A stretch of 64,000 nt of DNA. It comes from a virus. The stretch's first letter is position 1. Each line of letters starts with the position of its first letter. This document shows positions 1 through 64,000 of the stretch, piece after piece. The stretch covers positions 33,030 through 97,029 of the IMG/VR virus record IMGVR_UViG_3300042892_002840; one strand, written 5' to 3'. The position numbers and the translations under genes are program-made. A model generated the notes under the pieces. That model did not search any database and had not been told where the DNA came from. It saw nothing but the letters and a program-made list of their open reading frames with translations.

Positions 1-345
1 GTGATACTTTCTAATGGTTATTTCATCTGGTAAAAAACCAAGGTCTTTATCGACTGACTCAGAGTAATCATTAATGCACATCTGTATTGCATCATGAATA
101 GTTGATATAATCAAAAAAGATTCTTCGTCTACAGAACCATCAAGACCGCTTCTATATGCACCCGCTTTAAACTCTCCGAACACATCATCTGGCCTAGTAC
201 TTGAAACCCATGGTTCCCAATTACTGAGAGTAGGATTGCTTGCCATCTTAAGATTAAGCTCTTCTATTTTTTTAATAAAAGCATTAGGATTTGGAATTAA
301 TTCTTTGTAATAAAAAATCCCATCTGCTAAAACTTCTTTTATCAT
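1..345 (-). CDS. 2OG-Fe(II) dioxygenase, 5' part only
   Basis: The reading frame starts at ATG 345 and runs off the window edge, giving the first 115 residues. The N-terminus (MIKEVLADGIFYYKELIPNP) has the layout of the neighbouring dioxygenases, which open with a short 'goes-in-as-X, then voice of the protein' segment before the jelly-roll. The last visible residues (ITIRKYH) fall just where the HxD iron-binding motif would follow. The frame overlaps the stop of the gene upstream by 4 bp (ATGA), so the two are translationally coupled. The family assignment is inferred because the catalytic residues lie outside the window. Confidence 0.6.
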   Translation of the reverse strand, partial: MIKEVLADGIFYYKELIPNPNAFIKKIEELNLKMASNPTLSNWEPWVSSTRPDDVFGEFKAGAYRSGLDGSVDEESFLIISTIHDAIQMCINDYSESVDKDLGFLPDEITIRKYH

Positions 346-1040
346 TCTCTACCCTTTGGCATAGATGGCTTTCCTTCTGGAGTTGCCCATTTTTTATAAA
401 GCTCTTCTTGCTCTTCTCTGACTTTCTTTAACTCTTCTGCCCATGCTTGCTTCTGTTCTTCTGTATACACACATCTAGCATCATCCCAAAAGGATCCGAT
501 TGTGTATCTTATTCCGCCTCGAACAGTTGTGACCATGTGCTCTCTTGTATGACCGCCAGCAAAAAATGCTGCTAGGCCAATCTCTGGCTTTACGTCAATG
601 CCATTGTCTTTAAATTTTAAATGACCACCTTCAAAATCATCATTTAAATAAATGAAGACTGCATATTTACTTTTTTCAAAAGCTGTTGGATTTCCATCAT
701 CGTCTGAGTTATCTGAGTGATAGTCAGCAAATGCACCATCAATCCATCTCTGTGCATGGTAGCTGACTTCATTAACCTCAAACCCTAAAAGCTCTTCAGT
801 CTTTGACTTAATTTTTTCTTTAAGTTGACCGAAGAAGTCTGGGTCAAGGCCAAATAACTTAAGCCTATCGTCTGTTGGCCAGTATCCCATGGCTTGTGAT
901 CCGTAAAAAGAGATCTCGTTCCATTTAAGAACCTTATTGTCTACAAGGTAGTCAAAGTATTTAATGACAGCTTCGCAGGTCTCTTTATCTATAAAATTTT
1001 CTACAAGAAAAAATTCATCTCTAATAGGCCTGTCTGTCAT
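342..1040 (-). CDS. 2OG-Fe(II) dioxygenase (prolyl-4-hydroxylase-like)
   Basis: A 232-aa single-domain oxygenase that would use Fe(II), O2 and 2-oxoglutarate to hydroxylate a substrate, probably a protein side chain. The iron triad is visible as H108, D110 (YHSD) and H168. R178 (GIRYT) is the likely 2-oxoglutarate carboxylate ligand. The family signature YLNDDFEGG is at 131-139. It overlaps both neighbours by 4 bp within a tight minus-strand operon. A Lys/Glu-rich tail of about 45 residues follows the domain. The substrate is unknown; proline in the phage fibres is my inference. Confidence 0.88.
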   Translation of the reverse strand: MTDRPIRDEFFLVENFIDKETCEAVIKYFDYLVDNKVLKWNEISFYGSQAMGYWPTDDRLKLFGLDPDFFGQLKEKIKSKTEELLGFEVNEVSYHAQRWIDGAFADYHSDNSDDDGNPTAFEKSKYAVFIYLNDDFEGGHLKFKDNGIDVKPEIGLAAFFAGGHTREHMVTTVRGGIRYTIGSFWDDARCVYTEEQKQAWAEELKKVREEQEELYKKWATPEGKPSMPKGRE

Positions 1041-1825
1041 GATTCATACCCTAAATGTTTTCTTTCTGAGTATTTCATGTTTTTTGGATTTTCTTTTTCA
1101 ATTCTATCCCACTCCATCTTAGCCCATCTGTATGCCCCAATGTGTTTTTGGTTAGCTATCCATTCTGGGGTTCCATCAAAGATATGCTGAATAAAATTAC
1201 GAATAAAGAATTTTTCTCCATTTTTAATTACTCTAACTCCATGGAAATATGGTTCTGTTGAAGGGAATACAAGGATGTCTCCCGCCTTTGGCTTGTATGG
1301 ATAGTATACGTCATCAACAATAAACTCAATATCTCCGCCCTCGTAGTCATCGTTTATGTATGTTGTGCAAGTCAGCAAAAACTTTGGACCTGGCATATCT
1401 CTTTCAGAAATAATATAATCCGTGTGGTATTGCATTGTCATTTCATTTCGCATAGTATCAATGTTTGAATTATATTTTGAAAACGAAGATGTCATCAACT
1501 TTGAGGTTGGTGGCATTTGAACATTGTATCTTTCTACGTAGTCTTCAATTGCAGTATTGTATGCCTCGTAAACTCTATCAGACAAATGCTTTTCTTCATC
1601 ATACATAGGGCCAAACTCTCTAGGCTCATTGTCGTCGTGTTTTTGCTGTGAGTATGTACCAAAAATAGACCATTGGTCCCAAGTTCTTAAGTAGTACTTT
1701 CCTTCTGATGTGCGCTCAGATCTCTTCATTATGTCATAAAGATTATCTGCGTCAGGTAGTAATCCCTGATAAATTCTTACATTTGGCAGTAACTCAAATG
1801 ATGTGTACTCTTGCTTACTTGTCAT
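1037..1825 (-). CDS. 2OG-Fe(II) dioxygenase
   Basis: 262 aa. H134 and D136 (YHTD), H195 and R209 form the expected Fe(II)/2-oxoglutarate site, and YINDDYEGG at 156-164 is the P4H-like signature. PKAGDILVFPS at 179-189 is the strand before the distal His. An insertion of about 50 residues before HxD (a long helical N-terminal half) separates it from the shorter paralogues. It overlaps the upstream gene by 11 bp. The closest relative in this window by eye is the gene at 52228-52980, which shares the FHTDY/YHTDY pattern and the order of elements. Confidence 0.9.
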   Translation of the reverse strand: MTSKQEYTSFELLPNVRIYQGLLPDADNLYDIMKRSERTSEGKYYLRTWDQWSIFGTYSQQKHDDNEPREFGPMYDEEKHLSDRVYEAYNTAIEDYVERYNVQMPPTSKLMTSSFSKYNSNIDTMRNEMTMQYHTDYIISERDMPGPKFLLTCTTYINDDYEGGDIEFIVDDVYYPYKPKAGDILVFPSTEPYFHGVRVIKNGEKFFIRNFIQHIFDGTPEWIANQKHIGAYRWAKMEWDRIEKENPKNMKYSERKHLGYES

Positions 1826-2492
1826 CCTCTAATCCCAACTTTGTTATTGTCCAGAAAAATGGGGCAGTATATCTAGTCCCACTTGTAACCTTTGTCACTC
1901 CATGAATATAGTTCTTGTCCCCAGGGAAAAAGTACGCTGCTCTTGGTTTAGGTTTAAATTTAATATTTTGAAGTGGAAAGAATAGCTCTCCGCCTTCATA
2001 GTCGTCGTTTAAATAAAATACAGTTCCTAAGTCATACCATGGAAATTCATTTGGTGTTCCTGCGTCTGGGCCTTCGTGAAGCTCTTTATCTGCATGTGGA
2101 AACTGCATTGTGCCTACAGGCCACCTTACAATAGCTGCATCAGTCGGCTTTACTTCAACCTGAAACTTTTCTCTAATATAAGGTGTCATTCTTTCAATTA
2201 CACGATCTAAAATTGCTACAACTTCGCCTGTTGGATCTGCTTTCAAAAGAGTATTCATTGTTGCTACTCTGTCTTCCCAAACCCTGTGGTCATATATAAT
2301 GCTTCCATTTTCATTCCATTGGGACTCTGTTACATCCCATACAGTGTTGCTTTTTGCAAAAGTAAGAAGATAGTCTTGCTCTTCTGGTGTCACCATGTCC
2401 TCTAGCTCGACAACATTATCTGGTGAATTGCCAAAGTATCCAGAAGGAGTGATAGTTTCTCTTGCGTATCGTGCTCTTTTAGTATATTCCAT
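1815..2492 (-). CDS. 2OG-Fe(II) dioxygenase
   Basis: 225 aa with H133, D135 (FPHAD), H197 and R207, and the signature LNDDYEGGE at 161-169. All residues needed for Fe(II) and 2-oxoglutarate binding are present. The PEEQDYLLTFA stretch near residue 37 resembles the helix that opens many P4H-like domains. It is co-oriented with the DUF6065-like gene upstream, with a 7-bp gap, and overlaps the downstream dioxygenase. Confidence 0.9.
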   Translation of the reverse strand: MEYTKRARYARETITPSGYFGNSPDNVVELEDMVTPEEQDYLLTFAKSNTVWDVTESQWNENGSIIYDHRVWEDRVATMNTLLKADPTGEVVAILDRVIERMTPYIREKFQVEVKPTDAAIVRWPVGTMQFPHADKELHEGPDAGTPNEFPWYDLGTVFYLNDDYEGGELFFPLQNIKFKPKPRAAYFFPGDKNYIHGVTKVTSGTRYTAPFFWTITKLGLEDDK

Positions 2493-2499
2493 TTTTTAC

Positions 2500-3228
2500 C
2501 TATTCATATTTCTTTAGAGATCGAACGGTTTGCTTGTATGCACCGCCGTCTTTTGTTCTAAACTTTTTTGCCTGAGCATTGTGTCTTTCTTGCAAAGAAA
2601 CAAGGTCATGAAATTTTGGCTCCATTTTCCACTCTTCTCTTTTATATGGAATTAGCTGAAGGTAAGGAGTTCCTTTTGGAACCTTACCCTCAAAGTCATT
2701 CCTTAAGAAAAACGGTATAAGACCTGGAGTATTCATCTTATCATTATCTATTATAGCAGAGGTGGTTATAAACGGTAAATCAAATCTGTTGATTGGATTT
2801 ACATATAAAACGCTATATCCATCTGGAACCTCTGGTGCCCAATTAGGATACCAGTGGAAGTGTCTGTCTAGGTATCCGTGTGGAACTGGAAACTCATTCA
2901 TAGGGGCTCTTGACCCAACAAAATCTTCGTATCCTGGTTCTGGTATTGCTATCATCTCACCATTTGGCAGTTTGCTAAAAACAATATCGCATGGGGTTAC
3001 ATAAAAATATCCAGTGATAAATATATCAAGTAAACCTGGGCAAGACTTAAAGCTTCTTACTAGTCCACCTTCAGGGTTGGGCCAGTACTCTCCTGTCTGC
3101 TTGTTAAGCTCAAACTTGTCTGCTTTTTTAAACCATTCTGGAGTTAAATTTCTTGCTGGCTTTGGCTGATATTCTTCGCTTATAATGTTGTACAGCCTAT
3201 TAGAATGAAATTTTATTTTATTGCTCAT
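2500..3228 (-). CDS. DUF6065-like protein, family A
   Basis: 242 aa, paralogous to the gene at 6444-7175. Both share a CPGLLD/CPALLD box, YITPMNRFDLPF-like and GYSxLYxxPxNRFDLPF blocks, a conserved xxIIDxDK segment, PKGTPYLQLIPYKRExW and a basic tail ending in a DGGxYK motif. The function is unknown. Comparable proteins are familiar from other environmental phages next to 2OG oxygenases, which is recollection rather than a search. It sits between two dioxygenase genes and overlaps the upstream gene by 11 bp, so it is probably expressed and perhaps acts with them. Confidence 0.75.
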   Translation of the reverse strand: MSNKIKFHSNRLYNIISEEYQPKPARNLTPEWFKKADKFELNKQTGEYWPNPEGGLVRSFKSCPGLLDIFITGYFYVTPCDIVFSKLPNGEMIAIPEPGYEDFVGSRAPMNEFPVPHGYLDRHFHWYPNWAPEVPDGYSVLYVNPINRFDLPFITTSAIIDNDKMNTPGLIPFFLRNDFEGKVPKGTPYLQLIPYKREEWKMEPKFHDLVSLQERHNAQAKKFRTKDGGAYKQTVRSLKKYE

Positions 3229-3916
3229 TTGTTTTTAACCTAATTACCTTTAGCTCGTGTTCACCTATTTTGTTGCCTAGATGATCTGTTGCATTCCTAT
3301 AAAAGCCAGCCCACTTACCCTGCTGATTAATTCTTTCTGCTGTCTCTCCATATTCTCTTCCATCAAATTGAGCACCGACGTAATCCTTACCGTCGTGTAA
3401 ATTAATTTCAGAATTATTTAATTCAGACAAAGTAATTGGGAGTATGGCAGCTACTGGTGTATTTGCTGGTATTGTTATAATCTTTCCTGGGGAAGTTATT
3501 CTCCAAACAACTGGAATCTCGCCTGAAAAAAATGATGTTGTTAATAGCGTAGTAAATGCTTGAGCTCCATCTATAAATTGATTTGGAACTGGCATAATAA
3601 GAGTTGTTGTCTCCAAGTTAGTCTTAAAGGTTAGCCCTGTCCTAAAGCTTATTGTTCCATTTGCTCTATTTGTGTGACAATAATTTTCTCCAGAAAGAAC
3701 CTTTACATGATCTGGGCTGCTATTAGAAATGCCATCCCATATAAAAGAAATATCTTCTGGAAAAGAAATTCCCCATCCTAGTTGATTTGCAAGGCTTACT
3801 GGAAAACAATTGTAGGCGTGTCTATCTACAGTATTTTCCATCCAGTCTCTCTTTACAGAAAGCTGGGATATCTCCCCTGGATTTTTATCAGCCTTATAAA
3901 CCTCTATTTTATGCAT
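3218..3916 (-). CDS. DUF6065-like protein
   Basis: 232 aa. The N-terminal half carries RHAYNCFPVSLANQLGW and an ISFRTGLTFKT stretch, followed by MPVPNQF, WRITSPGKII and AAILPI blocks. This order matches what I recall of DUF6065, whose function is not established. No signal peptide or membrane segment is visible. It overlaps the oxygenase upstream by 8 bp and family A downstream by 11 bp, which makes an oxygenase, DUF6065-like, family A module. Confidence 0.7.
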   Translation of the reverse strand: MHKIEVYKADKNPGEISQLSVKRDWMENTVDRHAYNCFPVSLANQLGWGISFPEDISFIWDGISNSSPDHVKVLSGENYCHTNRANGTISFRTGLTFKTNLETTTLIMPVPNQFIDGAQAFTTLLTTSFFSGEIPVVWRITSPGKIITIPANTPVAAILPITLSELNNSEINLHDGKDYVGAQFDGREYGETAERINQQGKWAGFYRNATDHLGNKIGEHELKVIRLKTNEQ

Positions 3917-4607
3917 AGCCCTCAGTGTATCTCTTTTCTATTTCCCTATAGTCTGGAGTATGCGGAGCCTCTAAATAGTCTAGCATTGTTACTATTGAAT
4001 ATTTTGTGCCGCTTGTTACTGGAAGCGAAGCGTGAGAAAACAGATAGCTTGAAGGGAAAAGGTACAGGTCTCCTGCTTTAGGCTTAATCTTTAAATTAAA
4101 TTTATCAAAGTAAAGTTCGCCTCCTTCATAGTCATCATTAATATATCCTACCGATGACAGCACACATATATAAGAGTATCCATGATCTGAGTGTACTTGA
4201 AAATGCTGGCCTGGCCCATACTTTACAAAATTAAATGATTCCCAGTACTTGAGTGGAGCAACATTAAAGCGCTGTCTATAATCTTCAACAGGACCTATTT
4301 GCACATCTCTTGAGTCTTCCCAAATTTTTTCTAGCTTTATCTGATCTGGGCTCTTGTTGGAATCATCTGGATTGTTTTTCTTAACTTTAAAATCAAAAGC
4401 ATCTCTATACTTAAGGTCGTTGTTAGCGTATCCCGTTGTAGCCTGCTTCCATTTGTATGTGGAGTGAGGGGAATCAGAATATCCAACCCCTTCTGCATTA
4501 GGGTCTGAAGATAGGCATTCTTCTAACCTATTAATTAGATCCATTTCTTTTGTAAATACATTTCTGTAAACAAGCACACCTGGTGCTAAAATTTCTGGCT
4601 GGTTCAT
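3909..4607 (-). CDS. 2OG-Fe(II) dioxygenase
   Basis: 232 aa with H139, D141 (QVHSD) and H192. The basic 2-oxoglutarate ligand is K202 (GTKYS) instead of Arg, as in other P4H-type enzymes. YINDDYEGGE lies at 155-164. It is a close paralogue of the gene at 7175-7882; both share a GQHFQxHxDHGxSY core and a YWExxNFxxY segment. It is the first gene after a consensus -35/-10 promoter at 4626-4654, with AGGGAG as ribosome binding site 7-12 bases before the start. Confidence 0.92.
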   Translation of the reverse strand: MNQPEILAPGVLVYRNVFTKEMDLINRLEECLSSDPNAEGVGYSDSPHSTYKWKQATTGYANNDLKYRDAFDFKVKKNNPDDSNKSPDQIKLEKIWEDSRDVQIGPVEDYRQRFNVAPLKYWESFNFVKYGPGQHFQVHSDHGYSYICVLSSVGYINDDYEGGELYFDKFNLKIKPKAGDLYLFPSSYLFSHASLPVTSGTKYSIVTMLDYLEAPHTPDYREIEKRYTEGYA

Positions 4608-4625
4608 TTTGTCTCCCTTATCTAT

Positions 4626-4654
4626 ATTATATATAATTCTTGCAGTTTAGTCAA
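4626..4654 (-). promoter_or_regulatory. Sigma70-type promoter for the 4607-to-1 operon
   Basis: On the minus strand TTGACT (4654-4649) is separated by 17 bp from TATAAT (4631-4626). The start codon of the dioxygenase at 4607 lies 18 bp beyond the -10. The -35 overlaps the last codons of the gene upstream. Confidence 0.7.
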
Positions 4655-5408
4655 TCAACTTATCTTTTATAAATCTACCTCTTTTTTTATCTATAGCAAC
4701 AAGACTTGACTTATATAAGTCTTTTGTCCAAAAGCTTGTGTGAGTGTATCTGTTGCCAGAAGTTATCTGTCTGATACCGTGCATTGTATTTATGTCACCA
4801 CTGAATATTAAAAGCATTCCAGCTTTTGGCTTAATTGAAAACTCATTATGTTGAGGAAAGAAAAGCTCTCCTCCTTCAAAATCATCATTAAGATACAGCA
4901 TTGAGGTGTAAAGTTTATTTGTAAATAGCCTTTTATATTCAGTTATATTTTTTTCTTCAAAGAAATATTTGCATTGCTCTGGGACTAAAGATAAATCAAT
5001 AGTGCTTAGGTCAAAGTTTGGATCGATAAAGTCAACATGTGGCTCTTGAAGATGTGGGTAATACCATTTAACTATTTCCCATAACTCGCTGTATATTTCA
5101 AAATCAGGCTTAAAGAAATCTTTTACTTGCTCTTCCATTCTTTCTTGAATTGGAACAACAAATTTAAACAGTTCTTTGTAGTTTTCCATGCCCTCTCTGT
5201 AAAGCTCATTTATCTCTATTCTACGATTATCCCAGTGCTCTGCTGCAGACTTATAGTCTTCTTCTGTCTTAAAAGTTTGTCTTTGTCTATTATGCTTAGA
5301 CCATAATCCAGATTCTTCTGAATATTTAATTAGCCAGTCGCATTCTTCCTTGCTTATAAAATTCTCAACTATTCTACAATGTGGTGATTTTAGGTCTTTT
5401 ATATTCAT
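4647..5408 (-). CDS. 2OG-Fe(II) dioxygenase
   Basis: 253 aa with H124, D126 (PHVD), H210 and R220 (GNRYT), and the signature LNDDFEGGE at 173-181. A long insertion of about 45 residues between the HxD motif and the signature (residues 127-170) is not seen in the shorter paralogues and may shape the substrate pocket. The N-terminus (VENFISKEECDWLI) is a typical P4H-domain opening helix. It overlaps the upstream oxygenase by 4 bp. Confidence 0.9.
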   Translation of the reverse strand: MNIKDLKSPHCRIVENFISKEECDWLIKYSEESGLWSKHNRQRQTFKTEEDYKSAAEHWDNRRIEINELYREGMENYKELFKFVVPIQERMEEQVKDFFKPDFEIYSELWEIVKWYYPHLQEPHVDFIDPNFDLSTIDLSLVPEQCKYFFEEKNITEYKRLFTNKLYTSMLYLNDDFEGGELFFPQHNEFSIKPKAGMLLIFSGDINTMHGIRQITSGNRYTHTSFWTKDLYKSSLVAIDKKRGRFIKDKLID

Positions 5409-5971
5409 CTCAACCAGCTTGCTATTGCGTATCTGGTTCCAGAGATTACTGGATTAACCTTATGCCTATATGCATATGAAGAAGGAAACATTATAAAATC
5501 TCCTGCCTGTGGCTTATACTTTACATCAAATGAAGGGAACTCTATTTCCCCTCCCTCATAGTTATCATTTAAATAAAATACAGTTGATGCCCTTCTAAAA
5601 GTTGCGCCTGCGTCATCTATGTGTAGATCAAATTTGCCGCCGACATCGTACTTTAGTATCTTGTAGGGCTGATGAACCTTAAATTTAATATAATGGTCTT
5701 CTTCATAATCTTTCTCTATTTCAGAGAATGTTTTATTGAAAAGGCTTGAAAAAAACTTAACATAGTCTTCGTCTTCTTCCCTTGAGTAAGCTGTAATATC
5801 TATTGATTTTGTATCTCTGTAAGAACTGTCTAGTGATTTGTTTCCGTCATTAGCATCAACAACATACTCTGATAGCCATTCGGCATTTGACAAAGATTCT
5901 ATTTCTTTAAAAATTTTTGAGCTATCTATCTTGTAGACAACTATTCCTGGCGCTAGTGTACTTTTAATCAC
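5405..5971 (-). CDS. 2OG-Fe(II) dioxygenase, compact
   Basis: 188 aa, the shortest complete member here. H117, D119 (LHID), H170 and R180 are all present, with YLNDNYEGGE at 133-142. It ends directly after the last core strand (YAIASWLR), so it is close to a minimal catalytic domain. It overlaps the gene upstream and the gene downstream by 4 bp each. Confidence 0.9.
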   Translation of the reverse strand: MIKSTLAPGIVVYKIDSSKIFKEIESLSNAEWLSEYVVDANDGNKSLDSSYRDTKSIDITAYSREEDEDYVKFFSSLFNKTFSEIEKDYEEDHYIKFKVHQPYKILKYDVGGKFDLHIDDAGATFRRASTVFYLNDNYEGGEIEFPSFDVKYKPQAGDFIMFPSSYAYRHKVNPVISGTRYAIASWLR

Positions 5972-6444
5972 ATAAACATCCTGTAGTAGGGCCTAATAAA
6001 CCATTTTGGAGTAATAGGATTTACATGCATCTTCCATATTATTGCAAATGCATAGGTGTCGTTATTAAAATTATTTAAATATGATTCTCCATTTTTAATA
6101 ACAAATGTGCTGTTTTCATATTCACCATTTAAATATGTTAGAGTCTGACAAAATGTGTCTTCGTCAAACTTAGCATTCTCTATATTTCCATTAATTTTTA
6201 AAATTTGATAATAAAATGGAAACACTTTTTCTGAAACATTATGGTTGTCGTATATTATTTGCTGAACAGATAGCCCAGTCTCTTCGACAATTCTAGCTGA
6301 GTGCCTATGTATTTTATACATCATCTCGCCATCAATTCTATTTTCTGTCCACAGCTTTGGCTGTTTAGAAAGGTTCCATTGATCTAATGATATTAGTACT
6401 TCTTTGTAAGGGTCAAGCAAAGAAGATGGTATGTGTGTGTACAT
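5968..6444 (-). CDS. Degenerate dioxygenase-like protein
   Basis: 158 aa. CQTLTYLNGEYENSTF near 109-124 aligns by eye with the 'YLNDxYEGG' strand pair of the neighbouring dioxygenases, but no HxD motif precedes it and the distal His/Arg pattern is not clear. It is embedded in the oxygenase operon with 4-bp and 1-bp overlaps. It may be a non-catalytic paralogue or a decaying copy. Confidence concerns the coding call more than the family. Confidence 0.55.
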   Translation of the reverse strand: MYTHIPSSLLDPYKEVLISLDQWNLSKQPKLWTENRIDGEMMYKIHRHSARIVEETGLSVQQIIYDNHNVSEKVFPFYYQILKINGNIENAKFDEDTFCQTLTYLNGEYENSTFVIKNGESYLNNFNNDTYAFAIIWKMHVNPITPKWFIRPYYRMFM

Positions 6445-7175
6445 TACTTATACTCTCTTCTTTCCCAAAACTTATCCTTATATACTCCGCCATCTGGCTT
6501 TCTAAATATCTTTCTTGTTTTTATAATTCTATCATATATATCGCCAGCCTTGTCTATCTGCAATTCTGATTCCCAATTTTCTCTTTTGAATGGTATTATT
6601 TGTGCATATGGGGTGCCAGCTGGTATTACTCCTAGCCAACCTTCAATTAAAAAAAATGGCAAAGATCCTGGCATAGAAACTTTATCTGTATCTATAATCC
6701 CAGATGTGTTGATAAACGGTAAATCAAATCTATTCATTGGCGTTATATACAGAGAGCTATAGCCGTCTGGAGTTTTAATTCCCCAGTCAGACATCCAAGC
6801 AAAGGATTCTTTTCTATATCCTAATGGCGTGGGAAATCCAGAGAGCGGATGCCTTATTTCACAAAAGTCTTCATATTTTGAATCTTCTATTTTTACATCT
6901 ATTTCTAAGTTTTCATTAATAAAAAATTCAATATCACATGGTGTTTTTAATACATATCCTGTTGTAAATGCATCAAGTAAAGCTGGACAACCTTTCCATG
7001 TTGCCATCTTTCCACCATCTGAGTCTAAAACATATTCATTTTTTTCATTTTTAAAAAATCTATCTGCAATACTATACCATTTTGGAATAAATTTAGATGT
7101 TGGCATTGGGCTGCTTATGCTTGACTTATTCAGCCAATGCCTATTAGCAATAAATGTTATTAGGCTTGCTTTCAT
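6444..7175 (-). CDS. DUF6065-like protein, family A (second copy)
   Basis: 243 aa, paralogue of the gene at 2500-3228. It shares the CPALLDAFTTGYVLKTPCDI block, MNRFDLPF, the IIDTDK motif, PAGTPYAQIIPFKRExW and the C-terminal PDGGVYKDKFW. As in the first copy, it lies directly downstream of a dioxygenase of the GQHFQ type (overlap 1 bp). The oxygenase plus family A pair therefore occurs twice. The function is unknown. Confidence 0.75.
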   Translation of the reverse strand: MKASLITFIANRHWLNKSSISSPMPTSKFIPKWYSIADRFFKNEKNEYVLDSDGGKMATWKGCPALLDAFTTGYVLKTPCDIEFFINENLEIDVKIEDSKYEDFCEIRHPLSGFPTPLGYRKESFAWMSDWGIKTPDGYSSLYITPMNRFDLPFINTSGIIDTDKVSMPGSLPFFLIEGWLGVIPAGTPYAQIIPFKRENWESELQIDKAGDIYDRIIKTRKIFRKPDGGVYKDKFWERREYK

Positions 7176-7882
7176 TACTGTGTCTTAAGAAATGAATTTG
7201 TTTTAGCCCCTTGAGAACTAACAACATGGCCTCTGTCTGTATAATCAAGCATTGTAACTACTGAATACTTGGTTCCGCTTGTTACTGGCATGGCTCTATG
7301 TGGGTACATAAAATTAGATGGGAATACAACAAGGTCCCCCTCTGAAGGATTATACATTATGTCTTGAAGCCTAAAATATAATTCCCCTCCATCATAATCG
7401 TCGTTAATGTATCCTACAAGAGATACAGTGGATGTGTAAGAAAAACCATGGTCCGTGTGCTCTTGGAAATGCTGACCCTCATGATATCTGATAAAATTCA
7501 TTACTTCCCAGTACTGTAACTCGCTTATATTGTACATTAAACAATAATCTTTTACGGCTTCAGACATTACGTCGTAGCATTGTTGCCACATATCTTTTAA
7601 AATTTCAGTTCCTTCATCTGTATTATGAAGGTCATCTTTTCTAAATTTAAAGTCAACACAGTCTCTGTAGTCTGGCTTTTTAAATCCGTATCCTACTGTT
7701 GCTTCTCTCCATTTATATGGGTTAAGCGTTGATCCTAAAACAGACTCTATTTTATTTATAATTCCTATATCTTTTTTTAAAAGATTTTTATAAACAACTA
7801 TACCTGGAGCGAGAATTTCTTTCTCGCTCCAGGTTTTAGTTATAGAGTTAGGATCAATTAATTTAGGTCCTATTGTTGACAA
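7175..7882 (-). CDS. 2OG-Fe(II) dioxygenase
   Basis: 235 aa, close paralogue of 3909-4607. H142, D144 (EHTD) and H195 bind iron, and K205 (GTKYS) replaces Arg as the 2-oxoglutarate ligand. YINDDYDGGE lies at 158-167. It has an N-terminal extension of about 20 residues relative to its paralogue. It is the first gene downstream of the adhesin at 7906 and may be read from the tail-fibre transcript. Confidence 0.92.
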   Translation of the reverse strand: MSTIGPKLIDPNSITKTWSEKEILAPGIVVYKNLLKKDIGIINKIESVLGSTLNPYKWREATVGYGFKKPDYRDCVDFKFRKDDLHNTDEGTEILKDMWQQCYDVMSEAVKDYCLMYNISELQYWEVMNFIRYHEGQHFQEHTDHGFSYTSTVSLVGYINDDYDGGELYFRLQDIMYNPSEGDLVVFPSNFMYPHRAMPVTSGTKYSVVTMLDYTDRGHVVSSQGAKTNSFLKTQ

Positions 7883-7905
7883 GCTAATCTCTTTTCTTTT
7901 AAATA

Positions 7906-9225
7906 TTACTTATTATGTATAAGTAATCCGCTGACAAAGAACCAGTCGTATGGTTCGCAAGAAAGTTGATAAACGCTTGTTGGTGCTTCATTTGAATACT
8001 TAATGTCTTCTATAGGGACTTCAGTCATTAGACCGTTTGAGTCTACAACAATTAAGTTTTCTCCAATTTCAGCATAGTAAGATTCTTTAATCTTATACTG
8101 TCCGTCAGATGTTTTAACGAATATAGGCTGAGTAAATGTCATTCTGATGTCAGTGTTTCCATTAAAGTACATAATATCTGACTCTTGAGTTTCAATTATT
8201 TCAGTAATTGTTGTTTCAACAAATTGTCCTAAAGATAATGCATCTGAATTCCATGTCGAGAACTGATATGAATCTGGTGTAGTTGGATCAATTTGATTGA
8301 TCACTACAGACTTAATCTTGTCTCCGACCTGTAAGAACTTAGCTGGTACTTGACCATCCATTGTATCTACAAGTGTGTTTTCTTCTACACAAGGAGGTCC
8401 AAACCAAGGGATGAAGTAAAAGCTTGGAGGTGCAAAGAACCCTGGGGGCGAGAAGAACCCTGGAGGCGAGAAGAACCCTGGAGGTGCGAAGAACCCTGGA
8501 GGTGCGAAGAACCCTGGGGGCGAAAAGAACCCTGGAGGTGCAAAGAACCCTGGGGGCGAGAAGAACCCTGGAGGTGCGAAGAACCCTGGGGGCGAAAAGA
8601 ACCCTGGAGGGCTAAAGAATGAAGGTGGTGAGAAGAAGGTTGTAATGCTATTTGATGGAGATGATGTTTCACCATTACCGTTAGCATTAGCTGCATAGAC
8701 TGTATATGTCTGTGCGGTTCCTTGTTCTTGAGATACAGATACTGATGTAGATGCTGTGCTTCCAGATTTTCCGTCTGATGATGCCCAGTAGTATGCTGTT
8801 ATTGCTGATCCACCATTTGCTGGTGCTGACCAAGACACTACGTCTGTTCCTGCAGATGATGATGATGCTGAAGGAGCACCAACCTGTGCTGGAACCGTTG
8901 TAGGTGTTGTGGCGTTTGATGTGGTTGTAAGACCATTACCAACTGCATTAGATGGAGTTATTGTGAATGTGTATGATGTTCCACCAGCTAGTCCTGTGAA
9001 GGAAAACGAGGTAGAAGATGTTGTTTTTGTTGTTGTTGCTGGACTTGACACTATTGTATATAGTGTTGCTGCTGGTGAATCGGATGGAAGCGTCCAAGCT
9101 AGGTTCGCTGAACCGTTATTGAACGCCCCTCCGTTAACACCAGTGGCAGTAAATCCAGTAACAGCCTTTGGCTCTAGGAAGTTATCCTGAGCTGAAGACT
9201 TAATACCGATTTTCTTATTTGCCAT
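7906..9225 (-). CDS. Adhesin: two FnIII domains, PPG repeats, C-terminal Hint domain
   Basis: 439 aa. Two fibronectin-III-like domains (about 15-105 and 108-197, with the SFTGLAGGTSYTFTITPSN pattern) are followed by twelve hexads of the form FF(S/A)PP(G/S) to about residue 275, and then a Hint (intein/hedgehog-fold) domain from C279 to the end. The Hint shows block A (CVEENTLV) and the C-terminal IHN signature, ending in a single Lys. Block B reads TFTQPIF, with Gln where His is usual. With no Cys/Ser/Thr after HN, full splicing is not expected. N- or C-terminal cleavage, or thioester transfer as in bacterial intein-like domains, is possible. It is probably a tail-associated structural or receptor protein. 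Confidence 0.85.
   Translation of the reverse strand: MANKKIGIKSSAQDNFLEPKAVTGFTATGVNGGAFNNGSANLAWTLPSDSPAATLYTIVSSPATTTKTTSSTSFSFTGLAGGTSYTFTITPSNAVGNGLTTTSNATTPTTVPAQVGAPSASSSSAGTDVVSWSAPANGGSAITAYYWASSDGKSGSTASTSVSVSQEQGTAQTYTVYAANANGNGETSSPSNSITTFFSPPSFFSPPGFFSPPGFFAPPGFFSPPGFFAPPGFFSPPGFFAPPGFFAPPGFFSPPGFFSPPGFFAPPSFYFIPWFGPPCVEENTLVDTMDGQVPAKFLQVGDKIKSVVINQIDPTTPDSYQFSTWNSDALSLGQFVETTITEIIETQESDIMYFNGNTDIRMTFTQPIFVKTSDGQYKIKESYYAEIGENLIVVDSNGLMTEVPIEDIKYSNEAPTSVYQLSCEPYDWFFVSGLLIHNK
8308..8415. repeat. 108-bp block identical to 15221-15328
   Basis: This block codes for the FIPWFGPP linker and the first part of the Hint domain, including its catalytic Cys. It is identical base for base to 15221-15328 in the second Hint adhesin, although the flanking Hint sequence is clearly diverged. 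Local gene conversion is the simplest explanation. Confidence 0.85.
8416..8640. repeat. 18-bp tandem repeats coding FF(S/A)PPG
   Basis: About twelve imperfect 18-bp units (core CCCTGGAGG on the plus strand) each code for one aromatic-proline hexad on the minus strand. Ten units contain Pro-Pro-Gly and the two terminal ones Pro-Pro-Ser. Open frames on the plus strand across this region are shadows of the repeat. Confidence 0.9.
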
Positions 9226-9251
9226 TTTTATCTCCTATTTTTTTAATCTAA

Positions 9252-11066
9252 TTAAGCTGAAAGGTCTCCGACAAGCACCCAAGTATTTGCCGCTCTCTTG
9301 ATGAGAGTTGCTGATGACCATTGTGCACGAAGCTTTAATCCTGGAGTTGCATTTACTGTAACTCCACCTGCTGCTGCAACATCTACTGCGCCTGCTCCCA
9401 CTCTCAGAACATCTAGGGATGTACCGATTGGGAATGCAACTGCTGCATCTGTTGGAATTGTTACTGTTGTTGCAGAAGCTGAGTTCATTTCAATCATTGA
9501 GTCTTTTTCATTGACTGATGAAAGAGTGTAGCTTGCTGTCTTCTGTGAAATTGGTGTAGCAGAAGGAACCTTGCCAGCTAACGCTGTTGTTACAGTAGCT
9601 GCGTAGTTTGCGTCATCTCCAAGTGCTGCTGCTAATTCATCAAGTGTGTTTAGCGCTGCTGGTGCTGATGCAATTACTGCATTCACCTGTGCTGTTGCAT
9701 CTGCAATAGCTTCTGACTTAGCTGTTGCAATTGCTGTAGCCTGTGCTGAAGATACTGGCTTATTAGCATCTGATGTATTGTCAACGTTTCCTAGGCCAAG
9801 TGTAGTTGCTGTGACAGCTGCTACTTCTGACTTAAGTGCTAGAAGTGATGTATCTGAAATTCCGTGTACATTTGTTGTATCTGAGTTGTGATCTGATACC
9901 TTTGTGTCAGCAGCTGTTGCTGCTGCTGTAATAGCTTCTGACTTAGCATTTGCTGCCTTTGTTGTAGCATCTGCTGCTGCTGCTGAAACTGCACCATCTG
10001 CTTTAGTTGTAGCGTCTGCTGCTGCTGTAGCTAGTGCAGTTGTAATCGCTGAGTCACGATCTGCAACTGTTGAAATTACAGTCTGGTCAACGCTAAGTGT
10101 TAATAGGTTTCCTGCATCGTCATATACTCTTCCAAGACCGTTTCCAGCAGTAACCTGAATCATTCCTGCTGCTGTATCTTGAATTAGCTCTGCAGCATTT
10201 GCCTGAGAAACGTATGTTGTTGATGCGTTGTTAATTGTTAAATATGTGCTTGCAGCATCTGTCTTTGCAAGGTAGTCGGCATCATTGAGTGCCTTATTCT
10301 GATAGCTTGCTTCTAGAGCTGTTGTTGTGACGTATCCTTCAATTGAAGCACCAGCTGGAATTGTTACTGTTCCAGTAAATGTTGGTGATGCGATTGTTGC
10401 CTTTGTTGCTAAAGCAGATGTTACTGTTGTAGCGTAGTTAGCATCATTAGCTATTGCTGTTGCAAGCTCATTAATTGTATCTAGGGCCTCTGGAGCTCCG
10501 TTTACAAGTGTTTGAAGTGATGCATCTACATATGTGCGTGTAGCAACTGTTGAGTTAATTGCAATTGCACCTGTTGTATTGTCGTATGAAATTCCTGTTC
10601 CGCCTGAGAGCTTTGCTCTAACTGATGCGTCTGAAATTTGATCCGCAAGGACCTTTGCGTTTGCATCAAGTGATGCTACACCAAAAGCTACACCCTTATC
10701 GGCTTCTGGAACATATGTTCCATCAGCTGAGTTAGATAGTGCAGTAACTGCGTTATCTACGTAATCTCTATTTGCCCATACTGTATCACTAATTTCAATA
10801 GTAATTGTATTTGCACCATCGTTGTATGTCTTTGTAAGACCAGTTCCAACTACGAGTGCTGAGTTAATTGCATCTTGTGCAATTTCTGTAACTCCTGGGG
10901 TATCTGATGCGCCGTATGAAAGTGTATTCCATGCTCCTGTACCATTACCAAATTTAAACTTATTACTATCTGTCTCATATCCCATTTCACCTGCGGCTAA
11001 TACTGGGTTTACTGAAGACCAGTCTGCTGCCAGACCTCTTCTTACTTGAATTCTTACTGTTGACAT
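9252..11066 (-). CDS. Tail fibre protein with Mtd-like N-terminal domain
   Basis: 604 aa. The first 50 residues (VRIQVRRGLAADWSSVNPVL, GEMGYETDSNKFKFGNG) match the N-terminal tail-anchoring repeat seen in phage fibres such as the Bordetella Mtd family. A long Ala/Thr/Asp-rich region with heptad-like helices follows (about 330-460), ending in a small beta domain with an SLDVLRVGAGAVDV segment. Two copies of a LNTLDELAAALGDDANYA-type linker occur. It belongs to the minus-strand fibre cluster, and an RBS-like AGGGG precedes the start. Confidence 0.85.
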   Translation of the reverse strand: MSTVRIQVRRGLAADWSSVNPVLAAGEMGYETDSNKFKFGNGTGAWNTLSYGASDTPGVTEIAQDAINSALVVGTGLTKTYNDGANTITIEISDTVWANRDYVDNAVTALSNSADGTYVPEADKGVAFGVASLDANAKVLADQISDASVRAKLSGGTGISYDNTTGAIAINSTVATRTYVDASLQTLVNGAPEALDTINELATAIANDANYATTVTSALATKATIASPTFTGTVTIPAGASIEGYVTTTALEASYQNKALNDADYLAKTDAASTYLTINNASTTYVSQANAAELIQDTAAGMIQVTAGNGLGRVYDDAGNLLTLSVDQTVISTVADRDSAITTALATAAADATTKADGAVSAAAADATTKAANAKSEAITAAATAADTKVSDHNSDTTNVHGISDTSLLALKSEVAAVTATTLGLGNVDNTSDANKPVSSAQATAIATAKSEAIADATAQVNAVIASAPAALNTLDELAAALGDDANYAATVTTALAGKVPSATPISQKTASYTLSSVNEKDSMIEMNSASATTVTIPTDAAVAFPIGTSLDVLRVGAGAVDVAAAGGVTVNATPGLKLRAQWSSATLIKRAANTWVLVGDLSA

Positions 11067-11122
11067 TTATGCCACCCCTTATTTTATATTATTTGTAAAG
11101 TATACCATTTTTTCAATTACAA

Positions 11123-11482
11123 TTATGCGTTAATTGTGCTTGAGTCAAATGATAGGTCAAACGATGTTGTTGCTGGGGTTCCGCCATCAGCGAATTTAGT
11201 CGCTGTTGTGACAACCCCGTTTGCTTGTACTGTATAAACAGGATTGCCATCATAATCAATAGCCAATCCAATATCCATAAAGCTTATTGCACCTGATGTG
11301 TCTACTACATCTGTTGTATGTGCCAAAGAGACCCAAGTTCCGTTGATCTGAACCTTGAGCCTTCCTGATGTTTCGTCGAATGCTATTGGGGCGGTGCCTA
11401 ATACGATGTCAGAATCAAATGTTGCTGTACCAGCTACATTTAACCCATTCTTTACTCTAAAATTTTTATTTACTGTTGCCAT
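11123..11482 (-). CDS. Short tail fibre/virion protein
   Basis: 119 aa. The N-terminus (MATVNKNFRVKNGLNV) is shared with the next gene upstream (11553-12980), indicating a common attachment module. It then has a beta-rich segment with GTWVSLAHTTDVVDTSG. It is probably a small fibre component or a chaperone-like cap. It is flanked by a terminator hairpin on the upstream side. Confidence 0.7.
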   Translation of the reverse strand: MATVNKNFRVKNGLNVAGTATFDSDIVLGTAPIAFDETSGRLKVQINGTWVSLAHTTDVVDTSGAISFMDIGLAIDYDGNPVYTVQANGVVTTATKFADGGTPATTSFDLSFDSSTINA

Positions 11483-11514
11483 TTAAGTTCACTTATCCCC
11501 TAATTGTTTATTGT

Positions 11515-11537
11515 GGGGGATTTTTAAGGAATCCCCC
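11515..11537 (-). terminator. Hairpin between fibre genes
   Basis: GGGGGATT (11515-11522) pairs with AATCCCCC (11530-11537). It lies just past the stop of the minus-strand gene at 11553. The T-run on the minus-strand side is weak, so it could also be an attenuator within the fibre operon. Confidence 0.55.
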
Positions 11538-11552
11538 GAAACCTTTATTTAA

Positions 11553-12980
11553 TTATTTAAGAAGTGTTCCAGTTACTTTGATTGTTGAATCATTTACTGG
11601 ATCTACTCTTAGCTGAACATTTGCACCAGATACTGATGCTGTTATTGTTCCTCTTGATCCATTAGTTCCGACAATTGCGTATTCTGTAATTGCTACGTTA
11701 TCTGATGAATCTAGTGTTACTAGAATTTCTGATATTTCATTGTTTGTTCCATTGTCAATTTTAACAAGGAACTTACCTGAGCGGAAATCCGCTTTTGCCC
11801 ACTGATAAGCAGTTACTGGAACTGATCCCAATGATGCTGATGTAGCTGCAATATGCTTAGCCTCATCATTTACATTAATTTCTGTGAATGCTGTTGTGCC
11901 GTCTACAAGATTGTCTACAAGGCCATCTGCATGTCCTTCTGCTGCTGTCTGTGCTGCTGAAGCAGATCCTGCTGCATCGTAGTTAGATGCTAGGCTGTCT
12001 GCATATCCTCTTGCTGAGGTATCTGCAGCATTTGCTTTATTTGTAGCATCGGTTGCTGCTGCTGTCTGTGCTGCTGAAGCAGATCCTGCTGCATCGTATG
12101 CTGCTGATGTTGCAGAAAGTGCTGCTGTGTTGAAATCTGAGATATCTGCTGAATCAAGACCAGTTACAGAAATTGTTGATCCTGTAATATCAATGTTTGA
12201 TCCTGCTGTTAATGTATCTTGCTTTCCTGCTGCAATATCCTGAAGATCAGAGATAATGTCTGGATTGTCCTGAAGTGCTGCTGCCAACTCGTTGAGTGTA
12301 TCAAGTGTTGCTGGGGCTGAGTCTACAAGGTTTGCAATTGCGGTGTCTGCATGAAGTTCTGCTGCTGCTTGAGCAAGACCAATTTCTGTGCTTGTCTTGT
12401 ATGCTGACCAGACCTTATCTGAAGCGCTTGAAGCGTCATTGATCTTGTTGTCTGCATAATCTTCTGCTGCAGACTGAGCATTATTTGCAGCTGTTGTAGC
12501 AAATGATTCTGCTGCTGACTGTGCTGCATTTGCCTTATTTGTAGCATCTGTTGATGCTGTAGCTTCTGCGGCTGCCTGAGCATTATTTGCTGCAGTTGTT
12601 GCAAATCCTTCTGCTGCAGTCTGTGCTGCTGCTGCAGCGCCTGCTGCATCGTAATTTGATGCTAAGCTGTTTGAGTATGATTGTGCATCTGCAAGAGCTT
12701 GATTAGCCTTATTAGTTGCATCTGTTGCTGCTGCTGCTTGAGCCGCTGAAGCAGATCCGTATGAATCAAAAGTATTAGCATTTACTGTAAGGTTTCCTGA
12801 ACCATCTACATTAAATACGCTGGTGTCAACGGACTTAACAAGAGTCGCTCCGCCAACAAGGTTGAGGATATAGCTATCTCCACCTGTTTCTGTAAGGATG
12901 TTTTGGCCATTGATTGTACCTGTGGTACCTTCAACTATAAGGCCAGATTTAATTCTAAAGTTTTTAACTACTGTTGCCAT
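11553..12980 (-). CDS. Tail fibre with long Ala-rich coiled-coil
   Basis: 475 aa. It starts with the MATVVKNFRIKSGL module shared with 11123-11482. The middle (about 80-370) consists of repeated Ala-rich helical segments such as DAAGSASAAQTAA and ATDATNKANAA, expected to form a trimeric coiled-coil shaft. The end is a beta domain containing FLVKIDNGTNNEISEILVTLD, a type found in many cyanophage and pelagiphage fibres. Confidence 0.8.
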   Translation of the reverse strand: MATVVKNFRIKSGLIVEGTTGTINGQNILTETGGDSYILNLVGGATLVKSVDTSVFNVDGSGNLTVNANTFDSYGSASAAQAAAATDATNKANQALADAQSYSNSLASNYDAAGAAAAAQTAAEGFATTAANNAQAAAEATASTDATNKANAAQSAAESFATTAANNAQSAAEDYADNKINDASSASDKVWSAYKTSTEIGLAQAAAELHADTAIANLVDSAPATLDTLNELAAALQDNPDIISDLQDIAAGKQDTLTAGSNIDITGSTISVTGLDSADISDFNTAALSATSAAYDAAGSASAAQTAAATDATNKANAADTSARGYADSLASNYDAAGSASAAQTAAEGHADGLVDNLVDGTTAFTEINVNDEAKHIAATSASLGSVPVTAYQWAKADFRSGKFLVKIDNGTNNEISEILVTLDSSDNVAITEYAIVGTNGSRGTITASVSGANVQLRVDPVNDSTIKVTGTLLK

Positions 12981-13007
12981 TTATATGACTCCTCTTGTTG
13001 CTTTTTA

Positions 13008-13559
13008 TTATGCCTTGATTGCTGTTCTAATAAATCTTACTGATATAGAACCGCTCACAGGGGTGACTCTTAGATTAATTATACCTGAAGTTTCTTCAAA
13101 TGTATAAGTAAATAAATTATTATCTGTTGTGGAAATAATGTTAGTCTCTGAGACTAGAACATTTGTTCCATCATGTGTCGTTGAGATGTCAGAAGAATAA
13201 ACATCTGCACCCTTTGTTACCTGTATTTTATAAAATACAGACTTCCAAACACTTTTTGCAAAAGAATCAATTGTTGTTTGATTCTCAATTCCATTTACCT
13301 CTAGGTCATTGTTACCGTCAAGTCCTAGCAGCTCTTCTACGTATCCTGAGTTGTTAGTAAGCCCATCTACTGCTGTAGATAGATTGTTTATCTTGTATGT
13401 TAATGAATTTGAGTCTGCTGAGTTTGTAACTCCTACTACAGTTTCCAAAGCCTCAATAGCGTCGTTTGCATTGGCATGCTGAGCAGCATGTCCTACTAGC
13501 TCGTCTGTTGAATTTGGATTTGTAAGGTTGTCCTTACTTGTTGGGAAAACTGTTGCCAT
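13008..13559 (-). CDS. Tail fibre protein
   Basis: 183 aa. An N-terminal helical part (DELVGHAAQHANANDAIEAL) is followed by a beta-rich C-terminal domain (FYKIQVTKGADVYSSDIS, LRVTPVSGSISVRFIRT) similar in layout to the tip domain of the next gene. It is a probable fibre or fibre-adaptor subunit in the same operon. Confidence 0.7.
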   Translation of the reverse strand: MATVFPTSKDNLTNPNSTDELVGHAAQHANANDAIEALETVVGVTNSADSNSLTYKINNLSTAVDGLTNNSGYVEELLGLDGNNDLEVNGIENQTTIDSFAKSVWKSVFYKIQVTKGADVYSSDISTTHDGTNVLVSETNIISTTDNNLFTYTFEETSGIINLRVTPVSGSISVRFIRTAIKA

Positions 13560-13615
13560 TTATATAAGCCTCCTGGCGGTGGTGCATGTTATCTAATTAT
13601 ATCTTATATATTTTT

Positions 13616-14800
13616 TTAAGACGGAATAAAACCAGAAGGCAGTCCTTTTATTACACGCTCTTCTAATTCACCAGTTGAGAAGTGTATGCCAGAATACCTT
13701 TCAAAATCTTCAAGTGTTCTCTCTGCAAATAAGCCATTTACTGGATCAATCTTGTTTTTAACTATAATCTGCTGAAAGTAAGACTTCGATGCATTATGTC
13801 TTGGATAAAATTCTTCTGGAAAGTCGTCCCAAAACAAGACTCTGTCTGGTCTACCGTATCTATGATACACGAATACTTTTCTTGGAGTTACTAGATTGTA
13901 ACCCGCTGTAAAAAACCTAAGTGCCATAAGTGGCTCTTCCTCAGTAAATGTAACTTCATCTACAAATGGCACAGATTCAATTACTGTTTTTTCAGTAAAG
14001 AAAAAGTGGCCAGACAAATAGGGGGAAAGCACATTTGTTTCTGGGTTAGTGTATTGTGGGGTAAACTGAGGAACAAGAGTAGACTTAAAATGTGCAATGT
14101 TTGACTCTGACATAAAGAATGTTGGATTAGCCTCACATTCCTGAAGTTCGTCATTTCCATTTTCATCTACTGTATATGGTGGTACATATGCTGTAAATAC
14201 AAGTTCATCAAAGTTTTGCTTGGCATAGTTATACTCTTTAATTAATTCTGTATCCCACCCAGATATTGATCTCATGTGGGAGTCCATGTTAAGATAGTAG
14301 TCTTGGTTGTTATAAAACTTGTGAGAATTCTTCCTAGCAGGCTGGCAACCAATAATTGATCCAGGATTTAATGAATCAACTGACACATTTTTTCTTTTTG
14401 ATGCTTCTGCTATATTAAAATCTATGTCATCATCCTGAATAGTTAATCCAAAATACACTCTATCTGGAAACTCAGCATTCTTTAAGAAGTTATCTACTGT
14501 GGTCCAAATCTCTGGGTCTTTATATGATGGAATATTGATAAATATAGTAGCTTCATTCTGTATCATAAGCAATTCCATTTCTTTTTCTGTTACTGGATCT
14601 TCTCCGCCCCATTTATGAATAGGGCATTCTGCTAACTGCAATTTGGTTTTGAATTTCATAAAACAACCACACTTTTTACATTGCTTGGTTGTATTAATAA
14701 ACTCTGGGCATGCCTTGCATATCTCATATCTTGATTTAGCAAGATCTGGAGTGGCATATTGACTATTAGGGTTTAATAGGTCCCATGGCTTTACTGACAT
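13616..14800 (-). CDS. GT60-like glycosyltransferase with N-terminal zinc ribbon
   Basis: 394 aa. Residues 28-64 hold a cysteine cluster (C28, C31, C41, C44, C46, C59) of the DUF6171 type. From about residue 84 the sequence follows the GlcNAc-transferase family GT60 (Pfam GlcNAc): INIPSYKDPE, PARKNSH, then the metal-binding DSHMR at 173-177, GWD at 181-183, SGHFFFT, EEEPLMALRFFTAGY and RTLEDFERYSGIHF. In Dictyostelium the GT60 enzyme Gnt1 adds GlcNAc to a hydroxyproline made by a P4H. Its place between the two PPG-repeat adhesins and near many P4H-like genes suggests fibre glycosylation, which is my inference. Family recognition is by motif only. Confidence 0.8.
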   Translation of the reverse strand: MSVKPWDLLNPNSQYATPDLAKSRYEICKACPEFINTTKQCKKCGCFMKFKTKLQLAECPIHKWGGEDPVTEKEMELLMIQNEATIFINIPSYKDPEIWTTVDNFLKNAEFPDRVYFGLTIQDDDIDFNIAEASKRKNVSVDSLNPGSIIGCQPARKNSHKFYNNQDYYLNMDSHMRSISGWDTELIKEYNYAKQNFDELVFTAYVPPYTVDENGNDELQECEANPTFFMSESNIAHFKSTLVPQFTPQYTNPETNVLSPYLSGHFFFTEKTVIESVPFVDEVTFTEEEPLMALRFFTAGYNLVTPRKVFVYHRYGRPDRVLFWDDFPEEFYPRHNASKSYFQQIIVKNKIDPVNGLFAERTLEDFERYSGIHFSTGELEERVIKGLPSGFIPS

Positions 14801-14818
14801 ATATATATGATATCATTT

Positions 14819-17440
14819 TTACTTGTTGTGGACAAGCATGCCATTTACAAAGAACCAGTCATATGGTTCACAAGAGAACTGATATACATTTACAGTCTCG
14901 TTTGCCATAAACTCTATCTTATTAACAATAGTTTCATTAATTGTTCCATCAGAATTAACAGTTATTAAATATTCTCCACGCTCAACATAATATGCCTCTT
15001 TAATCTTATATTTACCGTCTAGGGTTTTAACAAAAACTGGCTGAGTATATGTCATTCTTGTATCAACATCATCGTTAAAATATAATATGTCAGATTCTTG
15101 TGTTTCAATAATATCTGTTATTGTTGTTTCAACAAATTCATTAACGGATAAGTTGTCTGAAGACCATGTTGAGAATTGATAAGAGTCTGGTGTGGACGCA
15201 TCTATTTCATCAATTACTATAGACTTAATCTTGTCTCCGACCTGTAAGAACTTAGCTGGTACTTGACCATCCATTGTATCTACAAGTGTGTTTTCTTCTA
15301 CACAAGGAGGTCCAAACCAAGGGATGAATACAAAGCTTGGGGGTGCGAAGAACCCTGGAGGAGAAAAGAATCCTGGAGGAGAAAAGAACCCTGGAGGTGC
15401 GAAGAACCCTGGAGGGCTAAAGAACCCTGGAGGTGCAAAGAAACTTGGAGGGCCAAATGCTAAAGCTCCTCCACAGCATGACCAGCCTGAAGGAACATTG
15501 TATACATCAGATCCACCAAGACGTGAATAGCCAAGCTCTGAACATGTGTAAGAAGTTGGATTTGTTATTGTTCCAGGACAATCTTGTTTTGTTGGTGTAG
15601 GAGTTGGTGTAGGAGTTGGTGTAGGAGTTGCTGTAGGATTTGGTGGTGTTGGGGTTGCAGTTGGTGTTGGGGTAGGTGTCGGAGTTGGTGTAGGAAGCGC
15701 TCCTCCACAGCATGACCAGCCGCTTGGTACATTGTAAGCATCAGATCCGCCAAGTCTTGTATATCCTAATTCTGAACATGTAGAAGACACTGGATTGGTT
15801 ATAGTTCCAGGGCAGTCTTGTAAAGGTGTTGGGGTGGGCGTTGGAGTTGGAGTAGGTGTTGGAGTTGGGGTTGCAGTTGGTGTTGGGGTAACTGTTGGAT
15901 CACAAGCAGCAGCTGCAGCATCCCGTAATGCAGCCGCATAGGTTGTTCTATAAACTGTTTTTACTGTTCCGTTAACGTTATAAACCGATGTATCTGCAGG
16001 AATTCCTGTTGTATTTGTAGTTGGTCCAGAAGCTGAAGGTGCAGACACATATTCTCCGCTAGTACCCTTGCATGTAGATGTTCCAGTGTAGTAAACATAT
16101 GTTGTTGGGGTTGCAGTTGGTGTTGGGGTAGGTGTAATTGTTGGATCACAAGCGGAGTTTCCTGCATCCACAAGGGCGGCAGAATAAGTCGTTCTATAAA
16201 CTGTTTTAATGCTTACTGTTCCATCAAGTACCTGTGTATCTTGTGGAAGAGTGTTGCCTTCTGCAACAAATGGGCCAGTAACTGAAGGAGATGCGGAATA
16301 AACTCCACTGAATCCATTACATCTAGAGACTCCAGTGTAATAGCTTACTCCAGTTAAAGTAGTGAATTCGACAGTATTCGATGTCCAGGATGTCTCATCA
16401 AAATTTGGTGTTGTTCCAGATGCTACAACTTTATACCTATATGTTTCTCCAGCTGTTAGGAATGTTATTGGAATTGTATTAGTTGTTCCTGAGTCATTTC
16501 CTGCTGGCAAAGAAGATCCATCTGGGTTTACCCAGTAAAGCTGCCAGCCATTTTGAGTAAAGTTAGATGTAGACCATGAAAGTGTTGCTGTGGTTTGTCC
16601 GATATCTGAAACTGATAAAACTACAGTTGGATCAAATGGTTTCATATCTGGGACAACATATTCTTTATAGGCGCCTTGAAGAGGCTGTCCTGTTGCTTGA
16701 AAATAAGGGTTGTTTGTGTTTTGTGAAGCAATATAAACTAACAATGGACCATCTGCTTTACCTAAAAGACTTTCAAATGGAGCTATTGATGAAACTAAAG
16801 ATGTGGTTTCATAAGCAGTTTGATTTTCTACTGAATCAACAATCTTTTCGTTTTGAATTCCTGCTCCTACAAAATAAATTTTAAATTTATTTGCACTTGG
16901 AACCCTTAACCATCTTAAATTAACTTTGCTATTTTCTGGAACAGTAGCATCTATATATATTACATCTTGTGGCTTTACTAAATAGTCATTGAGTCCAGCT
17001 AAAAGGTTATTGCCATTTACGTAAACTGGTTCGCTATCACCAAACTCATTTGTTGCCACAACTTTACACCTAAGAACATATCCTACCATTTGCTTATCAA
17101 TATAAGAAGAATTGTTATTTGAACCAAAATCAATCCATGTTGCATTTGTATAATCATTTGAAATCAAGTATGCAGCTTTTTGCCAAGTATATCTGTAAGA
17201 GGTTGGTGTATTTGTCCATGTGCCGCTTGTAATTGTTACAAACTGATCTGCCATTCGATTATTATTTTGCCAATTAAAAACTGGAGATTCTGTAAGAACT
17301 GGGACAGCAGCCCCAAACTTTTTCCATTCAGTTCCATCGAAAACATAAGATGCCTTTGAATCAACCCATGAAGAACCGTCATGTATCTTGATTTTCTTTA
17401 ATGGCTTCCATTCGGATCCATCAAATATATTTAAAGGCAT
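14819..17440 (-). CDS. Large adhesin: FnIII, Pro-Thr tracts, PPG repeats, Hint domain
   Basis: 873 aa. Two short DGSEWK/DGTEWK repeats open the protein, followed by beta domains and a FnIII-like domain (about 280-370). Two YYTG...YRTTY repeats with paired Cys come next, then Pro-Thr tracts separating two near-identical 40-residue Cys-rich units (DCPGTITNP, LGGSDxYNVPSGWSCCGGAL). After seven FF(S/A)PP hexads, a Hint domain runs from about C713 to a terminal HNK. Like the first adhesin it has Gln in block B and no nucleophile after HN. The architecture is that of a modular receptor-binding adhesin with an autoprocessing end. Confidence 0.85.
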   Translation of the reverse strand: MPLNIFDGSEWKPLKKIKIHDGSSWVDSKASYVFDGTEWKKFGAAVPVLTESPVFNWQNNNRMADQFVTITSGTWTNTPTSYRYTWQKAAYLISNDYTNATWIDFGSNNNSSYIDKQMVGYVLRCKVVATNEFGDSEPVYVNGNNLLAGLNDYLVKPQDVIYIDATVPENSKVNLRWLRVPSANKFKIYFVGAGIQNEKIVDSVENQTAYETTSLVSSIAPFESLLGKADGPLLVYIASQNTNNPYFQATGQPLQGAYKEYVVPDMKPFDPTVVLSVSDIGQTTATLSWSTSNFTQNGWQLYWVNPDGSSLPAGNDSGTTNTIPITFLTAGETYRYKVVASGTTPNFDETSWTSNTVEFTTLTGVSYYTGVSRCNGFSGVYSASPSVTGPFVAEGNTLPQDTQVLDGTVSIKTVYRTTYSAALVDAGNSACDPTITPTPTPTATPTTYVYYTGTSTCKGTSGEYVSAPSASGPTTNTTGIPADTSVYNVNGTVKTVYRTTYAAALRDAAAAACDPTVTPTPTATPTPTPTPTPTPTPTPLQDCPGTITNPVSSTCSELGYTRLGGSDAYNVPSGWSCCGGALPTPTPTPTPTPTATPTPPNPTATPTPTPTPTPTPTKQDCPGTITNPTSYTCSELGYSRLGGSDVYNVPSGWSCCGGALAFGPPSFFAPPGFFSPPGFFAPPGFFSPPGFFSPPGFFAPPSFVFIPWFGPPCVEENTLVDTMDGQVPAKFLQVGDKIKSIVIDEIDASTPDSYQFSTWSSDNLSVNEFVETTITDIIETQESDILYFNDDVDTRMTYTQPVFVKTLDGKYKIKEAYYVERGEYLITVNSDGTINETIVNKIEFMANETVNVYQFSCEPYDWFFVNGMLVHNK
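15221..15328. repeat. Second copy of the 108-bp identical block
   Basis: Identical to 8308-8415; codes the linker and start of the Hint domain. Confidence 0.85.
15336..15460. repeat. FF(S/A)PPG-coding 18-bp repeats, second array
   Basis: About seven units, five with Pro-Pro-Gly. Same design as 8416-8640 but shorter, and again directly before the Hint domain. Confidence 0.85.
15583..15898. repeat. Pro-Thr tract and Cys-rich unit duplication
   Basis: Two (Pro-Thr)n tracts coded by GGTGTNGGNGTT-like 6-bp repeats on the plus strand alternate with two near-identical units of about 130 bp (15470-15590 and 15700-15825) coding the Cys-rich domain. Plus- and minus-strand shadow frames here are low-complexity artefacts. 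Confidence 0.75.
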
Positions 17441-17453
17441 TTAATGTCTCCTA

Positions 17454-19163
17454 TTAGTACTGTATGTAAATATCTCCAGCTACTGGTGTAGCTATTGATG
17501 TGTATCCTGTAGCAGATGTGCCATATGCAATCTTATTTGCAATAGATCCATCTGAAGAATTATGGTATCCATATTCTTTTGCGTTATCAATTGTTGCATA
17601 TGTTGTTGATGCCAATAAGGATGTCAGATATAGACTAAAATCAACATCTTCCCAAGAAGAATTTGTTCCGTCTGTTTTTAGATACTTACCCGCATAACCT
17701 AGTTGGTTAGGAAGTGTGGATGGCAGCCCAGATAACGATACGTTAGTAAAATCTATTGATCCAGTAAATACTGGGTTATTAGAATTTGCTTTGTCGTCTA
17801 AAGCTGTTTGTGTAAGTGTAGATATTGGCTTATCTAGATCTGATGTATTGTCTACATTTGCAAGCTCTACCATTGATTTTGTTATCCCAGAAACAGTTCC
17901 TGTAAATGAAGGTGATTCAATCGGTGCTTTTAATGTCAAAATTTCTGTAAGTCCTGCTGTGCTTTCTGCTGACTGTAATAAGGATGCAATTTCTCCGAGA
18001 GTATTTAGTGTTCCTGGAGCAGAATCAACTAATGTATCTATAGCTGCAGTAATTGCAGAGTTTCTGTTTGTAACCTCTGTAGATATTGCTGATGAAATTT
18101 CTGTTGTTACTGCAGATGCTCTTGCAATTGAAGAAGGAATTCTATCTACATTTATTTTAGAAGATGCGTCCAGGCCTGGGAATCCAAAAGCTGCGTCTCT
18201 CTGACCCTCATCAACATACCCATCAAGTGAGTTCTGTAATCCGCTTTGAAGAACATACTTGCTATCTGCATCAGATGTGTTAGTATAGTTATTAAATAAG
18301 TAAGTTGACAAAGAGTCAATATTGCTATTAACGCTAATTACTGTATCTGTAATTGTTGTATTAAGAGCTTCTACTGCTCTTGAATTTGTAAAATAAAGAT
18401 TTTCTGATCCTTCAGCAAGGTCATCAGTTGTTTTGGTTGCAAGACTTATGTCATTTAGCTGTGACTGAACTGCTGATACTGCTCTAGCATTTGTAAAATA
18501 CAAATTTGTGCCTTCGGCAACATCTGAAGTTGTTACTGCAGCAATTGCAATGTTTCTATTTGTAATTTCTGAATTTATAGCATCAGATATAGCTATACTT
18601 CTATTTGAAGATTCTTGATCTATAGCGGAATCTGTATATGAATTTGCTGCCGCTGTAGCAGTAGATATAGCTGTAACATCTTTTAGTTCTGCAGCATTAA
18701 TTGCATTTAATTGCGCTGCTGCAGCTTTATTTGTAGCATCTGTTGTAGAAATTACAACCGCTTGGCTTTTTGCAGATTCGATAGCAGCATTGATTTCAAC
18801 AACTTCCGATGCAATTTCTGAAGCAACTGCTTCAATTGCTCTTTCGTCTGTAAAGTATAGATTTGATCCTTCAACTAATGTGGTTGTTGAAAGAGCTGCA
18901 AAGGCTGCATTAATATCTGCTGTAATAGAAACGGCATCTGGAAGCTGTGAGGATACTAGTTTGCCAGATGAGTTGAGTGTTGCAACTCCATTTGCCTCGC
19001 CAGGCTTAAATGCATAAGATGTAATCTGGTTCCATCTGAGACCATTTCCAATTTTAAACTTAAGTGTATCTGTCTCAATTCCAATTTCACCACTAAGCAA
19101 TGTAGGGTTAATTGATTGCCATTGAGCGGCTGTATCTCTTCTAAGTTGAATTCTTACTGTCAT
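17454..19163 (-). CDS. Tail fibre protein with Mtd-like N-terminal domain
   Basis: 569 aa from ATG 19163, chosen because GGAGGAG sits 5 bp upstream; the frame is open to 19181. The N-terminus (VRIQLRRDTAAQWQSINPTL, GEIGIETDTLKFKIGNG) parallels the fibre at 9252. The shaft contains three EGSNLYFTDERA/EGTNLYFTNARA repeats, typical of phage fibres, separated by Ala-rich helices. The C-terminus has NKIAYGTSATGYTSI. It starts 1 bp after the stop of the gene upstream. Confidence 0.85.
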   Translation of the reverse strand: MTVRIQLRRDTAAQWQSINPTLLSGEIGIETDTLKFKIGNGLRWNQITSYAFKPGEANGVATLNSSGKLVSSQLPDAVSITADINAAFAALSTTTLVEGSNLYFTDERAIEAVASEIASEVVEINAAIESAKSQAVVISTTDATNKAAAAQLNAINAAELKDVTAISTATAAANSYTDSAIDQESSNRSIAISDAINSEITNRNIAIAAVTTSDVAEGTNLYFTNARAVSAVQSQLNDISLATKTTDDLAEGSENLYFTNSRAVEALNTTITDTVISVNSNIDSLSTYLFNNYTNTSDADSKYVLQSGLQNSLDGYVDEGQRDAAFGFPGLDASSKINVDRIPSSIARASAVTTEISSAISTEVTNRNSAITAAIDTLVDSAPGTLNTLGEIASLLQSAESTAGLTEILTLKAPIESPSFTGTVSGITKSMVELANVDNTSDLDKPISTLTQTALDDKANSNNPVFTGSIDFTNVSLSGLPSTLPNQLGYAGKYLKTDGTNSSWEDVDFSLYLTSLLASTTYATIDNAKEYGYHNSSDGSIANKIAYGTSATGYTSIATPVAGDIYIQY

Positions 19164-19164
19164 T

Positions 19165-19626
19165 TTATGCTCCTCCAGCATCTACTATGTTCTCATAGAC
19201 TGATGATGCGTTTCCAATATCATTAATTGTATCATTATTATCTGGCCAATACAGAGAATCTGGTTGACCAGCATCAAATAAGGTTAAGCTTTCCCATGTA
19301 GGGTCTTGTACTGTACTAGATGGGTCTCCGCCATCTACTCCAACCACTTGTGGCAATGTTATTGCGGGAGATGCAACTTCATTGTAATCCGTAAATCTGA
19401 TTGGGTTCTGAATATCAATGCTGTGTACTTCACCGTCAAATGTGTGTGTGTGTCTATAAAATGGAGTTGGGTCATTACTTGGTGGTGTTAGCTCAACCCA
19501 AACCTCGCCATTATATATGCGTAAGTTTTTGCTTAAAACATTAAAATAGACGTCACCAGACTTAGCGTTATCTGGATCTGAAGCCACTGTAAGTAGATTA
19601 AGGGCAACTTTCATTTGACGTGACAT
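19165..19626 (-). CDS. Tail fibre-associated protein
   Basis: 153 aa with a KSGDVYFNVLSKNLRIYNGEVW block, a fibre 'tag' motif seen again at 19629 ([21 protein letters not shown]), and an RHTHTFDGEVHSIDI segment. It is probably a small structural or fibre-tip protein. It is co-transcribed with its neighbours, with a 2-bp gap upstream and a 1-bp gap downstream. Confidence 0.7.
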   Translation of the reverse strand: MSRQMKVALNLLTVASDPDNAKSGDVYFNVLSKNLRIYNGEVWVELTPPSNDPTPFYRHTHTFDGEVHSIDIQNPIRFTDYNEVASPAITLPQVVGVDGGDPSSTVQDPTWESLTLFDAGQPDSLYWPDNNDTINDIGNASSVYENIVDAGGA

Positions 19627-19628
19627 TT

Positions 19629-20597
19629 TTAGCCTACTACTACTACTTTAAATTCTCCAGCTGATGGTGCGACTGCAAAATCAACCTTAATATTATTAGC
19701 ATCATGTAGCTTAATGTCGGCTTCAACTAGTGCGCCTGTTGCGACATCAAAAACTTGAGCAGTGACATCTAATGATCCTAGCTTATGGTTTACTGTGTAT
19801 GATGTAGCTGATGTGCCAAGCGTCGTTACTGATTTTCTAACAATTGCATGATAATCTGTTCCATTATTTGTTAATGTCCAGTTATTTGATGTTTCGTTCC
19901 ATAGAAGCTCTACATCTGCTTCATCTCCACGCTCAACACGAATTCCAGCATCTGTAGTAGGTGTTCCTGTGAAGTTGGTATTAAGGTTTACCTTATTATC
20001 TTCAATGTTAATCTGTGTAGTATTTACAGAGTTAACTGTTCCAATAACATTTAGGTTTCCGCCTACCTGTAAGTTACCAACAATTTCAACATCATCTGGT
20101 AAACCAACTGTGACAGCTGCATTTGAGCCAGAGTTCGGAGATACATCAATTTGGCCTTCTGTACCAACAATAGTTGCTACATAGTCTCCAGTTGTCTGTG
20201 TTGCCAAATCAATGCTAATATTTGCATCGCTAGCATTTGTGAGTCTACCTTGAGCATCGACTGTAAATGTTACTGTCTTTGATGTAGAGCCATATGTTCC
20301 TGCAGATACATCTGTGTCTGCTAAATCTATTGTTGTTGTGCCTGTAGAGTCAGAATATGTAGAAACAATTCCTGTTCCACCTGCTACATATGTACCGATA
20401 GCATCTTGAATTACCTCAAGAGAACCAGATGTAGATATCCACTCTGTACCGTTCCAGAAGTACATAACGTTGTCTTGTGAGTTATAGTAAATCTGACCAG
20501 ATACTGGATTTGAAGGGGCTGACCCTAAGTTTTGAATTCTAGCATTGAGTAATTCATTTTTATTAAGATCAATGCTTACTAAATATTTTTTTGCCAT
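19629..20597 (-). CDS. Tail fibre protein
   Basis: 322 aa. It carries an [18 protein letters not shown] block near residue 30, a [21 protein letters not shown] segment (about 175-200) and DAGIRVERG, all common in the shafts of T4-like and cyanophage fibres. The C-terminal region ([14 protein letters not shown]) forms a small beta domain shared with the next gene (NHNLGFNPNVTI). It is a structural protein with no enzymatic motif. Confidence 0.8.
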
Positions 20598-20611
20598 TTC
20601 TTATCTCCCTT

Positions 20612-21058
20612 TTAAGACAGGTATGCTGTCCCTGAAAATGGTTGTGCCATTGTCAATGTTAATTTATTGTTATTGTTATAGTCTATACCTGTTTCAAGTA
20701 TATCCCCTGCGCTTGATTTAATTGTAACGTTTGGATTAAACCCAAGGTTATGATTTACAACCACTGAATATATTCCATCTACTGGTCCAACTATTTGTGC
20801 CATTTCCCAGGAATAAGAAAAGTTTTCTGGAGTAGATGCAAGCAATATTACATTTGCTCCCGCCCAACTTGAGTCTTCTGGTTTTGGTCCGTAGAAATCT
20901 GATGTGGTACTGTTAAAATAAAAATCTCCAGCGAGACCTAGGTTATTTGATGGGGGCACAGTCCCGCTAAGGATTGTTCGACCTCTTGGACCTTGTGGAC
21001 CTGGAGAAGATATTATTACCTTGTTTTTAGTTTCTGATACTTTTACTGACTCGGCCAT
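20612..21058 (-). CDS. Short fibre protein with collagen-like Gly-Pro stub
   Basis: 148 aa. A GPQGPRG stretch near residue 20 is a minimal collagen-like Gly-X-Y segment preceded by SPG. AGDFYFNSTTSDFYGPK and a C-terminal NHNLGFNPNVTIKSSAGDI domain follow. Such Gly-Pro-rich joints are frequent in fibre adaptors. The Pro residues before Gly would be conceivable prolyl-hydroxylase targets. It overlaps the gene upstream by 1 bp. Confidence 0.75.
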   Translation of the reverse strand: MAESVKVSETKNKVIISSPGPQGPRGRTILSGTVPPSNNLGLAGDFYFNSTTSDFYGPKPEDSSWAGANVILLASTPENFSYSWEMAQIVGPVDGIYSVVVNHNLGFNPNVTIKSSAGDILETGIDYNNNNKLTLTMAQPFSGTAYLS

Positions 21059-21408
21059 TATATAGTCACCGATCTATTAAGAGTCATAAAACCCTCAAGG
21101 AGTTTTATTTTGTTCCCATTAGAATCGATAACCATAACATCGTATGATGACTTAGGATAAAAAAGCTTGTTTGTTTGTGTAGGTGTCATCTTTATATTTA
21201 AAACACCTTCTGGACCGTCAATTGTTATACCACCAGACGGGGATGTAAGTGTTACAGCTAGCTTATTGCCACCTTTTGTATCACGAACTTGCATCTTTGC
21301 AGATGCACCAGTTAGATCAATGGGCGTAGTTTCATCTTCTTCGGTATAAGTAACCTGAAAGCTGAAAGTAGCATTTTGATCTACTTCAAAGTTTTTTTGT
21401 CCTGCCAT
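21058..21408 (-). CDS. Baseplate/fibre beta-sandwich protein (BppU-N-like)
   Basis: 116 aa with a FSFQVTYTEEDETTPIDLTGASAKMQVRD-type strand order typical of small Ig-like or BppU N-terminal baseplate modules. It is the first gene of the fibre operon after the hairpin at 21431-21464. The assignment is by fold pattern only. Confidence 0.6.
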   Translation of the reverse strand: MAGQKNFEVDQNATFSFQVTYTEEDETTPIDLTGASAKMQVRDTKGGNKLAVTLTSPSGGITIDGPEGVLNIKMTPTQTNKLFYPKSSYDVMVIDSNGNKIKLLEGFMTLNRSVTI

Positions 21409-21430
21409 TTGCCATAGTCTCCTAAATAGG

Positions 21431-21464
21431 AATACTCCTGTACTAATTTTAGCACAGGAGTATT
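21431..21464 (-). terminator. Strong hairpin upstream of the fibre operon
   Basis: A perfect 11-bp stem, AATACTCCTGT (21431-21441) with ACAGGAGTATT (21454-21464), lies between the holin-like gene and the fibre operon. It would stop minus-strand transcripts from the holin side. Confidence 0.7.
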
Positions 21465-21479
21465 TCTAATCGACTATAT

Positions 21480-21719
21480 TTAAGCCTTGTTTGTAAAACC
21501 GAAGTTTTTGTCGTTCGGATTAAGGGCCTTCAAAATTACTGGCGCTACAGCTGCAATGCCACCCATAATCAGGTCATTTGGATCTGTATTCCCAGTCATG
21601 TAAAGAGCAATTGCTGCTGACAAGAATGCTCGCCCGTAAGTTCCTAATGCTGATAGAATCTGTTCCTGCATTGTTACTTTCCCATCTTTGTTTAAATCCG
21701 CTTTATCGAATTTAGCCAT
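21480..21719 (-). CDS. Holin-like membrane protein with EF-hand
   Basis: 79 aa. The first 20 residues contain a calcium-binding EF-hand loop, DLNKDGKVTMQE (residues 7-18). Two hydrophobic stretches (about 27-43 and 50-66) joined by a TGNTDPND turn suggest two membrane segments. Small phage membrane proteins of this size are usually holins. The EF-hand would add a calcium-responsive cytoplasmic or periplasmic head, which is an inference. AGGAG is present before the start. Confidence 0.6.
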   Translation of the reverse strand: MAKFDKADLNKDGKVTMQEQILSALGTYGRAFLSAAIALYMTGNTDPNDLIMGGIAAVAPVILKALNPNDKNFGFTNKA

Positions 21720-21785
21720 TTTATCGTCTCCTCGTGGGCGGGTTGCCCATGAATTTTGGTATTACCCAATACTATAATTCTACCA

Positions 21786-23720
21786 CTATGCTGAGATATC
21801 CACAAGCTCACAATTTCCATCTGAGCTACAAGCAAGTGTAGCTGAAGGAGATGTTCCATCTTCTGTTTCATAAAAAGATAGATCTTCCCATCTAATGTTA
21901 GTTGGCATCTTTGCAACAAGAGCATCATATTCTTCTTTGCTTACCTCTTGGTATGGAGCCTGCTTATATGTATGATCTGAATGCGGAAGGAATGATATTC
22001 CAGAAACCTCGTCAAAGTTTTTATAAACCCAAGCTCCAACCTCCATCCATTCATCTTCTTTTACAGAAACTGTAATTGATGGTTTGTGCTCACACCAAGC
22101 ACGTTGGTATACAAGCCAAATATTAAGGTGATCAATTGCCGTCAAATCGTTTCTTACAATTGCTCCTTCTGGTGCCTTAACTGGAAATGAAAAAACATAT
22201 GTGTCGTTTGGTTTCATAACATCATCTTCTACTGGAATTCCAACTTCCTTTAAAAATGTAGAGATTGGATCTCCCTTTGAGCCACGAACTGTGCGAATGT
22301 AATATGGTGAATGCCATGGGTGCATTCCTGAAGACACTCCTACTAGCTGAGATACTGTTCCAGAAGGCTTTACACATGTGATAGCAGCTGATTCGGGGAT
22401 TCCAATTTTCCCAGATTCTTCTTGATTAATTTCTCTTGCACGATCACGCATTGACATCAAGAATGCCTCTAATGCAATAATATCTTGCTTGCCAGACATG
22501 AACTTGTGTCCAAACTGTCCAGTTAAAGAAACACCTAGCAACCTTTCTTCTTCTGTATTGTCTTTCCAAATTTTGCGAAGGTATTTAAAATCAGTTAGCG
22601 TTGACTGCCATGTTCCAAGAATTGTTGCAAGTTCAACTTTACGCTTAATATCTTCTTTTGTATCATTTTCACGTAATACGACTTCTGAAAGATTACAAAA
22701 CTGGTAAGGACGTAAAATAATTTCTGAGCATGGGTTAGTCCCGTAGTGTATATCTGGATCTCTTCTTCCAAACTTGGCTGCTTGGGCTTGAGCTGCGGCC
22801 ACATTGTATATACCTCGTTCTCCTGACTTGGAGTCATATAAAGATTTCCATTCTGCAATAAACTGCTCCATCTCTGGTTTGCGTGAGTATGCAACAGAGT
22901 TATTTGATAAAGCTCTTTGTGGACTATTTTCCCACCAGTTTCCTGCCTTTGCTTGCGCCATCTCAATATCATTAATGTTAGACAAAGAAATCATTGCTGA
23001 GCGTCGAACTCCTCCAACTACAACAACTTCGCCAATCTTGCACATGATGTCATGGCACTCAATTGGCTTTAGGTTTCTTCCTGCTGCATTCTTAAACTTT
23101 GCAATAGTAAAATCAAAAAGATTAATAAGTGGTTGTGGTCCAGATGATCTTCCGCCCATTGTCTTTAGACGTGCACCTGCTGGTCTTACCTTAGAAACAT
23201 CAATTGCTGGAATATGACCAGTCCATAGGAGGGCAAGTAGCTCACGGTATGCCTTTGCCCAACCTTGCTTTGAATCCTCTACAACAATTACTGTATCTGA
23301 CTTTTCAAGTTTTTCTGGGACGGCAGGAAGCTTATTAATATACTTATACTCAACAGAGAATCCAACTCCAGTTCCACACATCAACACATACATTGTTTCA
23401 TCAAATGAGCGAGGAGAATCAACTGGTAAAAATGCACAATTGTACCCAGCTACATTATCTCTATCCAATGCTGCTCCAGATGTCATAACTGATCTCATGG
23501 ATGGCATAACATTTCGTTCAAAAACAAACTCTTTTAATTCCGCAACTAGCTTTTCATTTGGAATGTAATTATGATTTAACTTTAAATGATTAGTCATAAA
23601 GTCAAAATATCTATCTACTGTTTCTCCCCATGTTTCTCTACGTCCTTCTGATTCTACCCATTTTGCATATCTGGATAAAGCAATAAAGTTCTCATATGGA
23701 TTTTCAATAGTTTGTGACAT
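21786..23720 (-). CDS. nrdJ: Class II (adenosylcobalamin-dependent) ribonucleotide reductase
   Basis: 644 aa, the size of monomeric class II enzymes such as the Lactobacillus triphosphate reductase. It would make deoxynucleotides for phage replication using coenzyme B12 to form the thiyl radical. NPCSEI at 329-334 holds the radical Cys C331 with its Asn and Glu partners. C95 (AGYNCAF) and C342 (YQFCNLS) are the redox pair. The C-terminal CSSDGNCEL provides the shuttle cysteines that thioredoxin would reduce; a thioredoxin gene is at 48846. Confidence 0.93.
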   Translation of the reverse strand: MSQTIENPYENFIALSRYAKWVESEGRRETWGETVDRYFDFMTNHLKLNHNYIPNEKLVAELKEFVFERNVMPSMRSVMTSGAALDRDNVAGYNCAFLPVDSPRSFDETMYVLMCGTGVGFSVEYKYINKLPAVPEKLEKSDTVIVVEDSKQGWAKAYRELLALLWTGHIPAIDVSKVRPAGARLKTMGGRSSGPQPLINLFDFTIAKFKNAAGRNLKPIECHDIMCKIGEVVVVGGVRRSAMISLSNINDIEMAQAKAGNWWENSPQRALSNNSVAYSRKPEMEQFIAEWKSLYDSKSGERGIYNVAAAQAQAAKFGRRDPDIHYGTNPCSEIILRPYQFCNLSEVVLRENDTKEDIKRKVELATILGTWQSTLTDFKYLRKIWKDNTEEERLLGVSLTGQFGHKFMSGKQDIIALEAFLMSMRDRAREINQEESGKIGIPESAAITCVKPSGTVSQLVGVSSGMHPWHSPYYIRTVRGSKGDPISTFLKEVGIPVEDDVMKPNDTYVFSFPVKAPEGAIVRNDLTAIDHLNIWLVYQRAWCEHKPSITVSVKEDEWMEVGAWVYKNFDEVSGISFLPHSDHTYKQAPYQEVSKEEYDALVAKMPTNIRWEDLSFYETEDGTSPSATLACSSDGNCELVDISA

Positions 23721-23860
23721 TTATTATACGACCTGTTCTCCGCCTTGCGGTGTAATTTTTTAGATGAAGTCCTAGTGTATCAAACTTTTATTTAATGGTC
23801 TAGCGTTAAAAAAACATTTTTAATATATCACATTGTGAGATTTACTTTTGGTTGACTGGC

Positions 23861-23890
23861 TTGACACGGGTTTGCATTTAATGCTATTCT
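23861..23890 (+). promoter_or_regulatory. Sigma70-type promoter
   Basis: TTGACA (23861-23866), an 18-bp spacer, then TATTCT (23885-23890). It precedes the plus-strand block that starts with the transglycosylase-like gene; AGGAGG follows at 23910-23915. It diverges from the RNR gene. Confidence 0.7.
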
Positions 23891-23923
23891 TATAGTTCGT
23901 TATCTCTATAGGAGGAAATGCCA

Positions 23924-24469
23924 ATGGAGAATATAAAACAGCAGTTTAGCGATTTAGTTCGTGACTGGACGATAATAGCAATGGCAACATTGTTTTTATT
24001 TTCTGGACCACAAGCAAGTGCTTTGACTGTAGTAGAACCTTTAGTGAAAACTGAAGCCCAATTAAAGCAAGAAGTCTTAGATAGTTTTAGTAAAGAGATT
24101 TACAAGCCATCTGAGATGCTTACAGACGAAGAGTTAGTTTTACTACTTGAATCTGTAGGATTCGAAGGGCTAGGCCTTAAAAAAGCTTGGTCAATAGCAA
24201 AGCGTGAATCTAATGGAAGACCGCTTGCATATAACGGGAATAGGAATACAGGAGATAGTTCTTACGGACTGTTTCAGATAAACATGATTGGAAATCTTGG
24301 TCCCACAAGACTTAAGAAATTTGATCTACAGAGTAACAAGGAGTTATTCGACCCAGTAACAAACGCAGAGATAACGTACTATATGACCGAAGGCGGAAGT
24401 GATTGGTCGGCTTGGAAGGGTATGACCCCAAGAGCACAGGAATTTTATTTAAAATTTCCGACAAAGTAA
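23924..24469 (+). CDS. Secreted lytic transglycosylase/lysozyme-like protein
   Basis: 181 aa. The start at ATG 23924 is 8 bp after AGGAGG; the earlier in-frame ATG at 23918 would be only 2 bp away. A hydrophobic segment at about 15-33 (IIAMATLFLFSGPQASA) is a signal peptide or anchor. The catalytic fold is suggested by AWSIAKRESNGRPLAYN (Glu as general acid) and DSSYGLFQINMIG, the ES-x-GLFQIN pattern of SLT/goose-lysozyme-like enzymes. It would cut peptidoglycan at entry or lysis. Confidence 0.78.
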   Translation: MENIKQQFSDLVRDWTIIAMATLFLFSGPQASALTVVEPLVKTEAQLKQEVLDSFSKEIYKPSEMLTDEELVLLLESVGFEGLGLKKAWSIAKRESNGRPLAYNGNRNTGDSSYGLFQINMIGNLGPTRLKKFDLQSNKELFDPVTNAEITYYMTEGGSDWSAWKGMTPRAQEFYLKFPTK

Positions 24470-24479
24470 AGGAGATGGG

Positions 24480-24695
24480 ATGAGGATACAATATGTATCA
24501 ACTTACATCTCCATGTCAAAAGATGGATTGGTTGAAAAGCTTTTATGCCCAGTAGACCAATCTTTCCTTTTTTGTAATCAAGATTTAGAAGATAACATAT
24601 TCCTATACTGCCTTGAATGCAGTTATAAAAAAGATTTGGGCGTAGCGACTTACGCAAAGCTTGCTTTAGCAGTAGAAGCACAAAATGTGCGATAA
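24480..24695 (+). CDS. Small zinc-ribbon protein
   Basis: 71 aa with a CPVD...C...CLEC arrangement (about residues 22-47) able to bind one zinc. GGAG lies 6-9 bp before the start. It overlaps the next small gene by 11 bp. The function is unknown; such ribbons are common in actinophage early regions. Confidence 0.7.
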   Translation: MRIQYVSTYISMSKDGLVEKLLCPVDQSFLFCNQDLEDNIFLYCLECSYKKDLGVATYAKLALAVEAQNVR

Positions 24696-24789
24696 CGAAA
24701 ATGCGGTTCAAAATGAATCAGAGCCAATTAGGGTTACTGATGCAATGGGTAGAGAGATGTTTTGGTTAGATGCAGGAAGACCAGACTAA
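24685..24789 (+). CDS. 34-aa acidic peptide
   Basis: A short frame (MCDNENAVQ... ending GRPD) that overlaps both neighbours, by 11 bp upstream and 20 bp downstream. It is supported by tight packing rather than homology. Confidence 0.5.
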   Translation: MCDNENAVQNESEPIRVTDAMGREMFWLDAGRPD

Positions 24790-24985
24790 AGAAGACCAGG
24801 TAGAAAACAACTTGGAAGATAATTTGCCTATGGTAAATTATATTATGATGCACAGAGTGTACGACATGCTAACGCTTATAGCCAATAAGGTAGTTGGCAA
24901 CGAAGACACTCAAAAAATGATAGACTATCATGATCAGGGGTATTTATTAGGACCTGCCCCTTCATTTCAACCTAGTGAGGAATAA
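24770..24985 (+). CDS. Small acidic protein
   Basis: 71 aa, acidic N-terminus, then a helical region VNYIMMHRVYDMLTLIANKV. No known motif. Spacing of 2 bp to the next gene. Confidence 0.65.
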   Translation: MQEDQTKEDQVENNLEDNLPMVNYIMMHRVYDMLTLIANKVVGNEDTQKMIDYHDQGYLLGPAPSFQPSEE

Positions 24986-24987
24986 AT

Positions 24988-25176
24988 ATGGAAAAAGAAA
25001 AAGTAGTACTACTAATGCTAGAAAAATTGAACAACGATACACGATTTGCTGGAGTTTCTAGCGGTGCAGATATTGCAGATGTAGAACAGCAGATTATCAA
25101 GAACCAGCCATTCTTGCAATGGCAAATGGGAAACATGTACGACCTTCTTCTTGAAAAAGGCGTAATTAAACCTTGA
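24988..25176 (+). CDS. Small protein of unknown function
   Basis: 62 aa, helical (EKVVLLMLEKLNNDTRF). It closes the first plus-strand operon. Its stop overlaps the -35 of the promoter for the small RNA at 25208. Confidence 0.65.
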   Translation: MEKEKVVLLMLEKLNNDTRFAGVSSGADIADVEQQIIKNQPFLQWQMGNMYDLLLEKGVIKP

Positions 25177-25201
25177 CATTGTATTTATAATACCTTATAC
25201 T
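25173..25201 (+). promoter_or_regulatory. Consensus sigma70 promoter of a small RNA
   Basis: TTGACA (25173-25178), a 17-bp spacer, TATACT (25196-25201). A terminator follows about 70 bp later, with no gene between. Confidence 0.75.
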
Positions 25202-25207
25202 TTTAAG

Positions 25208-25275
25208 GTGTTGGTCGAGTTTTGCTCCCAGTACATAAAGCCCTATTCGGATCCGCCTCTGAATGGGGCTTTATT
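25208..25275 (+). ncRNA. Candidate ~68-nt small RNA
   Basis: The segment is bounded by a consensus promoter and an intrinsic terminator and has no credible reading frame; the frame starting TTG 25208 belongs to the gene starting at 25301. The last 39 bases form the terminator. It could be an sRNA acting on host or phage mRNA. It matches no RNA family that I recognise. Confidence 0.55.
25237..25275 (+). terminator. Intrinsic terminator
   Basis: AAAGCCC...ATTC pairs with GAAT...GGGCTTT around a 12-nt loop, followed by ATTATTT. It separates the small RNA from the gene at 25301. Confidence 0.7.
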
Positions 25276-25300
25276 ATTTAGGTGGTATAATTATAATACT

Positions 25301-25459
25301 ATGACAAGAGACCATTTTGCAAAGGCAAATAGGAATTCTAGATATCAAAGTAGCTTCTATAAAAACAGCGAATCTAGAGAGGCTAAGGCTGAGCAAAATA
25401 TAGAAAATTTTTTATCTAAAATGATAAATAAGACTAAAAGAATATTTGGTAGAAAATAA
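25301..25459 (+). CDS. Small basic protein, probably leaderless
   Basis: 52 aa (MTRDHFAKAN...). The ATG lies 3 and 9 bases after two overlapping TATAAT boxes (25286-25291, 25292-25297), and no Shine-Dalgarno is present, so the mRNA probably starts at or next to the ATG. Its stop overlaps the start of the following dioxygenase by 1 bp. Confidence 0.65.
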   Translation: MTRDHFAKANRNSRYQSSFYKNSESREAKAEQNIENFLSKMINKTKRIFGRK

Positions 25460-26298
25460 TGTTTACGGATAACGAAAATTTTGAGCAAATAGCAGATCAA
25501 GTTTGGGTCTGGAGAAACTTTGTAACCGAAGAAGAAAATGAGTTAATAACTTCTTTGATGAGAGAGCACGAATCACGATTTGACGACAAAGACGAAGCAT
25601 TTAAATTTGAAGATCAGGCCATCGATTGGTACAAAGACAAGACTGGCCCACTAATGATTGAGCTAAAGCCAATCTGGGACAGAATATCAGCATCTCTATA
25701 TCCTGAGCACTATATCCATCCACAGCTATTCGTTAACGTAATGCGTCCAGGCGATGAGGGAATGTTCGTACACGCAGACAGCCCAGGGATGAACATGGAG
25801 CACGAGTTAACTCAGCTAGACAGATGGAAGACTTGCTGCAGATTAAGCCATGGAATAGTAACATACTTTGGCGACTATACAGATGGACAGATCTTTTATC
25901 CTAACATTGAAAAAGACGGTACTGTAAAAGAAAGACCTGGAGACCCATTTGATTGCCTAGAAGTAGATGTCAGACCTAGAGATCTTGCAATACATGGAGC
26001 AGTTCATCCATGGGAGCACGGTGTAAGAAAGATTACATCTGGAACAAGATATGCTTATTCAAACTTCTGCATGGAAAAAGAGCATGCTCCAGGAACATAT
26101 GAATTATTTGATCCGAACAAGCATCCACACATGACTGATAGAGCAGAGATTATAGAATGGGTTGAAAAGGTTCATCCTGAAACAACATTCTGTAAGAAGA
26201 AGTGTATCTGCGGTCAATCAGGAGATCTTCCTTATTGTGACAACACACACAAGATTATTAATAAGAAGAAACAAGAAGAGGGCAATTCGGACATTTAG
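25459..26298 (+). CDS. 2OG-Fe(II) dioxygenase fused to a CDGSH-type Fe-S domain
   Basis: 279 aa. The oxygenase part shows H105, D107 (VHAD), H187 and R197 (GTRYA). From residue 249, CICGQSGDLPYCDNTH fits the CDGSH 2Fe-2S motif C-x-C-x2-S-x3-P-x-C-D-x2-H, with ligands C249, C251, C260 and H264. The usual Gly-Ser of CDGSH is Asn-Thr. The fusion would bring an electron-transfer cluster next to an Fe(II) site, possibly to keep it reduced, which is an inference. A free-standing CDGSH peptide occurs at 45383-45535. It is one of only two plus-strand dioxygenases. Confidence 0.85.
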   Translation: MFTDNENFEQIADQVWVWRNFVTEEENELITSLMREHESRFDDKDEAFKFEDQAIDWYKDKTGPLMIELKPIWDRISASLYPEHYIHPQLFVNVMRPGDEGMFVHADSPGMNMEHELTQLDRWKTCCRLSHGIVTYFGDYTDGQIFYPNIEKDGTVKERPGDPFDCLEVDVRPRDLAIHGAVHPWEHGVRKITSGTRYAYSNFCMEKEHAPGTYELFDPNKHPHMTDRAEIIEWVEKVHPETTFCKKKCICGQSGDLPYCDNTHKIINKKKQEEGNSDI

Positions 26299-26354
26299 TG
26301 CGAAAAGTGCAAAAGTGAAAAAATTGAAGTGCGGCGGCGGAAGAAGAGCCTATT

Positions 26355-26645
26355 TTAATCCCATGGATCATTCTTAGCAAACTCTGCTATATATCGATCA
26401 TCTGAGCTATATTCATATATTAGATTCATTAGTAATAAACAGTCAGAATGGGATTCTAAGTACCATATGTCACATACCCCTGAACTTGCATTCATACAAG
26501 TCTCTAATCGCCTCTTAAGACCTTCTGAGACCCATTCTAGCAAACACTCTGCAATGAATCTGTCAGCTTGGTAGTAGTTGCATTCCTCATATCGACGATT
26601 TTGCAGATATTTAGCTAGTTCGTCTCTTTTGTCCGAATTGTACAT
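26355..26645 (-). CDS. Small protein of unknown function
   Basis: 96 aa, acidic, with four Cys spread over a helical sequence (NYYQADRFIAECLLEWV). No recognised domain. It faces the plus-strand dioxygenase convergently. No strong ribosome binding site is visible. Confidence 0.55.
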   Translation of the reverse strand: MYNSDKRDELAKYLQNRRYEECNYYQADRFIAECLLEWVSEGLKRRLETCMNASSGVCDIWYLESHSDCLLLMNLIYEYSSDDRYIAEFAKNDPWD

Positions 26646-26679
26646 GTTGTACCCAATCTACGATAGCCAGAGTATTGAC

Positions 26680-26823
26680 CTAGTATGTTTCTTGATCGAT
26701 ATCTTCATTTAGGTCGAAATCAAAGATTTCTACTTGTCCCGCCCAATTTAAAAATTTAGACAATGCAACTCCTGAAAGGATTGCTATCGCAATTAGCATA
26801 ATTAGAGCTAAGATTTTTTTCAT
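26680..26823 (-). CDS. Small single-pass membrane protein
   Basis: 47 aa: a basic start (MKKI), a hydrophobic helix (LALIMLIAIAILSGVAL), then an acidic tail. AGGAG is placed 5-6 bp before the ATG. It might be exported or anchored. It lies between tRNA-Ile and the gene at 26355. Confidence 0.65.
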   Translation of the reverse strand: MKKILALIMLIAIAILSGVALSKFLNWAGQVEIFDFDLNEDIDQETY

Positions 26824-26835
26824 TTTTCTCCTTTG

Positions 26836-26910
26836 TAGGGATACTGGGATTTGAACCCAGAGTCGATTGTATATAAGACAATTGCTTTAACCAGATTAAG
26901 CTATATCCCC
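26836..26910 (-). tRNA. tRNA-Ile (anticodon UAU)
   Basis: A cloverleaf of 75 nt with acceptor GGGGATA paired to TATCCCT and anticodon stem ATTGT/ACAAT. The loop CTTATAT gives UAU at 34-36, decoding AUA, a codon used freely in this AT-rich genome but rare in most actinobacteria. It carries no encoded CCA. Confidence 0.85.
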
Positions 26911-26990
26911 TAGAACATATATATCTGCATTAATATGCCACATATATGAACTAGGATAGCTACGATGCCGATCCAAAGTATTGTCTTCAT
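26910..26990 (-). CDS. 26-aa membrane peptide
   Basis: MKTILWIGIVAILVHICGIL followed by a short tail, a single hydrophobic helix. It overlaps the upstream zinc peptide by 4 bp (ATGA), and its stop abuts the tRNA-Ile. Confidence 0.5.
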   Translation of the reverse strand: MKTILWIGIVAILVHICGILMQIYMF

Positions 26991-27100
26991 TTCCCGCCTT
27001 TAATTAATTTCTGAATGCACTCTACACAAAAATTCTCAAGAACTCCTTTAGAGTTAAGTCTTTCTACATATTTTTGATTATCACAAAAGTTACATTTCAT
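26987..27100 (-). CDS. 37-aa zinc-ribbon peptide
   Basis: CNFC near the start and CVEC later give a C-x2-C...C-x2-C zinc site. TATAAT on the minus strand (27117-27112) lies just upstream. It is coupled to the next small membrane peptide. Confidence 0.6.
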   Translation of the reverse strand: MKCNFCDNQKYVERLNSKGVLENFCVECIQKLIKGGK

Positions 27101-27136
27101 ATTATTATTATACCATAATCTTAGTCAACTAGAATA

Positions 27137-28018
27137 TTACCTAACTATGAATTTCTTACTTAGGTTTCCTAGGCTTGCAATTTCTTCAACTGAAGTATAA
27201 ATATTAGCCTGATGCGAATAGGTTGCAAAACATTCTTTTCTAGATATATCACGTTTTTCATTTATTTGATCTTGAGTCATAAATTCTGTTTCTTTCTTGT
27301 ACCAATTAGGCATAGGTGATTCAACATACATTCTTATAAATACCTTTTCGCCATTCTTAGTTCCATATACACCATGATAGTGTAATGAAGAGAAGAACAT
27401 TGCATCTCCCGCTTCTGGGAAATACTCTACTGGCTTATCTATTTCATAATATTCTACGCCATTATCTGTAAACTTTCTTTCTGCCGTTTCCATGTCTATA
27501 AATGCTAATCCGCCACCTTCAAAGTCATCGTATGGATATACGTTTAATGTAAATGCATGTGGAGAAGATCCCCAAAATGGAGTTCTGTCTACGTGATATC
27601 CATTAATAAATCCATCATCTCCAAAGCTATCTGAATAGTCTACAAGAAGTATATCTGCAGATCCCCATCCACCTGAATTTACTGCTTCTTCATGTGTTGC
27701 TGGTATATTATAGTTTGGTTCTACATCCAAAGACTTTAGGTAATCCATATCAAGATAATTGTCTTTGTAGTAGTTAATGCATTGAGTATATATACTAGCG
27801 AGCTCTTTGATAATCTCTCCAGGCTCGTTATCCAAGTCTCTAGTTTCATATGGATCTAGTGTAGACTTATATCCTGAGATTCCCCAGTCCATCCAGTCTG
27901 TAAACAACTCATGCTTGTCTACTTGAGATCTCTTTATGATGTCGTATGTTCTTTTGGGATCTTTGAGTACATTCTTGAATACAAGAACACCCTTAGTTAA
28001 TTCGAATGAATCAAACAC
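27137..28018 (-). CDS. 2OG-Fe(II) dioxygenase
   Basis: 293 aa. H142, D144 (YHVD), H215 and R229 form the active site. The usual YLNDDYEGG is YPYDDFEGGG (161-170). It is a paralogue of the next gene upstream, sharing VLVFKNVLKD, DWxDW, ADIxLxxxSD, the YHxDRxPxxG(G/S)xPH segment and the C-terminal half. The PH after HxD is unique to this pair and may mark a distinct substrate class. Overlap of 8 bp with its partner. Confidence 0.9.
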   Translation of the reverse strand: MFDSFELTKGVLVFKNVLKDPKRTYDIIKRSQVDKHELFTDWMDWGISGYKSTLDPYETRDLDNEPGEIIKELASIYTQCINYYKDNYLDMDYLKSLDVEPNYNIPATHEEAVNSGGWGSADILLVDYSDSFGDDGFINGYHVDRTPFWGSSPHAFTLNVYPYDDFEGGGLAFIDMETAERKFTDNGVEYYEIDKPVEYFPEAGDAMFFSSLHYHGVYGTKNGEKVFIRMYVESPMPNWYKKETEFMTQDQINEKRDISRKECFATYSHQANIYTSVEEIASLGNLSKKFIVR

Positions 28019-28910
28019 CTTTAATCACACAGACTATTTGATTGTTATCTCCACCGTTGCCTATTTCTTCTTTTGAATTGAATACTCTGCACTGCCAGCC
28101 AAACTGCTCAAATCCTTCTTTTTCTTTTTCTTTTAGGAAAGCTTCAAATTCTGATTCAGACATGGATTTTTGCATATTTCTGTATTCTTCTTTAAATGTT
28201 GCAGTTAAAAATTGACGAACATAAAACTTGTTCCCAGTCACTGGAGTTACTGCATGGAAAACATCTGTTCTAAATAGAAGTCCATCCCCAGCTTCCATTT
28301 TGTATCTTACTGGTTCATCAATCATTAGACATTCTTTCTCAACCCCATTAGCATCTGTGTATGTTGACTTTTCTGCATCTTCAGTATTGATAATTAATAT
28401 TTCGCCACCCTCGTAATCGTCATTTGTGTAGATATTGAAATTGAATATATGTGGAGTTCCGCCGAACCAAGGTCTGCGATCCTGATGATATTCCATTGAT
28501 AGATGTAGTGACTCGTCAGTGTTTTCGGACTCAAGTATAACGACATCTGCAGAACAATATGTTGGATGTCTTCTTGCTTCACTCATTGAAGTTGGAATAT
28601 TTGGATCTTCGCCAATTAGCTCAAAATATTTTTGATTAAAATAGTTTTCTTTGTATATCTTGATAGCTTCCCAGAATACATCTAGAAATTCTTTTAAGTG
28701 CTCAGCACCCTCTGAAGTATCATTTACATATTCAGGGTTCTCATATGGATAGGCTTTTGAATATTGACCCCATGGTCTCCAGTCCTGCCAGTCCCCAAAC
28801 CATTTGTCTTTATTAGTTTTTGATCGAATTACAAAGTCTTGAGTTGCAGCTGCGTCTTTCAGTACATTCTTAAAAAGAATTACGTCTTTAGTTAAAAGTT
28901 TATGTTCCAT
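28011..28910 (-). CDS. 2OG-Fe(II) dioxygenase
   Basis: 299 aa from ATG 28910, which has AGGAG 6-10 bases upstream; the frame extends to 28934. H142, D144 (YHQD), H219 and R232 are present, with YTNDDYEGGE at 161-170. It is paired with 27137-28018, from which it differs mainly in a longer C-terminus. A TATAAT box precedes it on the minus strand. Confidence 0.9.
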   Translation of the reverse strand: MEHKLLTKDVILFKNVLKDAAATQDFVIRSKTNKDKWFGDWQDWRPWGQYSKAYPYENPEYVNDTSEGAEHLKEFLDVFWEAIKIYKENYFNQKYFELIGEDPNIPTSMSEARRHPTYCSADVVILESENTDESLHLSMEYHQDRRPWFGGTPHIFNFNIYTNDDYEGGEILIINTEDAEKSTYTDANGVEKECLMIDEPVRYKMEAGDGLLFRTDVFHAVTPVTGNKFYVRQFLTATFKEEYRNMQKSMSESEFEAFLKEKEKEGFEQFGWQCRVFNSKEEIGNGGDNNQIVCVIKGV

Positions 28911-28934
28911 ATTGCTCCTAAGCCTAGAATACAA

Positions 28935-29238
28935 TTATATCATCCAGATATCCTAGTTGACTGTAATTTCATATATAGTAGAATGTTAATAAAATATTTT
29001 TTTGGGTTCTATCACTTGATCTTAGGTCTTAGGTCTTACTATATATTTAATATTTATTATTTATTGATTTACTGACCCCCCGACCCCCCTAGAAAAATTA
29101 TACTATTTCTATTTTCGATGTCAACACTTTTGGAATTTATAAAAATGTTAATATAGATTTTTCTTGTATGATACACATATTTAGCAAATTCGGACATTTA
29201 GGATAGTCCGCACATATCAGGCGTGATTAAGTGGTCAA
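28935..29238. other. Intergenic region between divergent blocks
   Basis: About 300 bp, strongly AT-rich, between the minus-strand dioxygenase pair and the plus-strand small-gene region. I see no gene. It contains a C-rich run (CCCCCCGACCCCCC near 29075) and a TTGACT box at 28953. Confidence 0.5.
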
Positions 29239-29254
29239 TGTGATGCACCTCACA
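29239..29254. promoter_or_regulatory. Crp/GlxR-type operator, perfect
   Basis: TGTGA-N6-TCACA. Its centre lies 72.5 bp before the likely -10 of the 29303 promoter. Confidence 0.75.
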
Positions 29255-29302
29255 AAGTATTTTGGCAAGATGTCCCTAATGTCCGTTTTGCGAGTTGATA
29301 TT

Positions 29303-29324
29303 TGTCAGACCCCCATGTTAAGAT
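29303..29324 (+). promoter_or_regulatory. TGTCAG-type phage promoter 1
   Basis: TGTCAG (29303-29308), ten bases, then TAAGAT at 29319-29324, a weak -10. AACGAAAGG leads to the gene at 29360. Confidence 0.6.
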
Positions 29325-29359
29325 TTATATATAAAGAAAAACAAACGAAAGGGGTCAAT

Positions 29360-29515
29360 ATGACTCAACTAACCGAACAACTGTTCAGCACTATCGTGCA
29401 TGACTTCCACAATGGTGGAGTAAAGTCCTCATATGGTTTAGATACCTACACACGCAAGGAAGTCCTTGCCTACCTTATCCGCTCTAAGGGTTGTGAGTGT
29501 ATCAACTGCCTGTGA
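29360..29515 (+). CDS. Small protein with C-terminal Cys pair
   Basis: 51 aa from ATG 29360, following AACGAAAGGGG. A helical N-terminus is followed by RKEVLAYLIRSKGCECINC, three Cys at the end. The frame is open upstream but the conserved ribosome binding site fixes the start. Its stop overlaps a Crp-type operator. Confidence 0.7.
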   Translation: MTQLTEQLFSTIVHDFHNGGVKSSYGLDTYTRKEVLAYLIRSKGCECINCL

Positions 29516-29526
29516 GGTATCTCACA
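29511..29526. promoter_or_regulatory. Crp/GlxR-type operator, perfect
   Basis: TGTGA-N6-TCACA overlapping the stop codon of the gene before. Its centre lies 52.5 bp before TACAAT at 29571. Confidence 0.8.
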
Positions 29527-29554
29527 CGACACGACCCCCTAACCTCCCCCTATT

Positions 29555-29576
29555 TGTCCTACCTATCCGCTACAAT
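29555..29576 (+). promoter_or_regulatory. TGTCAG-type phage promoter 2 (variant)
   Basis: TGTCCT (29555-29560), ten bases, TACAAT (29571-29576), then ACGAAAG before the ATG at 29610. Confidence 0.65.
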
Positions 29577-29609
29577 TACAACATAACGAACTAACGAAAG
29601 AAGAAAAAC

Positions 29610-29789
29610 ATGTCCTACGCTTACTCATACGAAACTAACTCTATCTCTAAGTGGGATACAATTCAGGAAGATGTTGCAGACGCTTACTCTTACCTAGATG
29701 AAGAAACCGAACAACCACCCGTTGATGATTTTAATGATGAAGATGATGAACAACTAGCCAAACTATTCGCACTAACATGGGAGAACTAA
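29610..29789 (+). CDS. Small acidic protein
   Basis: 59 aa, Asp/Glu-rich in its second half (DDFNDEDDEQL), starting after AACGAAAGAAG. It overlaps the alternative 29777 start of the next frame. The function is unknown. Confidence 0.7.
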   Translation: MSYAYSYETNSISKWDTIQEDVADAYSYLDEETEQPPVDDFNDEDDEQLAKLFALTWEN

Positions 29790-29791
29790 TC

Positions 29792-29959
29792 ATGACTATC
29801 ACTTACTCAATTTGGCAAGGTGGGCGCTTGCTTTCTATCGACAACATGGCAAAAGATGTAAAGGAAATCGATACACTAATTAAAACGCTAAACGATAGCG
29901 ACCTAGGAAAACGCACTAAGTTTTCCGCTAACATAATGACTCTAAAGGCTGGTGAATAA
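29792..29959 (+). CDS. Small conserved phage protein
   Basis: 55 aa from ATG 29792 (MTITYSIWQGGRLL). An in-frame ATG at 29777 would overlap the previous gene; 29792 leaves a 2-bp gap. The IDTLIKTLNDSD helix is its main feature. The stop overlaps the next ATG (TAATG). Confidence 0.65.
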   Translation: MTITYSIWQGGRLLSIDNMAKDVKEIDTLIKTLNDSDLGKRTKFSANIMTLKAGE

Positions 29960-30051
29960 TGATAACTCTACAATGTCGCACATGCGACGAAGATGTGTCT
30001 AGCATGTGGCTAGATGAAGATGATGTAGTTACATGTGAGGGGTGTTGGTAA
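29959..30051 (+). CDS. 30-aa zinc-ribbon microprotein
   Basis: A C-x2-C (QCRTC) and a second C-x2-C (CEGC) frame a short acidic loop. It is joined to both neighbours by TAATG overlaps. Comparable tiny ribbons are common in actinophages. Confidence 0.6.
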   Translation: MITLQCRTCDEDVSSMWLDEDDVVTCEGCW

Positions 30052-30155
30052 TGACTAGACTACTAACCACTATCGTGCAATTAGGTATTGCTATTCCCGC
30101 CCTAATCATGTTGCGCCTTGTAATTAAAGACCTTAGAGAGAATGGATTAAATTAA
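30051..30155 (+). CDS. 34-aa membrane peptide
   Basis: A single hydrophobic helix (TIVQLGIAIPALIMLRLVI) with a charged tail. TAATG overlap upstream and adjacency downstream support translation. Confidence 0.55.
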   Translation: MTRLLTTIVQLGIAIPALIMLRLVIKDLRENGLN

Positions 30156-30326
30156 ATGATAACTAGAAAACACTACATAGCCACCGCCGACATACTTGCA
30201 TCTTATAAAGATTTAATCGGAGACGAATTTACTTTCCATGATCTAGTTGATGAATTTGCGGGCATGTTCGCAGAAGATAACCCCGCATTCGATGCGGATA
30301 AATTTATAACCGCTTGCAATAAATAA
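30156..30326 (+). CDS. Small actinophage protein, RKxY family
   Basis: 56 aa, paralogous to 31468-31653. Both have TRKxYxxTAxIL, an F..(L/I)V(D/N)xFAxMFAxDNPxFD block and a short C-terminus. I recall this small family from many actinophages; its function is unknown. It is the last gene of this operon, before a hairpin cluster. Confidence 0.75.
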   Translation: MITRKHYIATADILASYKDLIGDEFTFHDLVDEFAGMFAEDNPAFDADKFITACNK

Positions 30327-30337
30327 AAATAAATAAC

Positions 30338-30454
30338 GGCGTGTCGGCTTGACAAAATCAAGCTGGCCCGCAAAGGCACGGGGTCGGGCGTGTCGTTACG
30401 GCATTGTTATAAAACCCCTGAAAATTTACGGCGTGTCGATTTGACAGACAAATC
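30338..30454 (+). repeat. GGCGTGTCG elements with hairpins
   Basis: Three copies of GGCGTGTCG (30338, 30387, 30430). The first is followed by GCTTGA/TCAAGC and the third by GATTTG/CAAATC stem-loops. Further copies are at 31937 and 33102. The stems differ in sequence but keep pairing, which suggests RNA structure at operon ends. Confidence 0.5.
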
Positions 30455-30465
30455 GGACATTTGCA

Positions 30466-30481
30466 TGTGACCTTTATCACA
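30466..30481. promoter_or_regulatory. Crp/GlxR-type operator, perfect
   Basis: TGTGA-N6-TCACA. Centre 73.5 bp before TATAAT at 30547. Confidence 0.8.
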
Positions 30482-30530
30482 TGACTTGAGCGTCTCACAT
30501 CATGGACTTACTGGCTAGTAGGTAGATAAA

Positions 30531-30552
30531 TGTCAGTCCCCTAATGTATAAT
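30531..30552 (+). promoter_or_regulatory. TGTCAG-type phage promoter 3
   Basis: TGTCAG (30531-30536), ten bases, TATAAT (30547-30552), with ACGAAAGAAGG before the ATG at 30586. Confidence 0.75.
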
Positions 30553-30585
30553 GTCTACTATAACAACAACGAAAGAAGGTCACTC

Positions 30586-30702
30586 ATGAACCTAGATGAA
30601 TTCAAGGCGCACATCACCGCCACCCGTCAAGCAAGCAAGGCAGAAGCCTTGTCAGTGCTATCTGCTACAATTACCAAATCAACAACGAAAGAAGGCAACT
30701 AA
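30586..30702 (+). CDS. 38-aa protein containing an internal promoter
   Basis: A helical peptide (MNLDEFKAHITATRQ...). Its last third, including ALSVLSATITK, is coded by the TGTCAG promoter and ribosome binding site of the next gene. The stop overlaps the next ATG (TAATG). It may be an authentic peptide or a leader that couples translation. Confidence 0.55.
   Translation: MNLDEFKAHITATRQASKAEALSVLSATITKSTTKEGN
30650..30671 (+). promoter_or_regulatory. TGTCAG-type promoter 4, inside a CDS
   Basis: TGTCAG (30650-30655), ten bases, TACAAT (30666-30671), then AACGAAAGAAGG before ATG 30702. No Crp-type site was found upstream. Confidence 0.7.
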
Positions 30703-30902
30703 TGTCAGCAAATGTCTATACTGTAGAAAGTCTCCTAGTGGGAAAAATGTATTACTCAAATTCTGTAAAGGGAGAAATTATCTCCGCAGAAAAAAATGAT
30801 GATGTCTGGTATTCCGACTCAGACACTTACAAGGTGCAGGTGCGCCCTCTAAATTCTTTTAAGGATACTTACCGCTATGTAGCGGTGAAGGTCGGTGACT
30901 AA
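30702..30902 (+). CDS. Small beta-rich protein
   Basis: 66 aa (MSANVYTVESLL...), with alternating hydrophobic strands and a C-terminal TYRYVAVKVGD. Supported by the conserved AACGAAAGAAGG and TAATG junctions on both sides. A frame at 30596-30799 in another phase is a shadow. Confidence 0.75.
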   Translation: MSANVYTVESLLVGKMYYSNSVKGEIISAEKNDDVWYSDSDTYKVQVRPLNSFKDTYRYVAVKVGD

Positions 30903-31066
30903 TGACTTTAACAATTTACAAAACTGAATTTTATGAAATCATAGACGAGCAACACTTTTGCTGTGATGAAAGTCAGTTTAAATATTATTGCTTAGAACAC
31001 TCAGAATTTATGGGTTGCTATTTTTGCGGATTTGACTACGAAAAGAATTGCGAGGAACAACACTAA
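30902..31066 (+). CDS. Small Cys/His-rich protein
   Basis: 54 aa with CC, a C-x-x-EH and CYFCGFDYEKNC, probably a zinc finger. TAATG overlaps link it to both neighbours. Confidence 0.65.
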   Translation: MTLTIYKTEFYEIIDEQHFCCDESQFKYYCLEHSEFMGCYFCGFDYEKNCEEQH

Positions 31067-31209
31067 TGGGATACATCGAAATTTTTCGCCTTGATGATGA
31101 GGGTGCTGGCTGGGTTGATTTATCCGAGGCTACTCCTGATGAATTATTTAACATAGAACTAGGCTTGCTTAATGAGGGAGCCTTGTTCGATACCCCAGAA
31201 GCAATTTAA
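31066..31209 (+). CDS. 47-aa acidic protein
   Basis: MGYIEIFRLDDEGAGWVDLS and an acidic helical tail. The last gene of the unit that starts at 30531. Confidence 0.6.
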   Translation: MGYIEIFRLDDEGAGWVDLSEATPDELFNIELGLLNEGALFDTPEAI

Positions 31210-31211
31210 TT

Positions 31212-31233
31212 TGTCAGACCCCTCTGCTACAAT
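31212..31233 (+). promoter_or_regulatory. TGTCAG-type phage promoter 5
   Basis: TGTCAG (31212-31217), ten bases ending TGC, TACAAT (31228-31233); AACGAAAGGG precedes ATG 31265. Confidence 0.75.
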
Positions 31234-31264
31234 ACTCTAAACAAACAAACGAAAGGGAAAACCT

Positions 31265-31471
31265 ATGTATCAAATATCTGTTTCATACGATAGCAAGCCT
31301 ATCCATTTTAACAAGAACTATGCAGACGCACTAGAGGCGTTCACCGAATTTAATAAGTTCACCGACTGGGGCTGGGCTAATGAATACGCCACAGTTAATT
31401 TGCAAATGCCAACAGGCAAAATGTATACACGCATTTTTTATCGTGAAGGTCGAAAGGTCGTAACAAAATGA
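31265..31471 (+). CDS. Small protein of unknown function
   Basis: 68 aa (MYQISVSYDSKPIHFNKN...), beta-alpha-beta pattern, C-terminal basic. Overlaps the next gene by 4 bp (ATGA). Confidence 0.75.
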   Translation: MYQISVSYDSKPIHFNKNYADALEAFTEFNKFTDWGWANEYATVNLQMPTGKMYTRIFYREGRKVVTK

Positions 31472-31653
31472 TGACTCGTAAAGATTATGTTTCAACCGCA
31501 GAAATTCTAAAGTATGCAAGCGATAAAACGCACCCCGCTTTATTTTCTAAAATCGTAAATGATTTTGCTGAAATGTTTGCGAAAGATAATCCGCGTTTTG
31601 ATGTTGTGCGATTTCACGAAGCAAGTAATTACAAAGTAAAGGTGGGAAAATAA
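31468..31653 (+). CDS. Small actinophage protein, RKxY family (second copy)
   Basis: 61 aa, paralogue of 30156-30326, sharing TRKDYVSTAEIL and FAEMFAKDNPRFD. The ATG at 31471 is an alternative start. The function is unknown. Confidence 0.75.
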   Translation: MMTRKDYVSTAEILKYASDKTHPALFSKIVNDFAEMFAKDNPRFDVVRFHEASNYKVKVGK

Positions 31654-31758
31654 ATGCAACTAGTTGAAATGTTTGTGTGTGATAGTTGTGAGGATTTTGG
31701 TGCGGTCTACATTGAAGGAGATGTGTTAAGTGTTAAGAAATGCAAATGTGTTGAATAG
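31654..31758 (+). CDS. 34-aa zinc-ribbon microprotein
   Basis: VCDSC near residue 8 and CKC near the end could bind one metal. It begins directly after the preceding stop. Confidence 0.6.
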   Translation: MQLVEMFVCDSCEDFGAVYIEGDVLSVKKCKCVE

Positions 31759-31861
31759 AATTAAGCGTGTTCAGGAGTTGCGGAGATCAAATGCCGCAAC
31801 CCCTGTTCGCAATAAGAAAAAATACACACGCAAGCGCAAGCATAAAAATTCAGAGCTTTGA
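31748..31861 (+). CDS. Small Arg/Lys-rich protein, non-ATG start
   Basis: 37 aa from GTG 31748: LNRIKRVQELRRSNAATP, then a lysine-rich tail. I recall similar tiny basic proteins from other actinophages. The start is uncertain: GTG 31748 and TTG 31751 overlap the previous stop region, and GTG 31730 has AGGAG 9 bp upstream. The frame is closed further upstream by TAA at 31727. Likely nucleic-acid binding by composition only. Confidence 0.55.
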   Translation: MLNRIKRVQELRRSNAATPVRNKKKYTRKRKHKNSEL

Positions 31862-31873
31862 ATATTTATGCAG

Positions 31874-31893
31874 GCCCCCTCTTTTGTGGGGGC
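31874..31893 (+). terminator. GC-rich hairpin
   Basis: GCCCCC (31874-31879) pairs with GGGGGC (31888-31893) over an 8-nt loop at the end of an operon. There is no proper T-run. Confidence 0.5.
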
Positions 31894-31897
31894 TTGA

Positions 31898-31913
31898 TGT
31901 GAATTACGACACA
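31898..31913. promoter_or_regulatory. Crp/GlxR-type operator, one mismatch
   Basis: TGTGA-N6-ACACA. Centre 65.5 bp before TAT-ACT at 31971, slightly off the 10-bp ladder. Confidence 0.5.
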
Positions 31914-31954
31914 TTTTAAAAACGCCTGAAAATTTGGGCGTGTCGATTAGTAAA

Positions 31955-31976
31955 TGTCAGTCCATTCTGCTATACT
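31955..31976 (+). promoter_or_regulatory. TGTCAG-type phage promoter 6
   Basis: TGTCAG (31955-31960), ten bases ending TGC, TATACT (31971-31976); AACGAAAGAGG precedes ATG 32006. Confidence 0.75.
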
Positions 31977-32005
31977 TGCCATTCAACCAACGAAAGAGGT
32001 CCATC

Positions 32006-32209
32006 ATGGAACTATTTACAGTATCTTGCTTAAACTATGAAATTTGTGGCGACCAAGCAACCTTTGATTCCGTTGAGGAATATGAAATTTATGGCGATGA
32101 CTATATGTGTGCAGAATGCTACGATTCTGAAGAAATGTCATTCTTTGGCTGGGATATGGATAGCGATGCTCTTGCCTCTGCTGGCCATGGAATGGATGAG
32201 GATTACTAA
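32006..32209 (+). CDS. Small acidic Cys-containing protein
   Basis: 67 aa from ATG 32006, set by the AACGAAAGAGG site; the open frame begins at 31934, inside the promoter. C-x4-C-like pairs (SCLNYEIC, CAEC) may bind zinc. Very acidic C-terminus. Confidence 0.75.
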   Translation: MELFTVSCLNYEICGDQATFDSVEEYEIYGDDYMCAECYDSEEMSFFGWDMDSDALASAGHGMDEDY

Positions 32210-32210
32210 T

Positions 32211-32960
32211 ATGTCAGAGGTCCAAGATATAATTACCCCCATGAAACTAAAACGCTCTAATGATAGAAAGGTGGCTAACCTTGTCACAAAAAATGGAAAG
32301 CAAGCCGCAATTGCCAATACATTCGGATTACCTGCAGGAAAGGCTTATTCATGTCCTGGCGCTACGTCTATCTGCGAAAGTGTTTGCTATGCAGGCAAAT
32401 TGGAAAAGCTCTTCCCTGGAGTAAAAACTAATCTATTGCACAACTGGGAATTGCTACGCAATGCCGATATGGAAACTATGTTCTCTCTTCTTAATGAAAT
32501 GATCATAGAATTCAAAAATGACTGCGATAAGAAAGACGCTCCTAAGTTATTCCGTATCCACTGGGACGGAGATTTCTTTAATGATTTCTATACATATGCC
32601 TGGAAGAATGTAATCAATGAGCACACCGATGTTCAATTCTGGGTTTATACACGTGTAAAGTCTGCAGCGCTTATTCTTAAGGATGTATCTAATCTATCTC
32701 TTTACTATTCTACCGACGACGAGAATAAAGAAATAGCATTCGATTTAAAAACTAATTCCAAGGTCCGCCTTGCTTATCTAGGCAAGACATTCGCCTCAAC
32801 CGAAGACACAATGAAAGAATTAACGGGAAAGCCTGGCGCTAAGTGTCCTGAGAATATGAAATCAATTCCACTTATTAGCAATGCAGGGTCCGCATGTGTA
32901 TCTTGTGGCCTATGTGTCTACGGTAAAGCGGATATTAGATTTTCTGCGAGTAAAAAATGA
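32211..32960 (+). CDS. Gp88-like cysteine-rich phage protein
   Basis: 249 aa. N-terminal AIANTFGLPAGKAYSCPGATSIC with ESVCYAG, a central FRIHWDGDFFN block and C-terminal CVSCGLCVYGK. This matches the mycobacteriophage Gp88 family (Pfam GP88), whose Cys pattern suggests a bound metal or Fe-S cluster. Some annotations link such proteins to queuine/deazaguanine transglycosylases; I cannot confirm that. A second possible start, M11 at ATG 32241, follows an internal TGTCAG-type promoter. It overlaps the next gene by 4 bp. Confidence 0.8.
   Translation: MSEVQDIITPMKLKRSNDRKVANLVTKNGKQAAIANTFGLPAGKAYSCPGATSICESVCYAGKLEKLFPGVKTNLLHNWELLRNADMETMFSLLNEMIIEFKNDCDKKDAPKLFRIHWDGDFFNDFYTYAWKNVINEHTDVQFWVYTRVKSAALILKDVSNLSLYYSTDDENKEIAFDLKTNSKVRLAYLGKTFASTEDTMKELTGKPGAKCPENMKSIPLISNAGSACVSCGLCVYGKADIRFSASKK
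32212..32233 (+). promoter_or_regulatory. TGTCAG-type promoter 7, inside a start region
   Basis: TGTCAG (32212-32217) overlaps the ATG of the Gp88-like gene; ten bases, then TATAAT (32228-32233). The next in-frame ATG at 32241 would be leaderless. The match could be coincidental. Confidence 0.45.
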
Positions 32961-33100
32961 TAGATGTAATTGGAGCCGTGATTGCAATTATATTAATTTT
33001 ATTTTTGTGCTCACCAATTGTACTGGCCGTGTACATGTGGAATGCAGCTAAGATAGATATCGATAATGACGGAGTAGAAGATCTCCCTAACCGTTGGTGA
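32957..33100 (+). CDS. 47-aa membrane protein
   Basis: One long hydrophobic helix (VIGAVIAIILILFLCSPIVL) followed by an acidic tail. Coupled by ATGA to the gene before. Confidence 0.65.
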   Translation: MIDVIGAVIAIILILFLCSPIVLAVYMWNAAKIDIDNDGVEDLPNRW

Positions 33101-33101
33101 C

Positions 33102-33128
33102 GGCGTGTCGAGTTGACAATTGTCAGCT
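33102..33128 (+). repeat. GGCGTGTCG element with hairpin
   Basis: GGCGTGTCG (33102-33110) followed by AGTTGACA/TGTCAGCT stem-loop (33111-33128), directly after the operon stop. GGCGTGTCG recurs inverted at 33215-33223. Confidence 0.5.
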
Positions 33129-33196
33129 CGGCCCGCATATGTGAGGGGTTATCCACAGGCTTACGACAGTTATCCACAAGCCCTGAAAATTTGTGA
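33124..33196 (+). repeat. Repeat module with two DnaA boxes, copy 1
   Basis: Shares CAGCTCGGCCC, GAGGGGTTATCCACAG, TTACGA and CCCTGAAA with 34986-35059 in the same order. It holds two perfect TTATCCACA boxes (33149-33157, 33170-33178) and leads into a Crp-type operator. Confidence 0.65.
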
Positions 33197-33207
33197 TTAA
33201 TCTCACA
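33192..33207. promoter_or_regulatory. Crp/GlxR-type operator, perfect
   Basis: TGTGA-N6-TCACA, directly after CCCTGAAAATTT. Centre 57.5 bp before TATAAT at 33257. Confidence 0.8.
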
Positions 33208-33240
33208 AAAGCTGCGACACGCCGATAGCATCCCACAAAA

Positions 33241-33262
33241 TGTCAGTGGCAACCGCTATAAT
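33241..33262 (+). promoter_or_regulatory. TGTCAG-type phage promoter 8
   Basis: TGTCAG (33241-33246), ten bases, TATAAT (33257-33262), with AACGAAAGG before ATG 33292. Confidence 0.8.
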
Positions 33263-33291
33263 ACTCACATACCAACAACGAAAGGCTACAA

Positions 33292-33498
33292 ATGACCAAA
33301 GTAGAACACTCTCTCAAATTCGTTACAGAGTTTGATGAAACACATCCAACCGCTCAACGATTTTTACAATTAGAAGCGGATGCACAAATTGCTATGCTAG
33401 AGTCAATGCTTAAGGACTTGCTAGTAGATGCAATTCAACCAGTAATTGACCACATTAACGAAGGTGGCTCTTACGCAATTCTAAAGGTGGCTAACTAA
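33292..33498 (+). CDS. Small helical protein
   Basis: 68 aa, largely helical and acidic (LQLEADAQIAMLESMLKDLL). The conserved AACGAAAGG sets the start, and TAATG joins it to the next gene. Confidence 0.75.
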   Translation: MTKVEHSLKFVTEFDETHPTAQRFLQLEADAQIAMLESMLKDLLVDAIQPVIDHINEGGSYAILKVAN

Positions 33499-33767
33499 TG
33501 GGATACACGACAGCACTATCTCTTGCAGATGATTTATCATTAGAGGCAGGACTTGCTTATCACTTACAGGGTAATCATTACCCACCCGTTCCCGTCTCTA
33601 TGGTGCAACCTTGCATAGATGCTATTGATGCGTTTTATGATGAGGAGTATAGCCGAGAGATTAATCTACCTGAAGGTATTTCATGGCGTGGGCAGAACTC
33701 TTGCCCTGCGTCTGCAATAGTAGATGCTCACCACTTAGAGGCTTGGCTACCTCAATACGAGGATTAG
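33498..33767 (+). CDS. Small protein of unknown function
   Basis: 89 aa (MGYTTALSLADDLSLE...), C-terminal SWRGQNSCPASAIVDAHHLEAWL. No recognised domain. Confidence 0.75.
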   Translation: MGYTTALSLADDLSLEAGLAYHLQGNHYPPVPVSMVQPCIDAIDAFYDEEYSREINLPEGISWRGQNSCPASAIVDAHHLEAWLPQYED

Positions 33768-33783
33768 GGATCAAAACCAGGCG

Positions 33784-33799
33784 TGTGAGTTTAATCACA
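33784..33799. promoter_or_regulatory. Crp/GlxR-type operator, perfect with extended arms
   Basis: TGTGA-N6-TCACA lies inside an 8-bp-arm inverted repeat, GCGTGTGA with TCACACGC. Centre 62.5 bp before TACAAT at 33854. Confidence 0.82.
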
Positions 33800-33837
33800 C
33801 GCTTGGTATCTCAAATAATAAGATAGGGCTTGATAAA

Positions 33838-33859
33838 TGTCAGACCCAAATGCTACAAT
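33838..33859 (+). promoter_or_regulatory. TGTCAG-type phage promoter 9
   Basis: TGTCAG (33838-33843), ten bases ending TGC, TACAAT (33854-33859). AGAAAAGAGG replaces the usual ACGAAAGG before ATG 33887. Confidence 0.75.
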
Positions 33860-33886
33860 ACTACCCTACACAGAAAAGAGGCAAAA

Positions 33887-34069
33887 ATGACAATAGATAA
33901 TCATCTCTATAAGGTTGGCGATTTATTCACCACCCTAAAGTCAAAAAAGACAGGTGTGATTAAAGAAATCCACCCACAAGCATCTGGCTCGGTGCGTGTG
34001 CTACTGGAAATGCCAACAAAGGAAACTCGTTGGACTTCAGTATCGGCTAAGACCCTTCTAGGCGCATAA
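33887..34069 (+). CDS. Small conserved actinophage protein
   Basis: 60 aa (MTIDNHLYKVGDLFTTLKS..., RVLLEMPTKETRWTSV). The beta-strand pattern resembles a small SH3-like barrel. The start is set by AGAGG at 33877-33881; the open frame begins at 33830 inside the promoter. I recall this family from other actinophages, function unknown. Confidence 0.75.
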   Translation: MTIDNHLYKVGDLFTTLKSKKTGVIKEIHPQASGSVRVLLEMPTKETRWTSVSAKTLLGA

Positions 34070-34074
34070 CCTAG

Positions 34075-34146
34075 AACGAAACAGGGACAGTTTAAGAGAG
34101 TGTTCTCGTCCAATGTCGTAAGTAAGAACTCTCTCCCTTCGGGGAA
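34075..34146 (+). ncRNA. Structured intergenic element A
   Basis: GAGAGTGTTCT pairs with AGAACTCTC around a GTAAGT-containing loop, followed by CTCCCTTCGGGG. A related arrangement recurs at 34628-34702, both ending in CTCTCCCTTCGGGG and both just upstream of a gene. A cis-regulatory RNA or processed terminator is possible. Confidence 0.4.
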
Positions 34147-34147
34147 A

Positions 34148-34169
34148 TGTCAGACCCCCCTGCTATACT
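34148..34169 (+). promoter_or_regulatory. TGTCAG-type phage promoter 10
   Basis: TGTCAG (34148-34153), ten bases ending TGC, TATACT (34164-34169); AACGAAAGG precedes ATG 34205. No Crp-type site upstream. Confidence 0.78.
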
Positions 34170-34204
34170 ATCCATAACAACAACCAACCAACGAAAGGTA
34201 ACAA

Positions 34205-34621
34205 ATGTCCCGTCAAATCACAGTAAAGGTAGCAACAAGCAAAGTAATCAAGGCACTAGAAGGCACTCTTGCTAAACTAGAGAAGGATTACGCTTCACAG
34301 GAAGCAAACGAAGCAAAGTATCAGAAGGCGCAAGAAGCGTGGAAAAAGGAAATTGGAGATTGGGCTATCAAGAACTTCTCTAAGGCAACTAATCTCCGCA
34401 CATCTTATCGCTCTTGGAACAACACTCTCAATGTTGATTTTGACATTGTAACAAAAGAGTCAGCGTTCCCCGTAGAACCTGAAAAGGACTTTGAGGTAAT
34501 TCATCAGCACAGTTATCGTGAGATGAAAGAGGACATTACAAATGCTCTCACTATCTTAAAGATGACAGATGAGGAAACAGTAAATGCTTCTACAATGAAG
34601 CAGATTGCTAAGTATCTCTAA
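34205..34621 (+). CDS. Protein of unknown function
   Basis: 138 aa. Mostly helical with a basic N-terminus (KVATSKVIKALEGTLAKLEKDY) and a central EKEIGDWAIKNFSKATNLRTSYR segment. Possibly nucleic-acid associated by charge, but no domain is recognised. It is the sole gene after promoter 10. Confidence 0.75.
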   Translation: MSRQITVKVATSKVIKALEGTLAKLEKDYASQEANEAKYQKAQEAWKKEIGDWAIKNFSKATNLRTSYRSWNNTLNVDFDIVTKESAFPVEPEKDFEVIHQHSYREMKEDITNALTILKMTDEETVNASTMKQIAKYL

Positions 34622-34627
34622 ATAATT

Positions 34628-34702
34628 TGGGGGGCAGAACTAAAGTCCTGAACCCAAACGACCTGAGTAAGTCGCCAAACTGCTCTCCCTTCGGGGACAA
34701 CT
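34628..34702 (+). ncRNA. Structured intergenic element B
   Basis: Contains GTAAGT in a loop and ends CTCTCCCTTCGGGG, like element A. No TGTCAG promoter occurs between it and the gene at 34721, so that gene may be read through it. Confidence 0.4.
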
Positions 34703-34720
34703 ACTAACAAAGGTAATACA

Positions 34721-34981
34721 ATGGCAAATCGTTTCAGAGTAGAAATCTACGATGCAAACAAACTTAATGACATCACGATTTATTCGGATCAAGGTGTCGA
34801 TAAAGAATATCTAACTGAATTAGTATTCAGTAATATCAGAAACTTTAGCGGAAAAATAAATGCTTATGTTTTTGATAATGTAAAGAAAAAGAAAACAACT
34901 GCAATGTTTCTTGATGAACGCACAGTTGAATTTAATAAAAATATAATTCGGAATGCAACTAAGGTAGAGTTGGGGAGTTAA
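34721..34981 (+). CDS. Small protein of unknown function
   Basis: 86 aa (MANRFRVEIYDANKLN...), alternating strands and helices with a KKKKTT basic turn. An AAAGG site lies before the start. Co-transcribed with 34205 through element B. Confidence 0.7.
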   Translation: MANRFRVEIYDANKLNDITIYSDQGVDKEYLTELVFSNIRNFSGKINAYVFDNVKKKKTTAMFLDERTVEFNKNIIRNATKVELGS

Positions 34982-34985
34982 TCCC

Positions 34986-35059
34986 CAGCTCGGCCCCTGC
35001 TTTTGAGGGGTTATCCACAGCGTTACGATCACCTGTGGAAAACCCTGAAATTTTGTGAG
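34986..35059 (+). repeat. Repeat module with DnaA box, copy 2
   Basis: Second copy of the 33124-33196 module, with one perfect TTATCCACA (35011-35019), an inverted TGTGGA at 35034, and CCCTGAAATTTT leading into a Crp-type site. Confidence 0.65.
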
Positions 35060-35069
35060 ATTACTCACA
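35054..35069. promoter_or_regulatory. Crp/GlxR-type operator, perfect
   Basis: TGTGA-N6-TCACA. Centre 62.5 bp before TATACT at 35124. Confidence 0.82.
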
Positions 35070-35107
35070 TGGATCAATTCGGACATATTTCTAATAAGAT
35101 AGACAAA

Positions 35108-35129
35108 TGTCAGTGGGGTCTGTTATACT
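35108..35129 (+). promoter_or_regulatory. TGTCAG-type phage promoter 11
   Basis: TGTCAG (35108-35113), ten bases ending TGT, TATACT (35124-35129); AACGAAAGG precedes ATG 35163. Confidence 0.8.
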
Positions 35130-35162
35130 TACCAAATCAAACAAACGAAAGGTAAAAAATAT

Positions 35163-36167
35163 ATGGCTCACAATCTCGAAATGGAAAATGGCGAAGTTGC
35201 TTTCGCTCTCCGTGGCGCACCTGCTTGGCACAACCTTGCAAATCGTATCTTCACAAAAGATGAGGAAGTTACAACTGCCTCAATGCTTAGCGAAGCAAAG
35301 TTAGCAAATTGGAATGTTCGTTTATCTCCAATCACTGACCATATCTCAGAATCTTGGAATGATGTATCTAACGCATCTCTTGTGATTCGTGACAACCCAT
35401 TCAATGGTGGAACTGATGTTCTCGCAACTGTTGGCAAGCGTTACAAGCCTGTTCAGAATGAAGAACTATTTGCATTTGCTGATGCAATTCACGATGCCAA
35501 TGCTGATTGCCGTTGGGAATCTGCGGGTTCTCTTAAGAAGGGCAAAGTTGTATTCGGCACTGTAGATATTCCTCGCACAATGGTTCTTGACCCACAAGGC
35601 GCCAATGATGAGACAAAGTTATATCTAATCGTATGGACTTCACACGATGGTTCTGTTGCTGTTCAGGCAGCCGTTACACCTGTTCGTGTTGTATGCCAAA
35701 ACACTCTTAACCTTGCAATGAAGAATGCTAAGCAATCTTTCAAGATTCGCCACACGCAATCTGTTGAAGGTCGTATTCAAGTTGCTCGTGAAACTCTTGG
35801 GCTTGCTCTTGGCTATTTCGATGAATTCGAAACCGAAGCACAAGCACTATTTTCTCAAGCAATTACCGATGCTGAATTTTCTAAGTTGATTCAGACAATT
35901 TATCCAAAGCCAGAAAAAGATGCTAAGGGTGCAATTAAAAAGTGGGAGAACAAAGTTGTTCTGCTTGATGATTTGTATCATAACTCGCCGACTAACGCTA
36001 ATATCAAGGGAACAAAGTGGGGCGCATTCAATGCGCTTACTGAGCGCCTTGATTACTATCGTTCAGGTCGTGGCAATGGTGAAACTCTTATGGCGGGTGC
36101 ATCAGGATTTGACCCTGTTCTAACTGCTGAGAAAAACAAAATCAAGAAATTGGTTTCTGCTTTCTAA
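35163..36167 (+). CDS. DUF932 phage/plasmid-like protein
   Basis: 334 aa with the hallmark openings AWHNLANRIF, SLVIRDNPFNGG...LATVGKRYKPVQNEE, and the VQAAVTPVRVVCQNTLNLA and RHTQSVEGRI blocks of the TIGR03299/DUF932 family. This family is widespread in phages and plasmids. It is often placed near recombination or replication genes, but its biochemical role is unproven. It is a monocistronic unit behind the Crp-plus-TGTCAG cassette. Confidence 0.9.
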   Translation: MAHNLEMENGEVAFALRGAPAWHNLANRIFTKDEEVTTASMLSEAKLANWNVRLSPITDHISESWNDVSNASLVIRDNPFNGGTDVLATVGKRYKPVQNEELFAFADAIHDANADCRWESAGSLKKGKVVFGTVDIPRTMVLDPQGANDETKLYLIVWTSHDGSVAVQAAVTPVRVVCQNTLNLAMKNAKQSFKIRHTQSVEGRIQVARETLGLALGYFDEFETEAQALFSQAITDAEFSKLIQTIYPKPEKDAKGAIKKWENKVVLLDDLYHNSPTNANIKGTKWGAFNALTERLDYYRSGRGNGETLMAGASGFDPVLTAEKNKIKKLVSAF

Positions 36168-36209
36168 ATAAAAAAAATCCTGAGCAAGATTTAAAACTGC
36201 TCACCATTA

Positions 36210-36283
36210 GGTCCATTAGCTCAGTTGGTTAGAGCGCTACCCTGTCACGGTAGAGGTCGACGGTTCAAGTCCGTTATGGATCG
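36210..36283 (+). tRNA. tRNA-Asp (GUC)
   Basis: A 74-nt cloverleaf with acceptor GGTCCAT paired to ATGGATC (one G-U pair), a D-loop with GGTTAGAGC and anticodon loop CTGTCAC. It is the only tRNA on the plus strand and lies at the end of the DUF932 unit. Confidence 0.95.
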
Positions 36284-36339
36284 CAAATAATATTTATGCA
36301 TTTCATTGTATAAATATGCACTGCCCCCAATACTGAGGG

Positions 36340-36355
36340 TGTGATTCTTATCATA
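36340..36355. promoter_or_regulatory. Crp/GlxR-type operator, one mismatch
   Basis: TGTGA-N6-TCATA. Centre 61.5 bp before TATAAT at 36409. Confidence 0.6.
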
Positions 36356-36392
36356 CGAGGATCATAAAAAATCCCTGAAAATATCTTCCATT

Positions 36393-36414
36393 TGTCAGTG
36401 GTAAGCGCTATAAT
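36393..36414 (+). promoter_or_regulatory. TGTCAG-type phage promoter 12
   Basis: TGTCAG (36393-36398), ten bases, TATAAT (36409-36414), with AACGAAAGG before ATG 36440. CCCTGAAAATAT lies 20 bp upstream. Confidence 0.8.
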
Positions 36415-36439
36415 ACTCCTATACAACGAAAGGAATACA

Positions 36440-36874
36440 ATGGACCGCAGAGAATCAAGAAGCAACGGATATATTGGAACAATTGTAGATGGCGAAAAGC
36501 TTGCTGAAATTGCAAATGGAATTTACAACCTGCAGTACAGTAGCGACTTCTCTAAATGTACAGTAGATTCATTACTGTTTATTGAACTAGAAGAGAAGAA
36601 TGTTTACGGGGACCCTAAATATGCCTTGGTATGCTCAGAGGGTGTTGGATGGGAGCAGGACACATATGGTTGCCTAGAAGTTCCGACCAACATTGGTCAA
36701 ATGGGACTATGGAATGGAAGAGTATTTATTTCAGTAGACACTGTTAAAGCTTGTTTGACTGATCGTACAGAAGACATTGCAGATTACATTAGAATCTTTG
36801 GGGACCGCCTTGACCGCAACTGCTACTTGTGGCAGTCAAAAATGTCAGTGGTACCTGCTACAATACTCGCATGA
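36440..36874 (+). CDS. Protein of unknown function ending in the next promoter
   Basis: 144 aa from ATG 36440; the open frame begins at 36392 inside the promoter and is not used. Mixed alpha/beta with GEKLAEIANGIYNLQYS and an EGVGWEQDTYG loop. Its last 11 codons (SVVPATILA) are the TGTCAG promoter of the next gene, so coding and promoter sequence are superimposed. Confidence 0.75.
   Translation: MDRRESRSNGYIGTIVDGEKLAEIANGIYNLQYSSDFSKCTVDSLLFIELEEKNVYGDPKYALVCSEGVGWEQDTYGCLEVPTNIGQMGLWNGRVFISVDTVKACLTDRTEDIADYIRIFGDRLDRNCYLWQSKMSVVPATILA
36843..36864 (+). promoter_or_regulatory. TGTCAG-type promoter 13, inside a CDS
   Basis: TGTCAG (36843-36848), ten bases ending TGC, TACAAT (36859-36864). 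The ATG at 36871 is six bases after the -10, the position of a leaderless start. Confidence 0.72.
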
Positions 36875-37536
36875 CCAACGCACTAGTATCAAGTAAGTAT
36901 ACATTTGCCTGCGACCCAGATGAATGTGATGTCTTAATTGAATTAACTTCATCAGACGGGTTTGGATTCCCGTCGGGTGTGGTACAAATCACATGTCCAT
37001 GTGGCCGTAAGCCAATCTTATTGTCAGTGGAGCATGCTACAATTGCACCTTCAACAACAACGAAAGAGGATAAAATGGAAACAACAACAATCGGTTCAGA
37101 TGCATTCCACTCACCTGCAGTAGAATACAATCCTGATTTACTAGTTACATATAAAGTAATCAAGGGTTACTCTGACCCTGAATTTACAACATCAAAGGTA
37201 ACAAGTCTTGAGTGGGACCTACATAATGGTCGTCAATCTCAAAAGCGTGTAGGTCTTCTTGAATCAAACATCAATACAGTTAAAAATATAATCTCTGAGG
37301 CATATGCTGATTCAGATGACCAAGATACACTTCGTTCAATTGCTGAAGCGCTTAGCATTGAACTAACACGAACTGTAGAATTTACTGCAACTATCGAGGT
37401 TAGCGGAACAATTGACCTTAACCTTCTTGAGGACTATGACTTTGAAACAGAAATCACAGACAATCTTTATGTTGATTCACAGAGTGGCAACATTGAGATT
37501 GGCGATACTGAAATCTGTTATGTGAGGGAAGCATAA
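36871..37536 (+). CDS. Zinc-ribbon protein fused in frame to a downstream gene product
   Basis: 221 aa from ATG 36871. The first 65 residues (FACDPDECD, ITCPCGRK) form a Cys-rich module known to me from actinophages as a separate small protein. The frame continues without a stop into the protein starting at ATG 37075, which has its own promoter and ribosome binding site. Two products, a 221-aa leaderless form and a 153-aa form, are therefore expected. The second part is acidic with a VEFTATIEVSGTIDL strand region. Confidence 0.7.
   Translation: MTNALVSSKYTFACDPDECDVLIELTSSDGFGFPSGVVQITCPCGRKPILLSVEHATIAPSTTTKEDKMETTTIGSDAFHSPAVEYNPDLLVTYKVIKGYSDPEFTTSKVTSLEWDLHNGRQSQKRVGLLESNINTVKNIISEAYADSDDQDTLRSIAEALSIELTRTVEFTATIEVSGTIDLNLLEDYDFETEITDNLYVDSQSGNIEIGDTEICYVREA
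36978..36993. promoter_or_regulatory. Crp/GlxR-type operator, one mismatch, inside a CDS
   Basis: TGTGG-N6-TCACA. Centre 52.5 bp before TACAAT at 37038, exactly on the 10-bp ladder of the other sites although it lies in coding sequence. Confidence 0.6.
37022..37043 (+). promoter_or_regulatory. TGTCAG-type promoter 14, inside a CDS
   Basis: TGTCAG (37022-37027), ten bases ending TGC, TACAAT (37038-37043); AACGAAAGAGG precedes ATG 37075. Confidence 0.78.
37075..37536 (+). CDS. Protein of unknown function (internal start)
   Basis: 153 aa. It starts at ATG 37075 with AACGAAAGAGG in front and shares its frame with the longer product from 36871. Features are DLLVTYKVIKGYSDPEF and a VGLLESNINTVKNIISEAY helix. 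This internal start is better supported than the upstream one. Confidence 0.8.
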   Translation: METTTIGSDAFHSPAVEYNPDLLVTYKVIKGYSDPEFTTSKVTSLEWDLHNGRQSQKRVGLLESNINTVKNIISEAYADSDDQDTLRSIAEALSIELTRTVEFTATIEVSGTIDLNLLEDYDFETEITDNLYVDSQSGNIEIGDTEICYVREA

Positions 37537-37748
37537 TGTATTTTGAATTAACTGCTCCATCTCAAGTGGCCTTTGCGAGGGCCACTTGGGAAGCGGAGAT
37601 GATTGGGCTGGACCCAATGACAATTGCACCGTTGACTTTCAACATCGGAACTGGTAGTATTGAGAAAGTATCACGGATTCGTGATAAGTATAATCTAGTA
37701 GAGAGTTATACATCAGACTACGAGCCAACAGGTTACACAGGGAGATAA
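37536..37748 (+). CDS. Small protein of unknown function
   Basis: 70 aa (MYFELTAPSQVAFARATW...). TAATG overlap with the preceding gene. No motif. Confidence 0.75.
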   Translation: MYFELTAPSQVAFARATWEAEMIGLDPMTIAPLTFNIGTGSIEKVSRIRDKYNLVESYTSDYEPTGYTGR

Positions 37749-37749
37749 T

Positions 37750-37896
37750 ATGTCAGACTACAAAGATGGTTTTCAAGATGGATATAAGTTTGCTCGTGAG
37801 GAACTTATGGAAAGACTTGCTGAGATTGATATCGCTGATATCGATTCTTGGATTCTTGACCGTCTTTCAGAGATGATCGAAGGTAACCAACTTTGA
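37750..37896 (+). CDS. 48-aa acidic helical protein
   Basis: MSDYKDGFQDGYKFAREELM, helical throughout. Its stop overlaps the next ATG (TGATG). Confidence 0.7.
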   Translation: MSDYKDGFQDGYKFAREELMERLAEIDIADIDSWILDRLSEMIEGNQL

Positions 37897-38072
37897 TGGC
37901 TGAATGGCTTAAGTGTGACCAATGTGCGGCGCAAGCAATGTGGGAAGCAAAGAAAGACACAATGTCTCTTTATTTTTGCGGACACCATAAAAATGAACAG
38001 GGCGAGCCACTTGTGGACTGGGCCCAAGAAATGATACAATTACTCAACTACGAAAAAGAAATGGCGGAATAA
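37896..38072 (+). CDS. DUF7455-like zinc protein
   Basis: 58 aa with CDQCAAQA and FCGHHKNE, a C-x2-C...C-x2-H site matching the DUF7455 pattern found in actinobacteria and their phages. Function unknown. Confidence 0.75.
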   Translation: MAEWLKCDQCAAQAMWEAKKDTMSLYFCGHHKNEQGEPLVDWAQEMIQLLNYEKEMAE

Positions 38073-38074
38073 AA

Positions 38075-38443
38075 ATGGGCGACAGAGCAAACTTTGGTTT
38101 CAGAGATTCCAAGGAAGACATCATCTTTCTATACGGGCACTGGGCTGGACATCGAATGCTAGAAAATTTAGCGGATGCTGTACAGGCTGCAGAGCCACGC
38201 TGGAATGATGAATCATATGCAACACGTATAGCAATTAGCAGACTCATTGGCGATGAATGGACCAGCGAAACTGGATGGGGCATTAGCGTAAATGCATTAG
38301 CAGATAATGAGCACAAGGTACCTATCATCGATTGGAAGAATAAAACATTCACTCTAATGGAAGAGGACCTTGTCACTGAAGTATTTACCATGGACCTTCA
38401 AAAGTTCGTGGCCAAGTATTCTAGTCAACTCGTTATGGTATAA
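38075..38443 (+). CDS. Conserved actinophage protein
   Basis: 122 aa (MGDRANFGFRD..., FLYGHWAGHRM). I recall close relatives in other actinophages, annotated only as hypothetical. Its stop codon lies inside a TATAAT box that may start the RNA at 38450. Confidence 0.75.
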   Translation: MGDRANFGFRDSKEDIIFLYGHWAGHRMLENLADAVQAAEPRWNDESYATRIAISRLIGDEWTSETGWGISVNALADNEHKVPIIDWKNKTFTLMEEDLVTEVFTMDLQKFVAKYSSQLVMV

Positions 38444-38444
38444 T
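38439..38444 (+). promoter_or_regulatory. Extended -10 promoter
   Basis: TGG-TATAAT (the hexamer at 38439-38444) without a clear -35, just before the candidate RNA. Confidence 0.45.
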
Positions 38445-38449
38445 TATAC

Positions 38450-38600
38450 TAGGACTTTGGTCCTGGTTTTAATAGGAAATGAAATGGTGCATCTATTAGT
38501 CTGCGGGCCAGGTGCTAAGTAAAGCGGTTTATTTCTTTCGTTGGAAATCAGCAGCCATATTCATAACCCCTCCAGCTTGATCTGGAGGGGTTTCTATTTT
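38450..38600 (+). ncRNA. Candidate ~150-nt structured RNA with terminator
   Basis: It begins with an AGGAC/GTCCT hairpin and ends at a strong intrinsic terminator. A 12-codon frame (MVHLLVCGPGAK, ATG 38484) preceded by AGGAAATG is the only coding candidate. It may be an sRNA, or a leader with a short peptide. Confidence 0.45.
38565..38600 (+). terminator. Strong intrinsic terminator
   Basis: AACCCCTCCAG (38565-38575) pairs perfectly with CTGGAGGGGTT (38582-38592), followed by TCTATTTT. Confidence 0.85.
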
Positions 38601-38691
38601 GCCCACAAAAGATATGAGGGTAGCATATGTCTTTTACGAGTGTCAAGTAAATTCCCTGAAAATTTCACAATATGAGACGAGATTTGATCAA

Positions 38692-38707
38692 TGTGGTGTG
38701 ATTCACA
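38692..38707. promoter_or_regulatory. Crp/GlxR-type operator, one mismatch
   Basis: TGTGG-N6-TCACA. Centre 42.5 bp before TATAAT at 38742. Confidence 0.6.
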
Positions 38708-38725
38708 CACCAAAAGGATTCCATT

Positions 38726-38747
38726 TGTCAGTGCCCTAGTATATAAT
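38726..38747 (+). promoter_or_regulatory. TGTCAG-type phage promoter 15
   Basis: TGTCAG (38726-38731), ten bases, TATAAT (38742-38747), with AACGAAAGG before ATG 38775. Confidence 0.8.
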
Positions 38748-38774
38748 TATCACATATCAACGAAAGGATATAAT

Positions 38775-39551
38775 ATGCCAAACTGGGTGTATAACACATT
38801 AACTATCCAAGGACCTAAGTCTGAGGTAGATATGATTAAAGATAGATTGAATAAGCCTTTTACATTAGCACAAGAGACTTATGGTATGGGTGATATTTCA
38901 TCTATGGGTTTCCCCACCAAATTTGAGCAGGTAAGTTATTCTAATCCTGTCTTTGCTTTCTTCAACATTCATTCATATAAGGATGACGGCATTACTGATG
39001 AGGAATATGCTTGCCAGCCTTCTCGTGGAGATATAGATATGAAGAATGACCCTGATTGGTTCCGCAAATCTGTTGAGTTTGCTAAGACTCAAAAGGATTG
39101 GTATTCATGGAACAACTCTAATTGGGGAACTAAATGGGATGTTGCTGTTCGTGATGGTGATGAATATCCAAATACAGAACTACTTGAATATAAGTCTGAA
39201 GGTGATGACAATTGGGTTGTCTACAAATATGAAACTGCTTGGTCACCTGCTGTAACTATTCTAACTAAACTAAGTAATCTTGTTCCGAACTGCCTGCTCA
39301 CATTAGAGTATGAAGAAGAGACAGGTTGGGGTGGGGAATATGAGATTGTCCGTGGTGATGTAAAAGAATTGGCTGAATGGGAGAATCGTTGCTATGCATG
39401 CCAGTCTTTTGACACAATGAGTTATTGTGAAGATGACTGCGGTGAATTCTGCTCAGAATGTGGTCAAGGCTCTTGGCAAGATGAAGAGGCAATGAAGAAA
39501 TGTCAGACCCATAGTGTATTATTGGAATCTACAGAAAAGGCGGAAGCATAA
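38775..39551 (+). CDS. DUF1281/YubB ferredoxin-like-fold protein with Cys-rich tail
   Basis: 258 aa from ATG 38775. The start MPNWVYNTLTIQGPKSEV and a WNNSNWGTKWD block are typical of the phage/plasmid DUF1281 (ferredoxin-like) family. A C-terminal CYACQSFD...CEDDCGEFCSECG cluster looks like an added zinc-binding tail. The open frame from 38691 lies in the promoter and is not used. The function is unknown. Confidence 0.82.
   Translation: MPNWVYNTLTIQGPKSEVDMIKDRLNKPFTLAQETYGMGDISSMGFPTKFEQVSYSNPVFAFFNIHSYKDDGITDEEYACQPSRGDIDMKNDPDWFRKSVEFAKTQKDWYSWNNSNWGTKWDVAVRDGDEYPNTELLEYKSEGDDNWVVYKYETAWSPAVTILTKLSNLVPNCLLTLEYEEETGWGGEYEIVRGDVKELAEWENRCYACQSFDTMSYCEDDCGEFCSECGQGSWQDEEAMKKCQTHSVLLESTEKAEA
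39501..39522 (+). promoter_or_regulatory. TGTCAG-type promoter 16, inside a CDS
   Basis: TGTCAG (39501-39506), ten bases, TATTAT (39517-39522), within the last codons of the gene before, for the gene at 39551. No ACGAAAGG follows, only GGCGG. Confidence 0.5.
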
Positions 39552-39766
39552 TGGCTGAACTATTTATAGATACATTAGCAGAGCACATTACAGGTGCTAT
39601 GCAACAAGAAATTGGTGAAGCGCTATTTGACCAATGGTCTTATAATAATTTAGAGGAAGGAGAGGCATATGCTGAATTTAGATTTATGGAATATGCTTCT
39701 CGTGAATTAAAGCAACAATATAACGAATACTATGGCTATATTGAGGGAGATGAGTTTCTACTATGA
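39551..39766 (+). CDS. Small acidic protein
   Basis: 71 aa, helical and acidic (MAELFIDTLAEHITGAMQQ...). TAATG overlap at its start, ATGA at its end. Confidence 0.75.
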   Translation: MAELFIDTLAEHITGAMQQEIGEALFDQWSYNNLEEGEAYAEFRFMEYASRELKQQYNEYYGYIEGDEFLL

Positions 39767-39930
39767 TGTTAGGTTATACACAAAGAGATTTAGCAGATAT
39801 GACCTATGGGGTCTATCAAGCTGACCTGCTGGTCAATGCTGACGAGAATCCTGCAATTCATAATTATCTAGTAATGGCTCATGATTTCTTACAGGGCCTA
39901 TGGGCAGAAGGGTATTTTGATCATGCATAA
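39763..39930 (+). CDS. Small protein of unknown function
   Basis: 55 aa (MMLGYTQRDLADMTYG...). Helical. Coupled by ATGA to the gene before; overlaps the next by 8 bp. Confidence 0.65.
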   Translation: MMLGYTQRDLADMTYGVYQADLLVNADENPAIHNYLVMAHDFLQGLWAEGYFDHA

Positions 39931-40039
39931 ACATCATTGGGAATGCACAGATACACCAGGAGTATTTATGTGCCATGCAGAGGGAACTACTGGATACTTC
40001 AATAGTTTAACTAAAGAGATTGTAGTAGATAATGACTAA
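39923..40039 (+). CDS. 38-aa His/Cys peptide
   Basis: MHKHHWECTDTPGVFMCHAEG, with His and Cys spaced for metal binding. It overlaps both neighbours by 8 bp. Confidence 0.55.
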   Translation: MHKHHWECTDTPGVFMCHAEGTTGYFNSLTKEIVVDND

Positions 40040-40223
40040 ATCATCTTATTTCCTAGAGTATATGAAGTTACATGAGATTAGTTTAATGCAAGACCTAGAG
40101 AAGATTGATTATGTAAATGAACATCACTTCTACAGGTGCAAGGAAGCAGAAATTTACAATACCAGGCATTTGTTGTCAGTGGCTACTGATATAATGAATT
40201 CCTCTAACGAAAGGTATGAATAA
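40032..40223 (+). CDS. Small helical protein ending in a promoter
   Basis: 63 aa. The last 16 residues (LLSVATDIMNSSNERYE) are coded by the TGTCAG promoter and AACGAAAGG of the next gene. TAATG overlap downstream. Confidence 0.65.
   Translation: MTKSSYFLEYMKLHEISLMQDLEKIDYVNEHHFYRCKEAEIYNTRHLLSVATDIMNSSNERYE
40174..40195 (+). promoter_or_regulatory. TGTCAG-type promoter 17, inside a CDS
   Basis: TGTCAG (40174-40179), ten bases, TATAAT (40190-40195); AACGAAAGG precedes ATG 40223. No Crp-type site was found upstream. Confidence 0.72.
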
Positions 40224-40495
40224 TGAATAATGAAGATATTGGGCTCCCGCCCCATTTGCAACGTATGGTCAATGCAGGAGTATCAGGCCTTGACATTATG
40301 CACGGAGAACTAAAAAATCTAATGCTCATTGCTGAGCAGGAACTAGCAGAGGCTCAGGCCATTGAAGATGAATCAGAAGAGGCAATGGACTCTATGGACC
40401 GCACAAGATGTGAAGGTGCCCTTGATACATTAGTATCACTATATAATCTAACATATCAACTATCATTTGCGATTGGAGAAAAGAATGACAACTGA
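40223..40495 (+). CDS. Small helical protein
   Basis: 90 aa, acidic, long helices (LKNLMLIAEQELAEAQAIED). ATG 40216 opens only four codons, so ATG 40223 is used. Confidence 0.72.
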   Translation: MNNEDIGLPPHLQRMVNAGVSGLDIMHGELKNLMLIAEQELAEAQAIEDESEEAMDSMDRTRCEGALDTLVSLYNLTYQLSFAIGEKNDN

Positions 40496-40835
40496 AATGG
40501 ACCTACAAGAAAAGACCCGCATGCAGGACACTTATGTCAAGATTGAATCTATTGTTGATAGCATTGGAGAACTAGGGGTCTTCCCTCCCTTGGTTTGGGT
40601 TTGGTCTTGGGATGTAGCAAAGACCATGTGGACCTCTTACATGGAGGGCGAGGACGAAGATTACTGTACAGCAATGGACCTAGACGAGGTCTGGGAGCGC
40701 TTCTGGGTAGACGCAGGCAAGAACGGGTTCACCCTTGAATACGGGGTAGAAGACCTAGATGACGCAATTCGTGACTGGCTAATGGAGATTGGCGCTGTCG
40801 AACTAGCAGAGGAGGAAGAAGATGAAGATGAGTGA
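40485..40835 (+). CDS. Acidic protein of unknown function
   Basis: 116 aa from ATG 40485, with GGAG 8 bp upstream; the frame is open to 40467. Trp-rich centre (WVWSWDVAKTMWTSYM) and a highly acidic C-terminus. Possibly a DNA-mimic by composition, which is speculative. Confidence 0.7.
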   Translation: MTTEMDLQEKTRMQDTYVKIESIVDSIGELGVFPPLVWVWSWDVAKTMWTSYMEGEDEDYCTAMDLDEVWERFWVDAGKNGFTLEYGVEDLDDAIRDWLMEIGAVELAEEEEDEDE

Positions 40836-40968
40836 TGAGTACATCAATGATCAATTAAACAAAGCACAAAAACTTTTGTGGGGTGGGTCCGAAACTGAAA
40901 ACATCGAAGCCCATAACATCATTGCTAAATTAATTAAAGATCGTATTGAACAAACCAATTTGATCTGA
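40822..40968 (+). CDS. 48-aa protein
   Basis: Helical (MKMSDEYINDQLNKAQKLLW...). GGAGG is 6 bp before ATG 40822, inside the end of the gene before. It closes the plus-strand small-gene array. Confidence 0.65.
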   Translation: MKMSDEYINDQLNKAQKLLWGGSETENIEAHNIIAKLIKDRIEQTNLI

Positions 40969-40995
40969 GGGCAAAAAAAATTCGTTACGAGGGTA

Positions 40996-41024
40996 TTTAC
41001 AAAATCGTGGATATCCTATATAAT
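40996..41024 (+). promoter_or_regulatory. Sigma70-type promoter
   Basis: TTTACA (40996-41001), 17 bp, TATAAT (41019-41024). A classical arrangement unlike the TGTCAG promoters, placed before the Lsr2-tail-like gene. Confidence 0.75.
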
Positions 41025-41062
41025 AAATATAACAACTATATCTCTTGAAAGGGGATTATCAA

Positions 41063-41212
41063 ATGGCAACAAAGCGTGAATATCTAAAGCAGCAAGGCAT
41101 TACCGTAGGTGTACGTGGTCGCTTCTCAGGAGCAGCCAAGGTAGCTCTAGCTGAGGCGGAAGCCAAGGGCATTAAGTTTACAGCAGAAGCACCAACAAGC
41201 AAGGCAAAGTAA
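41063..41212 (+). CDS. Lsr2 C-terminal-like DNA-binding peptide
   Basis: 49 aa. REYLKQQGITVGVRGRFSG followed by AKVALAEAEAKGI resembles the C-terminal DNA-binding half of actinobacterial Lsr2, where a (R/G)GR hook enters the minor groove of AT-rich DNA. The oligomerisation half is missing. It may compete with host Lsr2 silencing of the phage genome or bind near the putative origin; both are inferences. AAAGGGG precedes the start. Confidence 0.7.
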   Translation: MATKREYLKQQGITVGVRGRFSGAAKVALAEAEAKGIKFTAEAPTSKAK

Positions 41213-41221
41213 TCCAGGGAC

Positions 41222-41251
41222 GGGGTCAGGGCTTCGTTGGTCCTTGACCCC
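41222..41251 (+). terminator. Terminator overlapping the next -35
   Basis: GGGGTCAGG (41222-41230) pairs with CCTTGACCCC (41242-41251), followed by a T-rich stretch. The descending arm contains the TTGACC used as -35 by the promoter at 41244. Confidence 0.75.
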
Positions 41252-41272
41252 CTCTCTTATTTTTGGTATAAT
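41244..41272 (+). promoter_or_regulatory. Sigma70-type promoter overlapping a terminator
   Basis: TTGACC (41244-41249), 17 bp, TATAAT (41267-41272), 26 bp before ATG 41298. Confidence 0.75.
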
Positions 41273-41297
41273 CGACAGTTAGGCGGAAGGCGGACAT

Positions 41298-41672
41298 ATG
41301 AGTAAATCACCTGAAATCAAAGTAGCAGAATCATTAACTAATCTAATGGATGACCATTGGTTTAATCCAACGGTCTTTGGTAGATATTTGGCGGAACAGC
41401 CATTGCATACCATTGACCGAGTTATGGAAATGATTGTGTCAGTTATATCAGAGCAAGCAAAAATGTATAATGTATATCTAAATAGAAATGAAACAACCGA
41501 AGGTCTATCTCTTGCTAATGAACTTAATGAATGTATTAAGGCTTACCAAGAAGATAACAACTTAGTTAATCTTAAGTTGCCTTCCCGTTCTTTTCAAGTC
41601 CCAAAGCGGGAGGAATCAAAAACTCAATACAAATTTGGATGGCGGAGTGAAGAACTAGATCCATTCAATTAA
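41298..41672 (+). CDS. Protein of unknown function
   Basis: 124 aa. Helical (LTNLMDDHWFNPTVFGRYLAE, IDRVMEMIVSVISEQAKMY), C-terminal basic with a SRSFQVPKREES linker. It is the last plus-strand gene before the AT-rich segment and might be a replication-associated factor by position only. Confidence 0.7.
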   Translation: MSKSPEIKVAESLTNLMDDHWFNPTVFGRYLAEQPLHTIDRVMEMIVSVISEQAKMYNVYLNRNETTEGLSLANELNECIKAYQEDNNLVNLKLPSRSFQVPKREESKTQYKFGWRSEELDPFN

Positions 41673-42213
41673 CTATAGGCATACATACAATGAGAGAAGA
41701 ATGCCTGGTTAGATAGATAAACATATCTAGCCCAAATTATCCACAGGGTTATCCACATCCTGTGGATTTTTTGTATGTGTGGGCATGAGGGCAAAATTTT
41801 CTATTTACGACCAGCTATTTCAAACGCCTGAAATTTCTAGAACATGGGCCAAATTTTCTATTTACGAAGGCCTTGACAAAATCCCTGAAATTTGCTACAG
41901 AATATGTCTAATTAGATATATAATCATTATAGAATGTCGACAAATCTGTAGAGAATATAGCAAAATAGATCAAAATTCCTTGCATAATCTATTGACAAAT
42001 ATGGATCAATATGCTGCAAATTTAGGCTATTGACATTACGTTAAGGATATGGCATGCTCAATTACACATGTATATTAATCTAGATATATCTATAGTATAT
42101 TGAACCTAATCTAGAGTATAAATTCTCCACAATGCTCCACTTTACTCCACATATAAAGCCTTCCAGAGGCTCTTAGAGAGGAGATAAATGGGAGGGGGAT
42201 ATAGGAGTTAGAT
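41673..42213. other. AT-rich non-coding segment, candidate origin
   Basis: About 540 bp with no supported gene, between convergent plus- and minus-strand blocks. It has two perfect DnaA boxes, TTATCCACA at 41737-41745 and 41749-41757, and a near-match TGTGGATTT in reverse at 41761. A 57-bp direct repeat follows, then about 200 bp of very AT-rich sequence. A frame at 41779-42033 reads the repeats as a 19-residue peptide duplication and is judged non-coding. Confidence 0.55.
41791..41894. repeat. 57-bp direct repeat
   Basis: AAATTTTCTATTTACGA at 41794-41810 recurs at 41851-41867, and CCTGAAATTT at 41827 recurs at 41884. Both have a 57-bp period. Confidence 0.75.
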
Positions 42214-42489
42214 CTACTTGCCAAGGATTTGCTTGACAAGCTCTATTGGCTTGATTGGATCTTCTTCTGGCAATGAGCCATACTTGTGTAATAGTTTAAG
42301 TAATATACCTGCTATGAATATATCATCGCTAAATGCCATCCAGGGAAATAGAATGTCAAATAGGTCTATTGGTATTACTATGTATATTAGACACATCATT
42401 GCCACCGCCCTTACCCATAGAGGTGATCTATGGAATTGGGCCCTATATGGCTTGATTGATTCTTGAAATCTAAGTTTAATTCTAGTCAA
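42214..42489 (-). CDS. DUF1232-like membrane protein
   Basis: 91 aa with two hydrophobic segments. IYIVIPIDLFDILFPWMAFSDD matches the 'P-x-D-L-x-P...DD' pattern of DUF1232 (YkvA) small membrane proteins. The first codon is TTG at 42489 (TTGACTAGA). It is coupled end to end with the zinc protein upstream. Confidence 0.75.
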   Translation of the reverse strand: MTRIKLRFQESIKPYRAQFHRSPLWVRAVAMMCLIYIVIPIDLFDILFPWMAFSDDIFIAGILLKLLHKYGSLPEEDPIKPIELVKQILGK

Positions 42490-42696
42490 CTAACAATTAT
42501 GTGTATAGCCACAATCTGGACATTTCTCTCCAGGATTTGAGTTACAGTCATCGCACCAATCTGGTGCATCTTTCCAAGATGGATCAAGATTTTCTTTATC
42601 CAGACAATCTTGGCATACAGTTTCTTTAAATGTCTTTACAGATAGATTCTCATCTTCTAATTCTATATATGCTTCTAGGTTATCTAATATACCCAT
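42490..42696 (-). CDS. Small zinc-binding protein
   Basis: 68 aa with three Cys pairs (CQDC, CDDC, CPDC) and a final C, enough for two zinc sites. It overlaps the next gene upstream by 1 bp. Confidence 0.75.
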   Translation of the reverse strand: MGILDNLEAYIELEDENLSVKTFKETVCQDCLDKENLDPSWKDAPDWCDDCNSNPGEKCPDCGYTHNC

Positions 42697-42932
42697 TAGT
42701 CTACCTTTGGTCTAAATACGCCATTCCAAGAAGTCTCTGGCTCTTCTGGTAGTCCCGTCGCTTTATTGATAGGTACGCAATTAGGGACTCTTTTGCCACC
42801 CTTATCTTTCATTCCAACCTGCTTATATCCACGCCAGCAAGCTTTCTCAAAGTTGTTCCATTTGTCGACATGCTCATCATCTGAGACATATGACTTGGTG
42901 ATCTCTTCATCTGTAAATTCTATGTTATCCAT
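42696..42932 (-). CDS. DUF5872-like protein
   Basis: 78 aa with the KDKGGKRVPNCVPINKATG motif typical of DUF5872-like phage proteins. A TATAAT box on the minus strand (42945-42940) lies just before the start. Confidence 0.7.
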   Translation of the reverse strand: MDNIEFTDEEITKSYVSDDEHVDKWNNFEKACWRGYKQVGMKDKGGKRVPNCVPINKATGLPEEPETSWNGVFRPKVD

Positions 42933-42946
42933 ACGACTATTATACC

Positions 42947-43468
42947 CTATGCCTTGACATCGAAGAATAGGATAATATTTCCTCTTTCCCCGCCCAAAAC
43001 CTTATTGACTGAATGAGGATGATGCTCATCACCCTTAAAATAGACTAATGTTCCAAGCCCTGGTTTATACTCAGTTGGAGTATTTCCATCATAGAAACAT
43101 ATCTCTCCGCCATCATAATCATTAGTTAAATAAAGTAATGCTGAATATCCTATGACACCATATCCATCCACACCGCCATATGCATCTGTGTGATAGCCAA
43201 GCTCGTCACCCTCTTTGAGTACCTGATATAGGACTCTGTTGATCGAGATTTGATCATCTGGGAAGCCAAACTCTTTTTGAATCCTAGTTACAATAGACTT
43301 AATAATTGAGTACATTTCGATATCAGGATCATAATTAAACTGTTCAAATGGGTATAGTTGTTTGCTTAGTAGACCCATAGGGTTAACCAATGCCTTTGAT
43401 CTTAGGAAGACATTTAGCTCTTCAGCCAATGTTTCCTGAATAAAGTTATCTACTACTGTAGGTTGCAT
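42947..43468 (-). CDS. 2OG-Fe(II) dioxygenase, small
   Basis: 173 aa if read from ATG 43468, with GGAG 6 bp upstream; TTG 43489 and ATG 43480 are alternatives. H93, D95 (YHTD), H152 and R162, with YLTNDYDGGE at 113-122. NINRVLYQVLKEGDELG before HxD matches the P4H core. It is more distant from the left-end paralogues. Confidence 0.88.
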   Translation of the reverse strand: MQPTVVDNFIQETLAEELNVFLRSKALVNPMGLLSKQLYPFEQFNYDPDIEMYSIIKSIVTRIQKEFGFPDDQISINRVLYQVLKEGDELGYHTDAYGGVDGYGVIGYSALLYLTNDYDGGEICFYDGNTPTEYKPGLGTLVYFKGDEHHPHSVNKVLGGERGNIILFFDVKA

Positions 43469-43538
43469 TCTATTCTCCATATCTGTCAACGTAGTTGACT
43501 AAATTCTCTCTACCGCCGCCGATTTCACTAATTGCGAC

Positions 43539-43769
43539 CTATATATGTAATTTGTTGATAGGTTCTTTAGACCAGTGTATATAAGATCTAATATAAACTA
43601 TTCCATATGCAACTGCTGCAAATATAAATCCGTACTGCTCTGTTGTTATAGCGTATATAGTCCATAGGCATTCATTTACAAGCAATATAAGCCAAGCCCA
43701 TATCACTCTGCGTCCTACAAAAAATGTTCCTGTTACGCCAATGGCTGCCAATACATACGACCACATCAT
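43539..43769 (-). CDS. Small membrane protein
   Basis: 76 aa with two or three membrane helices (YVLAAIGVTGTFFVG, VIWAWLILLVNECLWTIYAI, YGFIFAAVAYGIVYI). The Trp-x6-N-E-x2-W spacing recalls PnuC-like transporters, but it is much too short to be one. Confidence 0.65.
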   Translation of the reverse strand: MMWSYVLAAIGVTGTFFVGRRVIWAWLILLVNECLWTIYAITTEQYGFIFAAVAYGIVYIRSYIHWSKEPINKLHI

Positions 43770-43954
43770 TTTATCTTACTCTTTCCAATTTTGGATGCCA
43801 TATCTAGAACCTTTTGGTGCTCTTCTATTGTATGGCTAATTGTATCTTGAAACGACTTGCACATCTTACATAAATCTAACATATCTGGATATTTTGCCCA
43901 AGCTTCTTTATTTGTTTGTATAGAGCATGTATCGCATACTGGTCTTTCAGACAT
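43766..43954 (-). CDS. Small zinc-binding protein
   Basis: 62 aa with CDTC and CKMC. 4-bp overlap with the membrane protein downstream. Confidence 0.7.
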   Translation of the reverse strand: MSERPVCDTCSIQTNKEAWAKYPDMLDLCKMCKSFQDTISHTIEEHQKVLDMASKIGKSKIK

Positions 43955-43988
43955 AATGGTATTCTTTCTAGTAGAATACTATTATACA

Positions 43989-44264
43989 CTATAGTTGACT
44001 AGAATTAGACTCTCTAGCCCATTGATCTTCCCATAAGCCCATCAGTGATTCGTTACCAATATCATCGAAGTAATAACGCTTAGAATTAGGATTGTAAGTC
44101 CATCCATACCATCTATCTCCTTCCGACCAAGCCAGATTAGTTGGGCCTGATTTTTCATATTCCCACATTGATCTATCTATAGACTGATACATTCTTACTT
44201 CATCGAATACAGCTTTTCTTAATGGATCCCATCTAAATATACGATTAACTAACCATTCAATCAT
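43989..44264 (-). CDS. Protein of unknown function
   Basis: 91 aa, Trp-rich (MIEWLVNRIFRWDPL..., WYGWTYNPNSKRYYF). Coupled by ATGA to the gene upstream in a three-gene unit that starts at 44474. Confidence 0.65.
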   Translation of the reverse strand: MIEWLVNRIFRWDPLRKAVFDEVRMYQSIDRSMWEYEKSGPTNLAWSEGDRWYGWTYNPNSKRYYFDDIGNESLMGLWEDQWARESNSSQL

Positions 44265-44380
44265 TGTCTATGTCTTTTCTTATTTCCGTATCTGGCTTTA
44301 ACTTCCGCCTTTGCTTTATCTACAATAGATTGAGCAATAACCTCTACATTAAATTCATCATCAAACTGCTGTTCGTTCAT
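44261..44380 (-). CDS. 39-aa basic-tailed peptide
   Basis: MNEQQFDDEFNVEVIAQSIVDK followed by RYGNKKRHRQ. It overlaps the genes on both sides (4 bp and 20 bp). Confidence 0.55.
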   Translation of the reverse strand: MNEQQFDDEFNVEVIAQSIVDKAKAEVKARYGNKKRHRQ

Positions 44381-44474
44381 CTGGATCCTTTTCCCATGTA
44401 AGTTTTCCATCTTTATATACAGGCCAATATCCCAATGGACGCCAGTCCATTTTCATAATCTTAGGCTCTTTCAT
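44361..44474 (-). CDS. 37-aa peptide, probably leaderless
   Basis: MKEPKIMKMDWRPLGYWP... The ATG is 6 bp after the -10 of a consensus promoter and lacks a ribosome binding site. Confidence 0.55.
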   Translation of the reverse strand: MKEPKIMKMDWRPLGYWPVYKDGKLTWEKDPDERTAV

Positions 44475-44480
44475 TTGTTT

Positions 44481-44509
44481 AGTATACTATATAGGACGGG
44501 TACCGTCAA
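44481..44509 (-). promoter_or_regulatory. Sigma70-type promoter
   Basis: On the minus strand TTGACG (44509-44504), 17 bp, TATACT (44486-44481). Confidence 0.72.
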
Positions 44510-44545
44510 TACCCTCTACCGCCGCACTTTTCGCACTTTAGGGTC

Positions 44546-44734
44546 TTATTGATTATTGTCGTCTAAAGATTCTATTTGTTTAATAGCCCAATCTTCAAAC
44601 ATCTTTACTAAGTTTACGTTATACTCTTTAATCTCATCTGCCACAGACATACAATCTTTACAAAGAATAAAAAGATCATTATAGTTATTAGTATAAAGAT
44701 ACATTTTGCCTCTGTAGTGGCAGATATAACACAT
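44546..44734 (-). CDS. Small zinc-binding protein
   Basis: 62 aa: CYICHYRGK and CKDC. An acidic helical tail (VKMFEDWAIKQIESLDD). Confidence 0.68.
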   Translation of the reverse strand: MCYICHYRGKMYLYTNNYNDLFILCKDCMSVADEIKEYNVNLVKMFEDWAIKQIESLDDNNQ

Positions 44735-44736
44735 GG

Positions 44737-44871
44737 TTAGCTTACATAATAATTATGCATATGCTTCTTGCATACGGTTATTATTGTTGCTCCTACTTGG
44801 TCCCAATGGGTTCCTATTTCGTTGCAGTAATGACATTTTTCACTACTTGGCTTATTAACATCAATGTTCAT
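44737..44871 (-). CDS. 44-aa Cys/His zinc peptide
   Basis: CHYC...C-x2-H (residues 13-37), one zinc site. It overlaps the gene upstream by 11 bp. The plus-strand frame at 44755-44988 is its shadow. Confidence 0.62.
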   Translation of the reverse strand: MNIDVNKPSSEKCHYCNEIGTHWDQVGATIITVCKKHMHNYYVS

Positions 44872-45079
44872 ATCTATCTTTTATCCTTCGCCATCTGCCC
44901 CACTGTGTTGGAACATCAAGGCCTATATACTCTTGTCCAGTTTCTAGGTCTATCAGTAACCACTTACCTGGTGCTTTTGTATGTATAGTTAAATTTACTG
45001 CCTCTTCAAACTCAACCACCTCTGCGCCCTGATACATTTTGGGTAAAAAGTTGTATACGTTGTTAAGAAGTTTTCTCAT
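44861..45079 (-). CDS. Small protein of unknown function, near-leaderless
   Basis: 72 aa from ATG 45079 (MRKLLNNVYNFLPKMYQG...), which is 9 bp after a TATAAT box; the frame is open to 45136. C-terminal QWGRWRRIKDRYEH. Confidence 0.65.
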   Translation of the reverse strand: MRKLLNNVYNFLPKMYQGAEVVEFEEAVNLTIHTKAPGKWLLIDLETGQEYIGLDVPTQWGRWRRIKDRYEH

Positions 45080-45099
45080 AATAATACTATTATATCGTA

Positions 45100-45240
45100 T
45101 TAAATTGCTAAATCTCTGGGGATCATTGTACCGCAATCTTTGCAGTAATCATACGTAGAGCCAGTGTAAGGGCATTGCCCTGCTAAATCCAAATCGTGTC
45201 CCTTAAAGTAACACTTAATCTTATAAAATAAATACTTAAT
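45100..45240 (-). CDS. Cys-rich phage protein with likely ATT start
   Basis: 46 aa read as starting ATT 45240: KYLFYKIKCYFKGHDLDL, then CPYTGSTYDYCKDCGTM. The frame is closed upstream by TAA at 45255 and has no ATG/GTG. The ATT overlaps the previous stop as TAATT, where this genome normally uses TAATG, and AAAAGGAT lies just before. TTG 45192 is a shorter alternative. Confidence 0.45.
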   Translation of the reverse strand: MKYLFYKIKCYFKGHDLDLAGQCPYTGSTYDYCKDCGTMIPRDLAI

Positions 45241-45386
45241 TAGACTATCCTTTTAATTTCATAAAAACATTCAGGGCATTCACCCACATGCAACCACTTA
45301 CCAGATTCTTTTACTATTAATTCTTTAAGCTTACCTTTTACATTTTTCTTACAAATAATACAATATGCTTCAAGATGTATTGTCAT
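45240..45386 (-). CDS. 48-aa zinc-ribbon protein
   Basis: CIIC (residues 9-12) and CPEC (39-42). It overlaps the CDGSH gene upstream by 4 bp. Confidence 0.68.
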   Translation of the reverse strand: MTIHLEAYCIICKKNVKGKLKELIVKESGKWLHVGECPECFYEIKRIV

Positions 45387-45535
45387 CTCTTCCAGGAGCC
45401 GCTTGCTTTAGGGTCTGGGTCTGAACTTTGCTCTGTTGTAATTGGTTCAGGGGCAGGTCTTCCATGTGATCCATCGCATACTGGATATGATAAAGACCTG
45501 CCACACTGACAACCGACTGGGTATTTAGTTGGCAT
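45383..45535 (-). CDS. Stand-alone CDGSH iron-sulfur peptide
   Basis: 50 aa with CQCGRSLSYPVCDGSH at 9-24, an exact CDGSH motif (C-x-C-x2-S-x3-P-x-C-D-G-S-H) expected to bind a 2Fe-2S cluster through three Cys and one His. It could donate electrons to the Fe(II) dioxygenases or sense redox state; that is inferred from its co-occurrence with the dioxygenase-CDGSH fusion at 25459. A Pro/Ser/Asp-rich tail follows. Confidence 0.82.
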   Translation of the reverse strand: MPTKYPVGCQCGRSLSYPVCDGSHGRPAPEPITTEQSSDPDPKASGSWKR

Positions 45536-45562
45536 TGTCTACCGCACAAACAAATAAGAATT

Positions 45563-45652
45563 TCATATTACTACGCTATCCAATACTGTGTCTACACCAT
45601 CATCCATTGTTGGTTGATGTTCCTTAGAGCAATTGCCGCACTGTTTACACAA
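45563..45652 (-). CDS. 29-aa Cys-rich peptide, TTG start
   Basis: LCKQCGNCSKEHQPTMDDG..., starting at TTG one base after the stop of the gene upstream. No good ribosome binding site. Confidence 0.4.
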   Translation of the reverse strand: MCKQCGNCSKEHQPTMDDGVDTVLDSVVI

Positions 45653-45653
45653 G

Positions 45654-45860
45654 TTAAACTTTCTTTCTGCCTGATTTCTTTGGTGGCTTTGGGACTAAAC
45701 TTGTTTCTCTTCTAATACCGTGCTTGTTTCTGTCTATCTTAAGGCCTTGCCTTGGGTACCTCTTTGGAGTGCTTGTGCTTGTTACGGCACCTGCTGGGGC
45801 ACCTGCACCCGCAGGTGGAGTCATTCCTGTACCATCATCCTTTTGAAATGAATTAGTCAT
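45654..45860 (-). CDS. Small Pro/Ala/basic protein
   Basis: 68 aa: a Gly/Ala/Pro-rich N-terminus (PPAGAGAPAGA) and a basic tail (KPPKKSGRKK). Probably disordered. Coupled by an 8-bp overlap to the gene upstream. Confidence 0.62.
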   Translation of the reverse strand: MTNSFQKDDGTGMTPPAGAGAPAGAVTSTSTPKRYPRQGLKIDRNKHGIRRETSLVPKPPKKSGRKKV

Positions 45861-46041
45861 TGTCGTCTTCTACTTCTCCGCTTGGGTTATAAGTAGATTC
45901 AGAGTCTCTGTCATCCATTCCGCTTCCATCAAGTCTATCTATGTCTCCGCCAAACATGTTTCCGATGGTTAGCATAGGTGAGTCTGGGGACTTAATGTCA
46001 CCAGAATTACCAGCTTCACCACAACCACACATTATGCACAT
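45853..46041 (-). CDS. Small Cys-start, acidic protein
   Basis: 62 aa, MCIMCGCGEAGNSGD then an acidic, Ser/Asp/Gly-rich tail. The N-terminal Cys cluster could bind a metal. Confidence 0.62.
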   Translation of the reverse strand: MCIMCGCGEAGNSGDIKSPDSPMLTIGNMFGGDIDRLDGSGMDDRDSESTYNPSGEVEDDND

Positions 46042-46044
46042 TGA

Positions 46045-46200
46045 TTACTTACCGTTGTTTCCTACGCCAGCGCCATCCTGAGTTGACTTATCAGTTGCAG
46101 CAAATGCTGATCCTGGGTTGTCTGAGTAATGTGCGTTAATTGAATTTGTTGCTCCTGGCTTGGTCTCATTGAAACCTGTCAAGTTATTTCCGTCTGTCAT
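46045..46200 (-). CDS. 51-aa hydrophilic protein
   Basis: MTDGNNLTGFNETKPGATNS..., Asn/Gly/Ser-rich and probably disordered. AGGAG lies 8 bp before the start, and TATAAT is found on the minus strand at 46264-46259. Confidence 0.6.
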   Translation of the reverse strand: MTDGNNLTGFNETKPGATNSINAHYSDNPGSAFAATDKSTQDGAGVGNNGK

Positions 46201-46275
46201 TTTATTTCTCCTATAGGTCTGTTATTTAGATAGGTCTAGAAATCTATCTATCCCTTTATTATAGCATTTAGTTGA

Positions 46276-46521
46276 TTAAAACTCTTTTTCTTGTTCCCAT
46301 GGAGTAGCTTTATGCATCCCTGAGTATTTACAGGGGCAAGCTATTCTAAACGGATGATCGAAAGGCAATCTAGTCCTTATTGTGACCTCTGTTAAACAAT
46401 CTGGGCAAATAAATACTGCAGATTTCCATGGCCCAGCTATGGGGTTGTTTGCTTCAATTTCTGCAAGATGCCTTAGATTTTGTTCAACAGCAAGCTTTCT
46501 TTGCTGCTCCATCTCGTTCAT
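46276..46521 (-). CDS. Zinc-ribbon protein
   Basis: 81 aa. A helical N-terminus and a C-terminal ribbon with CPDC and ACPCKY. Coupled by ATGA to the gene upstream. Confidence 0.7.
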   Translation of the reverse strand: MNEMEQQRKLAVEQNLRHLAEIEANNPIAGPWKSAVFICPDCLTEVTIRTRLPFDHPFRIACPCKYSGMHKATPWEQEKEF

Positions 46522-46634
46522 AGCTTATACTTTTCGTTCCAATGATCGTTACAAATTTCAATGTACTTGGTCTCGTTAGAAGTTAGATGCGTTGCTTTAT
46601 TCTGGCAGCTATCTATTTCACACTTATTGCTCAC
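46518..46634 (-). CDS. 38-aa zinc-finger peptide, GTG start
   Basis: NKCEIDSCQNKATH...CNDHW gives a C-x4-C...C-x2-H site. The GTG overlaps the preceding stop (TAGTG). Confidence 0.58.
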   Translation of the reverse strand: MSNKCEIDSCQNKATHLTSNETKYIEICNDHWNEKYKL

Positions 46635-46852
46635 TATTTAACCTTATGTCCAAACTTAGCCCACATTCTTTCGTGAGTAAAATAAAAAATCATTTCTAGA
46701 GAGACGTATGAAATGCCGTATAGTCCGACATACTCCCACTCTGCTTCTCCAGTAAAATACCTTAAAGTAAAGTATATAATGCCAGCCACAAAAGTAAAAT
46801 GAACTAGGGGCCAGCTTAAGGTTTTAAAAATACTTCTTTTTGTTGATTCCAT
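46634..46852 (-). CDS. DUF2061 membrane protein
   Basis: 72 aa: KTLSWPLVHFTFVAGIIYF, a second helix and YFTHERMWAKFG. The 'K-T-x-x-W ... HER-x-W' pattern is that of DUF2061 small membrane proteins, two helices, function unknown. Confidence 0.8.
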   Translation of the reverse strand: MESTKRSIFKTLSWPLVHFTFVAGIIYFTLRYFTGEAEWEYVGLYGISYVSLEMIFYFTHERMWAKFGHKVK

Positions 46853-46872
46853 ATACCTATTCTACCATTCTT

Positions 46873-47481
46873 TTAATTGAAAGAGAAGTCTATCTCTGGG
46901 ATATTATATTTAAACTGTATTGCTGCTCTTGGGCCATTTGTATGTACATCATGGATCATTCCTCTAGGGATATAAACAACATCGCCCTCTGAGACATCAA
47001 ATTCTACGTACCCGCCTGATTTATCATTAATATTAGATCCGTCAAATGATCTTTTCTGAGATGTATAAAATTTCCATTTAGTATTTCCTATACATTGCCA
47101 ATAAAAGTTATCTGTCTCATCAAAATGTGGGTCAGATGGATCTTCTTTTGCAAAGTTTATATATGCAGATACAGCCATACCTCTGTATGGTATTGCAGAG
47201 CTAAATATAGAAAAGAAATTATCAATCTGTGGGTACCACTCTGGCTTTGGCTCTACTACATTTAAATAAAGAGGGCTTTTGAATAGCACACCTCTAATAA
47301 ATCTTTCTCTGTATGGATTACTTGGAACAACAGCAATTCTTTTATTCCAGTACTGATCGTTGACATGATTAATAAAGTTGTCCCACGCAGGAGTTTCTGT
47401 GCAAATTGATTTAAATAAATATGGCTTATTGTTTTCTTTGCAATCCTGCAAAATTATTTTTATTTGATCTATTGTATACAT
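46873..47481 (-). CDS. JmjC/cupin-like 2OG oxygenase
   Basis: 202 aa, paralogue of 58457-59128. HFD at 119-121 and H177 or H180 (GMIHDVH) would bind Fe(II). EGDVVYIPRGMIH is the typical JmjC/cupin_8 distal strand. Ribosomal-protein and other protein hydroxylases share this fold. NPHF-type phage copies are not well characterised. WQC and KWKF between the strands also match the second copy. Confidence 0.8.
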   Translation of the reverse strand: MYTIDQIKIILQDCKENNKPYLFKSICTETPAWDNFINHVNDQYWNKRIAVVPSNPYRERFIRGVLFKSPLYLNVVEPKPEWYPQIDNFFSIFSSAIPYRGMAVSAYINFAKEDPSDPHFDETDNFYWQCIGNTKWKFYTSQKRSFDGSNINDKSGGYVEFDVSEGDVVYIPRGMIHDVHTNGPRAAIQFKYNIPEIDFSFN

Positions 47482-47489
47482 AGTAAAAT

Positions 47490-47511
47490 GGCTGGGGATT
47501 TCTCCCCAGCC
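47490..47511 (-). terminator. Intrinsic terminator
   Basis: GGCTGGGGA (47490-47498) pairs with TCCCCAGCC (47503-47511), and T-rich sequence follows on the minus strand. It ends transcription of the secreted protein at 47519. Confidence 0.8.
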
Positions 47512-47518
47512 ATCCTGA

Positions 47519-48619
47519 TTACTTCTTTAATGCAATCTTCAACTTAGGGAACTTCTTGTTCCACTTAGTTGCAAGAGCGTTATATTCCGCCTTGTACTTT
47601 GCTGCTGCTGTTGCAAGAGCAAGGTCTGATGCTGCCTTTGCAGTAACTGTTGCTGAGTCTGATGCTGCTTTTGCATCTGCAAGTGACTTATCTGCTGCAA
47701 CCTTGTCTGCTGCACGACCAGCCTTCTCTGCTGCAAGAACATTTGCTGCTGCTTGTGCATCAAGTGCACGACCAGCCTTCTCTGCTGCAAGCTGTGCAGT
47801 AAGAGTCGCTACTGTTCCATTAAGGTCAGATACTGTAAATGCTGCCTGTGCTGCCTTTGTTGGTGCTGTCAAACCAGCAACTGTTGTTGCTGATGTTGCA
47901 CCTGTGACTACAACTGTAACTGTTCCAGCTACGCCGACTGCAAGTGATGCAGTCTTTGAGCCAGCAACTAGGGTTGTGTCTGCTGTTGCTTCTGCTGTTG
48001 TAGAAGTAACGAGTGTCTTTGTGATGGTTCCATCTGAGAATGTTGAACCAAGAACTGTTGCAGTGATTGTTTCACCTGTAAGAATTGGGTTACCGAACAC
48101 GTCTGTAGCAGATACAGTTACTGTTGGAATTGTTCCAACTGCTGATGCTGCTGGTACTGCAACTGCAACATTTGATGCTGCTCCTGCCGTTCCCTTGATG
48201 TATACGACTGTTGAATATCCGCCGTTTGTAATTGTTACAGTTCCAACCTTTACACTTGTTGTGTATGCGTAAACTGTGATTGCTGAACCTGCTGATGTAA
48301 CAGACAGTGTTGATACACCTGACGCAATTGTCTTAGGTGCATCTGTTGTGTGCAAAGCAGTTACAAGCTTAATTGTATCTGATGCAACAAATGACACGAC
48401 TGTTGCTGTGTCTGCAGTTGCTGCTAGTGCTACAGAAGTTCCAGATGTGATCTGGTTTGCTGATGGCACTGCTACTGTTGCAGGCGCTGCAGATGTTGTA
48501 GCGTTATTTACTGTTGCTACCGTAACGGCTAATGGTGCTGCCGAAGATGGTGCTACAGAGACGCTGATGATTGCTAGAGCTGCAGCAGTAACAATCGATA
48601 GTTTCTTAAATGACTTCAT
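47519..48619 (-). CDS. Secreted Ala/Thr-rich surface protein with Ig-like domain
   Basis: 366 aa. A clear signal peptide (MKSFKKLSIVTAAALAIIS...AAPLA, cleavage near 28) is followed by low-complexity Val/Thr/Ala beta domains, an Ig-like DVFGNPILTGETITATVLG segment and an Ala-rich helical tail with ALATKWNKKFPKLKI. This layout is like cell-surface proteins of acI-type actinobacteria, so host acquisition is plausible. It may coat or alter the infected cell surface. Confidence 0.7.
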   Translation of the reverse strand: MKSFKKLSIVTAAALAIISVSVAPSSAAPLAVTVATVNNATTSAAPATVAVPSANQITSGTSVALAATADTATVVSFVASDTIKLVTALHTTDAPKTIASGVSTLSVTSAGSAITVYAYTTSVKVGTVTITNGGYSTVVYIKGTAGAASNVAVAVPAASAVGTIPTVTVSATDVFGNPILTGETITATVLGSTFSDGTITKTLVTSTTAEATADTTLVAGSKTASLAVGVAGTVTVVVTGATSATTVAGLTAPTKAAQAAFTVSDLNGTVATLTAQLAAEKAGRALDAQAAANVLAAEKAGRAADKVAADKSLADAKAASDSATVTAKAASDLALATAAAKYKAEYNALATKWNKKFPKLKIALKK

Positions 48620-48666
48620 TTAATTTATTCTCCTTATTTCCTCTGTACCTTGAATAGCACAGAAAT

Positions 48667-48855
48667 TTAGTTTAAGTGATTTACTCTTACTTGAAAAGAA
48701 CACGGATCTCCGCCTTCATCCCATTCTTGCATTTCTTCTTCTGTCATAGGTGGCCCATCATGTGTATTACAAAATACATCTGAAACCCAACCTCTGTCAT
48801 AGCCGTTCTTGAGCCATATTTCAAACTCTAAAAAATCTGAATCTTCTAGATCCAT
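48667..48855 (-). CDS. Small acidic protein
   Basis: 62 aa (MDLEDSDFLEFEIWLKNG...). It overlaps the thioredoxin gene by 10 bp. The GGDPCSFQV end contains one of two Cys. Function unknown. Confidence 0.7.
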   Translation of the reverse strand: MDLEDSDFLEFEIWLKNGYDRGWVSDVFCNTHDGPPMTEEEMQEWDEGGDPCSFQVRVNHLN

Positions 48856-49148
48856 TCGGATAGCTCCTTTAGCATTACATGCTTAGGTTTTGCACCAGTA
48901 ATAGTCTTTACTGGTTGACCAGACTTAAATAGTACCATATAAGGGATAGAAGTAACAGAGTATTCTGCTGATTTTACTGGATTCTCATCAACATTTAACT
49001 TTCCAACCCATAACCCACGCTCTTCAGATATCTCATCTAGGATAGGGGATACCTTTTTACATGGTCCACACCAAGGAGCCCAGAAATCAATCAGAACTAA
49101 ATCGTGTGCTTCTAATGTAGAGTTGAAGGATTGATCTGTTACTATCAT
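48846..49148 (-). CDS. Thioredoxin
   Basis: 100 aa with FWAPWCGPCKK, active-site C27 and C30, and the cis-Pro of SIPYMVLF. It would reduce disulfides in the class II RNR (21786) and in the AhpC/AhpD pair. Overlap of 4 bp with the gene upstream. Confidence 0.95.
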   Translation of the reverse strand: MIVTDQSFNSTLEAHDLVLIDFWAPWCGPCKKVSPILDEISEERGLWVGKLNVDENPVKSAEYSVTSIPYMVLFKSGQPVKTITGAKPKHVMLKELSEWI

Positions 49149-49354
49149 TCTCCCTTTAACTCCTCCGCTGCTGCATTAAACTTATTCATAAATGTTTGAA
49201 TAACAAATAATGTAGTCTCGTGTGCATTCTTTGACATAGCGCTGAATGCTTGTTGGTTTCTTTCATCTTCAGGTAGTGCAGATGACCATTTTGTGTAAAG
49301 ATCTTCTGCTACCTCTCCAATAATTTCTTCCATTACTGTTTGCTGATTACCCAT
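49145..49354 (-). CDS. Small helical protein
   Basis: 69 aa, amphipathic (LFVIQTFMNKFNAAAEELKGE). Coupled to thioredoxin and overlapping the protease upstream by 8 bp. Confidence 0.7.
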   Translation of the reverse strand: MGNQQTVMEEIIGEVAEDLYTKWSSALPEDERNQQAFSAMSKNAHETTLFVIQTFMNKFNAAAEELKGE

Positions 49355-50462
49355 TTAATTTTGCCAACCATACAGACTTTGTTGCAGCAAGCTTATCCTG
49401 TGCAGCTTTTAATTCAATTTGGTACTGCGCTTCTGCTGCTAAAATAGCTGCATCAACTTGCGCTTTAAGAACAGCTTTTGCTGCTTCTTTTTCTGCTAAA
49501 ATCTTTGCAGTGTTATCTACAACGGATGAAGGCTGATACAATAGTGCTGCATTGAAATCAATAAGCTTTTTAAATGTTCCTGGCTTTCCTGTAACATTGA
49601 CTAATGTCGATTTAAAAGCATTAAGAATATCATTCATGCTTGCAGAAGGCTTCTTTGATTTCATCTCAAGCCATTTAGCAGCAACTACTTGTGTTGCAGC
49701 AGATGATCCTGCAATATTCTTTACAACATTGCCTACTGATGGAACAGTAACATATCCAGTTGCAAACATGTCGGTCTTTGAGTCATCATAGTTTGTATTT
49801 CCTGCAATAAATGGTGACCTATCTACAGCACCAACAGACACTGAAACATCTAGACATGCAGGCCAGTCGATTCGCTTATAGTCTCCGCCGTTACCTACTG
49901 GAAAGAATACTGGGATATCCATAGCAGCAAGGTCTTTGATAGACTGTTCTGTGATTGGTGTCTTTGGGCAGTAATCTGTTCCTGCTGGACCTAGATTGTG
50001 ATGTCCTTGAGACATTGTCACTGCCTGAATATTGTACTTGGATGCATTCTGCTTAACCCATCGCAATGCATTGTATACTGCTGCTTCTCCTGCAGATTGT
50101 CTTGCACCAGTTGCTGAGTTTCCGATGACCTTGATAAACACGACATCCACATTTGGATTATTTGTGATAAAGGTAGAAACCATTTGAGTTCCATGATCAA
50201 ATCCATTTTTAGATATTAGTGATGCAGGCATAGATGCTGCTCCAGGACCCTCCATAAAAGATGTACCATTTGGACATGTTGTCCACTCAATCAAACAAAC
50301 TTCTTGAATAATTTTACCGTTAAATAGTGGCAGTGATGTGTCAATTGCCGTATCTAAAATTGCAACTGATGGTCGAGCCGTTTGGTTCTTCAGAGCTGCA
50401 TGAGCTGTTGTAGGGACAATGAGTGATAGTGCTACTAGAGCAGTTATTAGTTTTTTATTCAT
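49347..50462 (-). CDS. Secreted subtilisin-like (S8) protease
   Basis: 371 aa. A signal peptide ends at AHA (about residue 22). The triad is D37 (AILDTAID), H90 (FDHGTQM) and Ser254 (AGSSAATQ), with oxyanion Asn191. An Ala/Lys-rich helical tail follows residue 320. The short spacing between signal peptide and D37 leaves no room for a large propeptide. It is unusual for a phage and could process host surface proteins or the phage's own exported proteins. A promoter with TTGACA lies at 50469-50496. Confidence 0.9.
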   Translation of the reverse strand: MNKKLITALVALSLIVPTTAHAALKNQTARPSVAILDTAIDTSLPLFNGKIIQEVCLIEWTTCPNGTSFMEGPGAASMPASLISKNGFDHGTQMVSTFITNNPNVDVVFIKVIGNSATGARQSAGEAAVYNALRWVKQNASKYNIQAVTMSQGHHNLGPAGTDYCPKTPITEQSIKDLAAMDIPVFFPVGNGGDYKRIDWPACLDVSVSVGAVDRSPFIAGNTNYDDSKTDMFATGYVTVPSVGNVVKNIAGSSAATQVVAAKWLEMKSKKPSASMNDILNAFKSTLVNVTGKPGTFKKLIDFNAALLYQPSSVVDNTAKILAEKEAAKAVLKAQVDAAILAAEAQYQIELKAAQDKLAATKSVWLAKLNG

Positions 50463-50468
50463 GCCTTA

Positions 50469-50496
50469 ATTCTACTAAATAATATCAGAATGTCAA
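50469..50496 (-). promoter_or_regulatory. Sigma70-type promoter of the protease gene
   Basis: On the minus strand TTGACA (50496-50491), 16 bp, TAGAAT (50474-50469), 6 bp before the ATG at 50462, so the protease mRNA is probably leaderless. Confidence 0.65.
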
Positions 50497-50690
50497 GGGG
50501 TTTCTTTAATGTTTTTGTACCATTTCCCAGAGTCAAGGTTGGATCTAAGTGCTTCCTGTACCTTATTTTCTTCTATAGCCATCTCTTGTGACTCCATAAG
50601 GTTATTTAGTGCAAGTGTAAGTAATTCAAGAGTCATTTCCATTTTTACTACTGTAAGTTCAAGCTGCCTTAGTCTTTCAGACTTTCTCAT
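50493..50690 (-). CDS. Small coiled-coil protein
   Basis: 65 aa, one long helix (RLRQLELTVVKMEMTLELLT). It overlaps the protease promoter at its end. Confidence 0.7.
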   Translation of the reverse strand: MRKSERLRQLELTVVKMEMTLELLTLALNNLMESQEMAIEENKVQEALRSNLDSGKWYKNIKETP

Positions 50691-51052
50691 TCCATCTTCT
50701 CTCTATCTAGTAGGGTTGGTGCTGTTGCCATACTTCCACAATTAGCGCATTCCATGTCTAGAAAATAGGTTGCAATCTCAAAGTCCTCAAACATTACTTT
50801 TACATTCCATATGTTGCATCCGCATGGACAAAGATGTGTTGGGGTACCTCTAAGATCTATAGCATGATCGTAGTTTTCTGGTCTTAAATCGTTGATGTCT
50901 AATATTGGTCCTCTAGTTTTATTGAGGTCATCAGACTCTTCTTCTTTATCTATATAGTATATGCCGTAGTCGTACTTGGAATTAAAATCTTTCCACAGCG
51001 TAAAAATCTTTTTAGCTGATAGCAGAGACAACAAACCTAATATATAGTTCAT
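50687..51052 (-). CDS. Zinc-ribbon protein
   Basis: 121 aa. Hydrophobic start (MNYILGLLSLLSA), then CPCGCNIWNV and MECANCGS, a C-x-C-x-C...C-x2-C ribbon. A related C-P-C-G-C pattern is frequent in actinophage proteins. Confidence 0.75.
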   Translation of the reverse strand: MNYILGLLSLLSAKKIFTLWKDFNSKYDYGIYYIDKEEESDDLNKTRGPILDINDLRPENYDHAIDLRGTPTHLCPCGCNIWNVKVMFEDFEIATYFLDMECANCGSMATAPTLLDREKME

Positions 51053-51066
51053 ACATTAATTATACA

Positions 51067-51624
51067 CTATACCTGAATGTATGTAAATGGTGGTGCTACA
51101 GACATGTTAAACTCCGCTGCCGCTTCTAAAGCCGCTTTTAATCTAAGCTTAGGATTTTTTTGATTTTTTGTTGCATATAAGGCTCCTAGAGCAATCATTC
51201 CACCGCTGCCTTCTGCCATATAGTTAACAACATTCTCTCCAACATGAAAGTCTTCATCTATAGTAAAAATTCTACCTTCAATGCCAACTATAAATATGCC
51301 ACCAGTGTCTTCTTCTGATGATGAGCCTATGCTTCCATATCCATTATCTTTAAATGCCTGCTTAACTGAATCAATAAACTTGGTTCTCATAAACTTATCA
51401 AGACCTGAATTTGTTTTAGTTGGTGTGTATTTGGGTGGTGTCCACATGTACTGTAAGATCTGGCCCATTCGAAATGAATCAGTAAATGCAACAGCATACT
51501 GACCAACCTTAAAACACTTTGGTTCTTTTCGTGAAAGAATCCATCCAGTCTTATCGTCAGATGCTGCGTGGTCTGATCCCATATAAACAACCCCGTTTTG
51601 GGCTATAGCTACTATACATGTCAT
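51067..51624 (-). CDS. Proteasome beta-subunit-like Ntn hydrolase
   Basis: 185 aa. The chain begins MTCIVAIAQNGVVYMGSDHAAS, so removal of Met would expose Thr2 as N-terminal nucleophile. GSD and the EDTGGIFIVGIEGRIFTID, AEGSGGMIALGAL and ALEAAAEFN blocks follow the HslV/20S beta fold. No cognate ATPase is in the window. It could be self-compartmentalised, or act on the host. Confidence 0.8.
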   Translation of the reverse strand: MTCIVAIAQNGVVYMGSDHAASDDKTGWILSRKEPKCFKVGQYAVAFTDSFRMGQILQYMWTPPKYTPTKTNSGLDKFMRTKFIDSVKQAFKDNGYGSIGSSSEEDTGGIFIVGIEGRIFTIDEDFHVGENVVNYMAEGSGGMIALGALYATKNQKNPKLRLKAALEAAAEFNMSVAPPFTYIQV

Positions 51625-51656
51625 AATTCTAGTATACTATTTATAAATTCGAAGTG

Positions 51657-51959
51657 CTAGTCCTCATTATGTAATTCAACATGGCTTAATTTAAGCATAG
51701 TTCCTTCAAGCTCAGATTTAACCTGAATTAGTTCTTGTAGGGCTTCAAAATACTTTTCTTTCCATTCACTGAGGTCTTTTTCTAGCTTATACAGCTTAAT
51801 TTGCAAATCCTTAATTTCTATTATAAGTAGGTCATGTGCTCTTTCTGACTCTCTTACTTCTCTTTCAACCCGATTTTTTCGAGCAGAAATTAAGGCTGCT
51901 ATTAAACCGCTAAATGCAGAAGCCAATATAGTTAGTAGTATTTGTGTATAAACATTCAT
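51657..51959 (-). CDS. Membrane-anchored coiled-coil protein
   Basis: 100 aa. One N-terminal helix (ILLTILASAFSGLIAALIS) and a long charged coiled-coil (LQIKLYKLEKDLSEWKEKY). It resembles spanin-like or Rz-like lysis accessories in layout only. Confidence 0.65.
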   Translation of the reverse strand: MNVYTQILLTILASAFSGLIAALISARKNRVEREVRESERAHDLLIIEIKDLQIKLYKLEKDLSEWKEKYFEALQELIQVKSELEGTMLKLSHVELHNED

Positions 51960-51988
51960 TGTACACTAATTATACCCTATAATGTTTG

Positions 51989-52225
51989 TTAAATTAATAA
52001 TTCAGACGCTGTTATTTCGCTTCCCATATATCTTTTTTTGCCTATATAATCTTTAACATAATCTGCACCATGCTGTCTTCCAGCAAGTATTACAACCCAC
52101 CTCGGCTCAAATTTGTTGTCTGAACATGTTTGACACAAAAGCAGGTTTATTGCAAGTAAATTAGACTTCTTTGCAGATAGCTGATTCTTGCTCTTATTGC
52201 ATGAGTAACATAAAACTTTTTCCAT
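51989..52225 (-). CDS. Zinc-ribbon protein, actinophage type
   Basis: 78 aa with CYSCNKSK and CQTCSDN, then EPRWVVILAGRQHG. I recall close relatives in many actinophages. Two bases separate it from the dioxygenase upstream. Confidence 0.75.
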   Translation of the reverse strand: MEKVLCYSCNKSKNQLSAKKSNLLAINLLLCQTCSDNKFEPRWVVILAGRQHGADYVKDYIGKKRYMGSEITASELLI

Positions 52226-52227
52226 TA

Positions 52228-52980
52228 TTAGTTTACCTTAATCCATTTCATATATTTATTTCTTTCTACTCTTTGTCTCAATTGTTCTTTCTCTTTCCAT
52301 TCCTGCTCATCCCACTTTGATTTCTCTAATAGATAATCAGGGTCGCCATCGTGCCTGTAATGCCAAAAGGATCTTATTATATACTTATCTCCATCTATTA
52401 CATTTTTTACTCCATGATAATAAGGAGCACCCGAAGGGAAAACAATTATGTCTCCCGCTTTTGCCTTGTAAGATATAATTTCTTCGCTTGGCTCAATCTG
52501 AAACATAACTTCCCCACCCTCGTAGCTGTCATTTATATACAAGTTTGCGGTTATGCCATGCTTAATTCCAGGCATTCGTGATCTTTCTTGCTGATAGTCT
52601 GTATGAAATGGCAATATCAGTCCTGTATACTTTACCTTTTTAGGGAAATATTTACAAAGCTGTGGATCTGATGAGTGCCAGTTTGGTAGAGAAACGCTAT
52701 TTCTTTTTATATAGTCAGATGTTATATCTTTAAAAATTTTACCAAACTGTGTGCTGATGTATGCCTTGTTTGGATCAGTTTCTTCTGTTTCTGTATTAAA
52801 TTCATGAGGGTCACCAGAATAAGATTTTGTTATTAGTGTTGCATAATGTCCAAATCCTCCCCACGGTTTCCACAAATCTTCTTTTACTGATAAAACATTT
52901 TGCATAAATTCTGAATAATTTGGTATTACATTATGATACACATCTATCTTATCATGCAATGTTGTTATATCAAATTTCAT
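52228..52980 (-). CDS. 2OG-Fe(II) dioxygenase
   Basis: 250 aa with H126, D128 (FHTD), H189 and R203. The signature is LYINDSYEGGE (147-157). Its closest relative here is 1037-1825. The basic C-terminus resembles that paralogue. It overlaps the next gene upstream by 4 bp. Confidence 0.9.
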   Translation of the reverse strand: MKFDITTLHDKIDVYHNVIPNYSEFMQNVLSVKEDLWKPWGGFGHYATLITKSYSGDPHEFNTETEETDPNKAYISTQFGKIFKDITSDYIKRNSVSLPNWHSSDPQLCKYFPKKVKYTGLILPFHTDYQQERSRMPGIKHGITANLYINDSYEGGEVMFQIEPSEEIISYKAKAGDIIVFPSGAPYYHGVKNVIDGDKYIIRSFWHYRHDGDPDYLLEKSKWDEQEWKEKEQLRQRVERNKYMKWIKVN

Positions 52981-53294
52981 TTTCTATTACCTCCAGGCTT
53001 TCCTTCAAGCTCAACTCTAACGCCATAAGACTCTAGTATGTTTTTAACCATCTCTACATACTCTATAACCTGCATCCTAATAGACCCATCATACTGTGCA
53101 AAGTTATCTTCGTACAATCTAATTGCTAAAAATTCTGGATACTTAATTATATCCATTTGTAGGTTATGCGCTGGTTTTTTAAGCTCACGTATTTTAGTTG
53201 CCATTTGTTTGTTATAAAACACTGGCTTATTTGGCTCACCAGTCCACTGATTTATACCATTAGCAAAATGATTTTTGTTCTTATCAATAAACAT
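52977..53294 (-). CDS. Protein of unknown function
   Basis: 105 aa (MFIDKNKNHFANGINQWTGEPN...) with KIRELKKPAHNLQMDIIKYPEFL. It overlaps WhiB by 11 bp and may form a unit with it. Confidence 0.65.
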   Translation of the reverse strand: MFIDKNKNHFANGINQWTGEPNKPVFYNKQMATKIRELKKPAHNLQMDIIKYPEFLAIRLYEDNFAQYDGSIRMQVIEYVEMVKNILESYGVRVELEGKPGGNRK

Positions 53295-53595
53295 GTTTTT
53301 CCTTTATCTGCTTCCAAACATCTTTTGTTTTATGTGCATTTCTTGATTTGTCTGGTAATCCTGCGCTTAAATAAACTCCGCCCCAAACACCGTAATCGCT
53401 ATTAAACTTTCCTTCATCATGACAAATTTTAATTACTGGGCATGACAGACATGCCTGATCAATATTTTTTGCAATATTGATATCGGATTCATATTTATCA
53501 AAAAAGAGATTGGTGTCCATGCCAAGGCATAGAGCAAGGTCATACCAGCTAGCGTTATCTTTATCTATTCCTAGACTATTTAAAATATCTGACAT
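53284..53595 (-). CDS. whiB: WhiB-family transcription factor
   Basis: 103 aa if read from ATG 53595; ATG 53661 and GTG 53700 are in-frame alternatives. C23, C49, C52 and C58 (ALC, CLSCPVIKIC) bind a 4Fe-4S cluster, and GVWGG at 69-73 is the WhiB turn. WhiB proteins pair with the primary sigma factor, a host-typical actinobacterial control device also carried by phages. It may reprogramme host transcription. Confidence 0.9.
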   Translation of the reverse strand: MSDILNSLGIDKDNASWYDLALCLGMDTNLFFDKYESDINIAKNIDQACLSCPVIKICHDEGKFNSDYGVWGGVYLSAGLPDKSRNAHKTKDVWKQIKEKHVY

Positions 53596-53779
53596 ATTTT
53601 TTCGGCAGTTCCCAGATTCCTTCACGGCTGACAGAAATCTTTTCTGCCTTACCCCAAGCATCTTTCCTATACATTCCTTTTTTGTCAGTATAGCCGCCAC
53701 TATCTTTTTTCCAAATTACAAGATCGTAGTTATTCCAAAATGATTCTTGTATATTTGTTTGAGATCTTTTTATAAAAAT
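53576..53779 (-). CDS. Small conserved actinophage protein, ATT start likely
   Basis: 67 aa: FIKRSQTNIQESFWNNYDLVIWKKD...GIWELPKKYVRYFK, a family I recall from other actinophages. Upstream extension runs into tRNA-Leu and cannot be coding. AAGGAG lies 5 bp before ATT 53779, the best start I can find; ATA 53773 and TTG further up are alternatives. It overlaps WhiB by 20 bp. Confidence 0.6.
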   Translation of the reverse strand: MFIKRSQTNIQESFWNNYDLVIWKKDSGGYTDKKGMYRKDAWGKAEKISVSREGIWELPKKYVRYFK

Positions 53780-53829
53780 CTCAACTCCTTGCTCTGTTAA
53801 GTGCAACAAATTGCTTTTACCTTTTCTAG

Positions 53830-53911
53830 TACCCGAAGTCGGAATTGAACCGACATGCTGTGAAGCAACAAATTTTAAGTCTGTCGTGTATACCGATTCC
53901 ACCATTCGGGC
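53830..53911 (-). tRNA. tRNA-Leu (UAA)
   Basis: 82 nt, class II with a long variable arm (TGC/GCA stem). Acceptor GCCCGAA with TTCGGGT; loop CTTAAAA. Confidence 0.88.
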
Positions 53912-53916
53912 ATATG

Positions 53917-53989
53917 CTGGTCCACCAGGTCTCGATCCTGGGACATCCAAATTAACAGTTTGGCGCTCTACCAACTGAGCTATGGACCA
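53917..53989 (-). tRNA. tRNA-Asn (GUU)
   Basis: 73 nt. Acceptor TGGTCCA with TGGACCA (a U-A first pair, unusual), loop CTGTTAA. Five bases from tRNA-Leu; both follow the promoter at 54018. Confidence 0.9.
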
Positions 53990-54017
53990 ATATGCACAAA
54001 ACCACTGTACATATGTA

Positions 54018-54047
54018 ATTATACATTGTGAACAGCGGTTTTGTCAA
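54018..54047 (-). promoter_or_regulatory. Strong promoter for the tRNA/WhiB unit
   Basis: On the minus strand TTGACA (54047-54042), 18 bp, TATAAT (54023-54018). It lies inside an inverted repeat, ACAAAACC...GGTTTTGT (53997-54045). Confidence 0.75.
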
Positions 54048-54050
54048 CGA

Positions 54051-54194
54051 CTATTTCTGTAATATCTTTAAAATATTAATCTTTTTAATTTCATCGTCTA
54101 TATTAAATATGTCATGAATATACTCTGATGCATCCTCTGGATTAAAGGCGTCTACTTCTACCTCAACCTCTAATTTAATGCGATATTTATTCAT
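54051..54194 (-). CDS. 47-aa protein
   Basis: MNKYRIKLEVEVEVDAFNPED then DDEIKKINILKILQK. A short beta-alpha unit. The typical layout of small phage immunoglobulin-fold-less proteins; function unknown. Confidence 0.6.
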   Translation of the reverse strand: MNKYRIKLEVEVEVDAFNPEDASEYIHDIFNIDDEIKKINILKILQK

Positions 54195-54212
54195 GATATA
54201 AGTATATCATTA

Positions 54213-54524
54213 TTAGGCTTTATTTGCATTTGCTTTAGCTGAAATTCTACGATTTTCAACCTCTACATCTGCAACTGTTTGAGCAGACTTATCTACTGTT
54301 GAAAAAGCTGCATTAATTTCATCTACTGTTAGCTTACCATCGTCCATAAATGCACGAGCAAGCTTTTCTACAACTGCTGCTACTGCGGTTAAACCAGCTA
54401 CTGTGATTGCTTTTGCTGTTGAAATTCCAGCAATCGCACCTGCACCGATCACGGCTAATCCGTTTGCTGCAAATACAGCAACTATTCTCATAATTATATT
54501 TTTAATATTTTTTACGCTTTCCAT
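54213..54524 (-). CDS. Holin-like membrane protein with EF-hand-like loop
   Basis: 103 aa. Two hydrophobic stretches (IIMRIVAVFAANGLAVIGAGAI and AKAITVAGLTAVAAVVEKL) and a DDGKLTVDEINAAF segment like an EF-hand loop at about 60-73. Similar in plan to 21480-21719. It lies next to another small membrane protein; together they may be holin and antiholin. Confidence 0.6.
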   Translation of the reverse strand: MESVKNIKNIIMRIVAVFAANGLAVIGAGAIAGISTAKAITVAGLTAVAAVVEKLARAFMDDGKLTVDEINAAFSTVDKSAQTVADVEVENRRISAKANANKA

Positions 54525-54527
54525 TTT

Positions 54528-54707
54528 TTAATCCTCTCTGTTTCTGATCGGACTTGTAATAATCCAAAGAGCAGTGGTAGCTATAATTCCATAGCCAACT
54601 ATAGTCTTTGCACTTCCGTCCAGAACAACCCAAGCAATAAACATACCAAGAAGGGTCCATGCCTGGTCTATCATATCCTTTAAGATATTTTTTACTATTC
54701 TTACCAT
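54528..54707 (-). CDS. Small membrane protein, holin-like
   Basis: 59 aa with two hydrophobic helices (WTLLGMFIAWVVLDG and IVGYGIIATTALWIIT). Its ATG overlaps the end of the gene upstream, with AGGAGG close by. The frame at 54502-54831 is its out-of-phase shadow. Confidence 0.65.
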   Translation of the reverse strand: MVRIVKNILKDMIDQAWTLLGMFIAWVVLDGSAKTIVGYGIIATTALWIITSPIRNRED

Positions 54708-57091
54708 TTTCTTCCTCCTCGTGAACCTGGTGAATTTGCTCCTGAAGAGCCTCCACCAGAACTTCCTCCGCCTCCTGTGCCACTTCCAGTGGCTCCCCCT
54801 GTGGCAACTGCTGCTGCGTTAATTGCTGCACCTGCTGCTACAACTGTAGCAACAACCATATCTGTTGCTTCTTCTCTTTCCTCATCTGACATGTCCGCAC
54901 CTATGCTTCCAAATGCAGCTAGCGCTGCTGCTGGATTTGTAAATAGCTCTTCTACTAATGCTCCTGGATCTTGTAGTAATTCTACTTGAGCAGCGACTGC
55001 TGCAGTAATTACAACAGCATTTCCATTTTCATCAGTACGAACATCTACTGGAGTTGCAGCTGGCAAATCAGAATATGATACGCCTGCTGCTTTTATATCT
55101 GCAGAAGAAACTGTTTCTCCAGGCTTAATAGATTCAAGAAGTTTTTCTACAACAATTTCCTTTTGCTCTTCAGTTAGCTTACCTTCTTCGGCTGCTTTCT
55201 TTAATTCTTCTGCTTCCGACTTTGCCGCTTCTAATTCTGCAGCTTTTGCTTCAGCTTTTGCTTTTGCATCTGCCGCTTCTTGTGCTTTAGCTTCCGCTTC
55301 TGCTTTAGCATTTGCTTCTTCTTGAGCCTTTGCTTCTGCTTCAGCCTTAGCATCTGCCTCTGCTTGTGCTGCCGCTTCAGCCTCTGCCTCTAACCTATCC
55401 GCTTCCGCTTTTGCATCTGCTTCAGCTTGTTCTTTAGCTTCTTGTTCTGCTTTCGCTGCTGCTTCTTCTGCTGCTATACGATCAGCCTCTGCTTTAGCAG
55501 CGGCTTCCTCTGCGGCTACACGGTCTGCTTCAGCTTTAGCAGCGGCTTCCTCTGCGGCTTTAGCTTCTGCTTCTGCCTTTGCTGCAGCTTCCGCTGCTGC
55601 TTTGGCGGCTGCTTCTGCTGCTGCTGCTTGTGCAGCTGCTCTTTGTGCTGCAGCTTCCGCTGCTGCTGCTTCTTGTGCTGCTTGTGCTGCTGCAGCCTCT
55701 GCTGCGGCATTTGCAGCGGCTTGTGCTGCTGCTTGTTGCTCTGCATAATAATTAACTGTAACCTGTGCTGCATTTGTCATTGCAGTTACTGCTTCATTTA
55801 CCTTTGTTGTTGCTGTATTAGCAAGGGTGTCTGCTGTTTGAACTGTTACTGTAGCAGTTTCTGTAAGCTGATTCAGTGTAGCAACTTCTGCTGCTTTGAT
55901 CTCTGTTTTATCTACAACTACTGCTTCTGCTGCAGTCTTTTGTGTAGTAAGAGTATTAAGCACTGCAGTGTCTGTATTAAGAGTTGTTTGTGCTGCATTA
56001 ACAGCTGCAACCAGCTCTGGATCCTTTGTTACTATTGTAGTTGCAAATGCTGTTTGATTTGGAGTAGTAAAATATCCGCTTCCATCCTGTTTCATGATTA
56101 ACCAGCCAAGTATAACTTGTGATCCACCACCATTTTCATAATACCAAATAGTAAAGTCCTGCTGCTTGTCTGTAGTTGTATTATAAGTTGGAGAGTATTG
56201 ACTCCATCCTCCGCCTTTATCAATCCACTCATTTATTGCAAGTTGTCCGTCAACATACATCTTTGCCCCATCGTCAGAATGGATTGCATATTTTACCGTT
56301 ACTGCTTCTTCTGGAACAGTAATAGTTCCTTCAAATTTTACAATTACATTGTCTACCCGCCCAGAATTAAATACCTGTCCGCTCCCAAATTGGTGAGCGA
56401 TGTAAGGAACTGTTGTGGTTGAAAGTGGTGTTGCATTTTCTGCTGGAAGCGGAGGCTGCTGTCCACCAGGAGATGCATATGTTGTTACTTCAATTCCATT
56501 AGTTGTAGTTTCTACGGCTGAAGCATCTGCAGCAGCCTGGGCTGCAGCAAGGCTCGTGGTGTCTATAGCAACTACAGCAGTTTGAGATTCAACTTGTTGT
56601 GTTACTGTATTCAAATTTGCTTGAGCATTGTTTAAATTTGTTGTTGCTGTGGCAACTACTGCAGTTTGTGATTCAACCGCTACTTGGGCTGTTGCTGCAA
56701 TTGTGACTGCTGTCTCAGCAGACTGTATTGCAGTATTAGCCTCTTGAACCTTAACTGTTGCTGATTCAACTGCTGCTTTAATTGGCTCTTGAGTTGTAGC
56801 AATTTGAGTAGCAGTCTGAGTATCTGTATTTGGCACATTTGCTTGAATTGTTGATATGATCGCATTGCCTTGTGTCTGTGCTGCTGCTTGTAATGTATCT
56901 GCTGCCGCTTCCACTTTATCTGCAACTATCTCAACTGTAACAGGAGTGGTTGCTGTTGCGGTGTCTGAAGATGGATTAGCTGGTGTTACTTGAACTGTAA
57001 CTTCATCAGCACTTGCTACGCTAGGTCCAAAAAGAAAGAGCCAGCCGATTATAAAAAGGCTGGTTAAAAAATACTGTAACTTTCTAGTCAA
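54701..57091 (-). CDS. Large secreted PA14-domain, Ala-rich coiled-coil protein
   Basis: 796 aa, start TTG 57091 with AGGAG 8 bp upstream. A signal peptide (FLTSLFIIGWLFLFGPSVASA) is followed by Thr/Ala repeats, a PA14-like domain at about 215-345 (KYAIHSDDGAKMYVDGQL, DFTIWYYENGGG), a very long Ala/Glu/Lys coiled-coil (about 450-650) and a Gly/Ser-rich end. PA14 domains often bind carbohydrate. It may be an exported adhesin or a tape-like host-surface factor; its role is unknown. Confidence 0.75.
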   Translation of the reverse strand: MTRKLQYFLTSLFIIGWLFLFGPSVASADEVTVQVTPANPSSDTATATTPVTVEIVADKVEAAADTLQAAAQTQGNAIISTIQANVPNTDTQTATQIATTQEPIKAAVESATVKVQEANTAIQSAETAVTIAATAQVAVESQTAVVATATTNLNNAQANLNTVTQQVESQTAVVAIDTTSLAAAQAAADASAVETTTNGIEVTTYASPGGQQPPLPAENATPLSTTTVPYIAHQFGSGQVFNSGRVDNVIVKFEGTITVPEEAVTVKYAIHSDDGAKMYVDGQLAINEWIDKGGGWSQYSPTYNTTTDKQQDFTIWYYENGGGSQVILGWLIMKQDGSGYFTTPNQTAFATTIVTKDPELVAAVNAAQTTLNTDTAVLNTLTTQKTAAEAVVVDKTEIKAAEVATLNQLTETATVTVQTADTLANTATTKVNEAVTAMTNAAQVTVNYYAEQQAAAQAAANAAAEAAAAQAAQEAAAAEAAAQRAAAQAAAAEAAAKAAAEAAAKAEAEAKAAEEAAAKAEADRVAAEEAAAKAEADRIAAEEAAAKAEQEAKEQAEADAKAEADRLEAEAEAAAQAEADAKAEAEAKAQEEANAKAEAEAKAQEAADAKAKAEAKAAELEAAKSEAEELKKAAEEGKLTEEQKEIVVEKLLESIKPGETVSSADIKAAGVSYSDLPAATPVDVRTDENGNAVVITAAVAAQVELLQDPGALVEELFTNPAAALAAFGSIGADMSDEEREEATDMVVATVVAAGAAINAAAVATGGATGSGTGGGGSSGGGSSGANSPGSRGGRKW

Positions 57092-57158
57092 CTAGGTATC
57101 TCCTAAGTAATGCAATATTTTTGCTTACTTAGTAATTATAGCAGAATGTTAGTTTAAA

Positions 57159-57341
57159 CTACTTAGGATTATCTGTTTTATAAAAGCCATTACCCTTAAA
57201 CTGAACTCCAGTCGGAGTGTAGTGTCTTTGCATATCCTTACCACAATCATCGCATGTCTGGTTCGGCTGATAATCTTTTATTGACATAGTGACTGGGACA
57301 ACCTTGTCGTTACATTCACACTTGTATTCGTATACTGGCAT
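57159..57341 (-). CDS. FmdB-like zinc-ribbon protein
   Basis: 60 aa: MPVYEYKCECNDK...CDDCGKDMQRHY, the FmdB/CxxC_CxxC_SSSS pattern of small regulatory ribbons. One zinc. Confidence 0.85.
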   Translation of the reverse strand: MPVYEYKCECNDKVVPVTMSIKDYQPNQTCDDCGKDMQRHYTPTGVQFKGNGFYKTDNPK

Positions 57342-57395
57342 TTTAATCTTTCTGTTATAGTGAGCAGTTTAAGGACATGCTCAGGTCTCATTTTG

Positions 57396-57812
57396 TTACT
57401 TGATCTTTAGAATTTTAGGCTGTTTTTCCTTTGGAATGTTTCTTACTACATTAATGTGTAGCATTCCATCCTTTAGCTCAACATTAGAAACTTCCATATA
57501 TTCACTAAGTTCAAAGATTCTTGTAAACTTACGTGCAGCTATTCCTTTATGGACAACTTCTGCATCTAATATCTCTTTGATTTCACCCGTAATCCATAGA
57601 CTTCCGTCCTCAATAGATACAGTTAGATCATCTTTTGTGAATCCCGCAACTGCCAGTGACAGCTGATAGTTATCTTCATCAAGCTTTAGCAAATCATACG
57701 GCGGAAACGCTGTATTGTTTACCTTACTTAAACTATTAAAACGTTCCAACTCTCGGTTGAAACCAATAAAAAATGGATCCTTGAAAAGATCCATGGCGAA
57801 ATTTGTTACCAT
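57396..57812 (-). CDS. Small heat-shock protein (Hsp20/IbpA-like)
   Basis: 138 aa. The alpha-crystallin domain spans about 40-130 (NYQLSLAVAGFTKDDLTVSI, LWITGEI, GIAARKFTRIFEL, DGMLHINV) followed by PKEKQPKILKIK in place of the IxI tail. It would keep phage or host proteins soluble. AGGAG precedes the ATG. Confidence 0.93.
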   Translation of the reverse strand: MVTNFAMDLFKDPFFIGFNRELERFNSLSKVNNTAFPPYDLLKLDEDNYQLSLAVAGFTKDDLTVSIEDGSLWITGEIKEILDAEVVHKGIAARKFTRIFELSEYMEVSNVELKDGMLHINVVRNIPKEKQPKILKIK

Positions 57813-57884
57813 TTTATGCTCCTTTTAAGCGAGTTAAATTAGTACCCCCTAGCGGCAGGTACTACTATATTGTACAATAGAAGT

Positions 57885-58472
57885 ATGGAAAAAGTCAATG
57901 TAGATAAATATGTAATTATGATTAAAGACATAATTGATCAAGACGAAGCAGACTTCTTAATCAATATGGCTAAAGGTGCCTCTGATGAAGAGTGGGATGC
58001 ATACAGGAAAAGCCTTGGTAAAGATGCTGACTATGTAAATGCCGCCTATGGTGACTGGACAAAGCAGATGCTATGGCTTGAGCTAAATCCCAGCCTATTT
58101 GAAAAAGCAAAAGATCTTGTACAGTCTATCAACAGAAGATGCATTCATCTAATAAATGATCATTATCAAACTGATTATATTCTAGATCCACTTTATAACA
58201 TCTACAAGTTTAGAGAAGGAGATTTTATGAAAGAGCACCATGATTCAGGTCTATCTTCAGATATTAAGCTGGGAGTTGTATTATACTTAAACGATGATTT
58301 TGATGGTGGGGAAATATACTATCCAAAAGCTAACTTAGAAATAAAGCCAGTTGCGAGATCCTTAGTGGTTCACCCTGCTGGAATGATATATAGACATGGA
58401 GTTAAAGCAGTAAGTAATGGTGAAAGATTTAGTTTGGCTGGATTTGCAAGAATAAATCATTCCCAATCGTAA
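57885..58472 (+). CDS. 2OG-Fe(II) dioxygenase
   Basis: 195 aa from ATG 57885, six bases after TACAAT (57873-57878), so probably leaderless; TTG 57870 is an alternative. HxD is H118-H119-D120 (KEHHD), distal H171 and R181. YLNDDFDGGE lies at 134-143. It is one of the two dioxygenases on the plus strand and is convergent with the JmjC-like gene (16-bp overlap). An AGTACC...GGTACT inverted repeat at 57840-57862 may be an operator. Confidence 0.88.
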   Translation: MEKVNVDKYVIMIKDIIDQDEADFLINMAKGASDEEWDAYRKSLGKDADYVNAAYGDWTKQMLWLELNPSLFEKAKDLVQSINRRCIHLINDHYQTDYILDPLYNIYKFREGDFMKEHHDSGLSSDIKLGVVLYLNDDFDGGEIYYPKANLEIKPVARSLVVHPAGMIYRHGVKAVSNGERFSLAGFARINHSQS

Positions 58473-59128
58473 TTGTCTGGCATTACAAATGGCCTCTTTA
58501 AATGCTTACCTGTTTCATTTAGCTCTTTAGGTCTATAAATACTGTCTTCGCTATCTTTAAACTGATAAGACAAAACGATTCCCGCCCTTGGACCACTGTA
58601 GTTTACGGCATGCTGTACCCCAGTAGGAATAACTATGACATCTCCAGGCTCCATTTTATAAACTTGAGATGGAGATTCATCGGAGGAGTTTGTTCTTGTC
58701 TCCCAAACTGTAGTACCCTGACACTGCCAGTGTACGTTGACCCAATCATCTGCGTGTGTCGGCACATTAGGCTCTCCAGAAGAAAAGTTTATAAATGAGG
58801 TTCCTCCCCATGCATTTTCTTCATAGACTATGTCAAAAAAGTTTTTAAAGTTAAAAACTTCTGGAAAGAAATTTTTTGCCTTATTGGGTTCGTTGATAAC
58901 ATCACGAGTTTGATAATAGAAGTTATGCTTTCTTAGCACTCCATTAAAAACTGTATACTTTGGATCTGAGTTCATAAGCTTAATCTCTGGACCTTTATTT
59001 AGCTGGTAGTCCATATGATTTAAAAATTGATCCCATGATGGAACTGAGCAAAAAAGACCTTTAAAGAATGCTGGTGTTTTATTTTCAGTAGCATCCTCTA
59101 TGATCTTTTTTGCTTCAGTTAACTTCAT
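58457..59128 (-). CDS. JmjC/cupin-like 2OG oxygenase
   Basis: 223 aa, paralogue of 46873-47481. HAD at 125-127, distal H173 (IPTGVQHAVNYSGPRAG), WQC and TxWE between the strands. PGDVIVIPTGVQH fits the JmjC/cupin_8 distal strand. It differs from the P4H-type genes and may act on other substrates. Confidence 0.82.
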   Translation of the reverse strand: MKLTEAKKIIEDATENKTPAFFKGLFCSVPSWDQFLNHMDYQLNKGPEIKLMNSDPKYTVFNGVLRKHNFYYQTRDVINEPNKAKNFFPEVFNFKNFFDIVYEENAWGGTSFINFSSGEPNVPTHADDWVNVHWQCQGTTVWETRTNSSDESPSQVYKMEPGDVIVIPTGVQHAVNYSGPRAGIVLSYQFKDSEDSIYRPKELNETGKHLKRPFVMPDNYDWE

Positions 59129-59530
59129 CTACTTCTTAGCCCTAATCTTAGCCAATGCATTAAAATCTTTAACTTTGGTATCCCCTAGGTATCCCCAAGC
59201 GTATCCCTCGTCTATCATCTTTTGATTGATTGATTTGTCTGAACCATCCAAGAAGACCCAACCTAAGATTCGGCCATATTTTTCTGAGCTATCCATTTTT
59301 TCAGTCTTTATGACAACTGATTTAGCATTATCTATTGCATGCTTAAGATAAGCTTTTGATTCTAGACCCAGAGCTTTTTCCATCTTATCGGAAGTTCTAG
59401 ACTCTGGAGTATCAATTCCAGCAAGTCTTACTCTTGAGCTGAATGATATGTCGAAGCCTAAGTCTATGTCAACATCAATAGTATCTCCGTCAACAACCTT
59501 ACTTACCTTCTTTACATAGTACTCGAACAT
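59129..59530 (-). CDS. Thermonuclease-like (SNase) nuclease
   Basis: 133 aa with VVDGDTIDV, VRLAGIDTPESR (R35, E43) and YGRILGWVF (R87), the catalytic Arg-Glu-Arg set of staphylococcal-type nucleases. No signal peptide, so it would act inside the cell, for example on host DNA or RNA. 1-bp overlap with the endolysin gene. Confidence 0.92.
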   Translation of the reverse strand: MFEYYVKKVSKVVDGDTIDVDIDLGFDISFSSRVRLAGIDTPESRTSDKMEKALGLESKAYLKHAIDNAKSVVIKTEKMDSSEKYGRILGWVFLDGSDKSINQKMIDEGYAWGYLGDTKVKDFNALAKIRAKK

Positions 59531-60129
59531 TACTTGTCCTTTTTAACCGCTGCCTTTTTAGCTGGAGCAGCTTTTTTTGCCACTGGCTTATCAGCTTTTG
59601 GCTTAACTGCCTGACCAAAAGCTGGTCTTCCAAATCCTACAATGAAAACTGGCTGGCTCTTACGAAGCTTTGACCCATTCTTCTTTTTGTATGCACGATT
59701 CTTAAGGCAAGCTTCTCCGCCATTGCGTTGATCTCCCTTTTTATCCGCTGAAGTATTTCCTTCTGCAACATCGACTGTTCCATCGGCATTAACTGCAACA
59801 ACAATTCCTACATGAGAAATTCTATCGACGCCATCATTTGGAAAATCAAAATAACAAATATCTCCAACAGCTGGTGATGCTGTTTCTACTGGCTGCCATG
59901 TTCCTGCCTTTATAAATGCCTGTGCTCCAGCTGGTGTATATACTGTATTTGGAACCTTTACGCCTGCCTCATTTGCACACCACATAACAAAGCTTCCGCA
60001 CCATGGCTGAAAGTTTGATTTTGTAAACTTACCATACTTTGTTTCGTTATCCTTTGGACCTTCGATGTATCCAATTTCTGCTAATGCTACTTCTACCAAT
60101 CTTGCTGCTGATCCTTGTACTGCTGTCAT
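59530..60129 (-). CDS. CHAP-domain endolysin
   Basis: 199 aa. C44 (WCGSFVMW) and H106 (ISHVGIV) form the catalytic pair, with the DICYFDF strand typical of CHAP peptidases that cut peptidoglycan peptides. A Lys/Ala/Pro-rich tail (VAKKAAPAKKAAVKKDK) replaces a wall-binding domain. AGGGAG precedes the ATG. Confidence 0.9.
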   Translation of the reverse strand: MTAVQGSAARLVEVALAEIGYIEGPKDNETKYGKFTKSNFQPWCGSFVMWCANEAGVKVPNTVYTPAGAQAFIKAGTWQPVETASPAVGDICYFDFPNDGVDRISHVGIVVAVNADGTVDVAEGNTSADKKGDQRNGGEACLKNRAYKKKNGSKLRKSQPVFIVGFGRPAFGQAVKPKADKPVAKKAAPAKKAAVKKDK

Positions 60130-60140
60130 TTTTTCTCCCT

Positions 60141-60815
60141 TTATCTGTTTAAATTATTTACATGCATTATAGAAAGGCTCTCTACGTTAACATGTTTTGG
60201 AACCATTATTGACCATCTTATGGCCTCTGCTACATCTTCTGCCTCTAAAGAGTTTCCAGCGTCTCTGTCACCTCTGCTGTTAATATTGCCTGGAGCTATC
60301 TCAGTCACTCTTATATTGTGTTGAAACAGCTCAAGTCGTAATATTTTAGCTAGGGCTACTTCTGCATGCTTTGCTACAGTATAACTGCTTCCTCCACGAT
60401 AAACATCTTTGCCTGCCATTGATGTAATAAGAACTACATTTCCTCCACCATTTTCTACCATGATAGGGGCAATAACTTTTGTGACATGTGCTGTTCCCGT
60501 TACATTTAAGTCAAAAGATTTTTTCCAATTTTCAATATCATCATCAAGGATGCTATTTGGAAGATTAAATCCTCCTCCTGCATTATTAATCAAAGCAACA
60601 ATATTTTTGCCAAGCATGGATCTTCCAAAAGATTCAACTTGATCTTTTTTTGTAATGTCAACTTCATAAACCTGAATGTCTTCGCTAGCAATTTTATTTA
60701 GCTCTTCGATATTTCTTGCAATTGCAACAACATTAAAACCACTTGAAGCAAGCAATTGTGCAGTTGCTTTCCCTACTCCAAAGGAGGCGCCTGTGACTAC
60801 TACTGTTTCTTTCAT
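60141..60815 (-). CDS. Short-chain dehydrogenase/reductase
   Basis: 224 aa. NAD(P)-binding TGASFGVGKA at 8-17, NNAGGGF, and the active-site S-x13-YTVAK. The catalytic Asn appears in LNVTG. The substrate is unknown. 31 bp upstream of the endolysin start codon. A rare gene in phages. Confidence 0.92.
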   Translation of the reverse strand: MKETVVVTGASFGVGKATAQLLASSGFNVVAIARNIEELNKIASEDIQVYEVDITKKDQVESFGRSMLGKNIVALINNAGGGFNLPNSILDDDIENWKKSFDLNVTGTAHVTKVIAPIMVENGGGNVVLITSMAGKDVYRGGSSYTVAKHAEVALAKILRLELFQHNIRVTEIAPGNINSRGDRDAGNSLEAEDVAEAIRWSIMVPKHVNVESLSIMHVNNLNR

Positions 60816-60897
60816 TATTCTCTATCCTGTAAAATGATATAGGCTGGATATTTGTCCAACCTTTGCTATTAATCCTAGTATACCATTTTTTATTTTG

Positions 60898-60970
60898 TGT
60901 CCCCAGATGGTCTCGAACCATCGACCCGCAGATTAAAAGTCTGCTGCTCTACCAACTGAGCTATAGGAAC
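60898..60970 (-). tRNA. tRNA-Lys (UUU)
   Basis: 73 nt. Acceptor GTTCCTA with TGGGGAC (two G-U pairs), anticodon stem GCAGA/TCTGC, loop CTTTTAA. Confidence 0.9.
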
Positions 60971-60975
60971 AAGTG

Positions 60976-61014
60976 ATTAATGGGTCTACGAGCAGACTAA
61001 CCCATTAATCTAAT
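60976..61014. repeat. Perfect inverted repeat
   Basis: ATTAATGGGT...(A)CCCATTAAT with an inner TCTGC/GCAGA-like pair, just upstream of tRNA-Lys. A processing or transcription-stop hairpin. Confidence 0.55.
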
Positions 61015-61104
61015 ACGGTGAGGATTTACTATCGCCCGTTGTCCTCCAGTTGTCCCCGTCGGGAGTCAGCCTAACTTGCCTGCCACGCAACCTTCGTATT
61101 AATT
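61014..61104 (-). ncRNA. Structured spacer RNA A
   Basis: Closed by AATACG/CGTATT with AAGG/CCTC next to it, and containing TCCC-GACG-GGGA and GTTG/CAAC hairpins. No reading frame. It shares GGGG(A)CAACT(A)GGAG with the spacer at 62396-62475. Confidence 0.5.
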
Positions 61105-61105
61105 C

Positions 61106-61618
61106 TTATGCTGAAAGGATCTTGGATAAAGCATTAATTGTTGCTGCAATTCTTCCGATATCACGCAACTGCTCTACTGAATATCCTTCTTCTTTTAGGG
61201 TTTCATAATGCGCTTTAACGCAAAAATGACATTTGCCTATAATGGATGACGCCAATGAGTAGGCCTCAAACTTTGCCTTTGTTGTCCCGCCGTGGGATGC
61301 AACGGCATTCATTCTAAGCTGTGCTGGTAAGCCCTTTAGGTTAGGGTCATCAGCCATCTCAATAAATGGATACCAAACATTGTTTTGCGCCATGATTGAG
61401 CCTGCTGTCAAGGCTGCATTCTTTTCTACCTCATCTGTTGCGCTTGCAACAATAAAAGTTAAAAGCTTAGCATTACCAGTTGCAAATGCAGCAGCAATAG
61501 AGAGGTATGTAGCATGCTCAGGATCAATAGTTGATCTATTAATAACTGCATCAAGATTTAGCTTGATATCCTTGGCATACTCTGGAAGAGAATCTTTAAG
61601 CTGGTCTACCCATGTCAT
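61106..61618 (-). CDS. ahpD: AhpD-like alkylhydroperoxidase
   Basis: 170 aa. C130, C133 and H137 (GKCHFCVKAH) form the AhpD active site, followed by YETLKEEGYS. In actinobacteria AhpD re-reduces AhpC. It overlaps the ahpC gene upstream by 1 bp, so both are made together. Protects against peroxide, from infection stress or sunlit water. Confidence 0.93.
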   Translation of the reverse strand: MTWVDQLKDSLPEYAKDIKLNLDAVINRSTIDPEHATYLSIAAAFATGNAKLLTFIVASATDEVEKNAALTAGSIMAQNNVWYPFIEMADDPNLKGLPAQLRMNAVASHGGTTKAKFEAYSLASSIIGKCHFCVKAHYETLKEEGYSVEQLRDIGRIAATINALSKILSA

Positions 61619-62154
61619 TAAAGAGTTTCTCCACCCAAAGATCTATTACATGCACATAGTTCACCTGTTTGGAGTGCATCAAGTACACGTAGTGTTTCAT
61701 CTGGATTTCTGCCTACATCTAGATTATTTACTGTTACATGCTGAATAATGTTATCTGGATCAACAATAAATGTTGCACGATATGTAACACCAGATGAGTG
61801 GTGCACACCTAGGTCGCTAGCAAGCTGGTGACCTGTATCAGCAAATGACCATGAGTTGGTCTTCTTCAAATCTTCATGTGCATTTCGCCATGCAATCTTA
61901 CAGAACTCATTATCTACTGAGCCTACCATAAGCACGGCATCACGATCATTGAAATCATTTACTAATGCATCATAAGCAACGATTTCTGTTGGACATACAA
62001 ATGTAAAGTCCTTTGGGTAAAACGCAATAATTTTCCATTTGCCTGGAAAAGAATCTTGATTAATTAGTTCAAAAGAGGAATCGTCATAAGACAACGCCCC
62101 AGGCTTAACTCCAGTAACGGCAAAGCTACCGAGTTTATCTCCTACTGTTTTCAT
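61618..62154 (-). CDS. ahpC: AhpC-like 2-Cys peroxiredoxin
   Basis: 178 aa. Peroxidatic C54 in FTFVCPTEI; candidate resolving Cys in the C-terminal CACNRS (C167, C169). It would reduce H2O2 and alkyl peroxides with electrons from AhpD or thioredoxin. AGGAG precedes the ATG. Such a complete ahpC-ahpD pair is rare in phages. Confidence 0.94.
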   Translation of the reverse strand: MKTVGDKLGSFAVTGVKPGALSYDDSSFELINQDSFPGKWKIIAFYPKDFTFVCPTEIVAYDALVNDFNDRDAVLMVGSVDNEFCKIAWRNAHEDLKKTNSWSFADTGHQLASDLGVHHSSGVTYRATFIVDPDNIIQHVTVNNLDVGRNPDETLRVLDALQTGELCACNRSLGGETL

Positions 62155-62187
62155 TTTTTCTCCTTATATATAAGTGGGAAAATCCCG

Positions 62188-62261
62188 TGCTTCATGTAAG
62201 ACTCGAACTTACAACATCATGATCCTAAATCATGCGCCTCTACCAATTGGACTAATGAAGC
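62188..62261 (-). tRNA. tRNA with anticodon UAG (Leu), class I shape
   Basis: 74 nt. Acceptor GCTTCAT/ATGAAGC, anticodon stem CATGA/TCATG, loop TTTAGGA giving UAG, which reads CUA (Leu). The variable loop is only 5 nt, whereas bacterial tRNA-Leu normally has a long variable arm, as in the UAA species at 53830. Confidence 0.8.
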
Positions 62262-62265
62262 CTTG

Positions 62266-62336
62266 CTCTTCCACCTGGATTCGAACCAAGATTACCTGTG
62301 CCAGAAACAGGAGTCCTGCCGTTGGACGAAGGAAGA
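62266..62336 (-). tRNA. tRNA-Gln (CUG)
   Basis: 71 nt. Acceptor TCTTCCT/TGGAAGA (one mismatch at position 7), stem CCTGT/ACAGG, loop TTCTGGC. Confidence 0.85.
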
Positions 62337-62340
62337 ATAT

Positions 62341-62395
62341 GTCGGGTCAGTTTATAGATTCCACACTGTAAGGCCTTTAACCGCATGCCCCGACG
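62341..62395 (-). ncRNA. Structured spacer RNA B, tRNA-like ends
   Basis: A 55-nt element closed by GTCGGG/CCCGAC, with a GCGGTTAAAGGC D-arm-like segment and a CAGT/ACTG stem but no T-arm. A truncated tRNA or a separate small RNA. Confidence 0.4.
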
Positions 62396-62475
62396 ACATG
62401 GTGCAGTAGACTCCTAGTTGCCCCTGCATCTTGCCGTAAACAGTAACCAACGACTGCGATAGCAAGAGTTTCCCG
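62396..62475 (-). ncRNA. Structured spacer RNA C
   Basis: TCTTGC/GCAAGA enclosing CAGT/ACTG, then a TGCAG/CTGCA hairpin. No reading frame. Similar GGGGCAACTAGGAG segment to spacer A. Confidence 0.45.
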
Positions 62476-62546
62476 CAGAGTCTCTAGGAGTCGAACCTAG
62501 GCTTACCGCTTTGGAGACGGTAGTGCTTCCGTAACACTTAGACCCT
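62476..62546 (-). tRNA. tRNA-Trp (CCA)
   Basis: 71 nt. Acceptor AGGGTCT/AGACTCT with one G-U pair, loop CTCCAAA. Confidence 0.88.
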
Positions 62547-62550
62547 AAAT

Positions 62551-62594
62551 GCCAGCCACGGCTTTGGTTCTTAACCTAAACCACCTGCTGGCTG
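62551..62594 (-). ncRNA. Structured spacer hairpin D
   Basis: GCCAGC/GCTGGC closing stem with an inner TGGTT/AACCA hairpin, directly next to tRNA-Trp. Confidence 0.45.
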
Positions 62595-62596
62595 TT

Positions 62597-62683
62597 ATAC
62601 CTAGTCACGACCACAGAGCAATCTCCATCAGCCTGAACGCCTTCGTATGATGCAGGTGACAGCGTAAGGTTCAGTATAACCAT
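62597..62683 (-). ncRNA. Structured spacer RNA E, possible pseudoknot
   Basis: 87 nt closed by a perfect 7-bp stem (GTTATAC/GTATAAC). Inside, GTCAC/GTGAC and CATCA/TGATG nest, while CTGAAC/GTTCAG crosses them. No reading frame. Confidence 0.5.
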
Positions 62684-62716
62684 CTTTGCATAGATTGTTC
62701 AGATCTATACTCCGAG

Positions 62717-62788
62717 CACCCCTGGCTGGAATCGAACCAGCGACCAACAGATTAGAAGTCTGTTGCTCTTCCGCTGAGCTACAGAGGT
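62717..62788 (-). tRNA. tRNA-Arg (UCU)
   Basis: 72 nt. Acceptor ACCTCTG/CAGGGGT, loop CTTCTAA. Reads AGA, common here. Confidence 0.9.
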
Positions 62789-62822
62789 ATTAGGTAATTA
62801 TAGTATTAAAATTCAAATATGT

Positions 62823-63728
62823 CTATACTATTTTTAATAAATCTAAATAATGTGCGTGTGCATGTGACCCCATATGCTCTTGAGGATCATCGCCTACATT
62901 AAAAAATCTTGGGTCTAAGCTTTTGATTTCTTGATGACAGTTTAAATAATCAATAGCATTGTCTGCCACGCTACACACATAGTTATCAAAGCCATAATCG
63001 TACCTTTTAAAATGAGAGTTTAATTCATTATGCCACGTAGCCCATTTAAAATCTATACCTGCCGCATTACAGTATGCTTCCATGTGCTTGATTGCAATTA
63101 GGTTAGACCTGAAAGACATTGCTGTAGGCATAATTTTTTCTACAGCTACTGGCATCTTTTCAAACTTAAGCATTGATCTGTCTGGATCGGATACCGTATT
63201 TATAAAATCTCCTACATTGCCTCTTGAGTTTTGAATAAAAACATTTTCATTAGAAGCTTTTATAAACTTAAATCTCAAGAAATCTGGTACTAAAAACCTA
63301 ATATATTTTGGATGACCAAACAAATCAAAATACTTAAATGCATCTTCCACCATAGCTATAGTGCTGTTACCAGGATATGCTAGATTGGCGTATGACATAT
63401 TATTTTTGCTTGCTAGCATGCTTGGCCAAGAGAGGTGCTCTGGGACTCCTATACCGAATGTCTGTGAGCACCCAGAAACCAGTAGGTCAGCTTTATCAGT
63501 CTCTGGGCCACGATATCCCAAAGAGTTAACAGCATAGTCAACATTAAATTTGCTCTTATAAGTAAATTTCTTTTGTCTAACTCCCAAAGAAAGCTCTTCG
63601 ACCATGCTTTGCTTTCTATGCTGATCATTAATTAAATTGTCATAAAGAAAGCTTTCTCCGTTGTCACCAGTAACAACTCCAAAAAAATCAAGAGGGTGCT
63701 CTGACTTGTTCCACACTAGTCTTTTCAT
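62823..63728 (-). CDS. SGNH/GDSL-type hydrolase-like protein
   Basis: 301 aa. A GCSQTFGIGV block (nucleophile Ser) near residue 86, a PGNSTIAM oxyanion-like block and a C-terminal D-x-x-H-like DPQEHMGSHAH, in the order seen in SGNH esterases. It may deacetylate or remodel cell-wall or fibre glycans. It is co-oriented with the tRNA array. Confidence 0.72.
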   Translation of the reverse strand: MKRLVWNKSEHPLDFFGVVTGDNGESFLYDNLINDQHRKQSMVEELSLGVRQKKFTYKSKFNVDYAVNSLGYRGPETDKADLLVSGCSQTFGIGVPEHLSWPSMLASKNNMSYANLAYPGNSTIAMVEDAFKYFDLFGHPKYIRFLVPDFLRFKFIKASNENVFIQNSRGNVGDFINTVSDPDRSMLKFEKMPVAVEKIMPTAMSFRSNLIAIKHMEAYCNAAGIDFKWATWHNELNSHFKRYDYGFDNYVCSVADNAIDYLNCHQEIKSLDPRFFNVGDDPQEHMGSHAHAHYLDLLKIV

Positions 63729-63741
63729 ATCTGCTCCATTG

Positions 63742-63815
63742 TGCGACAGCTCGGACTTGAACCGAGGATTACCGAATTATGAGTTCGGGGCTTTAACCAA
63801 CTAAGCTACTGTCGC
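63742..63815 (-). tRNA. tRNA-Met/fMet/Ile2 type (CAU)
   Basis: 74 nt. Acceptor GCGACAG/CTGTCGC, loop CTCATAA. The CAU anticodon cannot by itself tell Met from lysidine-modified Ile. The fully paired position 1-72 argues against an initiator. Confidence 0.88.
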
Positions 63816-63836
63816 CTAGTTAGTATTATATCTATA

Positions 63837-64000
63837 TCAATCGGAAACGTCAATAGATAAATCATTAGCAAGATAATTAACGATTGGCTCGTAATACTCT
63901 TGCTTCATGTGATCATTAAGCAAAATGTTTATTGGCTTCTTAGGCTGTTTATATGGCTCTATCATATCGTCACCTAGTATCTCTCTAGTATTGATTGGCT
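63837..64000 (-). CDS. 3' end of an unidentified gene
   Basis: The last 54 residues of a frame entering from the right edge (PINTREILGDD..., C-terminal LANDLSIDVSD). No family recognised. Only the stop codon is in the window. Confidence 0.5.
   Translation of the reverse strand, partial: PINTREILGDDMIEPYKQPKKPINILLNDHMKQEYYEPIVNYLANDLSIDVSD

Follow-up and report, generated by a model that had tools for sequence, protein, structure and literature searches.

A nested in-frame gene in a probable actinophage group, with its promoter, a Crp-like site and its Shine-Dalgarno sequence written in the codons of the outer gene

The window, that is, the whole stretch of DNA that was analysed, comprises 64,000 nucleotides (positions 33,030 to 97,029) of the 97,029-bp IMG/VR virus record IMGVR_UViG_3300042892_002840. 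At about 29–41 kb it contains a rightward block of many small genes, in which each gene or each few genes have their own promoter. The following features of the block, all on the plus strand, are considered here.

29303 to 40195, plus strand: array of 16–17 promoters of the form TGTCAG-N10-TAnnnT, most of them intergenic, nine with a Crp-like site 34–65 bp upstream
30650 to 30671, plus strand: promoter inside a 38-aa gene (about 30587–30703), frame LSVLSATI
36393 to 36414, plus strand: intergenic promoter of the 144-aa gene, with a Crp-like site at 36340–36355
36440 to 36874, plus strand: upstream gene of 144 aa without a family match, whose 3' end contains P36843
36843 to 36864, plus strand: P36843, the promoter of the outer gene, a motif match
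36871 to 37536, plus strand: outer (long) gene of 221 aa, an open frame with an N-terminal CX4C...CXC ribbon, a disordered linker and a C-terminal domain
36978 to 36993, plus strand: Crp/GlxR-like site TGTGGTACAAATCACA, with one mismatch to TGTGA-N6-TCACA, within the codons of the ribbon and 44 bp 5' of the inner promoter
37022 to 37043, plus strand: P37022, the inner promoter TGTCAGTGGAGCATGCTACAAT, coding LSVEHATI, with invariant TTG, TCA, GCT and ACA codons
37062 to 37069, plus strand: Shine-Dalgarno sequence GAAAGAGG of the inner gene, coding part of TKED (codons ACG in 70/71 and AAA in 70/70)
37075 to 37536, plus strand: inner (short) gene of 153 aa, in the outer frame, with its own Shine-Dalgarno sequence; its ATG encodes the nearly invariant M69
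39501 to 39522, plus strand: promoter with a TATTAT -10, inside gene 38775–39551
40174 to 40195, plus strand: promoter inside gene 40032–40223, frame LSVATDIM

The contig is most likely an actinophage. This assignment is based on a WhiB gene (about 53374–53547, minus strand; 38.7 bits, above the cut-off) and on a DUF932 protein that shares about 52% identity with its counterpart in Streptomyces Stanwilliamsviridae. Judging by its sequence, the contig is distantly related to this family; in Samistivirus, for example Jay2Jay, a small-gene array also lies near the DUF932 gene. In the Stanwilliamsviridae stretches that were examined, unlike in this phage, the TGTCAG array is absent and Crp-like sites are nearly absent. 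The phage group is uncultured and probably infects Actinobacteria. All relatives used here are IMG/VR contigs, and since they share common ancestry, the counts of loci given below are not counts of independent events. The nested protein has no matches among isolated phage records. A search for the host by means of the promoter pattern in genomes gave only chance matches, in Firmicutes and one archaeon. The window also encodes a subtilase-family protease (49347–50462, minus strand) and a PA14-domain protein (54701–57091, minus strand), both with a signal-peptide-like N-terminus and both unusual cargo for a tailed phage.

The promoters of the block are of one type. The motif TGTCAG-N10-TAYnnT occurs 16 times on the plus strand of the window and never on the minus strand, almost exclusively at this spacing. 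With up to one mismatch to TGTCAGTG-N8-TAnnnT we found 11 sites against 1.67 expected, and none of 100 shuffles reached 11. The TAYAAT form is present in 648 copies at spacing 10 in 80 relative loci, other spacings being close to zero. The base composition of 677 distinct sites is marked by A/T ahead of the box, TG just 5' of the -10 (an extended -10), TAYAAT and an A/C-rich leader; no -35 hexamer is conserved across these sites. The TGTCAG box continues as TGG/TGC in 331 of them, about half, and as ACC/TCC/CCC in 265, about 40%. The strict motif TTGTCAGTGGN7TAYAATACT was found in 57 viral contigs, every one of them a relative of this phage group. In three Samistivirus genomes TGTCAG-N10-TAYnnT is not enriched. 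The idea that Jay2Jay shares TGTC-N12-TAnnnT was dropped: by eye, its promoters look like TTGnnn-N17/18-TAGACT.

Many of these promoters are accompanied by a Crp-like palindrome. TGTGA-N6-TCACA, the Crp/GlxR consensus (PMC7999487, PMC5449483), has six copies in the window, at spacing 6 only, and five of the six lie just upstream of array promoters. Among the relatives, a site with no more than one mismatch lies within 250 bp of 432 of 670 promoters. Raw counts are pseudo-replicated by orthologous promoters, so distances were counted once per downstream gene family. It turned out that in 27 of 31 families the modal distance from the site to the TGTC box is 33–35, 43–45, 53–55, 63–65 or 73–75 bp (binomial p of about 6e-11 if distances were uniform). 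Such periodicity of one helical turn points to an activator that contacts RNA polymerase along a single face of the DNA helix, and the Crp-like sites would then be its binding sites. Class I activation by Crp/GlxR (PMC7999487, PMC5449483) uses the same palindrome at helically phased upstream positions; the centres of the phage sites are at about -54, -64, -74 and -84 from the inferred start. The phage differs in that its contig has no Crp gene, the sites are paired with a -26 box, and one site lies inside coding sequence.

This last site belongs to the nested gene. A sequence-only reading of the window had proposed that a leaderless Zn-ribbon frame starts at 36871 and runs without a stop into the gene at 37075. 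The frame is indeed open for 221 codons, from ATG 36871 to 37536, with ATG 37075 in frame. The first ATG follows the -10 of P36843 by 6 nt in the window, and by 6–7 nt in 80 of the 84 relatives with a visible upstream promoter. Thus the mRNA should be leaderless or nearly so.

The same reading would fail if relatives had stop codons between the two parts. In 91 of the 92 unique relatives with ribbon and promoter, the ribbon frame is open and in frame into the inner gene, and the distance from the inner -10 to the start takes only the values 25, 28, 31, 34, 37, 40 and 43 nt, which differ from one another by multiples of three. For comparison, the leaders of other array promoters are open and in frame in 6–15%, depending on the frame. 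To guard against the bias of selecting relatives with the fused query, searches were also run with the ribbon only and with the C-terminal part only. The C-terminal queries returned 76 ribbon-bearing loci, all open and in frame, and two ribbonless loci (L078 and L079), both closed by stops in the leader. At one locus (L103) a different gene comes after the ribbon, and the ribbon frame ends in a stop of its own; this is the sole ribbon-bearing exception. No stops occur at loci that have both the outer part and its partner. The codon-position entropy of the ribbon is 0.55/0.56/1.09, the third position having twice the value of the first two, and for this reason we regard the ribbon as real coding sequence. 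Taken together, a frame that is kept in relatives and closed when the ribbon or its partner is missing, and a ribbon of coding type, argue for selection on the long reading. The variants L103 and L078/L079 suggest gene turnover at this spot; in L078/L079 the C-terminal gene without a ribbon lies downstream of an apparent tRNA region.

The DNA of the inner promoter region is conserved as well. The codons of L-S-V-x-x-A-T are TTG in 64/64, TCA in 81/81, GTG in 73/79, GCT in 80/80 and ACA in 79/79 (81 sequences dereplicated at 95% nucleotide identity; each codon counted where its residue is retained). This uniformity follows in part from the search pattern by which promoters were located, but that pattern excluded only 3 of 95 loci for want of a promoter. 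The nested -10 is TACAAT in 42 of 44. The Crp-type site that had been noticed in the coding sequence is present at 36978–36993, and its codons are GGT in 67/69, GTG in 71/72 and CTC in 49/53. In 83 of 92 relatives a copy with no more than one mismatch lies exactly 44 bp upstream of the promoter, and 60 copies are perfect. Of 69 alignment columns with at least fourfold degeneracy, 11 show the strongest synonymous constraint, and nine of these 11 are Crp-site, promoter or Shine-Dalgarno codons. In all loci that have the ribbon, P37022 lies inside a gene. The synonymous constraint and the fixed 44-bp spacing indicate that the regulatory reading is also under selection. Alignment of the relatives thus finds both the frame and the promoter conserved, and the inner promoter is conserved at the level of DNA, not merely as a peptide.

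Promoters at 30650, 36843, 37022, 39501 and 40174 had been described as lying within translated frames, and all five are present, each read through by the upstream frame. Four of them do give similar peptides (ALSVLSATI at 30650, MSVVPATI at 36843, LLSVEHATI at 37022 and LLSVATDIM at 40174), as the sequence-only reading had it. However, (L)SVxxATI is no independent protein motif: the peptide is the promoter read in one frame, and P39501, read in another frame, gives KCQTHSVLL. The burial itself differs between promoters. P36843 lies inside the upstream gene in the window, yet in just 24 of 84 relatives, so its burial is incidental. P40174 is intragenic in 36 of 37 relatives, in the same frame, and P39501 in 36 of 36. 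TATAAT is the commonest -10 in the array outside P39501, but at P39501 it occurs in none of the 36 relatives (TATTAT in 19, TATACT in 12). TATAAT there would write an in-frame TAA into gene 38775–39551, and its avoidance indicates that coding and regulation are superimposed. The broader claim of such superimposition is thus borne out at the level of sequence by the open frame, the constraint on promoter DNA and this avoidance.

In the long protein, C14, C19, C42 and C44, two cysteine pairs, are nearly invariant. The Zn_ribbon_8 profile matches one of 45 members weakly (9e-4) and the window protein not at all. Neither profile nor structure searches matched the nested protein to a family or fold, and the structure search gave no significant match. 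AlphaFold (AF2) predicts, at an overall pTM of only 0.36, a ribbon-like part at residues 5–58 and, towards the C-terminus, a part containing a long helix at 110–144; these two are better defined than the low-confidence linker at 57–81 that separates them. The linker is the stretch that encodes the promoter end, the leader and the Shine-Dalgarno sequence. So, in this model, regulation would displace coding where the protein tolerates it. The C-terminal domain can exist by itself, as L078/L079 show.

We consider it highly probable that this is a nested in-frame phage gene with two products, in which P37022, the Crp-type site and the Shine-Dalgarno sequence are written in the outer codons and selection keeps both readings. 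One frame would then probably make both a long and a short protein. P36843 would give a near-leaderless transcript for the 221-aa protein, composed of a Zn-ribbon-like domain, a flexible linker and the C-terminal domain, and P37022 would give a Shine-Dalgarno-led mRNA for the 153-aa protein, which is the C-terminal domain without the ribbon. Through the common C-terminal helical domain, the short form could modulate the long form or share its partners. If VirF21 (PMC5101355) is a guide, the short form may temper the long one.

It is possible to suppose that only the 221-aa protein is made, and that the inner promoter, the Crp-like site and the inner ATG are relics of a separate gene fused to a ribbon gene. 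The ribbon (in L103) and the C-terminal gene (in L078/L079) do exist apart, which gives the arrangement the look of two fused genes. But relics should decay, whereas the embedded regulatory codons are the most constrained synonymous positions of the gene, the 44-bp spacing is fixed and the internal methionine is nearly invariant; we consider this explanation unlikely. It is very unlikely that only the short protein matters and that the ribbon is an expendable leader read in frame by accident. Leader codons 3' of the -10 do lack three-base periodicity, and A/C-rich leaders are often open in the other frames too (59/91 and 67/91), as such an accident would have it; against this stand the in-frame openness in 91 of 92 relatives compared with 6–15% in other leaders, linker lengths that vary by multiples of three only, the coding-type constraint on the ribbon, and the closing of the frame when the ribbon or its partner is missing. 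Loci that have lost the ribbon or the partner serve as natural controls, and they allow selection on the frame and selection on the regulatory DNA to be read separately.

Who reads the promoters is a separate matter. Transcription would use host sigma-A polymerase, a Crp/GlxR-type activator and a further protein bound to the -26 TGTCAG box; for the latter, the DNA-damage activator PafBC is a plausible candidate. The RecA-NDp consensus is tTGTCRgtg-8 nt-TannnT (PMC5656591), and the array promoters carry its TGTCR core 12 nt before TAnnnT. PafBC, when bound to single-stranded DNA, reads the -26 motif together with sigma-A (PMC11804915), and such promoters extend to other Actinobacteria (PMC8223512). 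The phage array resembles RecA-NDp/PafBC promoters (PMC5656591, PMC8223512, PMC11804915) in the core, the -10 spacing, the -26 position and the absence of a conserved -35 hexamer. It differs in that about 40% of boxes have ACC/TCC/CCC in place of TGG/TGC, the genes served are phage genes rather than repair genes, and Crp-like sites are added. PafBC as the candidate reader is a lead, not a result. The contig has neither a WYL protein gene nor a Crp HTH gene, so the activators should be host factors or unrelated phage proteins. We tentatively suggest that the small-gene block, including the nested promoter, may be wired to two host activators, PafBC at -26 and a cAMP/Crp-type protein upstream. 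If so, infection or replication-borne single-stranded DNA would activate the block and alter the proportion of long to short product.

MotA of T4 is an activator encoded by the phage itself. That the reader of the -26 box is likewise an activator from the phage's own genome, and not host PafBC, is a serious possibility, though short of probable, and it leaves the dual-coding argument unaffected. It would fit the restriction of the strict motif to 57 contigs of this group, the TTGnnn-N17/18-TAGACT-type promoters that the Streptomyces relatives appear by eye to use, TGTCAG-N10-TAYnnT not being enriched there, and the clear departure of about 40% of boxes from TGTCRGTG. On the side of PafBC are its binding to the -26 motif with SigA (PMC11804915) and the match of position, spacing and core to the consensus (PMC5656591); no candidate phage activator was found.

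A close comparison for the nested gene is VirF30/VirF21 (PMC5101355), where likewise two proteins share one frame, a promoter within the gene gives rise to the short form and a leaderless mRNA is involved. In VirF it is the short form that is leaderless, whereas in the phage the long form would be near-leaderless and the inner gene has a Shine-Dalgarno sequence; in the phage, moreover, the outer gene contains the activator site too, and relatives across the group have kept the arrangement. The in-frame Rep proteins of plasmid pIGRK are reported to be likewise two proteins of one gene, with antagonistic functions (PMC6854812), but this is a plasmid replication gene and the protein is unrelated. 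Nested in-frame genes are usually isolated cases; this one has been kept in about ninety diverged variants. Gene callers that list one 221-aa gene here would overlook a product if both are made. The surrounding array also offers a testable prediction of the use of host activators by uncultured actinophages.

Several other elements lie in the block. The repeat CCTGAAAWTT is intergenic, on the plus strand, at 30417, 31925, 33182, 35044, 38655, 41827 and 41884, often just 5' of Crp-like sites (10 bp in several families). The DnaA-box-like TTATCCACA is clustered in intergenic stretches at 33149, 33170, 35011, 41737 and 41749. Three copies of CGTGTCGnnTTGACA stand ahead of array promoters at 30340, 30432 and 33104 and are possibly a second type of promoter or operator. 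At the GP88-family gene (32241; region 32212–32960) the promoter ends 7 nt before the ATG, so that it is near-leaderless, and the same 7-nt distance is found in 17 of 26 relatives.
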